Source: Clostridia bacterium
Lineage (GTDB): Bacteria > Bacillota > Clostridia > Oscillospirales > CAG-272
Assembly (NCBI GenBank): GCA_017472305.1
Contig: JAFUQP010000041.1
Coordinates: 1-49,476, forward strand
Length of the DNA stretch: 49,476 bases
Reading direction: 5' to 3'
Each line of letters begins with the position of its first letter. Within the stretch, counting starts at the first letter, position 1. The notes under the pieces were generated by a model. The model made no database searches, was not told the DNA's origin, and was given only the letters and a program-made list of their open reading frames with translations. The position numbers and the translations under genes were made by a program. Of the stretch, positions 1 through 49,476 are shown piece by piece.

Positions 1-63
1 CCCTATAGCCAATAAAATAGAGAACGCTACCGTTGCAAGAATAATCTTCCTCTTTTTAGTCAT
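1..63 (-). CDS. 5' end of a secreted or membrane-anchored protein (partial)
   Basis: Only the first 21 codons lie in the window; the gene continues past the left edge. The ATG is at 63-61 and is preceded at a normal distance by a strong AGGAGGGG-type ribosome binding site (71-78). The visible peptide is a Lys/Arg-rich start (MTKKRKK-like) followed by a run of Ile, Leu, Ala, Val and Phe, as in a signal peptide or N-terminal membrane anchor. Nothing more can be said about its function. A near-consensus minus-strand promoter sits 70-95 bases upstream. Confidence 0.6.
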   Translation of the reverse strand, partial: MTKKRKIILATVAFSILLAIG

Positions 64-131
64 AAAGATCCCCTCCTAATTTGTTAATCATCTTAAAAGC
101 GGCAGTCAAATTCCGGATTTTCGATGAGTTT

Positions 132-160
132 ATTATATCACATTCTTATAAATATTTCAA
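132..160 (-). promoter_or_regulatory. Sigma-A promoter for the partial gene at the left edge
   Basis: On the minus strand, TTGAAA (155-160) and TATAAT (132-137) are separated by exactly 17 bases. It faces away from the plus-strand promoter at 169-197, so the two -35 boxes are only 8 bases apart and the promoters are divergent. Confidence 0.7.
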
Positions 161-168
161 TCGTTTGC

Positions 169-197
169 TTGACACATATCTATATTTATGGTATAAT
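169..197 (+). promoter_or_regulatory. Consensus sigma-A promoter for the GNAT gene
   Basis: TTGACA (169-174), a 17-base spacer and TATAAT (192-197): a perfect consensus match. Transcription should start near 204, leaving an untranslated leader of about 120 bases before the GNAT start codon. Confidence 0.85.
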
Positions 198-220
198 ATT
201 TGCGTTGAATATTTGTCACC

Positions 221-314
221 GGAGGCTGTGTACCGTAGTACCGTAATGCCGGATTAGGTGTCCAAGTGAGCTTGGGTTATTGTATAGCAATAGCCTGAGC
301 TCTATTTTTATTTT
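221..314 (+). promoter_or_regulatory. Leader with intrinsic-terminator attenuator and possible leader peptide
   Basis: Bases 268-282 and 288-302 form an uninterrupted 15-bp stem (some G-U pairs) with a 5-base loop, followed by a U-rich run (303-314) that ends right at the GGAGG of the GNAT gene. This is an intrinsic terminator placed inside the leader, before the gene. Upstream, CCAAG (262-266) can pair with CTTGG (271-275), which would break the terminator stem. GGAGG at 221-225 is followed by a 9-codon frame from a GTG at 228 (or a 3-codon frame from the ATG at 246) to the stop at 255-257; the spacing for the GTG is short, so translation of it is uncertain. An octamer GTACCGTA is repeated directly at 230-245. 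Confidence 0.65.
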
Positions 315-325
315 GGAGGTATTTT

Positions 326-880
326 ATGAAAAACACAAAGGTTACTCTTGTTCCGCTTACGGCAGATGACCGTGAGCAATTTATCCTTGACAATCAATGG
401 GCGTTTAAGCATGGCGCAATGATGGAGTTCGGTGTACGTGACGACCATACCCTCGATGACGGTGAGATCATTTCTCGCGCAACTATTGAGAAGTCCATCG
501 ACAATTCAAAAAGCGAAACCTACCGTATTATGCTTGACGGCGAGAAGGTCGGTGGTTTGATACTCACGATTGACAAGGAAACGCATCATAACCACTTGGA
601 TATTCTGTTTGTACTGCCCGAAGCGCATAGCAAAGGCATCGGCTACGGCGCGTGGCAAGCGGTTGAGGCTCTGCACCCCGAAACGGTAATATGGGAAACT
701 TGCACGCCTTATTTTGAAAAGCGCAATATCCATTTTTACGTAAACAAGTGCGGTTTCCAGATCGACCAATTTTTGTGTGAATATTTTCAGCCCGAACACG
801 TAATGTTCGAGGATGAGAAGCACGATCCCGACGAGGGACCAGATGAAATGTTCCGTTTTATCAAGGTGATGAAGCCGTGA
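326..880 (+). CDS. GNAT-family N-acetyltransferase
   Basis: A 184-residue protein of the usual size for a GCN5-related acetyltransferase, which moves an acetyl group from acetyl-CoA to an amine. The central part (residues about 60-125) has the GNAT pattern: a beta strand with DGEKVGG, then strand beta-4 (LDILFVLPEAH) leading into a degenerate acetyl-CoA pyrophosphate loop, SKGIGYGAW, in place of the usual Q/RxxGxG/A, and a final NKCGF-type strand. The acidic C-terminal segment around 160-175 is a local extension. The substrate cannot be read from the sequence. The ATG follows GGAGGT (315-320) at good spacing. It is a single-gene unit with a consensus promoter and an attenuator hairpin in the leader, an arrangement seen for inducible resistance genes; a role in drug or toxin modification is inference only. 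Confidence 0.85.
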   Translation: MKNTKVTLVPLTADDREQFILDNQWAFKHGAMMEFGVRDDHTLDDGEIISRATIEKSIDNSKSETYRIMLDGEKVGGLILTIDKETHHNHLDILFVLPEAHSKGIGYGAWQAVEALHPETVIWETCTPYFEKRNIHFYVNKCGFQIDQFLCEYFQPEHVMFEDEKHDPDEGPDEMFRFIKVMKP

Positions 881-1198
881 TCGCTTTCTTTGTTTACACT
901 GGTATAAATTTTTGTCTCATCATTTTCGAGGAATGCGAAACCAAGACTTGACTTTCTTAGAGCGCTATGCTACAACAAAACCGCCAAAATAGAACTACCG
1001 ATTTAATTAAAAGGGTGTGTTTCTCATCTTGAGGTTTTAGGGGCAAAATAGGGAACGACCACATCTTTGACCATCTACAGAATTTTTCTGTACGGAGATA
1101 ACGGAAACATTGGTCAAATATGGGTCGTTTCGGCGGAATATACCGACTATATGTAAATAATTGTGCGCAAAAACATACAAATATCTCTTCGGAAACTG

Positions 1199-1372
1199 GA
1201 GACCGTGGGTTCGCATTCTCCGCGTAGAGCGCGTCAAGCTCGCTTGTAAGCGACAAGCGTGAGAATATTCATCTTTAGTGAAAATCCCGCCGCTTCGACC
1301 AAAATGATAAGGCTATCTCTCTAGGGTAGCCTTTTTTATTTCTCGGGACTCGAACCAAGGTTCTCCGACGGC
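1199..1372. repeat. Degenerate inverted repeats resembling tRNA T-arms
   Basis: About 27 bases at 1199-1224 (GGAGACCGTGGGTTCGCATT and onward) and, on the opposite strand, 1343-1372 (GGAGAACCTTGGTTCGAGTC and onward) are similar. Both contain the GGTTCG core of a tRNA TpsiC loop, but the arms do not pair well enough for a real tRNA and no acceptor or anticodon arm is visible. They may be worn tRNA-derived integration-site copies. Confidence 0.35.
1309..1337 (+). terminator. Intrinsic terminator
   Basis: A 9-bp stem, AAGGCTATC (1309-1317) with GGTAGCCTT (1325-1333), a 7-base loop and a T-run immediately after. Confidence 0.7.
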
Positions 1373-1454
1373 TCGCAAGCATAGCCGCCCGGCGTCGCTC
1401 GTTTCTCTCTCCTTCAACTCCTTGTTTGGGGCATGATAGATTTTCATATAAAGA

Positions 1455-1496
1455 AACGACAGAAACACTGTTTTTACAATGCTTCTGCCGTTTTTT
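1455..1496 (+). terminator. Intrinsic terminator
   Basis: A 17-position stem (1455-1471 with 1476-1492, three mismatches), a TTTT loop and six T residues at 1491-1496. No intact gene lies directly upstream on this strand. Confidence 0.6.
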
Positions 1497-1635
1497 ATTG
1501 GTTCCGCCTAAATGCGACAGCCCCTTTTCTTATTTATCGTGATTGAATGCGCCCTCAACAAATGAAGTCGCGTTACAAAATATCTACCGCACACCTCTCT
1601 CAAAAAAGCAGTGGTTATTCAGAACTGTGCTGATT

Positions 1636-2469
1636 TTATTTCACGATCATAGCCATCAGGTCGCCGAGAGCCGTTTCAAACTTCGCTCCGTACCAGTGGT
1701 CTTTATCGCCCTGCGTATTGATGATGCACTTAACCGTATAATCCGCGGCTATTCTTGCAGCTTCATAAACGCTCTTGTCATTCATCAAAGCACCGACGAA
1801 AGCAGAAGCATATATATCGCCGGTTCCGTGGCAGCCTTTTGCAATTTTTACGTGCTCGTAGTATTCCATTTTGCCATTCTCATAAACGACAACTCCGGTC
1901 TTTCCGGGCTCATAGCTGACACCGGTGAGTACAACGGTTTTAGCACCGAGTGCTGCAAGCTTTGCCAGAAGAGTACTAATGTAAGACTCGTCATAGGTTT
2001 CCTTATATTCCTCATCGGTAAGGAAGCAAGCTTCGGTGATATTAGGCACTAAGATATCCGCCTCGCCGCACAGAACCTTCATAGCCTCTACATAATCCTG
2101 ATTGAATATCGAGTAAAGCTGTCCGTTGTCTGCCATAGCAGGATCGACAACGCGAACACAGTCATCTGTTCCCATCGTTTTCAGAATATCCCTGACGTAT
2201 CCGACCTGCTTTATGCTTCCGAGATAGCCTGTATAAATCGCCTTGAATTTGATATTTTCCTTTTGCCAATGCTTTTGAATATCCGGCATATCATCGGTAA
2301 GGTCACGGAAGGTAAAGCCGCTAAAGCCCGCGGTATGCGTAGAAAGCACCGCGGACGGTAGAATACAGGTTTCAAGTCCGCAAGCGGATAGAATTGGGAG
2401 CGCAACCGTCAGAGAGCACTGACCGACGCAGGATATATCTTGGATCGTAAGAATTTTTTTGTATGCCAT
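1636..2469 (-). CDS. pdxY: Pyridoxal/pyridoxamine kinase (PfkB-like ribokinase fold)
   Basis: A 277-residue kinase that phosphorylates pyridoxal, pyridoxine or pyridoxamine with ATP in the vitamin B6 salvage pathway (cytoplasm). The N-terminus has the PdxK/PdxY-type start (ILTIQDISCVGQCSL) and the substrate-loop motif LSTHTAGFSGFT; the middle carries VVDPAMADNGQLY, and the C-terminal third has the anion-hole motif GCHGTGDIYASAFVGAL with the catalytic Asp in GTGD. Length fits the family. The start at 2469 follows AAGGAGAAA. It diverges from a PdxR-like MocR regulator across a gap of about 90 bases, the classic arrangement for B6 salvage control, which supports the assignment. Alternative: a thiamine-type HMP kinase, less likely from the motifs. 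Confidence 0.85.
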   Translation of the reverse strand: MAYKKILTIQDISCVGQCSLTVALPILSACGLETCILPSAVLSTHTAGFSGFTFRDLTDDMPDIQKHWQKENIKFKAIYTGYLGSIKQVGYVRDILKTMGTDDCVRVVDPAMADNGQLYSIFNQDYVEAMKVLCGEADILVPNITEACFLTDEEYKETYDESYISTLLAKLAALGAKTVVLTGVSYEPGKTGVVVYENGKMEYYEHVKIAKGCHGTGDIYASAFVGALMNDKSVYEAARIAADYTVKCIINTQGDKDHWYGAKFETALGDLMAMIVK

Positions 2470-2561
2470 TTTTATTTTCTCCTTGCATTTTCGTTGAAAA
2501 TATTATATAATAGCTCTGTTAATATTAAAATAGTCAGAACGGGAGAATTTTATATATACAG

Positions 2562-3647
2562 ATGAAGTATGTAATAGACAAAAGCAGCCGTCCTGTATAT
2601 TTGCAAATATACAGGCAGATACGGCAGGATATCATAGAGGGTGTATATCCCCTTAATTCAAAGCTTCCCTCAATGAGATTGCTTTGCGATGAGCTGTCTG
2701 TCAGCACGGTTACTGTAGATCATGCCTACTCCCTTCTTTGTGACGAGGGATATGCGGAGTCGAGAGAACGCAGCGGCTTTTTCGTTATCTTCAAAAAATC
2801 CGATGGGTTTGCCGCGCCTGCTGAAGTACATACTGCACACAGCATAGTACCGCAAACGTTTCATACCTATCCCGCCTTCCCTTTTTCGGTCCTAAGCAGG
2901 ACTATGCGGAAGGTGCTTTCCGATTACTCCGACGTTCTTTGCGAAAAATCTCCAAACGCCGGCTGCCCCGAGCTTCGTGAAGCGATCAAAAGCTATCTCA
3001 TACGCAACAGAGGCATGAGTGTGGAAAGCGAACAAATCATCATCGGCTCGGGTGCGGAATATCTGTACGGACTCATTATCGCCATGCTCGGAAGACAGCG
3101 CGTGTACGGCATAGAATCCCCATCCTATCAAAAAATCGAACAGGTTTACAAAGCAACCGACGTTAAATACGAGCTGCTGGCCCTATCTCACGACGGCATT
3201 GACAGCTTGGCTCTTACCAACACAAAAGCAAGCGTCATTCACACCACACCGTACAGAAGCTTTCCTACGGGCATCACCGCATCTGCGAATAAGAGGCACG
3301 AATATATCTGTTGGTCAGGAAAAAACGGGCGAATCATTATCGAGGACGATTTTGAGTCGGAATTTTCGGTTTCCTCAAAGCCCGAAGACACTCTGTATTC
3401 GCTTTCCGAGTATGATAACGTTATCTATATGAATACCTTTTCAAGGACAGTATCGCCTGCATTGCGCGTAGGATATATGGTCTTGCCAAAGCGCCTTGTT
3501 AGTGATTTTGAGAGCAGGCTCGGCTTCTACTCCTGCACAGTCCCCACCTTCGAGCAGTTCGTGCTTGCGGAGCTTATCAACAGCGGAGATTTTGAAAGAC
3601 ATATTAACCGTGTCAGACGAAGTCTGAGAAAAGGGCTCAAGGCATAA
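2562..3647 (+). CDS. MocR-type GntR/aminotransferase regulator (PdxR-like), C-terminally truncated, PLP lysine lost
   Basis: 361 residues. Residues 1-70 form a GntR winged helix (YLQIYRQIRQDIIEGVYPLNSKLPSMR). From about 95 on there is a class I aminotransferase fold: PNAGCPELREAI, IIIGSGAEYLYGL, EDDFESEF. In active-site position the family has a TFSK motif whose Lys binds PLP; here it reads TFSR (Arg at residue 295, codon AGG 3444-3446). Family members are about 450-480 residues; this one stops shortly after FERHINRVRR, so the last roughly 100 residues are missing, and the following DNA does not continue the frame. It probably arose as a PLP-sensing activator or repressor of the divergent kinase gene. 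Whether it is still functional is doubtful; it may be a pseudogene or a PLP-blind regulator. Confidence 0.75.
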   Translation: MKYVIDKSSRPVYLQIYRQIRQDIIEGVYPLNSKLPSMRLLCDELSVSTVTVDHAYSLLCDEGYAESRERSGFFVIFKKSDGFAAPAEVHTAHSIVPQTFHTYPAFPFSVLSRTMRKVLSDYSDVLCEKSPNAGCPELREAIKSYLIRNRGMSVESEQIIIGSGAEYLYGLIIAMLGRQRVYGIESPSYQKIEQVYKATDVKYELLALSHDGIDSLALTNTKASVIHTTPYRSFPTGITASANKRHEYICWSGKNGRIIIEDDFESEFSVSSKPEDTLYSLSEYDNVIYMNTFSRTVSPALRVGYMVLPKRLVSDFESRLGFYSCTVPTFEQFVLAELINSGDFERHINRVRRSLRKGLKA

Positions 3648-3703
3648 ACTCCGCAAACAATTATCCGTTGCAAATTGTTTTTTGCTTAATATGACTCAAA
3701 ATT

Positions 3704-3738
3704 TTGAAGGCTGACGGTTTGTTACCGTCAGCCTTCAA
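3704..3738. terminator. Hairpin between convergent genes, probable bidirectional terminator
   Basis: A perfect 15-bp stem (3704-3718 with 3724-3738) around a 5-base loop, between the ends of the MocR-like gene and the opposing gene at 3765. T-runs are weak on the plus side and moderate on the minus side. A smaller AACAATT/AATTGTT hairpin followed by TTTTT lies at about 3658-3683. Confidence 0.65.
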
Positions 3739-3764
3739 TCGGTATCGTCACGACAAATTGGAAT

Positions 3765-4196
3765 TTATTTGTCTATCTCTATACTAAAATCTTCTTCCGT
3801 ATATTCCTTCATTACATCTTGGAAAAATGTAATATCACCGTCAGACGCACCTGTTAAGTATATTTCTGTGCCATAATGCGCACTACAGAATTTGCGCCCT
3901 TCGCGTTCAGTATTGATTGTGAAATATTTTGTCATCTTATTGTAGATACTCTTATCTGATGGATTTTCTGACAAAAGTTCTGAAACAAACCTCTCGGATA
4001 CTACGCCTTTGATAGATACCTCGTAATTTTCGTTTGTTGGATTTCCATGTATTGCTGCTCGCTGAATTTCAGCAGACTCTTCCTTCCAGCATCTGATTTC
4101 CAAGCTATCACCTACTTTTACGAAGTATTTGACAAGCTTTTTCCACCAATCTGAAGATATGCGACGATCTATCATTTGCAAACTAATTTCTCTCAT
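3765..4196 (-). CDS. Hypothetical protein, 143 residues
   Basis: I do not recognise this protein. The open frame extends to 4211, but the AGAGGTG ribosome binding site overlaps that extension and points to the ATG at 4196 (MREISLQM). The protein is mixed alpha/beta, acidic and soluble, with no signal peptide or membrane segment; it has WWKKL near residue 18 and an acidic C-terminus (EEDFSIEIDK). It lies 26 bases downstream of an XRE regulator gene and is probably co-transcribed with it. Codon use is A/T-rich compared with the right half of the window, in keeping with an acquired gene. Confidence 0.6.
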   Translation of the reverse strand: MREISLQMIDRRISSDWWKKLVKYFVKVGDSLEIRCWKEESAEIQRAAIHGNPTNENYEVSIKGVVSERFVSELLSENPSDKSIYNKMTKYFTINTEREGRKFCSAHYGTEIYLTGASDGDITFFQDVMKEYTEEDFSIEIDK

Positions 4197-4222
4197 ATAA
4201 CACCTCTGCATATTTCAAGTTG

Positions 4223-4840
4223 CTATTTTCTTTTCACAAGTTGCCTATTCATATATTTTGGATTGATCACGAAGATATAAATAAGAGCCACGGTTATGAG
4301 TGCTACTGCAGCAATGAAATACCACTTCGAGTAATAGCCGACAAGGGCAACAATTGCCATAACAACGCAATATGCTAACTCGATTAGTGCGTTCTTTTTG
4401 CGTTGCTTTTCGTCTTTTTCATAGTGCAAATTAAATGCCATCCAAACCGAAGCTGCAAGTAACGGCAGATACTTGAAAAGAAGGAAGAGGATATGGTACG
4501 GAGTTCCTTCGGTATATAATGGCTGAATCGCAATATTCAAAGATGCCGCCTGTGCAATTATTGCTATTATGATAAAATTATTTCGTAAAATCGGATTGTG
4601 CTTTGGGCTAAACCGCTTTCCTTTTTCCCCTGTCGAAACCGTTTCTTTTTCGCCTATCAGTTCGCCAAGCGAAACGTCATACAGATTGGCAAGTGCGATT
4701 AAATTGTCAGAGCTTGGCGTTGTTTGTCCGGCTTCCCACTTTGTAACCGCTTGTCTTGAAACATCAAGCATCTCAGCAATCTTTTCTTGAGATAAACCTT
4801 TTTGAGTGCGGTACATTTTAAGTCTTTCACCAAGTGTCAT
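4223..4840 (-). CDS. XRE-family regulator with C-terminal membrane segments
   Basis: 205 residues from the ATG at 4840, chosen because AGGAGGTG precedes it; the frame extends to 4858 without a site. Residues 1-60 form a Cro/C1-type helix-turn-helix (KGLSQEKIAEMLDVSRQAV, then KWEAG). The C-terminal part holds four hydrophobic stretches (roughly 90-110, 118-135, 150-167, 172-190) separated by Lys-rich turns, so the protein is a membrane-tethered DNA-binding protein. Such proteins are common in Clostridia next to transporters or small stress genes. Direct repeats at 4890-4910, just upstream of its promoter region, could be its operator. What it senses is unknown. Confidence 0.8.
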   Translation of the reverse strand: MTLGERLKMYRTQKGLSQEKIAEMLDVSRQAVTKWEAGQTTPSSDNLIALANLYDVSLGELIGEKETVSTGEKGKRFSPKHNPILRNNFIIIAIIAQAASLNIAIQPLYTEGTPYHILFLLFKYLPLLAASVWMAFNLHYEKDEKQRKKNALIELAYCVVMAIVALVGYYSKWYFIAAVALITVALIYIFVINPKYMNRQLVKRK

Positions 4841-4889
4841 TTTATCACCTCCTGCCATTATTGTAGCAAATCTTTCAGCTACTTTCTAC

Positions 4890-4910
4890 CAACTATACGG
4901 CAACTATCGG
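4890..4910. promoter_or_regulatory. Direct repeat, candidate operator of the XRE regulator
   Basis: CAACTATACGG (4890-4900) is followed at once by CAACTATCGG (4901-4910). They lie upstream of the XRE gene, close to a possible minus-strand -10 box (TACAAT as read on that strand, near 4860-4865). Confidence 0.35.
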
Positions 4911-4917
4911 TTGCATT

Positions 4918-5202
4918 TTATAATTCAGGATTTTCCTTGAGTCCATAATACTTGTTAAAGCGCCGTTTATTGAAGATTATGAACTTATGCTCCGCTCCGT
5001 TCTTCATATGGAACGTTGCTATCGGGAAAACAACCCATTTCCACCTAAGCTCTGCGATTTCATTAAGTGGTAGTATAAGATTTCTGTACGCTTTATCTAC
5101 CGTAAGCTTGTTTGTTTTGTAAGTAAGCGAAGATTCATCTAGATATAACGCGCCGCCCAATATTCCGTTATGGCATAAACTACACAAAAACACTTTATTC
5201 AT
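4918..5202 (-). CDS. Small hypothetical protein, PH/GRAM-like beta-rich
   Basis: 94 residues. The start at 5202 follows a GGAGGAAACG-type site. The content is mostly short beta strands with a basic middle (LSYKTNKLTVDKAYR-like, then LILPLNEIAELRWKW) and an ending NKYYGLKE. The pattern of alternating strands followed by a short helix resembles GRAM or bacterial PH domains, but I cannot assign it firmly. A CxxC (CSLC) near the N-terminus could bind metal. It lies between the XRE regulator and the chromate transporter genes on the same strand. Confidence 0.55.
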   Translation of the reverse strand: MNKVFLCSLCHNGILGGALYLDESSLTYKTNKLTVDKAYRNLILPLNEIAELRWKWVVFPIATFHMKNGAEHKFIIFNKRRFNKYYGLKENPEL

Positions 5203-5241
5203 TCCGTTTCCTCCGCAAATTGGATTTTGATTATCAGAACC

Positions 5242-5814
5242 TTATAATGAATACATCAGCATACCAAGCCCCGCCGATATCAGTATCATCATTATCGGTG
5301 TCGGTTTTTTCTTAAACGCAAGCTTTGCTACGACAGCGATTACTATCAATACGGCAAATATGATAACGCCCCTGAAGTCTACGGCAGGTGTATCGCCTAT
5401 GCTACCAAGACCTATCGCCGTGCTCAGAAACAACGTGATTGCCGTCGCGAGTATCAAGCCTACAACGCAGGGACGGATACCGCCGAGGAACGCCTTTACG
5501 CCTGCGTATTTCAGCAGATTGCGTATCAGAGCTGCGATTATGAGAATGAGAATAAACGACGGCAATACCACGCCAAGCGTGGCAAGGAGCGCTCCGAGAA
5601 AACCGCCTTGAGCAGAGCCGACGAAGGTTGCCATATTAACCGCTATCGGTCCCGGGGTGGATTCAGCTACGGCAATCATACTAAGCAGTTCTTCCTCGGT
5701 AAGCCAACCGTACGCCAAGACCTTTTCTCTTATCAGCGATATCATTCCGTAGCCGCCGCCAAAGGAGAATGCTCCGACTTGAAGAAAGACAAAGAACAAT
5801 TTGAGATAAATCAT
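5242..5814 (-). CDS. Chromate transporter (CHR) subunit, second gene
   Basis: 190 residues, a short-chain CHR protein equal to one half of a long ChrA. The family exports chromate or related oxyanions by a membrane carrier. The N-terminus has the CHR signature FFVFLQVGAFSFGGGYGMI, followed by ESTPGPIAVNMATFVG, and five to six hydrophobic segments to the end. The ATG overlaps the stop of the upstream partner by 4 bases, so the two chains are translationally coupled and likely form a heterodimer. Several CHR pairs in Firmicutes occur without any link to chromate, so the natural substrate here is open. Confidence 0.9.
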   Translation of the reverse strand: MIYLKLFFVFLQVGAFSFGGGYGMISLIREKVLAYGWLTEEELLSMIAVAESTPGPIAVNMATFVGSAQGGFLGALLATLGVVLPSFILILIIAALIRNLLKYAGVKAFLGGIRPCVVGLILATAITLFLSTAIGLGSIGDTPAVDFRGVIIFAVLIVIAVVAKLAFKKKPTPIMMILISAGLGMLMYSL

Positions 5815-6389
5815 TGCTTTTCCTCCCTCCTGATTTTACCGAGAAGATAAACCGAAACACCGAGGACTCCGCTTATCAGTATGTAAAATATAGTTGAAAA
5901 ATTCACTGCGAGCAGCGAAAAGGCGACCGTACAAACGAGTGTCATTGAAATAACGGTAATGTTGAACGCGGTTTTCTTCATCTGCTTCAGCATCCTCAAC
6001 CCTGCTGTGAGTATCAGATACACCACGCATATCTGAATGCCCTTAAAAGCGTACGCAACCGGTGTCAACGAAAGAAACGCATCAAAGAACAGCGATATAG
6101 CGTAAATAATTGCAAACGACGGAATACAAATGCCGAGTGTAGCAATAATCGAGCCGATAATTCCGGCGTTTTTGTATCCTATATAAGTAGCCGCATTGAT
6201 GGCAATGGGGCCCGGAGTAGATTCGGCAATCGCCGCAACATCCAAAAATTCATCCTTTTCAAGCCATCTCTTTTTCGATACGAACTCATTTTCAAGCAGA
6301 GCTATCATAGCGTATCCGCCGCCAAAGGTGAACACACCGATTTTCAGCATTGTCAAAAAGAGAGGGACGCAACCTTTTATTTTCTTCAC
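5811..6389 (-). CDS. Chromate transporter (CHR) subunit, first gene
   Basis: 192 residues from a GTG at 6389, chosen because GGAGG lies 5 bases before it; the frame is open to 6410 without a ribosome binding site. It carries the same signatures as its partner: FLTMLKIGVFTFGGGYAMI, then ESTPGPIAINAATYIG, plus about six membrane segments. The two genes come from an ancient duplication and insert in opposite orientations in known pairs. The gene overlaps the second subunit by 4 bases. No promoter stands out in the 120-base gap upstream. Confidence 0.9.
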   Translation of the reverse strand: MKKIKGCVPLFLTMLKIGVFTFGGGYAMIALLENEFVSKKRWLEKDEFLDVAAIAESTPGPIAINAATYIGYKNAGIIGSIIATLGICIPSFAIIYAISLFFDAFLSLTPVAYAFKGIQICVVYLILTAGLRMLKQMKKTAFNITVISMTLVCTVAFSLLAVNFSTIFYILISGVLGVSVYLLGKIRREEKQ

Positions 6390-6532
6390 GTAAGCCTCCG
6401 TTTCTATCACCCGCGATTCCGTATTGTCTGTGAGTGTATTTCACTCAAGGGCATTTTTTACCTTGATTCAAGGCGCGCGTAACAGGTATGCATCGGCGCG
6501 CATCGCCAAAAACTTGCGTCAGCCCCTTTGCA

Positions 6533-7192
6533 TTATCTTTTCTTATAAATCACAAGCTCGGGATTTCCTCCGTTTTCTTCATAAGTGCAGACGAGAAGGA
6601 AATCCATATTTGCAGCAATGCCAAAGCATCTGCCACCGAATTCACTTTCGAGCTGACTGCCGAGGTAGGTCTGCTTATCGTCAAGGAATTTCACTTTTTC
6701 TCCGTTTGGCAGAGTGTATTCCATATTGATAAATTCACCTGACAGCACGTTTAAATTCTCTACCTTAGGTAATCCTTCGATATGTAAAAGCGTGTTGAAT
6801 TCGTGAATCAGCTGTGCCTTGAATTCTTCGAGCTTTTCTTTTCCGCCGATTTCAGCATATCTCTTCCAGATATCAAGGGTGTACTCGCCGTCAGCATAGC
6901 ACCATTTGCAGTATTCCTCATTGAAATTGCCATCGACCTCACGACTCGTGTTACAATCCTCCAGCGGCATACCGCAGCATTGGCAGATGAGATTTCTCGG
7001 TGAGCCGAGAAGTGTGTTTATCGACACGTCAAATTCCTTTGAGAGGAGCTTCAGCGTTTCCGTGCTCGGTACCGTTTCGCCATTCTCCCAGCGGGAAACC
7101 GCCTGCCTTGTTACAAATATCTTTTCTGCAAGCTCCTCTTGCGAAAGCCCCTTTTTCGTTCTTAATTCGTAGATAACATCTTTCGTTTCCAT
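6533..7192 (-). CDS. XRE-family regulator fused to a zinc-ribbon domain
   Basis: 219 residues. Residues 1-60 form a helix-turn-helix (KGLSQEELAEKIFVTRQAVSR, WENGETVPS). Residues 68-100 carry CQCCGMPL and EYCKWCYADGEYT, a four-Cys putative zinc-ribbon of the type often fused to XRE proteins in Firmicutes; the C-terminal part (FLDDKQTYLGSQLESEF onward) is beta-rich and may bind a ligand. It has its own promoter with a 17-base spacer (7221-7249) and follows GGCGGTG. Function is likely local transcription control. It may control itself; no target is evident. Confidence 0.8.
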   Translation of the reverse strand: METKDVIYELRTKKGLSQEELAEKIFVTRQAVSRWENGETVPSTETLKLLSKEFDVSINTLLGSPRNLICQCCGMPLEDCNTSREVDGNFNEEYCKWCYADGEYTLDIWKRYAEIGGKEKLEEFKAQLIHEFNTLLHIEGLPKVENLNVLSGEFINMEYTLPNGEKVKFLDDKQTYLGSQLESEFGGRCFGIAANMDFLLVCTYEENGGNPELVIYKKR

Positions 7193-7220
7193 AAAAACAC
7201 CGCCTGAATTTTGTGGTTAT

Positions 7221-7249
7221 ATTATATCACGTACAGTCGGCATTGACAA
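7221..7249 (-). promoter_or_regulatory. Sigma-A promoter of the XRE/zinc-ribbon gene
   Basis: TTGTCA (7244-7249 on the minus strand), 17 bases, TATAAT (7221-7226), ending about 30 bases before the start codon. Confidence 0.75.
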
Positions 7250-7306
7250 GCAACCGTCTGTTGCTGTTTTTCGAATAAACCGGATTATATCTGTAAAAAA
7301 CACCTG

Positions 7307-8677
7307 CTACTCATTGACGGTATCTGCGAAGAATTGCGCCGGGGTTGGCCATTGTTCAATAGCTACGGGTTCTTCATGACTTATTCGAACGACCTTTCCG
7401 TCATTACACAGCAAAATAACATCTCCGTCACTGCATCGGCCAAAGACAACGCCTTCGGGCTTCATTTCCAATAATTCCTCTTCTGACAAACGCTCCTGAA
7501 ATGCTTCATTCTCTTTTATCGCCTCTACCGAGGAAAGGAACTCATACTCATCTGAAAGGAAACAACCGTCAGCAATACTATAATACGGAATCAAAGCACT
7601 GTAGCCTGTATTTAACAGAGCTTCGCTCTTGGATTTTGGCAGTGCCTTTGCGAAATCCTCTTTGCGCTCCCTTTTGTTGATTCGAAGAATTTTCAAGGCG
7701 TCCTTTTCGGACACCGTTCGAACAGGGCGGGCTTTGTTTTTCAATTTTTCATACTCCGAAAGCATCATGCTCATATACTGACCTTCGGGACGTTCAATCG
7801 CTTCTGTCTTGTGCAAAGAGTAACCTCCGGGCAGCGATTCGAACACCGGAGCAGGCCGCAAGGCACTTGAAGGTAGAATTTTTTGCTGCAGTAAAGATTG
7901 CGCTATATCCTTGTGAAGCAGAATAGTATAACGGCCAAGGTGGTGAAACGTGGACGGAATATACGCGTAGGCAATTCCGCCATCAGGCATATCGGCCGAC
8001 AAATAGCAATCCTGCAAATTGACCTGCTGAAGTTCGTGGAGAATATTTGAGATTTTCGGTAGCCATCCACCTGTGTCAGCAATCAGCTTGGCATTTGTTG
8101 TTTTGTGGCAATAGTCAACGGCAATTTGCGGAACTAAATGCTTTCCATATACATGAAAATATTGCTCCGCTTCATATTTGCCTTTGTCCCTTACCCAGCA
8201 AAAATCCAATTCATCAGGATAGTTTTGTATACAGAATTTACGAAACCGTTCCGGAACATAGATATCTCCACCCCGCATTTTAGGCATGGGGCTCAATTCA
8301 TGATAAGCACTGATAACCCAAGTATACACCTTATTTCCGTTGGCGGATACAATTTCGATTCTGTCAATAAGTGTGTTATCCTTGAAACAAGTCGGTACCA
8401 GCTCGTACCAATCACTTTCAACGTCTAAATATTTCCTCGTATACAGACCCCGTGCGCGCCATCCGTTCTCTTTGCAAAACTCGGATATACTGTTAAGAAT
8501 CTCCGATGCACGGGGATTTGACAAATCCATTTTGCACCAACCGACAAAATCGCACTTCAAACCCAAGCTATGAACAAAGGCTTTGCGAATTTGAATTGCT
8601 TTATCCTGTTCCTCCAGAGTTTTCGGCCATCCTTTTGGTTCATCCAGAATCCAAATAAGCTCTTCTGAATACCTCAT
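7307..8677 (-). CDS. Large SUKH (SMI1/KNR4)-like protein of unknown function
   Basis: 456 residues, soluble, no signal peptide. The C-terminal third (about 340-456) fits a SMI1/KNR4-type domain: ALIPYYSIADGCFLSDEYEFLSS, then GVVFGRCSDGDVILLCNDGKV and a final EPVAIEQWPTPAQFF. This superfamily often supplies immunity to contact-dependent toxins. The N-terminal 300 residues are not recognised; they start with a Trp-rich stretch (WILDEPKGWPKTLEEQ) and contain no obvious catalytic motif. The start at 8677 follows GGAGGT. No toxin gene is visible nearby, so an immunity role is only inferred. A strong promoter and a structured leader RNA precede it. Confidence 0.6.
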   Translation of the reverse strand: MRYSEELIWILDEPKGWPKTLEEQDKAIQIRKAFVHSLGLKCDFVGWCKMDLSNPRASEILNSISEFCKENGWRARGLYTRKYLDVESDWYELVPTCFKDNTLIDRIEIVSANGNKVYTWVISAYHELSPMPKMRGGDIYVPERFRKFCIQNYPDELDFCWVRDKGKYEAEQYFHVYGKHLVPQIAVDYCHKTTNAKLIADTGGWLPKISNILHELQQVNLQDCYLSADMPDGGIAYAYIPSTFHHLGRYTILLHKDIAQSLLQQKILPSSALRPAPVFESLPGGYSLHKTEAIERPEGQYMSMMLSEYEKLKNKARPVRTVSEKDALKILRINKRERKEDFAKALPKSKSEALLNTGYSALIPYYSIADGCFLSDEYEFLSSVEAIKENEAFQERLSEEELLEMKPEGVVFGRCSDGDVILLCNDGKVVRISHEEPVAIEQWPTPAQFFADTVNE

Positions 8678-8715
8678 GCATACCTCCGATTTTTATAATA
8701 ATCAATTATTAATCT

Positions 8716-8816
8716 AAAAAATGACACAGCGCCAAGGACTTGCGATAGCAAGGATTTTCGCACGTTTCTTGAAATACACCCGTTCGCACCTTCAGGCAAG
8801 CCGACAGATGCGAGCT
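8716..8816 (-). ncRNA. Putative structured leader or small RNA
   Basis: Reading the minus strand from the promoter at 8823-8851, the first 100 bases fold into several short stems. CGCATC and GGTGCG pair in the first half. In the second half CTTGC and GCAAG (8739-8743 and 8748-8752, 4-base loop) pair, closed by GCG/CGC; an alternative TGCGA/TCGCA pairing uses the same bases. Six U residues (8716-8721) follow closely. The element could be a free small RNA, or an attenuator for the SUKH-like gene 40 bases on. The opposite strand gives an 86-codon frame with no ribosome binding site, which I consider spurious. I cannot match it to a named RNA class. Confidence 0.4.
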
Positions 8817-8822
8817 GAGTAT

Positions 8823-8851
8823 ATTATACCATATTCCCGCGAGCTTTTCAA
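8823..8851 (-). promoter_or_regulatory. Sigma-A promoter for the leader RNA and SUKH-like gene
   Basis: TTGAAA (8846-8851 on the minus strand), 17 bases, TATAAT (8823-8828). Confidence 0.75.
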
Positions 8852-9006
8852 CCTTCTATGCACTGTTGCTATTCAAGAATTCAGACCGCCACGGCTTCGT
8901 TACCTCGGGCAACCGTCGTTCTTCACAGTATTACCCCTGTGCGTGCAAAGCTTGGGGGCAGTGTTTACAAAAATTATCTAAGGCGCGTGTTTTTAATCAA
9001 AATCTA

Positions 9007-9035
9007 TTGAAATCAGTGGGGTTTTGTGCTAAAAT
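9007..9035 (+). promoter_or_regulatory. Sigma-A promoter of icd
   Basis: TTGAAA (9007-9012), 17 bases, TAAAAT (9030-9035), about 60 bases before the start codon. The 150 bases between this and the divergent promoter hold nothing else I can name. Confidence 0.7.
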
Positions 9036-9095
9036 ATATGCGGCTTTCAGTAAGCCTGTTGTTTTATCGAAATTTATAGTTCGGAGGTATTGAAC

Positions 9096-10313
9096 GTGGA
9101 AAAGATTAAAATGACAACCCCTCTTGTAGAGATGGACGGCGACGAGATGACAAGAATCATCTGGAAGATGATAAAGGACGAGCTTCTTCTTCCCTTCATC
9201 GACCTTAACACCGAGTACTACGACCTCGGTCTTGCCGAAAGAGAGCGCACAAAGGACAAGGTAACCTTCGACGCGGCATACGCTAACCAGAAGTACGGCG
9301 TCAGCGTAAAGTGCGCGACCATCACCCCCAACAAGCAGAGAGTTGAGGAGTACAACCTCACCGAGATGTGGAAGAGCCCCAACGGCACAATCCGCGCTAT
9401 CCTTGACGGCACGGTATTCAGAGCGCCTATTCTCATCGACTCCATCAAGCCCGCAGTACGCAACTGGAAAAAGCCCATTACCATCGCGCGTCACGCATAC
9501 GGCGACGTTTACAAGGCTACCGAGTACCGCGTAGAGGAGGAAGGAAAGGCAGAGCTTGTTTACACGAACAAGGACGGCAAGGAAACCTTCCGTGAAACTG
9601 TCTACGACTTTGAGTGCGGAGGCGTTCTTCAGGGACAGTATAACAAGGATTCCTCAATCGTATCCTTTGCTCATTCCTGCTTCCAGTATGCCATAGATAC
9701 AAAGCAAGACCTTTGGTTTTCAACCAAGGACACAATTTCCAAAAAGTATGACCAGACCTTCAAGCTCACCTTCCAGGACATATACAACAAGGACTATAAG
9801 GAAAAGTTTGAGGAGCTTGGCATAACCTATTTCTACACCCTTATCGACGACGCCGTAGCCCGCGTTATCCGCTCCGAGGGCGGCTACATCTGGGCGTGCA
9901 AGAACTACGACGGCGACGTAATGAGCGATATGGTTTCTACAGCCTTCGGCTCGCTTGCTATGATGACGTCCGTTCTCGTTTCCCCCGACGGAAAGTACGA
10001 GTACGAGGCGGCACACGGCACTGTAACAAGACACTACTACCGCTTCCTCAAGGGCGAGGAAACCTCGACAAACCCCATGGCGACAATATACGCCTGGTCG
10101 GGCGCTCTCAGAAAGCGCGGCGAGCTTGACGGTCTTTCCGACCTCGTTGCATTCGCCGATAAGCTCGAGGAGTCCTGCATTGATACTCTCAACGACGGCA
10201 TTATGACAAAGGACCTTGTCGGCCTCGTTGAAAAGGGTGTAAACGCACGTGCCGTAAACACCCTAGAGTTCATCAGAGCTATAAGAGAAAGACTTGAAAA
10301 GAAGCTTGCCTGA
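9096..10313 (+). CDS. icd: NADP-dependent isocitrate dehydrogenase
   Basis: 405 residues from a GTG at 9096, chosen because GGAGG (9083-9087) is 8 bases before it; a TTG at 9090 is too close. The enzyme oxidises isocitrate to 2-oxoglutarate and CO2, feeding glutamate synthesis. It belongs to the eukaryote-like homodimeric IDH group: [15 protein letters not shown] at the start, [12 protein letters not shown], the isocitrate-binding [19 protein letters not shown], and [12 protein letters not shown], whose Arg-His pair fits NADP rather than NAD. Length is normal for the group. It stands alone, with its own promoter and a strong terminator shared with the opposing fructan operon. Confidence 0.95.
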
Positions 10314-10347
10314 TTATTTGTCACGGCATTAATAATCCGCATAAAAG

Positions 10348-10398
10348 AAAAACCTTGCAGACAGACTACGCTTTTGTAGCTTGCTTGCAAGGTTTTTT
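10348..10398. terminator. Bidirectional terminator between icd and the fructan operon
   Basis: AAAAACCTTGCA (10348-10359) pairs with TGCAAGGTTTTT (10386-10397), with an inner CTAC/GTAG stem. A- and T-runs on the two sides allow termination on both strands. It ends icd on the plus strand and the 21-kb operon on the minus strand. Confidence 0.9.
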
Positions 10399-10406
10399 AT
10401 TTGGTT

Positions 10407-11768
10407 TTAAGCCTTTAATGTAACGTCGGCTCTCCTGTATACGCAGCCCTCGGCTTTAACGGTAAGCTCAAGGCTATCCGCGCCCTCGGGGGGATAGATA
10501 GTTGAGGTGAGCGAGTTGCCGTCCTCAAAAATCTCAACCGAAAACTCGTCCATAACGACAGTCAAGGTTACAGCGCTCTTGCCCGAGAAGGGCATACGGC
10601 GAATTCCCTTTAAGGAGTCCTCGTCCTTCTCAACGCCGACGATAGCCTCGCCGGATTTGGAGCGGTCAAGTACCCACTCATTGCCGCAAAGGGTAAGAGA
10701 TGTAAAGCTGTCACCGCCCGAGCGCAGCTTAAGCGTAAGAGCCTCAAGGCTCGTCGCCACTACGGTGATGACACCGACCTTGACCCTATCCTCAAGTCTT
10801 TCTGACACCTCGGTTTTGTATACCTCGGTAGAGTTGACAATCGGCTCCTGGTAAAGTCTGCCGTCCCTTACAGATACTGCCCTCGGCACTGTGAGCATAC
10901 CCGCGAAGCCGTATTTCTCCGACGGTATGTTTCTGTCCCACATATTGAGCCAGCCCATCATTACAGGCTTGCCCGCGAAGGTCTGCGGAGCATATACGTC
11001 GAAGCCGTAGTCAACTATTCCGCGGCTCTCCTCCTTGAAGACACCTCGGGAATAATCGATTTTTCCGATAGCGAATCTGCACGTATGTACGTTGAGGTGA
11101 AGTCCGTTTTCGCTCGGCTGGAACTGCTCGCAGAACAGAAGATAGCCGTCCTCCTCGCTATAGTCGGGACATTCTATCATAATTCCCGCAGAGTCCTTAC
11201 CTAAGAGGTCGCCGACGAACTCCCATTTGAATAAATCAGCCGATTTGTAGAGAAGAATTCTTCCCCTGCCATCTAGCTTCCTCGCCGCAACGATGCACCA
11301 GAACAGCCCGCCGTGACGCCATACCTTGGGGTCGCGGAAATCAGAGGGTGAGTAGCCCTCGGGCAAATCGTCCTCTCCGATGACTATACCGTGCTTTTTG
11401 AAGGTTATGCCGTCAGAGCTTTCCGCAAGGCACTGAAGCTGCCTTATAGAATCGCCGCCCTGATTTTCCGTAAAGCCGGTATACAAGAGCCAGAGCCTTC
11501 CGTCGTATACAATTGCGCTACCGGAAAAGCAGCCGTTCTTATCACCGTCACCGCCGGGTGTAAGTGCGTTGGGAAGATATTTCCAGTTAGTCAAATCCTC
11601 GCTTACAACGTGTCCCCAATGCATAGGGCCCCACTTGGTATCGTAAGGATGGTGCTGGAAGAAGGCGTGATACTGACCGTTATAGTATATAAGACCGTTG
11701 GGGTCGTTTATCCAGCCTACCTCTCCCGTAATATGAAAAGCCGGCGCTTTAGTTTTGGTAATAGCCAT
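10407..11768 (-). CDS. Cytoplasmic GH32 beta-fructosidase
   Basis: 453 residues, no signal peptide. GH32 enzymes remove terminal beta-fructosyl units from sucrose, inulin- or levan-type oligosaccharides with retention. All three catalytic motifs are intact: GWINDPNG with nucleophile Asp22, FRDPKVW with Asp146, and IECPDY with acid/base Glu199. A five-blade propeller (about 10-310) is followed by a C-terminal beta-sandwich (about 320-453). It is the last gene of the operon and should act on imported oligofructosides or sucrose, feeding the fructokinase. No phosphosugar specificity can be read; with an ABC rather than PTS importer, unphosphorylated substrate is more likely. A GC-rich hairpin lies in the 84-base gap upstream. 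Confidence 0.9.
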   Translation of the reverse strand: MAITKTKAPAFHITGEVGWINDPNGLIYYNGQYHAFFQHHPYDTKWGPMHWGHVVSEDLTNWKYLPNALTPGGDGDKNGCFSGSAIVYDGRLWLLYTGFTENQGGDSIRQLQCLAESSDGITFKKHGIVIGEDDLPEGYSPSDFRDPKVWRHGGLFWCIVAARKLDGRGRILLYKSADLFKWEFVGDLLGKDSAGIMIECPDYSEEDGYLLFCEQFQPSENGLHLNVHTCRFAIGKIDYSRGVFKEESRGIVDYGFDVYAPQTFAGKPVMMGWLNMWDRNIPSEKYGFAGMLTVPRAVSVRDGRLYQEPIVNSTEVYKTEVSERLEDRVKVGVITVVATSLEALTLKLRSGGDSFTSLTLCGNEWVLDRSKSGEAIVGVEKDEDSLKGIRRMPFSGKSAVTLTVVMDEFSVEIFEDGNSLTSTIYPPEGADSLELTVKAEGCVYRRADVTLKA

Positions 11769-11787
11769 ATTAGTTTCTCGCTTTTTG

Positions 11788-11814
11788 TATCCCCCGCCCC
11801 GAAGGCGGGGGATA
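11788..11814 (-). other. GC-rich intra-operon hairpin
   Basis: TATCCCCCGCC and GGCGGGGGATA form an 11-bp stem around a 5-base loop, between the repeat-protein gene and the last GH32 gene. No T-run follows on either strand, so it is more likely an mRNA-stabilising or processing stem-loop than a terminator. Confidence 0.55.
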
Positions 11815-11852
11815 ACTGGTTTAGTTAAATTAGTTGACCGAAACGGGACCTC

Positions 11853-14216
11853 TTACTGAATAGCTTCAATGAAGCCTTCGGGTGCGGACTCAAGGTTTAC
11901 TCTGAAATCGTCCACTACGAAGCAACCGTAATCACCCGCAGAATTATCTACTACTCTGAAGAAGCACTCTGTCTCCTCGCCGGTGTACTGATAGAAGTAA
12001 GCGTTCATTTGGGTATTAACCTTGCCCTCGGCATCGTTATAGAAGGTGGCGATTGCGGTGCCGTCTGCTCTGCAAAGCTGAATGTATACGTCATGGTTCT
12101 GAGCATTACCCGCGCCACCGAATCTGAAGGATACGTAAGAGTCTTTCTTTAAGGTGAATGCGGAACTCTCGAGGTTGCCTTTGCTACCTTCGCAGTTTCT
12201 ACCATCGTTGTGCCAGAATGTGAAAAGATAATTTCCTTGCTTTCTGTCATCATTTTTCGAATAATGCACCGACTCAACCTCTTTGTCCAATACCCAACCA
12301 AGCGTGTTAAATTCGCTCGCCTCGGTTACATTCATCTTCCAGCCGTCCATACCGTATTCAAAACTACCGTTTACAATGCTGTATTTATCCGCTTCCTTAA
12401 CGTCAACGGCATCGATATAGCCATCGGGCTTGCTTGCGTAATAGGTCTTAACGTTATCGAAGGATACACAGCCCCAGCTGTTCGTTGCGTTGTCTACAAC
12501 CTGAATTCTGACTGTTTTGCCAACGTAAGCCGAGAGGTCTGCAACGTAGCTCTTAAGAACCGCGTCCTCTCTTGCCTGCTGACGGAATCTTGCAAGAACC
12601 TCACCCGTGGTAGAATCGATTACCTGAACGTAGCAGAGTTCATTACCGCCGCCGAGCATATAGGTGATATATCCCGAGCCGCCAAGAAGGAACGCAGAGC
12701 TGGTAAGCGTACCTGTATTGCCTTCTCTGCCGTTTCCTGCACCGTGGTCCTCAACACCGCTGTAAAGGTAGTCGCCGTCCTTACCGTACGCTACTCCGCT
12801 GAAGAATGCGTCAGCGCCGGTTACTGCGCCGGGCTCGCCGTTGTTCCACCAGCCTCTGTTGTCGCCGTACTCAAAGCCACCGTTGAATACGTCGTAAACG
12901 GTACCCGAAACTTCGTAGTTAACGGGAGTTGCAGGGTTGAAGCTGTTGCCGTCGGGCTCAATCGGGTAATAGGTGTTGAAGCTATCCGCGAAGAACAGAC
13001 CGTAGCCGCTGTCTGCGTTATCGCTGAGGCGGAAGAATACTTCCCTGCCCATAAACATGGAGAGGTCTGCCTTGTAAGGAACGAGAGTGCAGCCGCTCTT
13101 GGCACCGTCGGTGGTGTCTGCCCAATTGCCGTTGTAGTAGCGGGCAAGAATTTCCTTTGTCTGTGCGTCAACAACGTCAACGTAAACGTAGTTGCCGTCC
13201 TTCATTGCGCCAACCTTGAAGGTTACAAAGCCAGAGCCGCCTACCTTGAAGCTCGAGGAGGTAAGCGTACCTACAGCAGCCTCGTCGCCGCCTTCGTAAG
13301 CGGAGAACATCTTCTCGCCGTCCATACCGAAGAGATAGCCCTCGGCTCTGTCAGCATCTCCTACCCAATAGTGAGTAGCGGAGCTTACGCTACCGATATT
13401 ACCGACGAGAGTCCAGCCCTCAAGGCCGTTCTCGAAGCCGCCGTTCGCAAGAGTGTAGGGAGTGGGGTCAAAGGAAGCCTCGATTATGGGGCTGACAACC
13501 TCGACAACACCCGATACGGTGAAGCTAGGTCCCTTTGTTTCTTCCTCACCGTCAACAATAACGTTCCAGCCAATAAGCTCGTATCCTGCGGAAACGCCAT
13601 TCTTAAGTGCGGGAGTAATTTCAAGGTCCTTTGCGGGAGCGAATGCGTAATCGCTGCCGTTAAGTGTGATTTGGTCGTTATTGGTGAAGGCGATAGAGGA
13701 GTCTGTTACAAGACTGCTTGCGTTTATATTGAGGGCAATCTGTGCCGACTCGCCGTATGCAAGGAGATTGTTGTAAAGAGCTCTGTACTCTTCGCTGATA
13801 CCGCTGTTTGTATAGAGCATTGCGTAGAGGAACTGCGCAACGCTGTACTTGCGTCCCGACTCAACGGGCTCGCCGTTTGCAGAAGAGCTGAAGGTAACCT
13901 CTTCTGCAAGCTCGTAGGCTGCAAAGCCCTCGGTGATTACCCAAGCAAAACCGTCCTTGGTTTCGTAATAGGTAGCGTTTTCGGTGTTGCCGCCTACAGT
14001 GTAGGAAACGACAACGTCGCCGTTTCTGATTTCTTCTTCTGTTGCATTAACCGCAACGCGAATTGCAACCTTTTCGCCGTAAGCTACCGAGATGCCGCCA
14101 AACTCACCCTTGGCGGAGGCACCGTCTGCTGCTACCGAGATTGCCATAACAGAGCCAATGAGAAGTGCGAGAGAAAGTACAAGAACAAGAATTCTTGTAA
14201 GATTAAACTTTTTCAT
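11853..14216 (-). CDS. Secreted protein with three tandem binding-module-like repeats
   Basis: 787 residues from the ATG at 14216, which follows AAGGA; a TTG 18 bases upstream is less likely. Residues 1-30 are a Sec signal peptide without a lipobox Cys. Residues about 35-255 are an unrecognised beta-rich region. Then come three repeats of about 170 residues, each opening with an NGGFE or NGSFE and GW motif, with SSAF or SSSF in the middle, then VVDN or LSDN, and closing with D(S/N)..TYY. The repeats match those of the lipoprotein encoded two genes upstream. The fold looks like a galactose-binding-type beta-sandwich as in CBM families. No catalytic motif and no LPXTG anchor is visible. Role inferred: binding of fructan outside the cell. 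Confidence 0.65.
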   Translation of the reverse strand: MKKFNLTRILVLVLSLALLIGSVMAISVAADGASAKGEFGGISVAYGEKVAIRVAVNATEEEIRNGDVVVSYTVGGNTENATYYETKDGFAWVITEGFAAYELAEEVTFSSSANGEPVESGRKYSVAQFLYAMLYTNSGISEEYRALYNNLLAYGESAQIALNINASSLVTDSSIAFTNNDQITLNGSDYAFAPAKDLEITPALKNGVSAGYELIGWNVIVDGEEETKGPSFTVSGVVEVVSPIIEASFDPTPYTLANGGFENGLEGWTLVGNIGSVSSATHYWVGDADRAEGYLFGMDGEKMFSAYEGGDEAAVGTLTSSSFKVGGSGFVTFKVGAMKDGNYVYVDVVDAQTKEILARYYNGNWADTTDGAKSGCTLVPYKADLSMFMGREVFFRLSDNADSGYGLFFADSFNTYYPIEPDGNSFNPATPVNYEVSGTVYDVFNGGFEYGDNRGWWNNGEPGAVTGADAFFSGVAYGKDGDYLYSGVEDHGAGNGREGNTGTLTSSAFLLGGSGYITYMLGGGNELCYVQVIDSTTGEVLARFRQQAREDAVLKSYVADLSAYVGKTVRIQVVDNATNSWGCVSFDNVKTYYASKPDGYIDAVDVKEADKYSIVNGSFEYGMDGWKMNVTEASEFNTLGWVLDKEVESVHYSKNDDRKQGNYLFTFWHNDGRNCEGSKGNLESSAFTLKKDSYVSFRFGGAGNAQNHDVYIQLCRADGTAIATFYNDAEGKVNTQMNAYFYQYTGEETECFFRVVDNSAGDYGCFVVDDFRVNLESAPEGFIEAIQ

Positions 14217-14254
14217 TTCTTTTTTTCCTTTCAATAATTTTTGTCAAGAATAGT

Positions 14255-14377
14255 TTACCAGCTATCATCTACGTTCTCGTCCGATACGTAGTCGGAGGCA
14301 GTCACAATGTCGTTGCATTCAAACGTGATAATATCCAACGCCGGAGGTATGTAGTGGGTTGTTTTTCCGTTTTTCAT
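14255..14377 (-). CDS. 40-residue peptide, YxxPPxLDIITF-type
   Basis: A short gene between the two repeat-protein genes. ATG at 14377 follows AAGGAGAAGG at ideal spacing; stop at 14255. The peptide begins MKNGKTTHYIPPALDI, continues with ITFECNDIVTAS, and ends in an acidic tail with a final Trp. It has one Cys and no signal peptide. Peptides of this outline (basic start, Y-x-x-P, a hydrophobic-acidic stretch, D-I/V-x-T-x-S, acidic tail) are, as far as I remember, frequent but undescribed in gut Firmicutes. Gaps of 48 and 38 bases to its neighbours place it in the operon. Function unknown: leader peptide of a modified product, chaperone-like partner or regulator are all open. Confidence 0.7.
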   Translation of the reverse strand: MKNGKTTHYIPPALDIITFECNDIVTASDYVSDENVDDSW

Positions 14378-14425
14378 GCCTTCTCCTTTCTTGAAAGATT
14401 TATATAGTCTTGCTAAAGAAATTAC

Positions 14426-16972
14426 TTAAATTTTGCTCTCGATAAGAGTTGCCTCGGGAATATCCTCGGCATTTTCATAATAGGTTATGAAGCTGTCTAC
14501 AGCAAGGCAGCCCCAAGCCTCAGATGCGTTATCTACCACTCTGATGTAAACATTTGTTCCCATAAACGCGCTCAAATCAGCCTTGAAGAGGAACATAGTT
14601 CCCTCGTTTGTGTCTGCGTTATCGTTGTGGTATTTTGCTATAGCCTGGTTTGTAGATGCGTCTACTATCTCGATATAGCAGTTCTCGTTGTAGCCGCCGC
14701 CAAGCTTGAAGGTAATGAAGCCCGTGCCGCCGACTGTGAAGGCGGAGCTTGTAAGAGTACCGTGTGCGGCTTCCATCGAGCCTATAGCGTCCTCAACGCC
14801 CGTGAAGAGATAGTTTCCGTCCTTGTTGTAGAGCTTATTTGCCTGCCCCCAGAAGTGGTCCTGTCCCGATACGTAGCCGATTTCGGTATCGCCGAAGGTC
14901 TTATCGAGCGTCCAGCCTGTAAGGTCGCCGGTCTCAAAGTCGCCGTTGGTTACCTGGTAGGGGTCATTCTCGCCGAGAACAGTATCGGAGGGCTTGATGT
15001 CAACTGCGAGATTTGCCTTCTCGGGTACGCCTGCCGCTTCCTTGTAATAGGTTACGAAGCTGTCTGCGGTGATAAGTCCCCAGTTGCTTACGGAATTGTC
15101 AACTATGCGGATTTTAACGCTCCTGCCCATAAGCGAGGAGAGGTCTGCCTTGTACCAAACCATGTTAGCAAGGTTACTTCCGTTGTTGATTATGCCAATG
15201 CCCTTGTCGCTGAAGAGCCTGTTTGCGAAGCGAAGAAGCTCTTCCCCGCTCTCTGCGTCAATTATGGAGATGTAGCACTCGAGGGGATTTCCGCCGCCGC
15301 CGAGCATATAGGTGATATATCCCGAGCCGCCAACGGTGAACGCGGAGCTGGTAAGAGTACCCTTATGATACTCAAGCACGCCTGCACCCTCGTTAACGAT
15401 ACCCGAGAACAGGTATGCACCCTTCTTGTTGTAGGGAAGATTTTCTGCCCACCAGCCCGATGCGTTGGTTACTACGCCTATCTTGTCGCCCTCAAGCGTC
15501 CAACCGGTAAGGTCGCCCGACTCAAAGCCGCCGTTAGGTATCTGATACTCGCTCTCGGGCATCATATCAGACTCGTACTTAACGAAGAAGGACTCGCTGT
15601 CAATCCACAGGGGCTTTTCCTCCCAATAGGTCTTGACGCTGTCAAGAGTAATACAGCCAAGCTCGTCGCCCGATGCGTTAGCGTCTACTACCTCGATATA
15701 CATCGTTTCGCCAAGATATGCCGAGAAGTCTGCGTAATACTGAACCATATTCAGAAGGCGCATACCGTTCTGAACGTAGGGGAACTGATAGTTCCAGAAC
15801 TTGAAGTTGGAGTATCTTGCAACCTCGGTCGCCTCGCCGTCGCGCACAACCATAAATCTTAAGTAGGTCTTGCTGTTATCCGAGCAGCCGCCGAGCTTGT
15901 AGGTTATGTAGCCCGAGCCGCCAAGCACGAACTCCGAGGAGCGCATAACGCCTGTTGCAGAGGGCATATACTTTCCGTAATGGTAATCTCCGTCGCGCGA
16001 ATAGGGGATATTTTCATTCCACCAAACACTCTCGGTGTTTACACCCTCGTTGGAGAATGCATCACCCTCAACTACAGTCCAGCCTGCAAGCGAGCCAAGC
16101 TCGAAGCCGCCGTTCTTGATTTCATATTCCGACGGAGCCTCTGCCTCGTCCTCATAATCAATTACCTTTGTAAAGAAGTTTCCCTCGGTCTGGGGGTCCT
16201 GGCTGTCGCCGATTCTGATATCGTCCACAGCTATATAGCCGTAGTAGTGGCTCTCGTCGTTATCTACTACTCTGATGTAGACCTCTTTTCCTGCATATTC
16301 CGAAAGGTCTACGTAATACTCGTAGAAGTTATCGGTGTTATATACACCCGAGGCGTATCTGTCGGGCATTACGTATTCCTCGGTATGCTCGTGGAAATAC
16401 TCGTTGGTCTGCATTGCGATAAGCTTATCGTTTTCCTTAAGATAGAAGCCAACGAAGCAAAGCTTCTCCCTTGCCTTCGCGGGAGCGCCCGTACCCTTAC
16501 CTACGGTAAGCGCGCCGCCTGCAAGCTTCAGGCTGACAGTGCCGTCACTCGGAACTGTGAAGCTTGCCGAGCGGATAGCTCCGACTCTTGCGCCGGAATA
16601 CTTGCCGTGGAAGCCCTTACCGGTAAGATACCAGTTACCCGTCTGATTGATTGCCAGAACGTTATTGTTCGCATCGCCCTCAAAGCTAAAGGTCTTTTGT
16701 GACGATACGCAATCGTCGTCAAAGGCATTTCCGTATTCAACAGTCCAGCCCGAAAGGTCTGCCGACTCAAAGCCTCCGTTAACTATTTGCTCGGCGTCGC
16801 CGGAACCGGAGATAGAGCCCGAGCCGCCTGTGCCGCTGCCGGAGCCGCCTGTGCCGCTGCCCGAGCCGCCGCCTGTGCCGTCGTCCTTATTGAACCAGTC
16901 GCAGCCGACAAGCCCGACGCACAAAAGTATTATACATAAAATACTTGAAATTACAATCTTTATTTTACGCAT
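14426..16972 (-). CDS. Lipoprotein with four tandem binding-module-like repeats
   Basis: 848 residues. Lipobox LVGC with Cys24, then a Gly/Ser/Thr linker (to about residue 60) that would hold the protein away from the membrane. Four repeats of about 190-230 residues follow, each with NGGFE or NGDFE plus GW at its start (near 62, 285, 490 and 690), then a SGYITY or TGFITF strand, a K-L-G-G or M-L-G-G turn, VVDN or VDAN, and a closing D(S/D)..TYY or equivalent. Wholly non-catalytic in appearance. Adjacent genes are GH32 enzymes, so it is inferred to hold fructan at the surface near the enzymes and the ABC importer. Sugar-binding residues cannot be named without a structure. Confidence 0.7.
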   Translation of the reverse strand: MRKIKIVISSILCIILLCVGLVGCDWFNKDDGTGGGSGSGTGGSGSGTGGSGSISGSGDAEQIVNGGFESADLSGWTVEYGNAFDDDCVSSQKTFSFEGDANNNVLAINQTGNWYLTGKGFHGKYSGARVGAIRSASFTVPSDGTVSLKLAGGALTVGKGTGAPAKAREKLCFVGFYLKENDKLIAMQTNEYFHEHTEEYVMPDRYASGVYNTDNFYEYYVDLSEYAGKEVYIRVVDNDESHYYGYIAVDDIRIGDSQDPQTEGNFFTKVIDYEDEAEAPSEYEIKNGGFELGSLAGWTVVEGDAFSNEGVNTESVWWNENIPYSRDGDYHYGKYMPSATGVMRSSEFVLGGSGYITYKLGGCSDNSKTYLRFMVVRDGEATEVARYSNFKFWNYQFPYVQNGMRLLNMVQYYADFSAYLGETMYIEVVDANASGDELGCITLDSVKTYWEEKPLWIDSESFFVKYESDMMPESEYQIPNGGFESGDLTGWTLEGDKIGVVTNASGWWAENLPYNKKGAYLFSGIVNEGAGVLEYHKGTLTSSAFTVGGSGYITYMLGGGGNPLECYISIIDAESGEELLRFANRLFSDKGIGIINNGSNLANMVWYKADLSSLMGRSVKIRIVDNSVSNWGLITADSFVTYYKEAAGVPEKANLAVDIKPSDTVLGENDPYQVTNGDFETGDLTGWTLDKTFGDTEIGYVSGQDHFWGQANKLYNKDGNYLFTGVEDAIGSMEAAHGTLTSSAFTVGGTGFITFKLGGGYNENCYIEIVDASTNQAIAKYHNDNADTNEGTMFLFKADLSAFMGTNVYIRVVDNASEAWGCLAVDSFITYYENAEDIPEATLIESKI

Positions 16973-16982
16973 ATATCCCCCT

Positions 16983-19586
16983 TTAGTCGCCGAGGTTACC
17001 CATATTGCCGTAGTAAGGAGGCGTTACGGTGTCGCTGTAAGCGCTGCCCATACGGTAAATGCTAAGCTCGGTGAACTTAATGTTCGCATTGTTGTCAAAG
17101 ACCTTCAGATAGTCGGAGTCGCCGTATCTCGGATATATTCTCGTCGTGAAGCTGATTACTCCGTCAACATAAACCTCGAGCATAGAACGGTCGAGAAGTA
17201 TCGTTATCTCGTACTCGTTTTTGACTTTAGCCCATGTGTGGCTCGGCTGACGGTTAACGTAATCGAGCAGCGAGGACTGAATTCTCTCAACGTAAACGCC
17301 GCGCTCCGAGAATATAATTTCGGTCTTCTCGGTCTTTCCGTCAACGGTGTTCGGATTGTATCTGAGAAGGAAGCCGCCTGCGTATTCGGGGCTTGTGGGG
17401 TCAAGCACGAGCTTTGCCCTGATTTCGAGCATATCGCCGCGAAGCTCGGAAATCTCGCTGTTGACCTCGTCAACCGTCACTCCCTCTCCGCTGTAGGAAT
17501 AGAGCGTTTCCTTTCTAAGAAGCTCAACCTCCTTGATAGGCTCGCGAATAACGTCTGTTCCGTCGTCGGTGAGCCAAAGCTCAAGCGGAATTGCGAAGTT
17601 GTGCGCCCAGCCTGCGGTGTAGTTCTGTGCAGTGCCTGCGTCCTTGCCCTGTGCAATTGCGTAAAGTATGGTTCTGCCGTCCTCGTAGCTCGTCTTGCCG
17701 CTTGCGATATCCTCCTCGGTAAGGAAGCAGAAGCCGTTCTGACCTGTGTAAACGCCTCTTCCGAGGTCAAAGAGTCTCGGCTGGTCGTTATCCGCAATAA
17801 ATCTGCAGGTGTTCTTATCAAACTCGCCTATCCAGTAGTAGCACTCAACGGTGTAGCCGTCAACAGTGTACTGAGGACAGTCGAAGAGAATGTACTTTGT
17901 TTTAGAGCCGTCCTTGGTGCTGATGGGAAGCATTACCACGCACTCCCAGTGCGCGCCCTGCTCGGGATATCTGTTATAATCGCACTGATAGAGATATCCG
18001 CGGTGCTCCCACTCTCTCATATTCTCAGAGGTATAGATAACCGCCGAGCCGCCCGCGCCGGGAATAGAGGTGGAAACCATCATATAATAGGTGCCGTCGT
18101 CATACCAGACGAAGGGGTCGCGGAACTGCTCGCGCTCGCCCTGCGAGTTGTCGTTAGGCTGGGTAATAACCAGCTTATCCTCAACAATCCACTCGGTAAG
18201 ATAGGGGTCATTAGGGTCTGCCGCGTGTGCAAACGCAACGTTCTGTCCGCCGTGGTTAGGATTGCCGTACAAATTCGTTCCTGCCGTGATAGCAAGCCAG
18301 GGCGTGCCGTCAGGGCCTATGCAGGCGCCGCCGGTCCAGATTCCCTCGGGACAGATTCCCGCTGTGGGAACGACCGCGTCCTTGACGTACTTCCAGTGAA
18401 TCATATCCTCGCTGGCTATATGAGCCCAACGAATCTGCGACCAATAGGGTCCTGCGGGATTATGCTGATAGAATACGTGATACATACCCTTGTAGTAGAA
18501 GGGAGAATGAGGCTCATTCATCCATACCGCCGGGGGTATTGCGTGATACTGGGGACGGTAGCGGTCGCCCTCGTAAACAGAGGAATCGAGCGCGATATCC
18601 TTGAAGTCAAGCGCGGGGTGCGCGTCGGTGGAATCGGTATCGCCGTATATTTCGCCTATTGCCTTGGGTGTCAGAGCGGAGGAATAAATACGAACCTCGT
18701 CAAGAAGTCCCGACACCATCTGTCTTTTAATACCGAATTCAATCTGAGGGCTGACGTAGCAGCCTACGCGAAGGGGCTCCTCGGTGTAGATTATGCTCGT
18801 TGCAACAAGCTCGGGTATAATCGCCTCGTAAGCCATCTCGCCGTTATAGAAGAGTCCGATATATCCCGTGTTACCGTCGAAGGTAACCGCAACGTGCGAC
18901 CACTCGTAGAGAGGAAGCGCGTTAATCGGGTCGTAGAAGCCTACAACGAAGTCCTCCTCGGTTTCCTCGTTATGCAGAGCAAGCTGCACTCCCCAAAGTC
19001 CGAGTCTGCCGTAGCCGAGAAGGAAGCCCTCGCACATCTCGATATCTCCCTTGTTGATTATCGAGGTCATACGGGTATGACCTGCCGCGTCGGAGGCGCC
19101 GTCGTAGTGAACTATGTTCTCGAAAACTCTCGGAGCTACCCAGGCAGACATAGTGATTGCCGAGGATGGAGCGTTAAAGTCCCTGTTAACTATATTGTTT
19201 GAGAAGCCGTCCATATACAGGGCGTTGCCCTTTACACCGGGTCTTCTTAAGGGGTCGTTCGGCTCCTTGAAAAGGCTATCGGCATTCTGATCGTTAAATA
19301 CGTAGTTAATAGTATAATCCTTGCCGCTGACCGTCTCCTTCGTAAGGCTGCCTGTCGTTTCGTCAAGAGAATAATTCAGAACGAGCGAGCTCTTACCGTC
19401 CGTGTCGGTGCTACCGCCAGAGCCGCTGCCGCTGCCACCCGTACCGCCGCCCGAGCCATCGCCTGAGCCGCCCGAGCCGCCGTTATCCGTATCCTGATTA
19501 CCCCAGGGCAGCTCAAAGCAGCTTGTCAGCGTGCCCACAAGCATAACCGATACGAGTATTAATGCTATAAGTCTTTTAAGTTTCAT
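16983..19586 (-). CDS. Surface GH32 lipoprotein with LamG-like domain and atypical nucleophile
   Basis: 867 residues. Lipobox LTSC (Cys23) and a Gly/Ser linker to about 65. Residues 68-310 form a LamG/concanavalin-like domain (LVLNYSLDET, ITMSAWVAP, EWSHVAVTFDG, GLLDEVRIYSSAL). The GH32 propeller spans about 340-680, with a beta-sandwich after it. The first catalytic motif reads WMNEPHSP: Glu358 stands where the family has the nucleophile Asp of WMNDPNG. The other two are present: FRDPFVW (Asp490) and HWECV (Glu548). It may be a subfamily with altered mechanism or specificity, or a fructan-binding pseudoenzyme. Gaps to both neighbours are under 11 bases. Confidence 0.85.
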   Translation of the reverse strand: MKLKRLIALILVSVMLVGTLTSCFELPWGNQDTDNGGSGGSGDGSGGGTGGSGSGSGGSTDTDGKSSLVLNYSLDETTGSLTKETVSGKDYTINYVFNDQNADSLFKEPNDPLRRPGVKGNALYMDGFSNNIVNRDFNAPSSAITMSAWVAPRVFENIVHYDGASDAAGHTRMTSIINKGDIEMCEGFLLGYGRLGLWGVQLALHNEETEEDFVVGFYDPINALPLYEWSHVAVTFDGNTGYIGLFYNGEMAYEAIIPELVATSIIYTEEPLRVGCYVSPQIEFGIKRQMVSGLLDEVRIYSSALTPKAIGEIYGDTDSTDAHPALDFKDIALDSSVYEGDRYRPQYHAIPPAVWMNEPHSPFYYKGMYHVFYQHNPAGPYWSQIRWAHIASEDMIHWKYVKDAVVPTAGICPEGIWTGGACIGPDGTPWLAITAGTNLYGNPNHGGQNVAFAHAADPNDPYLTEWIVEDKLVITQPNDNSQGEREQFRDPFVWYDDGTYYMMVSTSIPGAGGSAVIYTSENMREWEHRGYLYQCDYNRYPEQGAHWECVVMLPISTKDGSKTKYILFDCPQYTVDGYTVECYYWIGEFDKNTCRFIADNDQPRLFDLGRGVYTGQNGFCFLTEEDIASGKTSYEDGRTILYAIAQGKDAGTAQNYTAGWAHNFAIPLELWLTDDGTDVIREPIKEVELLRKETLYSYSGEGVTVDEVNSEISELRGDMLEIRAKLVLDPTSPEYAGGFLLRYNPNTVDGKTEKTEIIFSERGVYVERIQSSLLDYVNRQPSHTWAKVKNEYEITILLDRSMLEVYVDGVISFTTRIYPRYGDSDYLKVFDNNANIKFTELSIYRMGSAYSDTVTPPYYGNMGNLGD

Positions 19587-19592
19587 AAAACC

Positions 19593-20510
19593 TCACATTT
19601 TAAGCCCGGACGTACCAAAGCCTTGAACAATGTATTTTTGTGCCGCAACGTAAGTCACGAAGATAGGTATGCTGGTAATTACGAGAGACGCCATAATCTC
19701 GCCCGTCGTAATGCCTTCTATACTCTGGATTGTGGTCAACGCCGTCTGTATCGGAAGCAGGGGCCACGTTCCGTCGCTGGCAGAGGGTAATATCATCGAC
19801 GGCCAGAGATAATCGTTCCAGACACCGATGAAGCAGAACACTGCCACCGTTGCGAGTATGGGCTTGGAGAGCGGCATTATTACCTTGAAGAATACTCCGA
19901 GAGTATTTGCTCCGTCTATTCTTGCCGCCTCCTCATATTCCTTTGGAATGTTCTGGAAGAACTGTGTAAAGAGGAATATGTTGAATATACTGATGGATGC
20001 CGGAAGTATTACGCCTAAGACCGACATCTGTTGCTTCAGTCCGAGCATTATCTTAACTATCGAGTAAAGCGGAATAATTGATGTTTCCACAGGTACGACG
20101 ATTAAGAAAATAATCAGGAAGGACAGAAGCCTTTTGCCGGGAAATACGAGCTTTGCCATAACGTAGCCCGCAAGCCCGTTGACGAGTATATTGATTACTA
20201 TAACTATGCCCGCGTATAAAAAGCTGTTGAGGGCATATTTCCAGATATCGTAACCGAGGAGAACGTTTTTATAGTTTTCAAAAGCAATTCCCAAATGGGC
20301 AAGGTCGGGAAGGAACATATTCAAGGTTCCCACGCTTTCAGCGTAAGCGACCTCGCCCTTCGTGGATGTTGCCAGCATATACAGTATGGGAAGTATGAAT
20401 ATCAGGGATAGAATTATTCCGACAACGTAATAAACTATCTCCTTTACGTTTTTCCTGACCGGCGCTTTATTGGGCCTAAAGTTAGGTAAATCCTGTGTAA
20501 ATTTATCCAT
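19593..20510 (-). CDS. Sugar ABC transporter permease, MalG type
   Basis: 305 residues, inner-membrane subunit of a CUT1-type importer. Six membrane helices start near residue 27. The EAA loop that contacts the ATPase is clear: EYEEAARIDGANTLGVFF, then IMPLSKP. It ends close to GFGTSGLKM, typical of MalG-like proteins (a short C-terminal tail). It starts 1 base after the partner permease stops, so translation is coupled. With the binding protein and the ATPase at the front of the operon it makes a complete importer, inferred to carry fructose oligomers released by the surface GH32 enzymes. Confidence 0.93.
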   Translation of the reverse strand: MDKFTQDLPNFRPNKAPVRKNVKEIVYYVVGIILSLIFILPILYMLATSTKGEVAYAESVGTLNMFLPDLAHLGIAFENYKNVLLGYDIWKYALNSFLYAGIVIVINILVNGLAGYVMAKLVFPGKRLLSFLIIFLIVVPVETSIIPLYSIVKIMLGLKQQMSVLGVILPASISIFNIFLFTQFFQNIPKEYEEAARIDGANTLGVFFKVIMPLSKPILATVAVFCFIGVWNDYLWPSMILPSASDGTWPLLPIQTALTTIQSIEGITTGEIMASLVITSIPIFVTYVAAQKYIVQGFGTSGLKM

Positions 20511-20511
20511 A

Positions 20512-21483
20512 TCACTTCTCCCTGAACAGTCTGCGTTGTATAAGCGTTATACCGCCGATAAAGATAGTCATAAGCAGCGCCACAGCCGAGGATTCTCCTA
20601 CAAGGCGCTTGGTATAACCGCTGTTATACATATAATAGGATAGGGTTACCGTATGGCTCATATATCCCGTCATAAGCATTGGCTGAGTCAGAATTCTGCA
20701 AGCACCGATAAATACGGTGATAAGTATGTAAACGAAGGTGGAGCGAAGCCCGACCCAGGTCACGTTCCAGAACTGATGCCAACGGCTTGCGCCGTCGAGG
20801 GACGCCGCCTCGTAAAGGTCCTTTCTGATATTCGAAAGACCCGAAAGGAAAATCAGCATCTGATAGCCACAGCCCTGCCATGCGCTGAGCACTATAATGC
20901 AGGGCATAGCGGTTTCGGGGTCACGAAGCCAGTCGTGCGGCGGAATGCCGAACATACCAAGCAGCGAGTTCAGAAGTCCCCCCTCACCGGGTGCCAGAAT
21001 CTGAAGCCACAAAAACGAGGTAACCGAAAGCGAAATAACAACCGGAGCAAAGAAGCAAACCTTGAAGATTTTACTTCCGAAGCAGGGACGGTTTACAAAG
21101 AGCGCGAGCAAAAGCGCAAGTCCAATCTGAAGCGGAACTACTCCGATAACGAATGTAAGAGTATTCTTTATCGCGTTATAGAGCATACCCTTTTCGGATA
21201 TCTCCTCAATAATCTCGACAAAGTTCTCAAGCTTTACGAAGCTTATATCGTTCGGCTTCAGAAGGTAGTAATCTGTGAACGCATAGCCGAGTGAGTATAA
21301 AATCGGCAATAATACGAACAGGAAGGCAAGCAGCACCGCAGGCAAAAGCATAAGATATGCCGTCACCGTGGATTTAACTCTGTAAACCTCTCTGCGCCTC
21401 TTTGCGGTGGCAAGGTCGTAAACGGCGAAGCCACCGAAGGCGAGTAAAAACAATCCTAAAATTAATATTGACGTATCAATCAT
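20512..21483 (-). CDS. Sugar ABC transporter permease, MalF/UgpA type
   Basis: 323 residues. An extra hydrophobic segment at residues 5-25 precedes the usual six helices that start near 42 (LMLLPAVLLAFLFVLLPILY). EAA loop: LYEAASLDGASRWHQFW, followed by VTWVGLRS in place of the usual ITxPxLxP, so the Pro residues of the loop are changed. It pairs with the MalG-type permease 1 base downstream, and lies 19 bases after the binding-protein gene. Confidence 0.93.
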   Translation of the reverse strand: MIDTSILILGLFLLAFGGFAVYDLATAKRRREVYRVKSTVTAYLMLLPAVLLAFLFVLLPILYSLGYAFTDYYLLKPNDISFVKLENFVEIIEEISEKGMLYNAIKNTLTFVIGVVPLQIGLALLLALFVNRPCFGSKIFKVCFFAPVVISLSVTSFLWLQILAPGEGGLLNSLLGMFGIPPHDWLRDPETAMPCIIVLSAWQGCGYQMLIFLSGLSNIRKDLYEAASLDGASRWHQFWNVTWVGLRSTFVYILITVFIGACRILTQPMLMTGYMSHTVTLSYYMYNSGYTKRLVGESSAVALLMTIFIGGITLIQRRLFREK

Positions 21484-21502
21484 TTTCTCTTTAGTTTGTT
21501 TA

Positions 21503-22849
21503 TCAGCGGTCTTTTACTTCGTCAATTGCATCCTGAAGGGTGTTCTTCGCTGAGTTGAGAAGGTCGGATACGTTTCCTTTGCCAAGACCGAAGATAACCT
21601 GGTTGAAGGTTGTGGAGAAGGTGGGGTACGCAACGGTTACGGGACGCTCCTTGCCGCTTATCTCAAGCTGCTTGAGAAGGGTGTACTCGGGAGAGCCTGC
21701 CTCGTAGTTCTTTACTACGTCCTTACGGGCGGGAATCATACCGGTTGCGTTAGTGATAGCCTCGGAGCTCTCTGGGGAGGTCATCCACTTAAGAAGCTCG
21801 AGAGCTGCGGTTTTGTCGGTGTGGTGGTTGTTGGTGATTGCGTAGGACCAGCTGCCTGTTGCGCTTGCTGCTACTACGTCCTTGGGATAAGGAAGAAGTC
21901 CCCAGTCGTCACGCGAAGCGAAATTCTCTCTGTACTTGTTGTCAAGGTCGGGAATAGTCCAGCCCGAGGAGAGATACATTCCCACCTTACCGGTGAAGAA
22001 ATCGGTAGCACCGATTGCGTAAGAGGTATATTCCGCGGAAATGAGGTCTTTTATAAACTGGAAGCCCTTCGCGGTTGCCGCAGAGTTGTAATAGCCGCCG
22101 GCAGTAAGGCCGTCAGCAGAAACGAAGCTGCCGCCCGCCGCGTAAATGAAGGGATAGAGAAGGTAGGGCGCGGTCTCGTCCTTGGTAGCGTCGATACGCA
22201 TATCAACCGCGGTGACGCCGTGCGACTTAAGCCTTGCGCAAACGGCCTTGAACTCTTCGAAGGTCCAGGGGTTCTCAGCAGTGTAGGCCGATACGTCAAT
22301 GCCTGCGTCACGGAAGATTTTCTTGTTATAGAAGAAGCCTGCGCTAGACTCCTGAATGGGAAGACCGTAGAGCTTGCCCTCGTACATGTTGAGCGAGAAG
22401 AACTTGTTCTGCTCCTCCTCGGAAATAAGGTCGGTTATGTCGTAGAGAAGCTCGGAGTTCGCGTATGCCGCCGTGTTGGGCGCGTCGAAGGTGATTATGT
22501 CTGCAAGAGTACCCTCAAGCTGGTTATTCATAAGCTCGGTCTCATAGCCCGATGCACCTGCGGAGCGAGCCTTGAATATAGCCTGAGCCTTGATTTTCTG
22601 ATCCTTATAGGCAGTGTTGAAGGCGTTGATTCTCTTCTGATATGCCTGACCCTCGGTCGAGGACTTATCAACGTGGAACATAATCTTTACTATGGTATTA
22701 CCCTCGGAATCGGTGGATGACGAGCCGCCGTCACCGCCATTTCCGCCGCCGTCACCGCCATTTCCGCCGCCGCCGAAGCAGGATACCATACCAAGTAACA
22801 TCGTGAACACAAGCATAATTAAGGTGATTGAAGCAAAAAGCCTTTTCAT
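21503..22849 (-). CDS. Extracellular sugar-binding lipoprotein of the ABC importer
   Basis: 448 residues, family 1 solute-binding protein. Lipobox MVSC (Cys24) followed by a Gly/Asp linker made from an 18-base DNA repeat (around 22730-22775). Mature part: KIMFHVDKSSTEGQAYQKRI, DIITFDAPNTAAYANSELL, LYGLPIQESSAGFFYNKKIF, and GKVGMYLSSGWTIPDL, all landmarks of this family. It captures the sugar outside the membrane and delivers it to the two permeases encoded next. Specificity is inferred from the surrounding fructan genes. The 36-base gap upstream separates it from the LacI gene. Confidence 0.93.
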   Translation of the reverse strand: MKRLFASITLIMLVFTMLLGMVSCFGGGGNGGDGGGNGGDGGSSSTDSEGNTIVKIMFHVDKSSTEGQAYQKRINAFNTAYKDQKIKAQAIFKARSAGASGYETELMNNQLEGTLADIITFDAPNTAAYANSELLYDITDLISEEEQNKFFSLNMYEGKLYGLPIQESSAGFFYNKKIFRDAGIDVSAYTAENPWTFEEFKAVCARLKSHGVTAVDMRIDATKDETAPYLLYPFIYAAGGSFVSADGLTAGGYYNSAATAKGFQFIKDLISAEYTSYAIGATDFFTGKVGMYLSSGWTIPDLDNKYRENFASRDDWGLLPYPKDVVAASATGSWSYAITNNHHTDKTAALELLKWMTSPESSEAITNATGMIPARKDVVKNYEAGSPEYTLLKQLEISGKERPVTVAYPTFSTTFNQVIFGLGKGNVSDLLNSAKNTLQDAIDEVKDR

Positions 22850-22885
22850 ATCTTTTCTCCTTTTTACAACCCGTGGGTTGTTTTT

Positions 22886-23854
22886 TTATTTTGTGGTTGC
22901 GCCAAGTACAAATTTTGTCTTAAGAACGGTTCTAGTGCAGGTTTCTTCGCTGTGAATTTTCTTAATGAGCAGTCTGACAACCTGCCTTGCCATCTCCTCA
23001 ATAGGCTGCTCAACGCTTGTTATGTTGCTTATTCCCCACTGCTTGAAGATGCCGTCGTAGGAAACTATCTGCAGGTCCTCGGGAACTCTTTTTCCAAGCT
23101 CCAGTGCAGCCTCGTAAAAGACCTGCGATATAGTATAGCCCGAAACGAAAACTCCGTCAACGTCCGCATACTTTTCCAAAAAGTCTGCAACAACAACGGC
23201 CTCCTCGCCGTGCTGAATGACCTCGTTTACAAGCCTAGGCGGCATACCGTATTCCGCCATAACGTCAAGGTATGCACGCTCTCTTTCGAGGACCTCGGAG
23301 GCGACCAGGGGCTTTGAGCCTATGAAGCCAACCCTCTCTGCGCCTCGCTCAATCATATATCTTATTGCCTTTTTCGTTGCGTCGTAGTTGTCGCTTGTGA
23401 CGTAGGGTATATCCTTTCCAAACGATCTGTCAATAGAAACGATAGGACAGTCCTGAAGCTCATCCTCCTCGTGCATATAGTGAGTAACGAAAACAGCTCC
23501 GTCTACCTCTCTGTGCTTGATTTTCGTAATTATCTCGGCTTCCTTATCAACCTTTTGCTGTGAGGAAACCAAAAGCACCGAATATCCGAACCTGCACGCC
23601 TCGTCCTCGACGTAATATGCAAGCTTTGCAAAGAAGGGGTGGTTTATGACGGGTACCAAAAGAGCAATAATGCGCGTTTCGTTCTTTCTTAACCTGAAGG
23701 CCATATTGTTACGCGAATAGTTAAGAGCCTTCATTGCCTCAAGAACCTTTTCACGGGTCTTTTTTCCTACCGCCTTTTCGTTGTTTATTACTCTTGAAAC
23801 CGTACCGACGCCTACTCCGGCGTATTTCGCTACGTCTTTAATTGTTGTATCCAA
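22886..23854 (-). CDS. LacI-family regulator of the fructan operon
   Basis: 322 residues from a TTG at 23854, chosen because AGAGGT lies 6 bases before it and because the protein then starts like other LacI members (DTTIKDVAKYAGVGVGTVSRVINN); an ATG 15 bases upstream contains that site. Residues 1-55 bind DNA, with a hinge helix REKVLEAMKALNYSRN; the remainder is a periplasmic-binding-protein-like sensor (IIALLVPVINHPFFAKL, DGVFVSGY, SVEQPIEEMARQVV). Likely target: the two TGGAAA-NN-TTTCCA palindromes around the operon promoter at 31338-31406. Likely inducer: fructose or a small fructoside. Its place in the middle of the operon makes it autoregulated. Confidence 0.9.
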   Translation of the reverse strand: MDTTIKDVAKYAGVGVGTVSRVINNEKAVGKKTREKVLEAMKALNYSRNNMAFRLRKNETRIIALLVPVINHPFFAKLAYYVEDEACRFGYSVLLVSSQQKVDKEAEIITKIKHREVDGAVFVTHYMHEEDELQDCPIVSIDRSFGKDIPYVTSDNYDATKKAIRYMIERGAERVGFIGSKPLVASEVLERERAYLDVMAEYGMPPRLVNEVIQHGEEAVVVADFLEKYADVDGVFVSGYTISQVFYEAALELGKRVPEDLQIVSYDGIFKQWGISNITSVEQPIEEMARQVVRLLIKKIHSEETCTRTVLKTKFVLGATTK

Positions 23855-23913
23855 ATATCTACCTCTCATAATAGCGCCTCAGCCGTTCAAACGGCAATCG
23901 GCAAGAACATGGG

Positions 23914-26900
23914 TTAATCCTCAAGCGTTACGACAACGGTTTTGCTGCCGTTTATAACGATTTCGTTACGCTCCTGTGTAAGAAGAGATGCGCTTAAGGT
24001 CAGCATATAATTCTCTACGGTGTACTGCGACTCGGTAAGCTCCGTACCGTTAAGCCTTACCGATTCTATCTCAACGTTTCCAAGATAGATAACCGCGTTG
24101 CAGCCCTTTTGAAGTGTCATATCCTTAAGCACCGTTTCGACTGTAGCGGTGACGTTTACGGTGAACTCGTACGCGCCGGCAGCTCCGTATGCCTTGAAGG
24201 TGTATTCTCCTACAGGCAAAAGCTCAAAGTACGCAGCGTCGATGATAAGCTTTCTTCCGTCGTTCTTATAGAACGCTCCGTCCACCTTGGTATTGGAAAG
24301 GGTCTTGTTGTAGAGCGAGGTTACTACCTGCGCGGAATCCCCTGTAACGGTCAGACTGCCTGTGCCGCCGTAGGAATAACGGTCGTTGAAGTTGACCACC
24401 GACTTGAAGGTCGCCTTACCCGAATAAACGTTAAGTCCGAAGAGACCCTCAGTGGGCTCATCAGCGTCAAGAACTGTATTGATTGCAAGACGGCCGTTGA
24501 TATAAGCCTTGACCGAGGTGCCGCTTGCCTCTACTCTCAAAACTACGTTAGAGGTGTTCACGTCGGGAGCCGCCGCTCTGCCGATTTCACCGCGAGGCGA
24601 CCACATCTTAACTATCTTCTCGTTGTTGTCGTAGTTAAAGATTATATAGTCGCTCATATCCTCGCTTGCTCTGAAGATAACCGCAGCCGCAATCGCCTCA
24701 AGCGAGAAGGCTACCGAGCAGTTGAAGTCGGATACGCTCTGGCTCGAAAGGATATATCCGTCGCCCGCGGGAGTTTCGGCAATTATTTCAGAGCCCTTGG
24801 CAATCCAGCTGCCCGAAATAATTCCGTCGGAGTCGAAGGGAACGTCGGTATCGGGTGCGCTCTCGTAAACTGTAACCTCAACCACTCTCTTCTGGTTGCC
24901 GCAGCTGACAAGAATAGCAGCCTTGCCTACTCCGATTGCCCTTACGTTAACGCCTCCGGTGACCCTCTCAAGCGAAACGGTATCCTTTCCGCTGATAAGC
25001 TCCCAGGAAATCTCCTCGCCCGAGGTGGAATATGCGGTAACCTCTCCTTTCTTTGTAAGAGAGGTATCAAGCTCAACCGAGCTATCGCTGACGTAGAGAA
25101 CCGTTTCTCCGTCCACGCTCTCACCGGTGCGCCATACCGAGGCTATCTCGTTCAGCACGAGGCTCTCGACAGTTACCTCACCGCTTGACGCGAATTCCGC
25201 CTTCACCGAGTAAGGAGAAGCGAGCGTCAAGACGTAGAAGGGAATCTTGAAGTCGTCGCAGAATACCTCAACGCCGCCGTTGTCCGAGAGAATATAGAAG
25301 CTCTGCGAGCCAAAGCTTCTCGGGCCGGAGGTAAATCTGAAGTGATAATCCTTAATGGAAAGTCCCGCGTCTGAGGTAAATCTGCGGTCTACGAAGTAGC
25401 CCTCGTCCTTGTTCCAGCCGATTTCGGTATACTCGTCGGCAGAAACGTTGATTTTTATGGAAATCGCCTCATTGCTTGGGTTGTCGATATCGAGAAGCAT
25501 CTCGAATATATGCGTATTTACGTCTGCAAGAATATTCTCGCTTGCAGCGCCTACGGTCTTATTCTGAACGTTAAGAAGGTTTTCCTTCGTAAAGACCGTG
25601 CTGTCCTTTACGATAGGAGTCTGTGTTAAAATATATCCGTCGCCCTCGGCAGCCAAGCCCCATACAACGGGGATTGTCATACCGCTTCCGTTCCAGACCT
25701 TTCTTGCGTTTGCGTATATTCCGCTATCGGTATCCGCGGGCACTCCTGCAAACCAGCTTATAGACACGGTCTTGCCGAAATAGTCGCTCTCGGTATCTCT
25801 TATACTGAAGGTCTGCGCGGCGTAGGAGTCGGGGCCGAAGTCCATTTTCTGAATGTCACCCTGGTCTATCGCTCCGCCGTCCTTATCGGTAAATACGATG
25901 CTGTTGCCGTCGTAATTCATTTTACCGACTATGTACTCTCTTGCGGTAAGGGTAAGGACGGTGTAAATCTCTCCGTCGTCAGCGGTAAGCGTAACTACGT
26001 CGGGACACTCGGGAACGTTAGCGCTGAACTGACCTGCATAGGACCAATCCCAAAGGTTTGTCGATTTGAGGAACCAGACCTTGTTTGCCTGCTGACCTGT
26101 AAGAGCCATACCCCACGCGGTGGTCTTGCCGTCAACTATCTCTACGGGGAATATCTTCGGGTCGCGGCAGGCGATCTTGTCGGTAACGCCGTCAGCGCCG
26201 GTTGCAACGTCCTGCGGAATAAGCTTGCGCTTCGTCCAGGTCATACCGCCGTCGTCCGAGGACATAATCATCTGGTCCTGTCTGCCGCCGTCACGGGTAT
26301 AGAAGGCGATAATTCCGTTGCCTCCTCCATTCGGGAACCAGTTAAATCCGTCTATTGTTGCGCTGTCGCCGAGTCTGTACTCGTAAGCCGAGCCCGACCA
26401 CATATAGCCGTTTGCACGGTCGCCCCAATCCGCATCGGGGAAAAGACAGATGGGAAGAAGCTCCCAGTGCGCGAGGTCACGGCTTCTTGCGTGTCCCCAA
26501 TACATATCGCCCCAATAATTGTTGTAGGGGTGATGCTGATAATACAAATGATAATATCCGTCGTAATAAACCAAGCCGTTAGGGTCGTTGTTCCAGTGCG
26601 CGTACTGCGAGAAGTGGTACTGGTTACGGTAAAGCTCGGTATAGTAGGAATAGTCGCTCTTTCCGTAATAGATATCCGAGAATTTTACCTTTGCGTTGTA
26701 GCAGTTAAATCCGATATTACCGCCCTCGTAGGTTACGTCCTCGGGAAGTCGCGAGAGGGAGTTAAGCTCAATCTCTCTGTCAATGCCGAACCTGCGGATA
26801 TTGTCTGCATAGAACTCTGCGTAAACGCCGTCGTCCTCGGGAGTAATTACAACCTTAAGCTGTACCTTGTCAATTCCCGCGACCTTCTCGCCGACAAGAC

Positions 26901-27462
26901 GCCTTTCGCTGTCGGTCATCTTATCGTTACCGATGAAGTAATCGGTAATAAGCTCAACCGCAGAGGTTTTTCCCTCTCCGTCTACCGTAAAGTAAAGAAG
27001 CTTTACAAGGTTTGCCGCTCTGTCTACGTTAAATACCCAGTAGTGCGAGCCGTCCTCTGCACCGAAGGCAAGCGCCGCCGCCACGCCTCTCTCAAAGGAC
27101 GCTGTCGCTGTGTATACGAAGCTCTCGCTTTTTCCGTAGCTGATTTCCGAGAGCGTAAAGCTGTCGGTGTCGCTATCCATATTTACGTCGGGAGCTACCG
27201 TTTCGTAGTCGGTAACGTCTGTGAAGGTTACTTCATCTCCGTCCCCGTCGGATACCGCAACGTCAGACGAGCCGCCCGAGGGGGCTTTGCCGGTATTACC
27301 TGCGCCGCCGGCTGCCGTGCCGCCGAGTACAGTATCGGTGCCGCCCGTAACGCTTCCCTTATCCTCGCCGCCTGCCGTGTCAGCTACAGAGCCGCAGGAC
27401 ACGAACAGGTAGCACACAAGGATAATTAATGCTACAATTGAATATTTCAAACGGTTTTTCAT
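23914..27462 (-). CDS. Large multi-domain GH32 lipoprotein (levanase/inulinase-like)
   Basis: 1182 residues. Lipobox FVSC (Cys23) and a Gly/Thr linker. Domains in order: a CBM66-like concanavalin fold (about 90-270); GH32 propeller (about 280-620) with intact HWNNDPNG (Asp293), CRDPKIF (Asp434) and PECPDVV (Glu485); GH32 C-terminal sandwich to about 780; a Big-2-like Ig domain (about 800-880, VTAYSTSGEEISWELISG); a second CBM66/DUF1080-like domain (about 900-1035, IIFNYDNNEK, VEASGTSVKAYINGRL); and a C-terminal X2-like Ig domain. CBM66 in Bacillus SacC binds terminal fructose of levan, which supports an exo-acting surface enzyme. It sits between the fructokinase and the LacI gene. Confidence 0.9.
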   Translation of the reverse strand: MKNRLKYSIVALIILVCYLFVSCGSVADTAGGEDKGSVTGGTDTVLGGTAAGGAGNTGKAPSGGSSDVAVSDGDGDEVTFTDVTDYETVAPDVNMDSDTDSFTLSEISYGKSESFVYTATASFERGVAAALAFGAEDGSHYWVFNVDRAANLVKLLYFTVDGEGKTSAVELITDYFIGNDKMTDSERRLVGEKVAGIDKVQLKVVITPEDDGVYAEFYADNIRRFGIDREIELNSLSRLPEDVTYEGGNIGFNCYNAKVKFSDIYYGKSDYSYYTELYRNQYHFSQYAHWNNDPNGLVYYDGYYHLYYQHHPYNNYWGDMYWGHARSRDLAHWELLPICLFPDADWGDRANGYMWSGSAYEYRLGDSATIDGFNWFPNGGGNGIIAFYTRDGGRQDQMIMSSDDGGMTWTKRKLIPQDVATGADGVTDKIACRDPKIFPVEIVDGKTTAWGMALTGQQANKVWFLKSTNLWDWSYAGQFSANVPECPDVVTLTADDGEIYTVLTLTAREYIVGKMNYDGNSIVFTDKDGGAIDQGDIQKMDFGPDSYAAQTFSIRDTESDYFGKTVSISWFAGVPADTDSGIYANARKVWNGSGMTIPVVWGLAAEGDGYILTQTPIVKDSTVFTKENLLNVQNKTVGAASENILADVNTHIFEMLLDIDNPSNEAISIKINVSADEYTEIGWNKDEGYFVDRRFTSDAGLSIKDYHFRFTSGPRSFGSQSFYILSDNGGVEVFCDDFKIPFYVLTLASPYSVKAEFASSGEVTVESLVLNEIASVWRTGESVDGETVLYVSDSSVELDTSLTKKGEVTAYSTSGEEISWELISGKDTVSLERVTGGVNVRAIGVGKAAILVSCGNQKRVVEVTVYESAPDTDVPFDSDGIISGSWIAKGSEIIAETPAGDGYILSSQSVSDFNCSVAFSLEAIAAAVIFRASEDMSDYIIFNYDNNEKIVKMWSPRGEIGRAAAPDVNTSNVVLRVEASGTSVKAYINGRLAINTVLDADEPTEGLFGLNVYSGKATFKSVVNFNDRYSYGGTGSLTVTGDSAQVVTSLYNKTLSNTKVDGAFYKNDGRKLIIDAAYFELLPVGEYTFKAYGAAGAYEFTVNVTATVETVLKDMTLQKGCNAVIYLGNVEIESVRLNGTELTESQYTVENYMLTLSASLLTQERNEIVINGSKTVVVTLED

Positions 27463-27475
27463 TATTATTCCTTCC

Positions 27476-28381
27476 TTATTTGTTAATGTACTTATTTACA
27501 GTGTCTAAATCAGGCAGGTTGTCAATCGCGCCGCGTCCGGTTGTGTTAAGCGCACCCGCTACGTTACCGAACCTTAAAGCCTCGTCAAGCAGCTTCTCTG
27601 TTATGGGGCTTCCGATGCTCCTGTCGAGCACCGAGAGCGCACCGGCAAAGAAGGCATCTCCCGCGCCGGTGGTATCGACAGGCTTGACGGAGATGGTGGG
27701 AACTCTGTTTTTCTTTCCCTTGTATCTCCACTCGCTTCCCTCCTTGCCGAGGGTAATCAGAACGAGCTTGTCGGACAGTGAATTTACGTAATCCTCGGTA
27801 AAGGTTTCGACCTCGTCCTCGGAGAACTTAACTATATCCGCAGCCTGAAGAATTCTTTTGTAGGTTTTAACAGCGCTTTCCTTATCTCTGTAAATGTCGG
27901 TACGGTAGTTCACGTCAAAGGCTACCGTCTTACCGAGAGCGTGTGCGCGCTCTATAACGTCAAGAGCGTATTCAACACAGTCGGGGTCTGCGAGCATAAG
28001 CGAGCCTATGCACACGATGTCAGCCGACATCAGCAGCCCGTCGCCGACACTCGGCATAAGGTAATCCGCCGTGTTCTTGCGGTAAAAGCAGAAGGAACGC
28101 TCGCCTTCCTCATTAAGCTCAACGAAGGCAAGGGTGGTATTGCGCTCGGCATTTTTATGAATATACGCCGTATCCATACCGAAGTCACCCGCAAACCTGA
28201 TTAAAAACTGTCCTATCAGGTCGTCACCGACGCTTCCGACAAATTTTACGTCCCTGCCGAACCTCTTGAGCGCGCAGGCAACGTTGAAGGGCGCGCCCCC
28301 GGCTTTTCTTTCATAGGTAGTTATTCCGTTCTTCTCCTCACCAATCATATCGGCAAGGATTTCACCAATACAAACTAACAT
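27476..28381 (-). CDS. Fructokinase (PfkB family)
   Basis: 301 residues from the ATG at 28381, which follows AAAGGAG; the frame extends 51 bases further without a site. A ribokinase-fold sugar kinase that should convert fructose to fructose-6-phosphate in the cytoplasm. Motifs: CIGEILADMIG at the start, RKAGGAPFNVACALKRFG (PfkB signature 1), and DTTGAGDAFFAGAL (signature 2, catalytic Asp in GAGD). Its place between the ABC genes and a GH32 gene fits the entry of liberated fructose into glycolysis. Confidence 0.92.
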   Translation of the reverse strand: MLVCIGEILADMIGEEKNGITTYERKAGGAPFNVACALKRFGRDVKFVGSVGDDLIGQFLIRFAGDFGMDTAYIHKNAERNTTLAFVELNEEGERSFCFYRKNTADYLMPSVGDGLLMSADIVCIGSLMLADPDCVEYALDVIERAHALGKTVAFDVNYRTDIYRDKESAVKTYKRILQAADIVKFSEDEVETFTEDYVNSLSDKLVLITLGKEGSEWRYKGKKNRVPTISVKPVDTTGAGDAFFAGALSVLDRSIGSPITEKLLDEALRFGNVAGALNTTGRGAIDNLPDLDTVNKYINK

Positions 28382-28449
28382 ATTTTCTCCTTTGTCGCAT
28401 AAGCGACAGAACTTATTCAGTATATTGTGCAATCAAATGGCTAGGGCAA

Positions 28450-29763
28450 TTATTCAGCCTCTTTAGGCTCGGAATGCTCGTTTTTGTAAACTTTACCTTC
28501 CATTATCACGAATATTACAGACCTTGTCACAAGCGTTATAAAGAATATAACGGGTGGCAGCGCGCTGATAATGCTGTGCCTTAAAAGGAATGATGTCGCA
28601 ACCGTAAGGAGCGCCGAGACCGCACCCGAGAACCAAAGATAGGAGCCAATCACCTTTAGCATTGCTCCAAGCGACGAAACGCTTTCCACACCCTTAAGCC
28701 TGAGCAGAGAGTAACCGAGAAGCGTCGCGACCATAAGCATAAGAGCTATAAACGGCGCAATCGTTACCGTGTTCATAAAGTAGGCGTATGCGTTGAAGGA
28801 AAATGTCGCGCCGAAGGACTCCTTAATGAAGCTGTCAGCCGCCGCCACAGCTTCTGTTGCCGTCATACCTTCGCTGACAAGCTCCCCGTCCTCCATAGAG
28901 GAGTAGAAGCCATAGAAGGCAGTCGCGCCGCCGAGCCCCGTCTTATAAGAGCCCGTCAGGTAATCGTCAAAGATAAAGATGTAATTATCAATGCCCTGAC
29001 TTATATAATTATGGTAGTAATAATTTCGAAGAAGCGGTACCTTTGAGCTGCTCTCGTAAGCGCTAATCTCAGGATAGTAATTTTCGAAGTAAGCCTCGTA
29101 AATTTTTCTGTTATACTCGTCCTTTGTGATTTCGCCGTTCGAAAGCTCCGTGTCAAGCTTTGCGGCTTTGCCCACCGCCTCGGCGCTCAGACCGTCAAGA
29201 TAGGCTCTGTAGCCTGCGACGGTTGCGTCGTCAAGAGTGAGCGCGTTGCCGGTGTATCTTAATCTGAAATCAAAGTTAAGCCTTGCTACGCTGCTTAAGG
29301 TAAGGTAGTCCGCGTAGGAAATCTCGGTGTTTTTTCCGTCGTTTGATACGCAGTACGCCTCTACCTCGGCAAGCGTATTCGCAGGACGGGAATCGATAAC
29401 CGCGTTGCAGTCGCCTGACGAATACTTTGATTTATCCTCGGCGCTCTCGAGAGTATTTACAATAAGCCCCTCGGCATATTCGCCGCCGTGCCGCCTCACC
29501 TTCAGTCTGCCGTCCTCTATTTTAGCCTCAATACGGCTGTCGCCGTCGGATGCGAGCAGAAGATGTACCGTTTCTCTGAATCCGTCACTGCCGTTATAGT
29601 GAGTGCTGAACGGAAGCATTTCTCCGCCAACGAAAGCCGCCCACATAAATGCCAGCGCGAGAACAAATCCAACAAACGCGCCCGTATATCCTCGCTTTAC
29701 ACCCTCGCGCGAAAGACTGTGAGAAAAGAAGCTGAGACCGAAAAATTTAATCCTTTTTTTCAT
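28450..29763 (-). CDS. Polytopic membrane protein, DUF1189-like topology, ABC-linked
   Basis: 437 residues. One membrane helix near residues 27-50, a large extracytoplasmic region (about 55-330, acidic and Tyr-rich), then four helices (about 335-355, 375-395, 398-410 and 413-430) and a charged tail. DUF1189 proteins encoded in maltodextrin operons (for example pneumococcal MalA) have the same outline; I see the topology and the context but no decisive sequence motif. The gene lies 3 bases after the ATPase gene, which argues for a role with the importer. The function of the family is not established. Confidence 0.5.
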   Translation of the reverse strand: MKKRIKFFGLSFFSHSLSREGVKRGYTGAFVGFVLALAFMWAAFVGGEMLPFSTHYNGSDGFRETVHLLLASDGDSRIEAKIEDGRLKVRRHGGEYAEGLIVNTLESAEDKSKYSSGDCNAVIDSRPANTLAEVEAYCVSNDGKNTEISYADYLTLSSVARLNFDFRLRYTGNALTLDDATVAGYRAYLDGLSAEAVGKAAKLDTELSNGEITKDEYNRKIYEAYFENYYPEISAYESSSKVPLLRNYYYHNYISQGIDNYIFIFDDYLTGSYKTGLGGATAFYGFYSSMEDGELVSEGMTATEAVAAADSFIKESFGATFSFNAYAYFMNTVTIAPFIALMLMVATLLGYSLLRLKGVESVSSLGAMLKVIGSYLWFSGAVSALLTVATSFLLRHSIISALPPVIFFITLVTRSVIFVIMEGKVYKNEHSEPKEAE

Positions 29764-29766
29764 AAA

Positions 29767-31233
29767 TTAATTGCCGTACTCTCTCGACATAATCGAAAGC
29801 TCGGTTTCCTTATCAAAGAGATGAACGTGCTTCTCGTCGAAGCCGATGCTCACCGCATCCCCGGGTGCCAAGGAGTTTCGTTCGGGAACGCTTACGATAA
29901 AGTCGCTGTCCTTTTCGGTCAGTCGAAGGAAGAGCTGTGTCGTGTTTCCGAGAACCTCTTTGATAGTGAGGGTCGCCTTGATGCCGCCGTCCGCAACCTT
30001 TAGGTTTTCGCCTCTTATTCCGAGATAGACAGAATGAGAATTACCGTCAAGGTATTCTTTCTCAACCGTACGAAGCTTCGAAAGCTCGAGAGCGATGCTC
30101 TGACCGTCCTTGAATACAACGTTAAGCTTATCGCCCTCACGCTTTATCTCTGCGTCAAAGAAATTCATCTGCGGAGTTCCGATAAAGCCTGCAACGAACT
30201 TGTTCTCGGGATAGTCAAAGAGGTTTGTAGGCGTGTCAATCTGCTGAATAACGCCAAGCTTCATAACCACAATACGCGTTCCCATTGTCATAGCCTCTAT
30301 CTGGTCGTGGGTAACGTAAATGAAGGTGGTCTTAAGCTGATTATGTAATTTGACAATCTCGGCTCTCATTGCCGTTCTGAGCTTTGCGTCGAGGTTCGAG
30401 AGAGGCTCGTCAAGCAGGAATACCTTCGGGCCGCGTACCATCGCACGGCCGAGTGCTATACGCTGACGCTGACCGCCCGACATTTCGGCAGGCTTTGAGT
30501 CAAGCAGCTCCTCGATTCCGAGTATCTCTGCCGCCCATCTCACCTTCTCGTCGATGTCCTCTTTTTTCATATGAACGTATTTGAACATCGGAACGGGCGT
30601 GCTCTTGTAGTATTCAAGCTCCCTCTCGCTGTCCGCAATACGGCGCTCGAGAAGCGCCTTCTTCTCGGTAGCGTAAAGGCTGTCCTTTTCGATTTGCTCC
30701 CTTTCGGCAGAATCCGAGGCTACAGACTCTGAATATTCGGCGATTTCCTTCGAAAGGATTTCGTTTTCCTTATAAAGCTTTTTGAGCCTTCTCGTTATTC
30801 CGAAAATCTTCCTTTTGTCTATCGCGACAACCTGATTGCCCTCTTTATCGAGCCTCGGTGCGGGAATTTTACGCATCTTAAGACCGAAGGCAATATTGTC
30901 ATAAGCGTTAAGATGAGGATAAAGCGCATAACTCTGGAACACCATTGCTATATCTCTATCCTTCGCGTCTACGTCATTAACGAGCTTATCGTCGATGTAA
31001 AGCTCTCCGCCGCTAATCTCCTCAAGACCTGCAATCATTCTGAGGGTTGTGGATTTACCGCAGCCCGAGGGTCCGACGAACACGATAAATTCGCCGTCCT
31101 CAATTTCCATATTGAAATCCTTGACAGCTACAAAATCTCCGCTTCTCTTTTTAGCCTCGGCAGCAGCACCCTTTTTAGCCTTGCCGACACCGGGATAAAT
31201 TTTGTAAACGTGTCTTAATAACAAATTCGCCAT
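29767..31233 (-). CDS. Sugar-importer ATPase (MsmX/MalK type) with coiled-coil insertion
   Basis: 488 residues from the ATG at 31233, preceded by AAAGGGGAG; the frame extends 66 bases further upstream without a site. It drives the CUT1 importer. Walker A GPSGCGKST (54-62), Q-loop Gln100, signature MSGGQRQR (251-258), Walker B VFLLDEP, H-loop VTHDQ, and a MalK-like regulatory beta-domain from about 365 on. Typical MsmX proteins are 365-375 residues. The excess is an insertion of about 95 residues (125-220) between the Q-loop and the signature, rich in Lys, Glu and Arg with heptad-like spacing, plus a small Ala/Lys insertion at 17-31. It is the first gene of the operon. Confidence 0.92.
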   Translation of the reverse strand: MANLLLRHVYKIYPGVGKAKKGAAAEAKKRSGDFVAVKDFNMEIEDGEFIVFVGPSGCGKSTTLRMIAGLEEISGGELYIDDKLVNDVDAKDRDIAMVFQSYALYPHLNAYDNIAFGLKMRKIPAPRLDKEGNQVVAIDKRKIFGITRRLKKLYKENEILSKEIAEYSESVASDSAEREQIEKDSLYATEKKALLERRIADSERELEYYKSTPVPMFKYVHMKKEDIDEKVRWAAEILGIEELLDSKPAEMSGGQRQRIALGRAMVRGPKVFLLDEPLSNLDAKLRTAMRAEIVKLHNQLKTTFIYVTHDQIEAMTMGTRIVVMKLGVIQQIDTPTNLFDYPENKFVAGFIGTPQMNFFDAEIKREGDKLNVVFKDGQSIALELSKLRTVEKEYLDGNSHSVYLGIRGENLKVADGGIKATLTIKEVLGNTTQLFLRLTEKDSDFIVSVPERNSLAPGDAVSIGFDEKHVHLFDKETELSIMSREYGN

Positions 31234-31337
31234 AGATAAGCTCCCCTTTTCTTTAAGCAAATGAGAACGGTTTTGTGTTTGTCCGCCAAACCTTCTCATT
31301 GTTAAATTTTAGACAAAAACGACAAATAATTCGTTTT

Positions 31338-31406
31338 TGGAAATGTTTCCATTTACATTATACACCAACAAAACGAAAAATGCAAGTACTTTTGGAAACA
31401 TTTCCA
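31338..31406 (-). promoter_or_regulatory. Fructan operon promoter with two LacI-type operators
   Basis: On the minus strand: -35 TTGCAT (31380-31385), 17 bases, -10 TATAAT (31357-31362). The 14-base palindrome TGGAAA-NN-TTTCCA occurs twice: at 31393-31406, just upstream of the -35, and at 31338-31351, covering the start of transcription. Centres are 55 bases apart. This is what is expected of repression by a dimeric or tetrameric LacI protein. The untranslated leader is about 115 bases. No other copy of the palindrome was seen in the window. Confidence 0.85.
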
Positions 31407-31541
31407 TTTTTTCTTTTGTTTTTTTAAAAATACTTGACTGAATATCATTTTTATTCTATATTCATTATCTATATTTAAAGCGGTTTAAAAGTGTAAATAT
31501 AGTAAATTTATAATTACAGTTTAGATATGTATTAATAATAT

Positions 31542-31585
31542 AAAAAAGCAAGAGTAAAAGGAAAAATCCTTCTATTCCTGCTTTT
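31542..31585 (-). terminator. Terminator after the FliB-like gene
   Basis: 31544-31562 pairs with 31567-31585 (a few mismatches) around a short A/T loop; the A-run at 31542-31547 becomes a U-run on the minus strand. Confidence 0.7.
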
Positions 31586-31611
31586 AGATTTATTTATGTA
31601 TTTTTATCAAC

Positions 31612-32532
31612 TCAAAAGAGAAATTCCCAGAGAATTGCCTCGGTATTGTCCTCTGAATATTCAAGCTCCTCGGACACCGCGCGGCATAGCTCTGTAAGCT
31701 CCTCGCGACTCTCTATCCCTTGTAAATACGCAACCGAGGATATTAGACTCTCAAGAAACATAGCAAGCCCAAGCTTTGCCGAAAGCTCCTCTTGCGTACG
31801 GGACGCCGTCACGTGTCTGAAAACAAAGTAAGCTAGCGCACGCTCAAGCTCCGGCTCAAACACCCTCGCCCGACACTCTCCCGAATAGCAAGAAAAAAGC
31901 TCCTTATGCTCCTGATTAAGGTATTCAAGCGAGCCAAGAAGCTCGCGCCAATCGCCGTCGGATACAGAGGCGGGGCTTACTCCGTATTTTTCCGAAAGAA
32001 GCGCAAGTCTTTCGGCATAGGGACGAGCTCTGTCCGATAGAATGCGGTATATTTTCCCTCTCTCGGAAAGAACGTCAAAGTCCGCCTCATTTCTCCCGCG
32101 CACAGGCTCCTCGCCAAAGTCGCCGTCAATCACGTCAAATTCAGCGTAACCGTCAGAGGAAAGTATTATTCTTGCAGCTTCCTCGCACGCCATACCTATA
32201 CCGACCTCAACTCCCTCGGGGGTTTCGCTATAAAAGCGCGGGTGCTCGCGGCAGATTTCCGAAAGATAACCCTCGCCGTACTCCTTTATAATGTTACACA
32301 GACCGCGCCCGTCGAGGTGAGGACATCTCTCCCCCTCGCACAGACGAAAATGAGGTGTGCCATCAAGGTCTATGCTCGCCCGTACCGCGTCGGAGTATTC
32401 GCCCGCAAGTGAGGAGTATTTTTCAAGCGTATCGCGGTCAATATCAATTTCCCAGCCAACGCAGCAGCTATGAGAACATCTGTCCGCAATGCAGGAAAAG
32501 GACTTATAATATTTCGGTGCAAAAAGCTTCAT
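31612..32532 (-). CDS. fliB: FliB-like (flagellin lysine N-methylase family) protein
   Basis: 306 residues. The N-terminus carries the Cys cluster of the family, FSCIADRCSHSCCVGWEIDID, and further Cys residues follow at GERCPHLDGRGLCN and SEICREHPRF; together they suggest bound iron-sulphur or zinc. FliB methylates flagellin lysines in Salmonella. No flagellar gene is present in this window and the protein is shorter than Salmonella FliB (about 400 residues), so the true target here is unknown. The gene follows a TetR regulator with a gap of 2 bases and shares its transcript. Confidence 0.8.
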   Translation of the reverse strand: MKLFAPKYYKSFSCIADRCSHSCCVGWEIDIDRDTLEKYSSLAGEYSDAVRASIDLDGTPHFRLCEGERCPHLDGRGLCNIIKEYGEGYLSEICREHPRFYSETPEGVEVGIGMACEEAARIILSSDGYAEFDVIDGDFGEEPVRGRNEADFDVLSERGKIYRILSDRARPYAERLALLSEKYGVSPASVSDGDWRELLGSLEYLNQEHKELFSCYSGECRARVFEPELERALAYFVFRHVTASRTQEELSAKLGLAMFLESLISSVAYLQGIESREELTELCRAVSEELEYSEDNTEAILWEFLF

Positions 32533-32534
32533 TA

Positions 32535-33122
32535 TTAAAACCTTCCCCCACCGGCAGGTCCCTCAATAAGGTACTTAACGTACGCGAGCGCCTCGTATCT
32601 TGCAAGTCGGTTACCGTTATCATAGCGCTTTCCGCACACGAGAAGAATAATATTCGCGTAGTGCTCTGCCATTATCTCGCGCGGAACGGGACAGCTCTTC
32701 GGAAGCCCCGAGCGCAGAAGCATTTTGCGTATCTCAGCAATCAGATGGTTTTTAGTGCTGGCAATAAAATATCCGTCGCGCATATTGTGAGCAAAAATCC
32801 CAACAACAGCACGCTCGTTCTCGGCAAGAATATCGTATAGCCTTCCGAGGTATATTTCAATCATAGCCCCGATAGGCAGCCCTGAGTAATCGTCAATATT
32901 GACGTACTTGGAGATAGCCTGCATACAAAAATCAAGAAGGTCGTATTTATCGTCGAAGTAATTATAGAAGGTAGCACGGGGATATCCGCTAAGCTCGCAA
33001 ATTTTTCCCACCGTTATGTCCTCAAAGGGTATCGAGGCAAGAAGCTCGAACATAGCCTTTGAGTGCGCGTCAAGAACGCGCGCAGCACCCTTTGTCAGCT
33101 TTTTTGATACGTCGTATTTCAT
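32535..33122 (-). CDS. TetR/AcrR-family regulator
   Basis: 195 residues. Residues about 10-55 form the helix-turn-helix (AMFELLASIPFEDITVGKIC, then YPRATFYNYFDDKYDLLD). The remainder is a helical ligand-binding domain with no strong similarity I can name; its C-terminal TetR_C-like part has GIFAHNMRDGYF. The start at 33122 follows GTGAGGTG. It is the first gene of a two-gene unit with fliB. ATCGCAG and CTGCGAT at about 33164-33200 form a widely spaced inverted repeat that might be an operator. Confidence 0.88.
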   Translation of the reverse strand: MKYDVSKKLTKGAARVLDAHSKAMFELLASIPFEDITVGKICELSGYPRATFYNYFDDKYDLLDFCMQAISKYVNIDDYSGLPIGAMIEIYLGRLYDILAENERAVVGIFAHNMRDGYFIASTKNHLIAEIRKMLLRSGLPKSCPVPREIMAEHYANIILLVCGKRYDNGNRLARYEALAYVKYLIEGPAGGGRF

Positions 33123-33321
33123 AGCACCTCACTAAAAAGCATTCGAAAACCTTGTTGATATACAATCGCAGAATAATCAAATAATCACGCACTGCGATAG
33201 ACTGCTATTTATATTTTACCATAATGCAAATAATTTTGCAAGTGTCAATATATGGTCTTGTGAAAATCTTTTTGCGAGTGGAAACCTCTGCCCCGCGTGA
33301 AGTGCTACAGGGCTTGGTAAG

Positions 33322-33417
33322 GCACCGAGGACCAAGACTGCCAAAGCACCGCGGGACAAGCCAGCCAAAGCACCGTGGGACAAGCCTGCCAAAGCACCGC
33401 AGGACAAGCACGCCCTA
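33322..33417. repeat. Minisatellite: four tandem copies of a 24-bp unit
   Basis: Units at 33322-33345, 33346-33369, 33370-33393 and 33394-33417, consensus GCACCGCGGGACAAGCCAGC plus CAAA, with 2-6 differences each. They lie in a 430-base intergenic region that otherwise holds only the upstream part of the TetR gene and a terminator. The period is a multiple of three, so open frames run through on both strands, but neither has a convincing start. Confidence 0.85.
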
Positions 33418-33498
33418 TGCCGAGGGCAGCTCCGACGCAAAACGGCGGAGTTCATTTGTGAAAATCCAATCCGTCCGACAAAAAGAACGCGAGAAAGC

Positions 33499-33546
33499 AA
33501 AAAGAGCGGATTTTGCAAACTTTAATTTACAAATATCGCTCTTTTT
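33499..33546. terminator. Bidirectional terminator after the ferritin-like gene
   Basis: AAAAAGAGCG (33499-33508) pairs with CGCTCTTTTT (33537-33546), with an inner TTTG/CAAA pairing. It lies 8 bases past the stop of the gene at 33554. Confidence 0.75.
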
Positions 33547-33553
33547 GTTATTA

Positions 33554-33988
33554 TTACAAATGTTTTCTCATTTTTGCCTCGAGATATTCCTCTGAGGCTA
33601 TAAGCCGTTTTGCAATATCTACAGATGCGCGGCTCGCCTTCGGGTACTCGTTAAGATATGAGTAAATCGACTTTATTCCCATATCGCAGCCGTCGGTCAT
33701 AAGATGTGCGACCGTCTTGTCGCTAGGGTTCATCATCATCTTCGTCCGTATTTTCATTCCGCTCATCATTCTGGCTATAGGGTGCGGGTCCTTTGTGGCA
33801 GCACCCGCATTTTTCAGCTCCGCGTGCGCCTCGTCGGCAAGAGATGCGTGTGTGTTCTTCGTCGATTCGAGCGCCTCGCGCATATCACGCGATTTCGTTC
33901 TTGGTAGAACCTTCTTTATCGCGTCCTCTCCCATTTTTATACCGGAGTTGCACTCTATCAGCAATTTTACCGTATCGTTGTTTTCCAT
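33554..33988 (-). CDS. Small ferritin-like helical protein of unknown function
   Basis: 144 residues, almost entirely helical. The start at 33988 follows AAGAAAGGA. Four helices are predicted by eye: 4-30 (VKLLIECNSGIKMGEDAIKK), 35-62 (REALESTKNTHASLADEAHAEL), 72-108 and 112-144. The His and Glu residues in the second helix (THASLADEAHAE) and the general outline recall the DUF2383/ferritin-like group, but the full di-iron ExxH pairs are not evident. The neighbour on the same strand is a DUF3006-like mini-protein gene. Confidence 0.6.
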   Translation of the reverse strand: MENNDTVKLLIECNSGIKMGEDAIKKVLPRTKSRDMREALESTKNTHASLADEAHAELKNAGAATKDPHPIARMMSGMKIRTKMMMNPSDKTVAHLMTDGCDMGIKSIYSYLNEYPKASRASVDIAKRLIASEEYLEAKMRKHL

Positions 33989-34069
33989 ACCAAATCCTTT
34001 CTTAGAAGCATTAGAAGCTCCGAGAAGCTCCGTTGGCCCTTTATTTTAGTATGGATAAAAAGGTAGGAA

Positions 34070-34231
34070 TTATCCCTCTACGGTAAATTCAAGATTTTCA
34101 TACGAAAGCACAGTGCCGATATCCACCCCGAGCGGCAAAAGCGCAAGCGCAATAAACAGCTCCTCGCTCTCATCTGTTTCGGGCGACAGATACGCATAGT
34201 CGCCCTCAATTCTTTTTACAGTATATTTCAT
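34070..34231 (-). CDS. DUF3006-like mini-protein, 53 residues
   Basis: A short gene with ATG at 34231 after GGGGGAAAG and a stop at 34070. The protein starts MKYTVKRIEGDYAYL, continues through ALLPLGVDIGTVLSYENLEF and ends TVEG. This is the compact five-strand pattern of DUF3006: VxRIEGDxAxL, LPxGVxxGxVL, then a final strand. Family members in Firmicutes are often encoded next to secreted metallo-hydrolases; none is seen here. A promoter with a 17-base spacer precedes it. Confidence 0.7.
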   Translation of the reverse strand: MKYTVKRIEGDYAYLSPETDESEELFIALALLPLGVDIGTVLSYENLEFTVEG

Positions 34232-34298
34232 ATCAATCTTTCCCCCGATAGACTTTAATTGGTTTTTTTAATTTTAATTTGTAAAGTCCCTCGTTAAC

Positions 34299-34327
34299 AG
34301 TTTACCATAAAAACGAGATTTTCGCAA
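34299..34327 (-). promoter_or_regulatory. Promoter of the DUF3006-like gene
   Basis: TTGCGA (34322-34327 on the minus strand), 17 bases, TAAACT (34299-34304). The -10 is a moderate match. Confidence 0.5.
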
Positions 34328-34380
34328 GATTTTTTTAGCCGTAGTCAATGCCGACCTTATTCTGCTGCTCAAGACTTTAT

Positions 34381-34455
34381 TTACCAATTCTTTACCGTCT
34401 TTAACAGAGATTTAACCTACAGCCGATTGCAAAGTTAACAGAGGGAATGTAAAAT
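34381..34455 (+). promoter_or_regulatory. Promoter of the Na/Pi transporter gene with PhoP-box-like repeats
   Basis: TTGCAA (34427-34432), 17 bases, TAAAAT (34450-34455). Upstream and in the spacer, TTAACA-like hexamers lie on the same face of the helix: TTACCA 34381, TTACCG 34392, TTAACA 34401, TTAACC 34412 and TTAACA 34435, that is steps of 11, 9, 11 and 23. PhoP boxes of Bacillus are TTAACA repeats with about 11-base period, and the gene moves phosphate. The rest of 34232-34545 holds nothing else I can name. Confidence 0.5.
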
Positions 34456-34545
34456 AATAGAGGCTTTCGGGTTTATTCTCGACACATTTGTCGTCAAATA
34501 ATATTTATACATCAGCTCGCCAAAGGCGGCAAAACGGAGGTTTTT

Positions 34546-36276
34546 ATGGATTTACTTGGACTTATCGGCGGTCTTTCGCTATTCCTGTTCGGAATGACCG
34601 TTATGGGACAGGCGCTTGAGCGCCGTGCAGGCGGCGGTCTTGAGATTATGCTCTCAAAGCTCACCTCGGGAAAAATAAGAGGTCTGCTCACAGGACTTGG
34701 TGTCACCGCAATCATTCAGTCATCCTCTGCTACGACGGTTATGGTCGTCGGCTTCGTTAACTCGGGACTTATGAGCCTCGGGCAGGCTATAAACGTCATT
34801 ATGGGTGCAAACATCGGTACTACCGTCACCGCTTGGATACTCAGCCTCTCGGGCATAAGCAGCGATAACCCCTTCTTAGCAATGCTCAAGCCCTCAAACT
34901 TCTCTCCGATACTCGCTCTTATCGGTGTTGTGCTTCTGATGTTCACAAAAAGCACTAAGAAAAAGGACACCGGCACAATCCTTCTCGGCTTCGCTACCCT
35001 GATGTTCGGTATGGACGCAATGAGCGCCGCCGTTGCGGGGCTTAAGGACGTAGAATGGTTTACCGAGATGTTCGTTATGTTCTCAAATCCCCTGCTCGGC
35101 GTTCTCGTAGGAGCGCTGGTCACGGCTGTTATTCAGTCCTCGTCGGCATCTGTAGGTATTCTCCAGGCTCTTGCCGCAACAGGCAGAGTAACGCTCGGCT
35201 CGTCCATTCCAATTATAATGGGACAGAACATAGGCACCTGCGTTACCGCTATGCTCTCCTCGGTGGGCACGAACAAAAATGCGCGCCGTGCGGCTCTCGT
35301 ACACCTGTTCTTCAACATTATCGGTACGGTTATTTTCGTAGCATTATATATGATTGTGAGCCCGTTTATCGCAGGCTTCCTCGCAGGACCCGCCACAGCG
35401 CTCAGCATTGCAATCTGCCACTCGCTCTTTAACGTATTCTGCACGCTAATACTCTTCCCCGCCTCGTCGCTTCTTGAGAAGCTTGCCTACAGGCTTATCC
35501 GCGACACCGAGTCCCCCGACAAGAACGAGGAGCTCGACGAGCGTCTGCTTCTCACTCCCCAGATAGCCCTCGAGCGTTGCCGCGAGCTAATTTGCGAGAT
35601 GGGCAACGAGGCAGTCCTCGCTATGAAGGAGGCAACTCTGTCGCTTGACGAATATACCGACGAGCGAGCAAGAAAAATCCGCGCAATAGAGGAGCACAGC
35701 GACCACTACGAGGACATAATCGCGACCTATCTTCTGAAGCTCTCGGAAAAGCAGCTTGACAGTAAATCGGGAGCCGAGGCAACCCTCTATCTTAAGGCTA
35801 TCGGCGACTTCGAGAGAATTTCCGACCACGCAGTAAACGTGCTCGAGTCGGCAGAGGAGCTTCGCGAGAAGAAGATAGACTTTACCGAGGGAGCAAAGGC
35901 GGAGCTTCTCCGTATGCGCGAGGCTGTCACCGAAATACTCGAGCTTTCTATGGACGTATTCAGGAACAACGACACCGAGCTTGCCGACAGTGTTGAGCCG
36001 CTCGAAACCGTCATAGACAGAATGAAGGAAAATATGCGTACCGCTCATATTACAAGACTCGTTGACGGCAAGTGCAGCATAGAGGCAGGCTTCGTATGGT
36101 CCGACCTTCTCACAAACTTTGAGCGCACAGCCGACCACTGCTCGAATATCGCCGGCGGTATTCTTGATGCGGCATCGGGCAATATGGATATCCACAGAGT
36201 CCTTCGCGCAAAGAAGGAGAGCGCCGACACCTTCACCTCTCTTTACGAGCAATACAGAGAAAAATACCTCGCGTAA
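34546..36276 (+). CDS. Na/phosphate cotransporter family protein with PhoU-like tail
   Basis: 576 residues, ATG after GGAGG. Residues 1-300 hold two inverted Na/Pi-cotransport repeats, each with the QSSSA motif (IIQSSSATTVMVVGF and VIQSSSASVGILQ) and with GxNIGT motifs (MGANIGTTVTAW, MGQNIGTCVTAM) that line the ion path. Residues about 340-560 form a PhoU-like helical domain (EATLYLKAIGDFERISDHA, LTNFERTADHCSNIA) thought to sense or gate. Length is normal for the bacterial two-part form. It has its own promoter with phosphate-box-like repeats, and its own terminator. Confidence 0.93.
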   Translation: MDLLGLIGGLSLFLFGMTVMGQALERRAGGGLEIMLSKLTSGKIRGLLTGLGVTAIIQSSSATTVMVVGFVNSGLMSLGQAINVIMGANIGTTVTAWILSLSGISSDNPFLAMLKPSNFSPILALIGVVLLMFTKSTKKKDTGTILLGFATLMFGMDAMSAAVAGLKDVEWFTEMFVMFSNPLLGVLVGALVTAVIQSSSASVGILQALAATGRVTLGSSIPIIMGQNIGTCVTAMLSSVGTNKNARRAALVHLFFNIIGTVIFVALYMIVSPFIAGFLAGPATALSIAICHSLFNVFCTLILFPASSLLEKLAYRLIRDTESPDKNEELDERLLLTPQIALERCRELICEMGNEAVLAMKEATLSLDEYTDERARKIRAIEEHSDHYEDIIATYLLKLSEKQLDSKSGAEATLYLKAIGDFERISDHAVNVLESAEELREKKIDFTEGAKAELLRMREAVTEILELSMDVFRNNDTELADSVEPLETVIDRMKENMRTAHITRLVDGKCSIEAGFVWSDLLTNFERTADHCSNIAGGILDAASGNMDIHRVLRAKKESADTFTSLYEQYREKYLA

Positions 36277-36314
36277 TTTTCAAGGTCACATCACCCGCTT
36301 GAACTCAAAAACAT

Positions 36315-36364
36315 AAAATCCCCTGTATATGTAAACCTTAGGTTACATTTACGGGGGATTTTTT
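36315..36364 (+). terminator. Terminator after the Na/Pi transporter gene
   Basis: A stem of more than 18 bp with few mismatches (36315-36336 with 36341-36362) and a T-run. The symmetrical A-run would also allow minus-strand termination, but no minus gene is near. Confidence 0.85.
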
Positions 36365-36392
36365 CATTATTTTGATATACGTCACTTCGTTA

Positions 36393-36421
36393 TTGAAAAA
36401 AGCTCTTCAATATGTTATCAT
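36393..36421 (+). promoter_or_regulatory. Promoter of the lipoprotein gene at 36476
   Basis: TTGAAA (36393-36398), 17 bases, TATCAT (36416-36421). Confidence 0.65.
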
Positions 36422-36475
36422 ATAAGTGTGAGGAACATATATTTTCCTTGCAGACATACCAAAGGAGCACGCGCT

Positions 36476-37903
36476 ATGAAAAAAATCTTAAAACACTCAC
36501 TTCTTCTTATACTCACCGCTTTGACACTCCTCTCATTTGCCTCCTGCGGCTGGTTCGGCGGTGACGGCCCAGTGGATTTAAGCAAGCTTGAGGGACGTAA
36601 GCTTGCCGATGCTCTTCTCCGCGAAAGCGACCGCGCAATGGACTCGCTTGGTTCATACGTAACAGAGGGCGAAACCTCTCTCTCAATGACTGTTGATAAT
36701 CTTACTTATCTTACCACCTCTACCTACACGACAAAGGAAACGGGTATAGGAACCGATGACTACAGAACTACGACCATGACGGAAACGGTAAACTTTATAG
36801 ACGGTAAGAAGCAGGACTCTGTTTTCAACAAGCACGGATATCAGAACGGCAAAGCCTATTTCGTCACTCTTGTTGACGGAGTCTATTCCGAAATCTGCGG
36901 CACACTCTCACTCGAGGATTACGTGAACCGTGTTGTGCTTAGCTCAGATTCCGCCGAATCCGATATATCCGCCGGAGCCGTTACCGACGATTACACCGCG
37001 GCTTCTGCCGAGCGTCTTGAAGGCGGCGACATCAGGGCAAGCTACAGCGGCTTCGGACAAAAAACGAAGGACGCCTTTAAAGGAACAACCGAGATTTTAG
37101 ACGAAACGTACGACGATATTTTGATTAAGGACGTCAAGCTCAACGTGCTTTATACCTCTGATGCGAAAATCAAGGAAATAGAGATGTCCATTGAATTCGG
37201 CGGGGTAAAATGGGTAGACGATGAGGACCTGCCGAAGTTAAGTCTTAAAATAAAATTCTCAAGCTTCAACGAGGACGTTGAGATTGAGCTGAACCACGCG
37301 GACTTTACCGACATCGGTGACCTTAACGAGGTCTATAAGCTCATCGATATTCTCAACGCCGAGAAGCAATCCGAAAGCGGAAGCTTTACCTATTCCGCAA
37401 ATCAGACAAAAGGAATTCAGAAGTCAAGCGAATACCACACCACCGAATACTACACCAACCGCAAGGGACGCCTCGTATATAAAATAGGGGTGACAGGCCT
37501 CGTACAAACCTATAAGGATGGCGTTATCACCCTGAAGCAAAACGGCGAAGCAGCCTACGCTCCAAGCACCGACAGAATTGAAAGGGAAAGGCTCGGCTCG
37601 CTAATCGACGCGGCAGAGCTATCGGTTGAGAAGGTAACCTCAATCAAGAAAACCGTCAACCAGAATGAAACGGTTTACGAGCTTACGCTCGCATTTAACG
37701 ATACACCCGCGCACAGAAATTCTCACAAGGATGCCTACGGTAAGCACAGTCTCTCCGACTGTGTGGCAGAGGTCAAGATAACCGTAAAGGACGGCAGGCT
37801 CTCGACGTATGAGTACAACGTAACCGCCAAGATTTATTACGGAACGCGGTACGATGATTTCACGTACACCTCGACCTGCGATATTAACGAGCCGAAAAAT
37901 TAA
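36476..37903 (+). CDS. Lipoprotein of unknown function, 475 residues
   Basis: Start at 36476, after AAAGGAG; the frame opens at 36428 without a site. Lipobox FASC (Cys24), then WFGGDG and a short linker. The mature part is rich in Ser, Thr and Asp with long beta strands and reads like a lipoprotein-carrier fold of the LolA/LppX or DUF6612 type (ADALLRESDRAMDSLGSYVTEGETSLSMTV near the start is typical, then many strands). No catalytic motif. It is a single-gene unit with its own promoter and terminator. A role in the cell envelope is inferred only from the fold impression. Confidence 0.65.
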   Translation: MKKILKHSLLLILTALTLLSFASCGWFGGDGPVDLSKLEGRKLADALLRESDRAMDSLGSYVTEGETSLSMTVDNLTYLTTSTYTTKETGIGTDDYRTTTMTETVNFIDGKKQDSVFNKHGYQNGKAYFVTLVDGVYSEICGTLSLEDYVNRVVLSSDSAESDISAGAVTDDYTAASAERLEGGDIRASYSGFGQKTKDAFKGTTEILDETYDDILIKDVKLNVLYTSDAKIKEIEMSIEFGGVKWVDDEDLPKLSLKIKFSSFNEDVEIELNHADFTDIGDLNEVYKLIDILNAEKQSESGSFTYSANQTKGIQKSSEYHTTEYYTNRKGRLVYKIGVTGLVQTYKDGVITLKQNGEAAYAPSTDRIERERLGSLIDAAELSVEKVTSIKKTVNQNETVYELTLAFNDTPAHRNSHKDAYGKHSLSDCVAEVKITVKDGRLSTYEYNVTAKIYYGTRYDDFTYTSTCDINEPKN

Positions 37904-37923
37904 CAAAAACAAATGGCATAAAG

Positions 37924-37959
37924 AAAGCCCCCGAGCGCAAGTGCGCTCGGGGGCTTTTT
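37924..37959 (+). terminator. Strong intrinsic terminator
   Basis: A 15-bp GC-rich stem starting AAAGCCCCCGAGCGC with a 4-base loop and five T residues, 20 bases after the lipoprotein gene. It can also act on the minus strand. Confidence 0.92.
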
Positions 37960-38092
37960 GCAAACTATACTTTGCAAAATAAGCACTGTTCAGCAAATTT
38001 ACCCGTAGCAGAGCCAAACACATAAGCCCTACGACAGCAAAATTCCGTGTCTTTCTCCGTAGCTTACCTTGTAAAGTCCGCCAACAAAGGCA

Positions 38093-40414
38093 TTAAAGCA
38101 AAAACAGCTTCTCTATTGCGAGGAAGAGGTCAAAGTTCAGTGAGTGCGCCGCCTCGTTGAGCGAGAAGAGCGTGGGCAGAGAGAAGAGTATGCCGACAAA
38201 CGCGCCGAGAAGCAAGGAAAGAAGCACCTCGGTAAGCTTCACTCCGGCTATCGCGCGGCGAGAGGCACCCACAAGCCTGAACAGCTCAAAATCTTCCCTT
38301 CTCTGTCGGTAGCTCTCCGAGAGGTTGTCGGCAAGTCCGACTGTCGCAAACAAAATCAGCGCGAAAAGAAGCACGTAGGCTGCCGAAATATATATTTCGA
38401 GAAGCTCGGTATGCGATTTAATAAGCTCCGATACCTCGACGACAGCGCTCATCTCTCCCGCCGCCACGGCGGATAGCTCCGAGAGCATCGCCTCTTCTCT
38501 GCCCCCGTCTGCCTTGACGAGTAGCATATTGTATCCTATTCCGAAATGCTCGCTGTCGATTATAACGGCGGGCAGTCCCATATCGGCAACCGCCCCGACG
38601 GTAAGAATAAGCGGCGCGCCGCCAAGCATCACGGTCATCTCATCACCTACATCAAGTGATAGCTGCTCCCTACAGGTCGAGGAAATCACGGCACCGCCGC
38701 CGCTTGGCATACCCTCAATTTCAAGCACAGGATTGAACGCCCGAGGCGAGTCAGCCGCAAGCACCGTCAGTGTTTTGCCTTCTCCGTAGGTCGCCGACTG
38801 CTGATAAACTCTCATAACGCTGCCGTTTTCGCTCTCCGAGAGCTTTCCGTATGCGCGCTCGGTTGGCGACAGAACGGCATAATCTCCGTCGAGCATTTCC
38901 TCACCGAGCTGCATAAAGCCCTCAGAGGCAAGAACGAGCGCCCCTGTCGAAATCAGCGCGGCGACAAGCAGAGCCACAAGCCTCGTTGTGTTGTGAAGCA
39001 CCTTAACAGAAAGGTAATTTTTAAGTCCGTAGTATATAGGAGCGCTCCTCACGCCTCTGCCGTCAGTCTTTCCGCCTTTTGAAAGTGCCGCCGAGGCAAG
39101 CGCGGATATTTTCCTTGTAATTATCGGCGAGGAGAGTAAAAGAAGAAGTATGAGCGACAGCACCGACAAAATTCCGACGGTAAGTCTTGCCTTGCCATCA
39201 AGAGCAAAGGTGAGAACAAAGAGGACCGCCGATAGAACAAGTGCCGAAAGCGACATTTTGCCAAGCGGCAACTCGCGACGCCTTCTGCCTCTTGTGAGAA
39301 TAAACACAGTCGCGGTAAGAAGCACCGAAAGTAACATCACGAAAGCCGCAATCACAGAGCCCGCCACCGTGAGCGTAGGAGTAGCGTAGGAAAGTCCCAC
39401 CGCAATGCCGAAGAGGCGCGAAGCAGGAACAGACAGAAGAATACCGAGCGGCGTACCGACGAGCCAGTATAACAAAATCTCGCCGTACTGCATAGAATTC
39501 ATAACCAGAGGCCGCGCTCCCGCGAGAGTGAGGCTTTCGTTTTCGTCGGTGCGCTTCAGCGACAGAATGTAGAAGCAAGCAAAGGTCACCGCCGCCGAAA
39601 CAAGAATAATCAAGGCAACCGAAACGCTTATGACGAAATCGAGAGTATCGGTAATAAGGCTTGAATTTCTGATTCCGTCAACGTCGGTAAAGCTCTTGCC
39701 CGAAAAATCGCTGTCAGAGGAAAGAATTGAGATGCATTCCCCCGCCGTCACCGTGTCAGAGAGGTCAATATAAAGGGTTGTCGAGGGCAAAAAGTCCTCG
39801 CCCATAGCCGAAATAAACGCCGAGCTCTGCGAAAGCGCTCGCATCACCGCACGGGTATCGAGCATCACGTCGTATTTTCCAAGATACCGAGCCTCGGAAA
39901 TTCCGCAGACTGTAAAGCTCCGTGACACCCCGAGAATTTCAACAGAAAGCCCGTCACCAAGAGATAAACCGAGCCTCTCGGCAAGACCTCGGCTGATAAG
40001 CACCGAGCGCGAAAGGCTATCCTCGCTTATACCGAGGTACTCGCTAAATCTAATATCAAAAACGTCGCCGACAGTATATAGGTCAGAGGCTACGGCAAAC
40101 ACCGACTCGCCCCCGTCCGAAAGCGACAAGACAGTGTTGAATATTCCGACAGTCGCACAGCTCTCGCCAAGAAGCGCATCTATACGCTCCGCGAGCATAA
40201 ACCTCGAGTCGGAGCCCGAGCCCTGTGTCACGACGAGGTCGGCGCTTCCGTACTGTGCCGCAATATGTGCCTCGCTCTCCTCGGTTATAGCATCGCGTAG
40301 CGTCAGCGCCGAGGCGGTGAAGGTCACCGAAAGCATAACCGTGAGAACAAGTATCAGTGGCTGCAACGGATGCCGCCCGATACTGCGGAAAAGATGTTTA
40401 AAAAGAAGCCTCAT
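38093..40414 (-). CDS. MacB/FtsX-type ABC transporter permease
   Basis: 773 residues. The N-terminal helix (22-40) is followed by a large extracytoplasmic MacB-like periplasmic core domain (about 45-240), three helices (about 260-370), additional helices (390-430), then a second extracytoplasmic domain and a second FtsX helix set (about 665-770, with ESYRQRREDFELFRLVGASRRAIAGV, the usual turn after the first FtsX helix). Such proteins act by mechanotransmission rather than classical transport, moving lipoproteins, peptides or signals. Its start overlaps the ATPase stop by 4 bases. Confidence 0.88.
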   Translation of the reverse strand: MRLLFKHLFRSIGRHPLQPLILVLTVMLSVTFTASALTLRDAITEESEAHIAAQYGSADLVVTQGSGSDSRFMLAERIDALLGESCATVGIFNTVLSLSDGGESVFAVASDLYTVGDVFDIRFSEYLGISEDSLSRSVLISRGLAERLGLSLGDGLSVEILGVSRSFTVCGISEARYLGKYDVMLDTRAVMRALSQSSAFISAMGEDFLPSTTLYIDLSDTVTAGECISILSSDSDFSGKSFTDVDGIRNSSLITDTLDFVISVSVALIILVSAAVTFACFYILSLKRTDENESLTLAGARPLVMNSMQYGEILLYWLVGTPLGILLSVPASRLFGIAVGLSYATPTLTVAGSVIAAFVMLLSVLLTATVFILTRGRRRRELPLGKMSLSALVLSAVLFVLTFALDGKARLTVGILSVLSLILLLLLSSPIITRKISALASAALSKGGKTDGRGVRSAPIYYGLKNYLSVKVLHNTTRLVALLVAALISTGALVLASEGFMQLGEEMLDGDYAVLSPTERAYGKLSESENGSVMRVYQQSATYGEGKTLTVLAADSPRAFNPVLEIEGMPSGGGAVISSTCREQLSLDVGDEMTVMLGGAPLILTVGAVADMGLPAVIIDSEHFGIGYNMLLVKADGGREEAMLSELSAVAAGEMSAVVEVSELIKSHTELLEIYISAAYVLLFALILFATVGLADNLSESYRQRREDFELFRLVGASRRAIAGVKLTEVLLSLLLGAFVGILFSLPTLFSLNEAAHSLNFDLFLAIEKLFLL

Positions 40415-41064
40415 TCCACAATCTCTCCGTCGCGTATCCTTATTATGCGGCTTCCGTAGGCGGCAACCGCCTCACTGTGAGTTACCTGAATTACGGTAGC
40501 TCCGCACTCTCGGTTTATCTCGGTGAGAAGCTCCATAACCCGCCTCTCCATAGCGGTATCAAGCGCGCCCGTCGGCTCGTCGAGAATAAGAGTTTTCGGC
40601 TTGATAGAAAGCGCGCGCACTATAGCCGCCCTCTGGCACTGACCGCCCGACAGCTCGGTCGGAAGCTTTCCGAGCATTGCGGAAATCTCGAGCCGCTCTG
40701 CGAGCATTTCAATATACTCTTCTCGAGCTTTGTCGGCAGATTTAGCCAAAACAGAGGGCAAAAGTAAATTATCCTTTACATTTAAGGTAGGTATCAGACG
40801 AAAATTCTGAAAGACGAACCCGAGAGATGTGCAGCGCATCTTTGCGATTTCCCTCTCGCCGAGCGAGAAAATATCCACCCCATCGTGAAGAACTCTGCCC
40901 GAGTCCGGGGCAAGATGCGCTCCCATAATTGATATCAGCGTGCTCTTTCCGCTGCCGCTCTTTCCCATAACCGATACGAACTCGCCGTCCCGAATTTCAA
41001 GCGAAACTTTTCGGAGCACCTCTTCGCCGTTATAGCTTTTTTTAAGATTTTCACAGTTAATCAT
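40411..41064 (-). CDS. MacB/LolD-type ABC ATPase
   Basis: 217 residues from the ATG at 41064, which overlaps the stop of the upstream lipoprotein gene by 8 bases; the frame opens at 41109 without a site. Walker A GKSGSGKST, LSGGQCQRAAIVRAL signature, LILDEPTGALD Walker B and VTHSEAVAAYG. The MacB/LolD family trait FQNFRLIPTLNVKDNLLLP is present. It pairs with the 773-residue permease encoded next. Confidence 0.93.
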   Translation of the reverse strand: MINCENLKKSYNGEEVLRKVSLEIRDGEFVSVMGKSGSGKSTLISIMGAHLAPDSGRVLHDGVDIFSLGEREIAKMRCTSLGFVFQNFRLIPTLNVKDNLLLPSVLAKSADKAREEYIEMLAERLEISAMLGKLPTELSGGQCQRAAIVRALSIKPKTLILDEPTGALDTAMERRVMELLTEINRECGATVIQVTHSEAVAAYGSRIIRIRDGEIVE

Positions 41065-42307
41065 TTTGGCTGAAGATTGCATACGCGAGTGCGGGACACT
41101 TGCCTGCAATATATCCTTTCAGAGTTTCAAAAAGCGCGTCAGTGCCGACCGAGGCGCGAAGCTCGTCAATATCGGCGGTGGTAAGGGTCCTGAAATATTC
41201 CGAATAGCCGCTTCCGTAAAAATCAGTCGCAAGGCTTGAATACTCAAGGTTTTCATAGGATATCGAGAAAAGGTAATCAAGCTCCGAAAAATCCTCACTG
41301 TCAAAATCCGAAAGCACCGACACAACAAGCGCCTCACCGTCCCCCGACTTAAGGTATCCTGCATCGGCGGTATCGAGCCTCGACTGAATTTTTGCAAGTA
41401 AGGAAATGAGCCTCGGCATTTTCTCTGAAAGCTCAGCGATATCGCCGTTCTTCGAGGCGGCAAAGGCAAGCTTTTCAAGAAAGCTTGGCGAGTCCTTAAT
41501 AAGCGCCGTACCCGAAAGCTCTGTAAGGATTAGCTCCCACCCCGAAGCCCCGACGGTCAGCTCCTCGGGCGAGCGGTAGGTAAGAAGCATCAGCACCTCG
41601 CCGTCAGAGAGCGAAGCGCCGCCCGCCTCAAGCTCTCCCCCCGCCCAAAGCTCTGATAGAAGGAATACCAAATCAAGCACGCGCGAAACGTTTTCTCTGC
41701 CTACCGACCCGACGAGTGCATCTATTTTCTTCTGATTATTGTTAGCTATAACGAGCTGATAGCCCGCCCCGCTTTGCTCGTAGAGCGAGAGCGCCCTGTC
41801 GCGTTCTTTTTCGTAGCCGTATAGCATAAGCTCGTAGAGTATACTGCCAAAATAGTCCTTGCCCGAAAGGTCCGTTGCGGTAAGATACAGTCCCTTAACC
41901 GAGGAAATATCCCCCTCGCCGAGAAGAAGCCGAGCAAGTCCTTCCCTTCCGTCGTATACCGTCCGAAGGAGCGACAGATATTTTTCTTCACTAATTTTGC
42001 CGTCGGCGCATATCCTTGACATATCGGCAGCCCTCGCGCGCAGCCTTGCCGCCTCGGCGGTGCTGACCTTTACCCTTCCGCACTCCGACTCATAGGAATA
42101 AAGTGTGCCGTATATATACTCCTCGCCGCTTGATTTAGCCTCGTCGGAATAGGTGTGCGTAACCGTCGCCGAGGGGGTGATTTCAATGCCCTCGTAGGGG
42201 CTCTCCCTCTCCTCAGAGCAGGAGAAAAGCGAGAATACAAGCACGAAAAGCACGGCAATCAAAGCTACCCTCAGCGCCCTTGCCCTCGAACGAATATCGG
42301 CTGTCAT
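41057..42307 (-). CDS. Lipoprotein of unknown function, first gene of the MacB-type operon
   Basis: 416 residues from the ATG at 42307, which follows a GGGGGAG site; the frame opens at 42352. Lipobox LFSC (Cys30). The mature part is helical (RLRARAADMSRICADGKISEEKYLSLLRTVY and similar) and acidic. I do not recognise the family. The 8-base overlap with the ATPase gene indicates translational coupling, so the lipoprotein is probably a partner or client of the MacB-type complex. Confidence 0.7.
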   Translation of the reverse strand: MTADIRSRARALRVALIAVLFVLVFSLFSCSEERESPYEGIEITPSATVTHTYSDEAKSSGEEYIYGTLYSYESECGRVKVSTAEAARLRARAADMSRICADGKISEEKYLSLLRTVYDGREGLARLLLGEGDISSVKGLYLTATDLSGKDYFGSILYELMLYGYEKERDRALSLYEQSGAGYQLVIANNNQKKIDALVGSVGRENVSRVLDLVFLLSELWAGGELEAGGASLSDGEVLMLLTYRSPEELTVGASGWELILTELSGTALIKDSPSFLEKLAFAASKNGDIAELSEKMPRLISLLAKIQSRLDTADAGYLKSGDGEALVVSVLSDFDSEDFSELDYLFSISYENLEYSSLATDFYGSGYSEYFRTLTTADIDELRASVGTDALFETLKGYIAGKCPALAYAIFSQND

Positions 42308-42373
42308 TTCGGCTCTCCCCCTTTCCTTCGGTGTGAAAATAACTTTCCTCAAGTTTAAATTTACTATGTAAAA

Positions 42374-42402
42374 AGTATAACAAGATTTTCCCCTCTTGTC
42401 AA
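42374..42402 (-). promoter_or_regulatory. Promoter of the MacB-type operon
   Basis: TTGACA (42397-42402 on the minus strand), 17 bases, TATACT (42374-42379). It diverges from the promoter at 42489-42517. Confidence 0.8.
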
Positions 42403-42488
42403 TAGAAAAAACGGCTTATGCACGCATTGCGTGGGCGCGCTTTCATAATTTTTAATAAATTTTTACCGAGTTTTTACTTTAAACTTTA

Positions 42489-42517
42489 TTGACATAAGTA
42501 AACGATAGTGATATAAT
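42489..42517 (+). promoter_or_regulatory. Consensus sigma-A promoter of the 958-residue lipoprotein gene
   Basis: TTGACA (42489-42494), 17 bases, TATAAT (42512-42517): perfect consensus boxes, which suggests high expression. Confidence 0.88.
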
Positions 42518-42574
42518 TTAATTAACAAAGGGCATAGCCCTTGAAATACATATTAAAATATGGAGGAAAAAACA

Positions 42575-45448
42575 ATGAAAAGTATTAAAAGATTTTTGCT
42601 TTTAATCCTTGCACTCACTATGCTCGTAATGAGCTTCGCTCTTACGTCCTGCGGTGATGACGGCGATGAGGGCGGCGACGGCGGCTCTTCCAGCACCGGC
42701 GGCAGCGGCGATAGCGGCGCAGGCAACGGCGGCAGTGCGTGCCAGCACACCTATGGCGCATGGGCGGTAACGACCGCACCCACCTGTACTACCGCAGGCG
42801 TTGAAAGTCGCACCTGCTCGAAGTGCAGCGCCCCCGAAACCCGTACCGTAGCGGCGCTCGGACACGACGGCGACCTTGTTTGTGAGGTTTGCTACGCGAC
42901 CGTGTTCAACCTTCCCGAGGTTGACTTCTCCGAGTACAAGTCTGTAGGACTTGAGCTCAAGGACTACACCCTCACTCTCGTATACGCAGAAGATAATAAC
43001 AGAGTACACAACTCGACCATGACCATCGACGTTATCGAGGGCTACGTTGGACTTGACGAGAACAACGAGCTTGTTGGCGCAGGTAAGGGTACCGTCAAGA
43101 ACGTTGGCGCAACCACCAACATCACCAGCAATATCGAGTTCACCTTCGTTCTGGAGGACGGCGTGCTTTACGGCGGTATGGAGGGTAACAACTTTGAGGT
43201 AAACACTACCCTTGACGACCACCAGTACGTTAAGATTGACCTTACCGCAGAAACCACCCCCGAGCTTGCAGAGATGGAAGAGGTTCTTGCACAGGTTGAG
43301 GCTCTCGTTCCCGTAATCGAGGAGTGGTACAACGAGGAGCTTGCACCCATCTTCGCAAACGTTGAGATTAACACCGACGGCGCAAAGAAGTACGCAGCAA
43401 AGCTTGCAAACTCTCTTCTTAAGAAGACCGTAGCAGACGACGGCTCCTATACTCTTACTATCGACTTCGAGGCTATCAAGGCATTCAACAACGACCTTGC
43501 TACCAAGAAGATTTCCGAGATTGTTGACGTACTCCTTGGCGAGGGCACCTACGCAGACGTTAAGGCGTTCATTAACTCCGACGAGTTCTACGCACTCTCC
43601 GTTGCAGACGTTATCGACTACATCGAGACCGAGCAGGGCGTTGACCTTGCAGCATTCTTCGGTGCTGTTAACTCTCTTCTTGCAACCCTCACCGAGAGCG
43701 AGGGAATGACCTTCGAGAAGTTCCTTATCCAGAGCGGCGAGTTTGACGGAATGATTGACGAGAACTTCAACGTTGTAGAGTTCCTTCGCAGCGAGGATAT
43801 GGCTAACTACTCCGTAATGGCAGCTCTTAAGCTCGCCTTTGGCGCAGTAGATGACGAGGCAACCGCTGACGTTGACGAGGCTGCAGCTACCGTTAAGCAG
43901 GCTATAGCAGGCGTATTCACCCAGGCAGAGTCCACCACCGTTTACGAGCTTCTTGCTATGATGATGAACGGTGATAGCAACGGCGGGCAGGCCGCTCCTA
44001 ACCCCGGTGCAGGCTCCGCGGATATCCCCACGACCGACACCGAGGACCCCATGGCAGCTATGGCTGCAGAAATCAACGCTATGATAGATATGATTTCCGA
44101 GATGACCGGTATCACTGTCAACGTTGATAAGAACGGCAACTACGTAAGCACCGTTATTGACGTTACGGTAGAAGACTCCTCTCTCACCCTTACCGCAAAA
44201 GTTACCGTTACCGCCGCTGACGTTACCCTTGATATTGCGTTCGCAGGTAATATGGACGACGTTGAGAACGAAGCTGAATGCACCGTAAAGGTTGTTCCCG
44301 GTAAGACCGTTACCGTAGAGGCTGCAAAGGCTGCTGCACTCAAGGCAGTATTCGCTGATATTCCCGAAATTACCGACCAGAAATTCTTCGATATCGCGAA
44401 GAATTACTTTGATGACAGATTCTACAGCGACTACTTCTACTATGTTGAGGATGACACCCTTTACGTTATATACGTATACCATATTAGTGACAACGGCACC
44501 GATGCAACAGTCGGCGTTAATATCCTTAAGACCTCTAACGTATACAGCACTATGACCGCTGTGAAGGGCTGTACAAACAAGCTCTACTTAACCCTCGAGG
44601 CAGCCGTCGAGAAGGCAAGCGGCCAGTTCACCGCATACGGCATTAATCAGTTCCCGGGCTATGAGAACTGTGACTTTGACTTCATTCACACCTACTATCT
44701 CAATGCAGGCAACGCTGCCGCAAACGTTGAGAACTTGATTGACAGCGCTTATAAGAACGATGCTTGGAGTGAAGACTACGGTAACTTCAGCTTCCTCTTC
44801 GACACCAATACCAAGACAATCACCCCCTACTTCAATAACGAGGGTTATATGTCCAACGATACGGAAATCGACTACAACGGTCACCACTTCGTTCTTGACA
44901 CTGCAAAGTCGGAAGAGCCCGACGACTACTGCACTGATATGGGTAAGCGTCACTACAAGTGCTCAACCTGTAACTACGAGTACGACTACTACTATATAAA
45001 CGGTCACTCCTTCTGGGGAGATGCAACCTACACGCCCAACACTACCGGAAGTCTTGCAGACGGCTTCAAGAAGGTACAGATTTGCTTCAAAGCCGGTTGT
45101 GGCGAAATACACACGGAAGATTACACCATCTACGTTGACTCCGAGCTTCCCGCTACCTACTATGAATACAACGCAACCTACGCAGACTTCAAGATTACTG
45201 TAGCACAGGCAGGCACCTACGTATTCTATACCGATTCCGAATCCGATGACCACTGCGACACTGCGGTAAAAATTTGGAAGGTTGTAGACGCAGACACTGT
45301 GAACGAAGTTGATTATGAGGATTACGGCGGAGAAAACGGTCACTGCTACCTTTCGCTTACCCTTGAGGCAGGCGAGTATATCATAGGCGTTAAGGACTGG
45401 GACGCTTACGTTGATTCTTACACTCTCCACGTAGAGGCAGCTAACTAA
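42575..45448 (+). CDS. Large surface lipoprotein with Cys-rich motif and C-terminal PPC-like domain
   Basis: 957 residues from the ATG at 42575, after GGAGG; the in-frame ATG at 42560 is too close to that site. Lipobox LTSC (Cys26) and a Gly/Ser/Asp linker. Residues about 52-105 contain a zinc-ribbon-like repeat (ACQHTYGAW, APTCTTAG, RTCSKC, LGHDG, CEVC), a motif common in surface proteins of Clostridia. A long helical/beta middle region is not recognised. A second Cys/His region lies near 795-855 (KRHYKCSTCNYEY, GHSFWG). The last 90 residues are beta-rich and resemble a PPC (pre-peptidase C-terminal) domain (FKITVAQAGTYVFYTDS, SLTLEAGEYIIGVKDW). Consensus promoter and optimised codons suggest abundance. 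Confidence 0.7.
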   Translation: MKSIKRFLLLILALTMLVMSFALTSCGDDGDEGGDGGSSSTGGSGDSGAGNGGSACQHTYGAWAVTTAPTCTTAGVESRTCSKCSAPETRTVAALGHDGDLVCEVCYATVFNLPEVDFSEYKSVGLELKDYTLTLVYAEDNNRVHNSTMTIDVIEGYVGLDENNELVGAGKGTVKNVGATTNITSNIEFTFVLEDGVLYGGMEGNNFEVNTTLDDHQYVKIDLTAETTPELAEMEEVLAQVEALVPVIEEWYNEELAPIFANVEINTDGAKKYAAKLANSLLKKTVADDGSYTLTIDFEAIKAFNNDLATKKISEIVDVLLGEGTYADVKAFINSDEFYALSVADVIDYIETEQGVDLAAFFGAVNSLLATLTESEGMTFEKFLIQSGEFDGMIDENFNVVEFLRSEDMANYSVMAALKLAFGAVDDEATADVDEAAATVKQAIAGVFTQAESTTVYELLAMMMNGDSNGGQAAPNPGAGSADIPTTDTEDPMAAMAAEINAMIDMISEMTGITVNVDKNGNYVSTVIDVTVEDSSLTLTAKVTVTAADVTLDIAFAGNMDDVENEAECTVKVVPGKTVTVEAAKAAALKAVFADIPEITDQKFFDIAKNYFDDRFYSDYFYYVEDDTLYVIYVYHISDNGTDATVGVNILKTSNVYSTMTAVKGCTNKLYLTLEAAVEKASGQFTAYGINQFPGYENCDFDFIHTYYLNAGNAAANVENLIDSAYKNDAWSEDYGNFSFLFDTNTKTITPYFNNEGYMSNDTEIDYNGHHFVLDTAKSEEPDDYCTDMGKRHYKCSTCNYEYDYYYINGHSFWGDATYTPNTTGSLADGFKKVQICFKAGCGEIHTEDYTIYVDSELPATYYEYNATYADFKITVAQAGTYVFYTDSESDDHCDTAVKIWKVVDADTVNEVDYEDYGGENGHCYLSLTLEAGEYIIGVKDWDAYVDSYTLHVEAAN

Positions 45449-45533
45449 TCAAAAACAGCCTATCCTTCAAGGCTAGACAATCTAACTCTCGGCTTTGATG
45501 CTCAATTAAGAGTATCAAGCCTATGAGCCACTT

Positions 45534-45567
45534 AAGGCGAGATGCCCCCGTGCATCTCGCCTTTTTC
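45534..45567 (+). terminator. Intrinsic terminator
   Basis: AAGGCGAGATGC (45534-45545) pairs with GCATCTCGCCTT (45552-45563), then T residues. A second hairpin (GGCTTTGATGCTC with GAGTATCAAGCC, about 45491-45521) lies just before it. Confidence 0.88.
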
Positions 45568-45689
45568 TTTTAGCCCTGAAATATTTTTGGCTTCCCTGTT
45601 GGGGAAGGCTTATTAACTCTATCCATTTTCCTTCATAAAATAATATCAGCGGACAATTCCGCAAAGACATTTTAATAAAAGGAAATAAA

Positions 45690-46430
45690 ATGGAAACGGT
45701 TATACTTGCCGCCCTCGGTGTCGGTCTGTCAACGGTGCTTGGGGCGGTTATGGGATTTATATTCAAGGGCGCGGCTAGGAAATACTCCGACGTGACCCTA
45801 TCCTTCGCCGCAGGGGTTATGCTCTCGGCTTCCTTCACTGGGCTGATACTCCCTGCGCTCGACTACGGCAAATGGGCGCTCGCCGTCACTGTGCTTGGAA
45901 TTTTCTCGGGTGCTTTGATTATCACACTCCTCGATTATCTTATGCCCCATATCTACACGGCAAAGGAAGGCGGCGAGCTAGACTCACGGAGTGTCGGGCG
46001 GGTGCTTCTCTTCGTGCTTGCCATTGCAATACACAACTTTCCCGAGGGGCTTGCCGCAGGGGTAGGCTTCGGCGCGGGCGAGGGCGGCGAGGGGCTGTTT
46101 ATCGCTCTCGCTATCGCGATACAGAATATCCCCGAGGGAATGGTAATTATCGGGCCTATGCTCTCAGCGGGGATAAAGCCGCGCCGTACGTTTGTTTACG
46201 CCGCCCTGACGGGCTTTATAGAGGTTGTAGGCACGTTTGTCGGCTACTTTGCCGTAAGGCTCGCAACTGCGCTTCTGCCCTTTATGCTAAGCCTCGCGGG
46301 CGGCACTATGATTTACGTTATCGTAAGAGAAATGATACCCACCTCTCACGGCGAGGGCTCGGGCGAGGCTCCGTCCTACGCATTCCTCGTAGGGCTCGCG
46401 CTTATGCTCGTCTTTTACGCCCTGCTCTGA
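45690..46430 (+). CDS. ZIP-family metal transporter
   Basis: 246 residues, ATG after AAAGGAAA. Eight hydrophobic segments. The two signature helices that hold the metal path are intact: AIAIHNFPEGLAAGVGFGAGEG and ALAIAIQNIPEGMVIIGPM, with the usual N, P, E and the first His. The cytoplasmic loop between helices 3 and 4 is short. The family takes up zinc, iron, or manganese; this form resembles the GufA/ZupT group. It stands alone between two terminator or promoter regions. Confidence 0.93.
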   Translation: METVILAALGVGLSTVLGAVMGFIFKGAARKYSDVTLSFAAGVMLSASFTGLILPALDYGKWALAVTVLGIFSGALIITLLDYLMPHIYTAKEGGELDSRSVGRVLLFVLAIAIHNFPEGLAAGVGFGAGEGGEGLFIALAIAIQNIPEGMVIIGPMLSAGIKPRRTFVYAALTGFIEVVGTFVGYFAVRLATALLPFMLSLAGGTMIYVIVREMIPTSHGEGSGEAPSYAFLVGLALMLVFYALL

Positions 46431-46477
46431 CGCGCTGCAAAAATCCTTCGGATATTATCTTAATTTAAGATTTCCAC

Positions 46478-46506
46478 TTGAATTGTTTTCCTTAATGTGG
46501 TAAAAT
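46478..46506 (+). promoter_or_regulatory. Promoter of pepF
   Basis: TTGAAT (46478-46483), 17 bases, TAAAAT (46501-46506). The start of transcription near 46513 is used to choose the start codon of pepF. Confidence 0.7.
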
Positions 46507-46533
46507 ATATAGGAAATCAGAATGGAGATTACT

Positions 46534-48336
46534 ATGGCTAAATTAAGAAAAGACATCCCGAAGGAATACAAGTGGGACTTATCTAAAATATACGAAACAG
46601 AGGAGAAGTTCCTTTCGGACTTTGCTGCGGCAGAGGCTGAAATTGCCGACTACGGAAGGCACGAAAAAACAATGCTCGGCAGTGCCGAGGGGCTCTACGC
46701 GGCACTAGTCGCAAGCACGGAGCTTGGCAAGAAAATCGAGAAGATGTGGACCTATGCCTACCTCGGCTTCGCTATCAACACCGCGGATAACGCGGCACAG
46801 GCAAGAATGGCGCGCGTCAGAAGCCTTGCCTGCCGTGCTGACGAGGCGAGCTGGTTCGTTGGCCCGTACCTCATAAAGCTCGACAAAGCTACCGTCGAGG
46901 AGTGGTACACCGCTTGCCCGAGCCTCAAGAGCTACAAGAGAACAATAGACAAGGCACTTGCCGAGAAGCCCTACACCCTCTCCGACGAATGTGAGAAACT
47001 GCTCACCGCTATGGGCGAATGCCTTGACAGCCACGAGAACATCAGAAGCATTTTTGCAAACTCTGATTTACAATTTGGCAAAATCAAGGCGGAGGACGGC
47101 AAAAAGGTTCAGCTTGACGACCGCACCTACGTTATGCGGCTTATGAGCCCGTTAAGGCGCGTTCGCCGCGCGGCATTCTCGACCCTCTACAAGACCTACA
47201 AGCAGTTCGGCAATACCCTTGCGACGACCTATTCGTCCTACGTCAAGGAGAGAACGACGCTTGCAAGGCTAAAGGGCTATGAGTCGTCGCTTGCGGCTTC
47301 GACCTTCCGTGACGAGGTTACCCCGAAGATTTACGAGAGCTTAATTACGTCGGTGCGCTCCTCTCTCCCCGTCTATCACGACTACTGCGAGCTTAAGCGC
47401 GAGGCGCTCGGATTACCGAAGCTTCATATGTACGACGTTTACGCGCCCCTTGTTTCGGAGTGTGAGCGCGAGTACGGCTACGACGAGGCGGTACGCGAGG
47501 TCCTCGAGGTCGCGAAGGTGTTCGGCGAGGAATACTACGAAACGCTGAGGTCCGGACTCACCGAGCGCGGCTGGGTTGACGTCTACCCCACCGAGAACAA
47601 GCAGGGCGGCGCGTTCAGCACGGGCTGCTCGGGTACCGAGCCTTACATTCTTCTCAACTACGTCGGAACCTACGAGGACGTATCTACCCTCGCGCACGAG
47701 GCGGGACACTCTATGCATTCCTACTTCTCGCGTAAATACAACGAGCATCAGAACTCGGGCTATACTATCTTCGTTGCCGAGGTTGCATCGACCGTAAACG
47801 AGCTGCTCCTCGCGCACAAGAAGCTCCGTGAGAGCACGTCAGTCCCCGAGAAGCTCTCAATCCTCGACGGACTTATGGAAACCTACAAGGGTACTCTCTA
47901 CAGACAGACTATGTTTGCCGAATTCGAGCGCGATATGCACGCTCTTACCGAGCGCGGCGAGCCTCTTACCGCAGAGGTAATCTCGGAGAGGTACTATAAG
48001 CTCGTCTGCGACTACTTCGGCGAGCGCGTGGCTGTTGACAGGGATATTGCCTACGAGTGGATGAGAATTCCTCACTTCTACTCGAACTTCTACGTATACA
48101 AGTACGCGACCTGCATTTCAGCGGCTTCGGCGATTGTCAAGCGCATTGAAACCGAGGGCGACGCCTACGTTGGAAAGTATATAGAATTTCTCAAGTGCGG
48201 CGGCTCTCGCTCGCCTCTTGACAGCCTGCTCGTTGCGGGAATTGATATGACAAACCCCGAGGTTATCGAGGGCGCAATTGCCGATTTCTCGGCGGCTATC
48301 AAGGAATACAGAGCCCTCGCGGGGCTGGGAAAATAA
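46534..48336 (+). CDS. pepF: Oligoendopeptidase F (M3B metallopeptidase)
   Basis: 600 residues from the ATG at 46534. An ATG at 46522 is also in frame, but its ribosome binding site would lie at the very 5' end of the mRNA, while GGAG (46524-46527) serves 46534 well. The enzyme is a cytoplasmic zinc peptidase for peptides of about 7-17 residues. The catalytic LAHEAGHSMHSYF (HExxH) lies at residues 386-398 and the distal Glu follows in FVAEVASTVNE. N-terminal segment KDIPKEYKWDLSKIYETEE and length are normal for the family. A small membrane-protein gene follows after 4 bases. Confidence 0.93.
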   Translation: MAKLRKDIPKEYKWDLSKIYETEEKFLSDFAAAEAEIADYGRHEKTMLGSAEGLYAALVASTELGKKIEKMWTYAYLGFAINTADNAAQARMARVRSLACRADEASWFVGPYLIKLDKATVEEWYTACPSLKSYKRTIDKALAEKPYTLSDECEKLLTAMGECLDSHENIRSIFANSDLQFGKIKAEDGKKVQLDDRTYVMRLMSPLRRVRRAAFSTLYKTYKQFGNTLATTYSSYVKERTTLARLKGYESSLAASTFRDEVTPKIYESLITSVRSSLPVYHDYCELKREALGLPKLHMYDVYAPLVSECEREYGYDEAVREVLEVAKVFGEEYYETLRSGLTERGWVDVYPTENKQGGAFSTGCSGTEPYILLNYVGTYEDVSTLAHEAGHSMHSYFSRKYNEHQNSGYTIFVAEVASTVNELLLAHKKLRESTSVPEKLSILDGLMETYKGTLYRQTMFAEFERDMHALTERGEPLTAEVISERYYKLVCDYFGERVAVDRDIAYEWMRIPHFYSNFYVYKYATCISAASAIVKRIETEGDAYVGKYIEFLKCGGSRSPLDSLLVAGIDMTNPEVIEGAIADFSAAIKEYRALAGLGK

Positions 48337-48340
48337 CAAA

Positions 48341-48610
48341 ATGGACATTTTAGTTGAAATACTTCTCGAGGTTTATATGGAGCTTATGCTTCTTATCGTG
48401 CCCGAAAAGGCGACAAGCCGCCGCTTCGTGATTTTTGCAAAGCTCTTTGCCGTCTTAATGCTTGTCGGCATTTTCGCGCTTGTAATCTGGGGCTGCGTGC
48501 TTATTTTCGACTACGGAAATATGCTCGGAGTGCTGCCTATTTCCATCGCCGCTCTGATATCTGTTTTCCAGATTGTGGCAGGTATAATTTTCCACGCAAG
48601 GCAAGGATAA
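48341..48610 (+). CDS. Small two-helix membrane protein
   Basis: 89 residues from the ATG at 48341, 4 bases after the pepF stop. The frame opens at 48278 inside pepF, but that part is only the overlap. Two hydrophobic helices (about 32-52 and 58-80) follow an amphipathic, acidic start (MDILVEILLEVYMELMLLIV) and EKATSRRF. I do not recognise the family. Probably co-transcribed with pepF. Confidence 0.65.
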   Translation: MDILVEILLEVYMELMLLIVPEKATSRRFVIFAKLFAVLMLVGIFALVIWGCVLIFDYGNMLGVLPISIAALISVFQIVAGIIFHARQG

Positions 48611-48651
48611 TAATCTGATTTTCAGAACCAATACTCGCAAAGCAGAAAAGG

Positions 48652-48678
48652 TGGGGGCTCATACGAGCCCCATTTTTT
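48652..48678 (+). terminator. Intrinsic terminator of the pepF unit
   Basis: GGGGCTC (48654-48660) pairs with GAGCCCC (48665-48671) and is followed by A and a run of T. Confidence 0.85.
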
Positions 48679-48748
48679 ATAGCATGAACCGCGCTTTGTA
48701 AATAGTTGTTGTCAAATTCAGCGCATTTAAGCTGCAACCGTACGTCGG

Positions 48749-49476
48749 TTAGTCGAGCTTGACTATAACAAGGTGCGCGGACACAGGGAGCGCGCCGCCT
48801 GCAAGAGGCGTCACGGTCAATGCCTCTGCGGAAGCCGAGGGATTGCGAACGGTGAGCACCGAGTTTGCGACGTCGGTAGTCACGATTGCCGTGCCTACAA
48901 TCTGCGAGGCGCCGGTTGCGCGTCCTACGACGGTATAAGGAAGCTCGGCTCCGTTGAGCGTCAGAACGAGCTGTCCTGCCTCGGTTATGCTCACCTGGAA
49001 GGTCACAAGATAGCTTCCCGCACTCTCGAGATTGAAGCTCGAGGCAGAAAGCCGACCGATAGCCGTGTTAGCGATAGGGCCGTTCTCGGGGAACTCAACG
49101 TCTGCGCCGATAGCAACAGTCGCCGCGTTATCGGGCGGCATCAGCGCGTAGAAGTAGGCATATCCGAGCACGCCGCCGGCAGGACCTTGCGGACCGACAG
49201 GGCCTTGAGGACCTACGGGACCAACCTCACCCGCGGGACCCGGCGGACCTATGGGGCCTGCTTCGCCTGCGGGTCCCTGAGGACCTATGGGACCAACCTC
49301 ACCCGCGGGACCCTGCGGACCTACGGGGCCAACCTCACCCGCGGGACCCTGAGGACCTGCGGGACCAATTTCACCTGCGGGGCCCTGAGGACCTATGGGG
49401 CCTATCTCACCCGCGGGACCCTGCGGACCTATGGGGCCTATCTCACCTGCGGGTCCCTGCGGACCTATGGGACCAA
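48749..49476 (-). CDS. Collagen-like surface protein with BclA-type C-terminal domain (partial)
   Basis: Only the C-terminal 242 residues are in the window; the gene enters from the right edge. From 49476 down to 49172 the protein is an unbroken Gly-X-Y collagen repeat ([20 protein letters not shown] and onward). The last 140 residues form a compact beta domain ([71 protein letters not shown]), like the trimeric jelly-roll ends of BclA and other exosporium filaments. It is likely a trimeric surface or spore-coat filament. The repeats could be misassembled, so length is uncertain. Confidence 0.85.
49172..49476 (-). repeat. Tandem repeat encoding Gly-Pro-Gln-Gly-Pro-Ala-Gly-Glu units
   Basis: An approximate 36-base period (12 residues: [16 protein letters not shown]) runs to the window edge, with silent and V/I/A changes between copies. 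Confidence 0.9.

Follow-up and report, generated by a model that had tools for sequence, protein, structure and literature searches.

What do seven copies of one repeat do in two neighbouring proteins, A and B, that have no catalytic domain of their own, and is this repeat a new module? The question is raised by a candidate fructan locus in the window, i.e. the whole 49,476-nucleotide stretch of DNA analysed here, which is an entire contig of a 2.03-Mb Clostridia genome, 86% complete. The minus strand encodes, in the order of transcription, a PfkB kinase, a third GH32 protein, a LacI regulator, an ABC binding protein, two permeases, a LamG-GH32 protein, B, A, and a GH32 protein without an evident signal peptide, the last of which is probably intracellular (Table 1). 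A first-pass annotation of this DNA placed A and B between two GH32 genes, and both flanking frames indeed match GH32 Pfam models. The end of the LamG-GH32 gene and the start of B are 10 bases apart. In the third GH32 protein, residues 893-1022 match PF06439, which we take to be a family related to CBM66, below its cut-off (E 0.00045, 20.8 of 26.8 bits), and residues 1131-1171 match Shr-like_HID slightly over its cut-off (24.7 vs 22.3 bits).

Table 1. Features of the window, with the repeats listed under the protein that carries them.
Feature	Position	Strand	Basis
GH32 protein without evident signal peptide	10407..11768	-	Glyco_hydro_32N; start of ORF
Protein A, 793 aa, secreted, three repeats	11853..14234	-	ORF, repeats
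Repeat A3, divergent	11874..12383	-	
Repeat A2	12420..12896	-	
Repeat A1	12948..13457	-	
Protein B, 848 aa, lipoprotein, Gly/Ser-rich linker and four tandem CBM38-type repeats	14426..16972	-	ORF, lipobox, repeats
Repeat B4, canonical	14459..14959	-	
Repeat B3, canonical	15026..15547	-	
Repeat B2, grouping at a 0.6 distance cut with N-terminal repeats of Paenibacillaceae GH32 proteins	15605..16126	-	
Repeat B1, divergent position-1 type	16187..16792	-	
LamG-GH32 lipoprotein, partner enzyme	16983..19586	-	Pfam Laminin_G_3, Glyco_hydro_32N, 32C; lipobox-like LTSC in ORF start
ABC permease	19593..20510	-	BPD_transp_1
ABC permease	20512..21483	-	BPD_transp_1
ABC solute-binding protein, lipoprotein-like start	21503..22849	-	SBP_bac_8 + SBP_bac_1
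LacI-type regulator	22886..23869	-	LacI + Peripla_BP_3
Third GH32 protein, 1182 aa, lipoprotein-like start	23914..27462	-	Glyco_hydro_32N + 32C
PfkB-family sugar kinase	27476..28432	-	PfkB
MalK-like ATPase	29767-31299		

The repeat occurs four times in B and three times in A, as had been annotated. All 21 pairwise alignments of the copies, over stretches of 159-204 residues, outscore every shuffle (100 shuffles per pair), the weakest pair (A3-B1) scoring 98 against a shuffle maximum of 55, which rules out a chance repeat. A search of the whole genome with profiles built from, or including, these same repeats returned A1-A3 and B1-B4 and no other match. The opening NG[GSD]FE...GW is present in all seven copies. 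The closing VxDN...DS..TYY is looser than first described: VxDN is exact in A2, A3, B1, and B4 and reads LSDN in A1, VVDAN in B2, and IVDN in B3, and D[SN]..TY[YW] is kept in five copies and lost in B1 and A3. Many conserved residues are missing from these two copies, which may fail to bind. B is a lipoprotein, as proposed, with the lipobox LVGC at residues 21-24. A begins with a signal-peptide-like stretch, in agreement with its description as a secreted protein, and a pattern search found no lipobox in it.

Curated libraries give these proteins no family. The reported lack of catalytic motifs is borne out, no catalytic Pfam or NCBIfam family reaching its cut-off on A or B; all matches of the two proteins in these libraries lie below cut-off, and none above it was found for the N-terminal region of A (about residues 30-255). 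At E 0.01, 75 repeats scanned singly gave LTD in two and HpiC1-like in one with Pfam, and NTTRR-F1 in 18, choice_anch_J in four, and five further models in one each with NCBIfam. NTTRR-F1 was rejected: it is below cut-off and covers only the start in B and B3. CBM_4_9 (PF02018) scores 14.3 and 16.3 bits, under its cut-off of 25.9, and matches none of the 75 single repeats at E 0.01; no kinship with it was found by hhalign, a weak test using 11 of 25 sequences. PDB searches returned no confident full-length relative (best E 0.0012 across 33 profile positions).

The repeat is most likely a CBM38-type fructan-binding module. The claim of a new module is not supported, since the same repeat lies inside GH32 enzymes elsewhere and coincides with published CBM38 intervals; for these same two reasons, the putative fructan-binding role is well supported by homology. 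In a protein of Defluviitalea raffinosedens, CBM38 has been assigned to residues 44-189, 221-367, 409-527, and 1313-1448, and GH32 to 808-1121, in the accessible part of the source (PMC7355431). A Clostridia protein, L061, possesses repeats at residues 36-207, 214-385, 405-547, and 1309-1469, and a GH32 domain at 808-1122. All four of those published intervals fall wholly within the L061 repeats and GH32 starts at residue 808 in both proteins, L061 being a positional stand-in for the published one, so that the CBM38 assignment rests on positions and not on alignment with the founder sequence. Among the 29 fused proteins that carry three or more upstream repeats, aligned on their GH32 start and drawn from a sample that includes the best 80 of 195 matches, 26 cover each of the four intervals to at least 90%; the others are L043, L075, and L050, the latter with 89.8% on one interval.

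The founding CBM38 module (AAG47946, residues 32-389), from the CFTase of Paenibacillus macerans, binds levan and inulin and forms two β-sandwiches according to AlphaFold2, as stated in excerpts of PMC10076258. A P. nuruki protein of 1321 residues (L052) harbors repeats at 69-240 and 255-391, followed by LamG and GH32, hence a tandem pair N-terminal to GH32 as in CBM38. Furthermore, B3 shares 49% identity with repeat 1 of L043, which is fused to GH32, and excerpts of two papers report CBM38 together with GH32 in a Bacteroides uniformis locus. As far as the P. macerans module is described there, the likeness extends to repeat length, tandem N-terminal copies, one copy after GH32, intervals relative to GH32, and a non-catalytic nature, whereas the window repeats are carried by enzyme-free proteins, in arrays of four and three, with B lipid-anchored. 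CBM66 of Bacillus subtilis SacC is likewise a fructan-binding module tied to GH32, but it belongs to a separate CBM family and is set apart here by its description, itself consulted as an extract.

What looks new is the arrangement, with the repeats on a separate array protein beside a LamG-GH32 enzyme devoid of them. A sample including the best 80 of 195 matches yields 31 distinct pairs of this kind, chiefly from gut Clostridia, in which a LamG-GH32 without repeats is followed by a stand-alone array of three to five repeats. Four repeats are found in 25 arrays, three in 3, and five in 3, three arrays being cut by a contig end. The set includes L044 and L048; L045, a duplicate contig of L090, was dropped, and so was L068, a Paenibacillus array frame that ends a 9.4-kb contig, is probably a truncated fused protein, and is labelled split in the tree (see below). 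The median gap between enzyme and array is 9 bases (range -119 to 373), with 29 of the 31 gaps between -10 and 25. A lipobox pattern is present in 27 enzymes and 26 arrays, and in both partners of 23 pairs; three of the five lipobox-negative arrays (L079, L085, and L107) have Ala-Cys at the end of the signal stretch and seem to miss the pattern narrowly. In L048 (genome G033), the LamG-GH32 frame around 3851-6400 is in two overlapping pieces, indicating a frameshift or an assembly error. Of the 69 genomes of the genus, the same 8 contain both LamG-GH32 (E 1e-30 or better) and the repeat, and neither was found in the other 61; these genomes being related and many of them incomplete, no probability is given for this co-occurrence. 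No description of stand-alone CBM38 arrays was found in the sections consulted of the open-licence PMC literature, which is weak evidence of absence.

A quick, unrooted LamG-GH32 tree of 89 rows covers all 33 proteins labelled split, 28 of 33 fused, and 28 of 30 array-free ones. It gathers 31 split rows and L080 in one clade (SH-aLRT 100), L045 and L090 within it being the same contig. The array of L080 is further off from its enzyme, and L078 (Izimaplasma) is a true enzyme-array pair outside this clade. Late gene fission from a Paenibacillus fused enzyme is not supported by this tree, which, being unrooted, gives no direction. In a tree of the repeats from 23 complete four-repeat arrays, those at position 1 group in one clade, as do those at position 2 and those at position 3 (SH-aLRT 99, 99, and 97, respectively); the array is thus old and fixed as a unit, and a recent tandem expansion in B is ruled out. 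Position 4 is not cleanly one clade, with four label changes, and the repeat tree warns of long branches that meet. Mean pairwise identities at positions 1 to 4 are 65, 75, 66, and 56%. Trp33 (B3 numbering) is kept in 0, 23, 19, and 22 of the 23 arrays at these positions, respectively, and residue 156 is invariant at each position (Tyr, Leu, Trp, and Trp, in all 23 arrays); position 1 has lost Tyr39 together with Trp33 in every array.

Counting the window genome, the repeat is borne by 5 of 59 genomes of relatives, 4 of 398 of the phylum, 4 of 295 of the order, and 8 of 69 of the genus, and it is found in 23 of 148 genomes of the family of G124, taken as Paenibacillaceae. A scan of named genomes, which is not a census, provided 79 loci from the best 80 of 195 confirmed matches, belonging to Paenibacillus, Cohnella, Neobacillus, Halalkalibacter, gut Clostridia, and a few other Bacillota or Mollicutes-like MAGs. 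With these (L049-L127), L041-L043, and the window, 83 loci are available, in a sample that favours links to GH32 through its queries, taken in part from enzyme-fused repeats, and through its restriction to the best 80 matches. In this sample, 32 loci have repeats, LamG, and GH32 in one protein, 29 have an adjacent enzyme-array pair, 4 have only a LamG-less fusion of repeat and GH32, and 18 are arranged otherwise, several of the latter with an array next to a LamG-less GH32. Of the 83, 79 contain a GH32 frame, L112 among them; L111, L119 (a 6-kb contig), L122, and L126 have none in the stretch covered, and could point to another ligand. Altogether, 33 proteins of the sample including the best 80 of 195 matches combine repeat, LamG, and GH32 in a single polypeptide. 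The fused proteins are mostly from Bacillales and typically consist of two to five repeats, LamG, GH32, and one repeat, the layout of Paenibacillaceae and some other Bacillota enzymes being typically R-R-R-LamG-GH32-R. S-layer domains occur in two of the three Pfam-scanned fused proteins (L042 and L043). Among 707 matches in plasmid records, none covers more than 80% of the query. On a plasmid of Catenovulum adriaticum (NZ_CP109966.1, 265726-269118), a GH32 protein aligns in two segments, together 69% of the query, with residues 369-1318 of a Paenibacillus fused protein; this match possibly reaches into the C-terminal repeat and hints at the type outside Bacillota.

Judging from sequence, B is probably a stand-alone, membrane-anchored CBM38-type array that serves the LamG-GH32 enzyme on fructan, with A as a secreted array and the importer and intracellular enzymes finishing the task. 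What we infer here is that the repeats bind a ligand, that B keeps substrate available to an enzyme on another polypeptide, and that the products take the route described next. At the cell surface, B would bind inulin- or levan-type fructan and keep it close to the LamG-GH32 lipoprotein, a repeat-free enzyme that would cut the chain so held. The ABC binding protein would then capture fructo-oligosaccharides, the permeases would carry them into the cell, where the intracellular GH32 and PfkB kinase would complete the breakdown. Since A has no lipid anchor, it may coat the substrate or stay with the cell wall.

The repeat proteins had been likened to SusD, which stands only in the loose sense of a glycan-binding partner: no SusD family turns up in Pfam for A or B, even at E values up to 10, and the locus encodes an ABC importer that comes with a binding protein. 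No SusC-like match was found among the Pfam-scanned neighbours. B displays the gene features of surface glycan-binding proteins, i.e. a lipobox, a LamG-GH32 gene 10 bases upstream, and ABC importer genes, and by analogy it most likely acts like SusE/F or BT1761, a closer analogue than SusD. In the levan system of Bacteroides thetaiotaomicron, the GH32 endo-levanase BT1760 and the non-catalytic binding protein BT1761 are separate lipoproteins encoded together, the role proposed for BT1761 being to bring fructan to the enzyme, according to excerpts of PMC7618045 and PMC6560043. In contrast to the tandem CBM38-type repeats and ABC importer of the window, BT1761 is described there as having two Ig-like domains and a globular levan-binding domain, with SusCD at the outer membrane. 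Sas20 of Ruminococcus bromii is also a Gram-positive gut binding protein, with two binding domains, beside separate enzymes, but the accessible text of PMC9112005 relates it to starch and amylosome complexes, with other domains. It is conceivable, though we hold it as doubtful, that gut Clostridia possess a Gram-positive fructan "utilisome", built on an old and obligate pairing of enzyme and array. The CBM38-type modules would then make up a separate protein with four specialised positions, of which 2-4 would hold the fructan chain and the divergent position 1 would serve as docking site for the LamG-GH32 or the importer, like BT1760/BT1761 on SusCD.

Other readings of the repeats have been considered. 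They might bind another glycan or a cell-wall polymer, or mainly tether their proteins to the wall, the GH32 neighbourhood being incidental. The absence of a GH32 frame from 4 of the 83 loci (best 80 of 195 matches included), the lack of a membrane anchor in A, and the S-layer anchors already present in L042 and L043 would suit this idea; it is nevertheless unlikely in view of the fusion of repeats to GH32, the GH32 frames of the remaining loci of that sample, and the joint occurrence of enzyme and repeat in the same eight genomes of the genus. The separate, old lineages of the four positions, and the loss of Trp33 and Tyr39 from position 1 of all 23 arrays, which would suit a docking domain, could also be taken as signs of a scaffold that joins enzyme and importer by protein contacts, with no sugar binding. 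Such a scaffold is quite improbable, as Trp33 is kept in 64 of 69 copies at positions 2-4 and the activity reported for CBM38, in the excerpts at hand, is binding of levan and inulin.

We give very little credence to a truly new CBM family resembling CBM38 in placement only. It would agree with the lack of any Pfam or NCBIfam model at cut-off on the window proteins, with the lack of a confident full-length PDB match, and with a comparison to the CBM38 founder made by position, not by sequence; however, the published CBM38 intervals sit on the repeats, and the identity of B3 to a GH32-fused repeat (L043, see above) also argues against it.

Fructans are leading prebiotics, and to our knowledge their holding at the surface of Gram-positive gut bacteria is poorly described. 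By term search, "CBM38" is absent from the main text of a 2026 review of gut CBMs. With B as a CBM38-type array serving the LamG-GH32 enzyme, the pair would be a system in which the binding modules of an enzyme reside on a second protein, and the enzyme-fused homologues offer a ready comparison. In addition, a profile of the repeat would allow many proteins with no Pfam domain to be annotated.

The nucleophile of GH32 enzymes is usually an Asp, in a WMNDP motif. In LamG-GH32 proteins this motif reads WMNE[PA], with Glu in all 65 without repeats and in 32 of 33 fused ones (sample including the best 80 of 195 matches), and the window enzyme has WMNEPH, with Glu where the nucleophile usually lies. 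GH32 frames without LamG or repeat comprise 60 with Asp and 28 in which the motif is not shown, and the six with repeats and no LamG comprise four with Asp, one with Glu, and one with no motif. The replacement of Asp by Glu raises a possible effect on mechanism or product, e.g., cyclisation.
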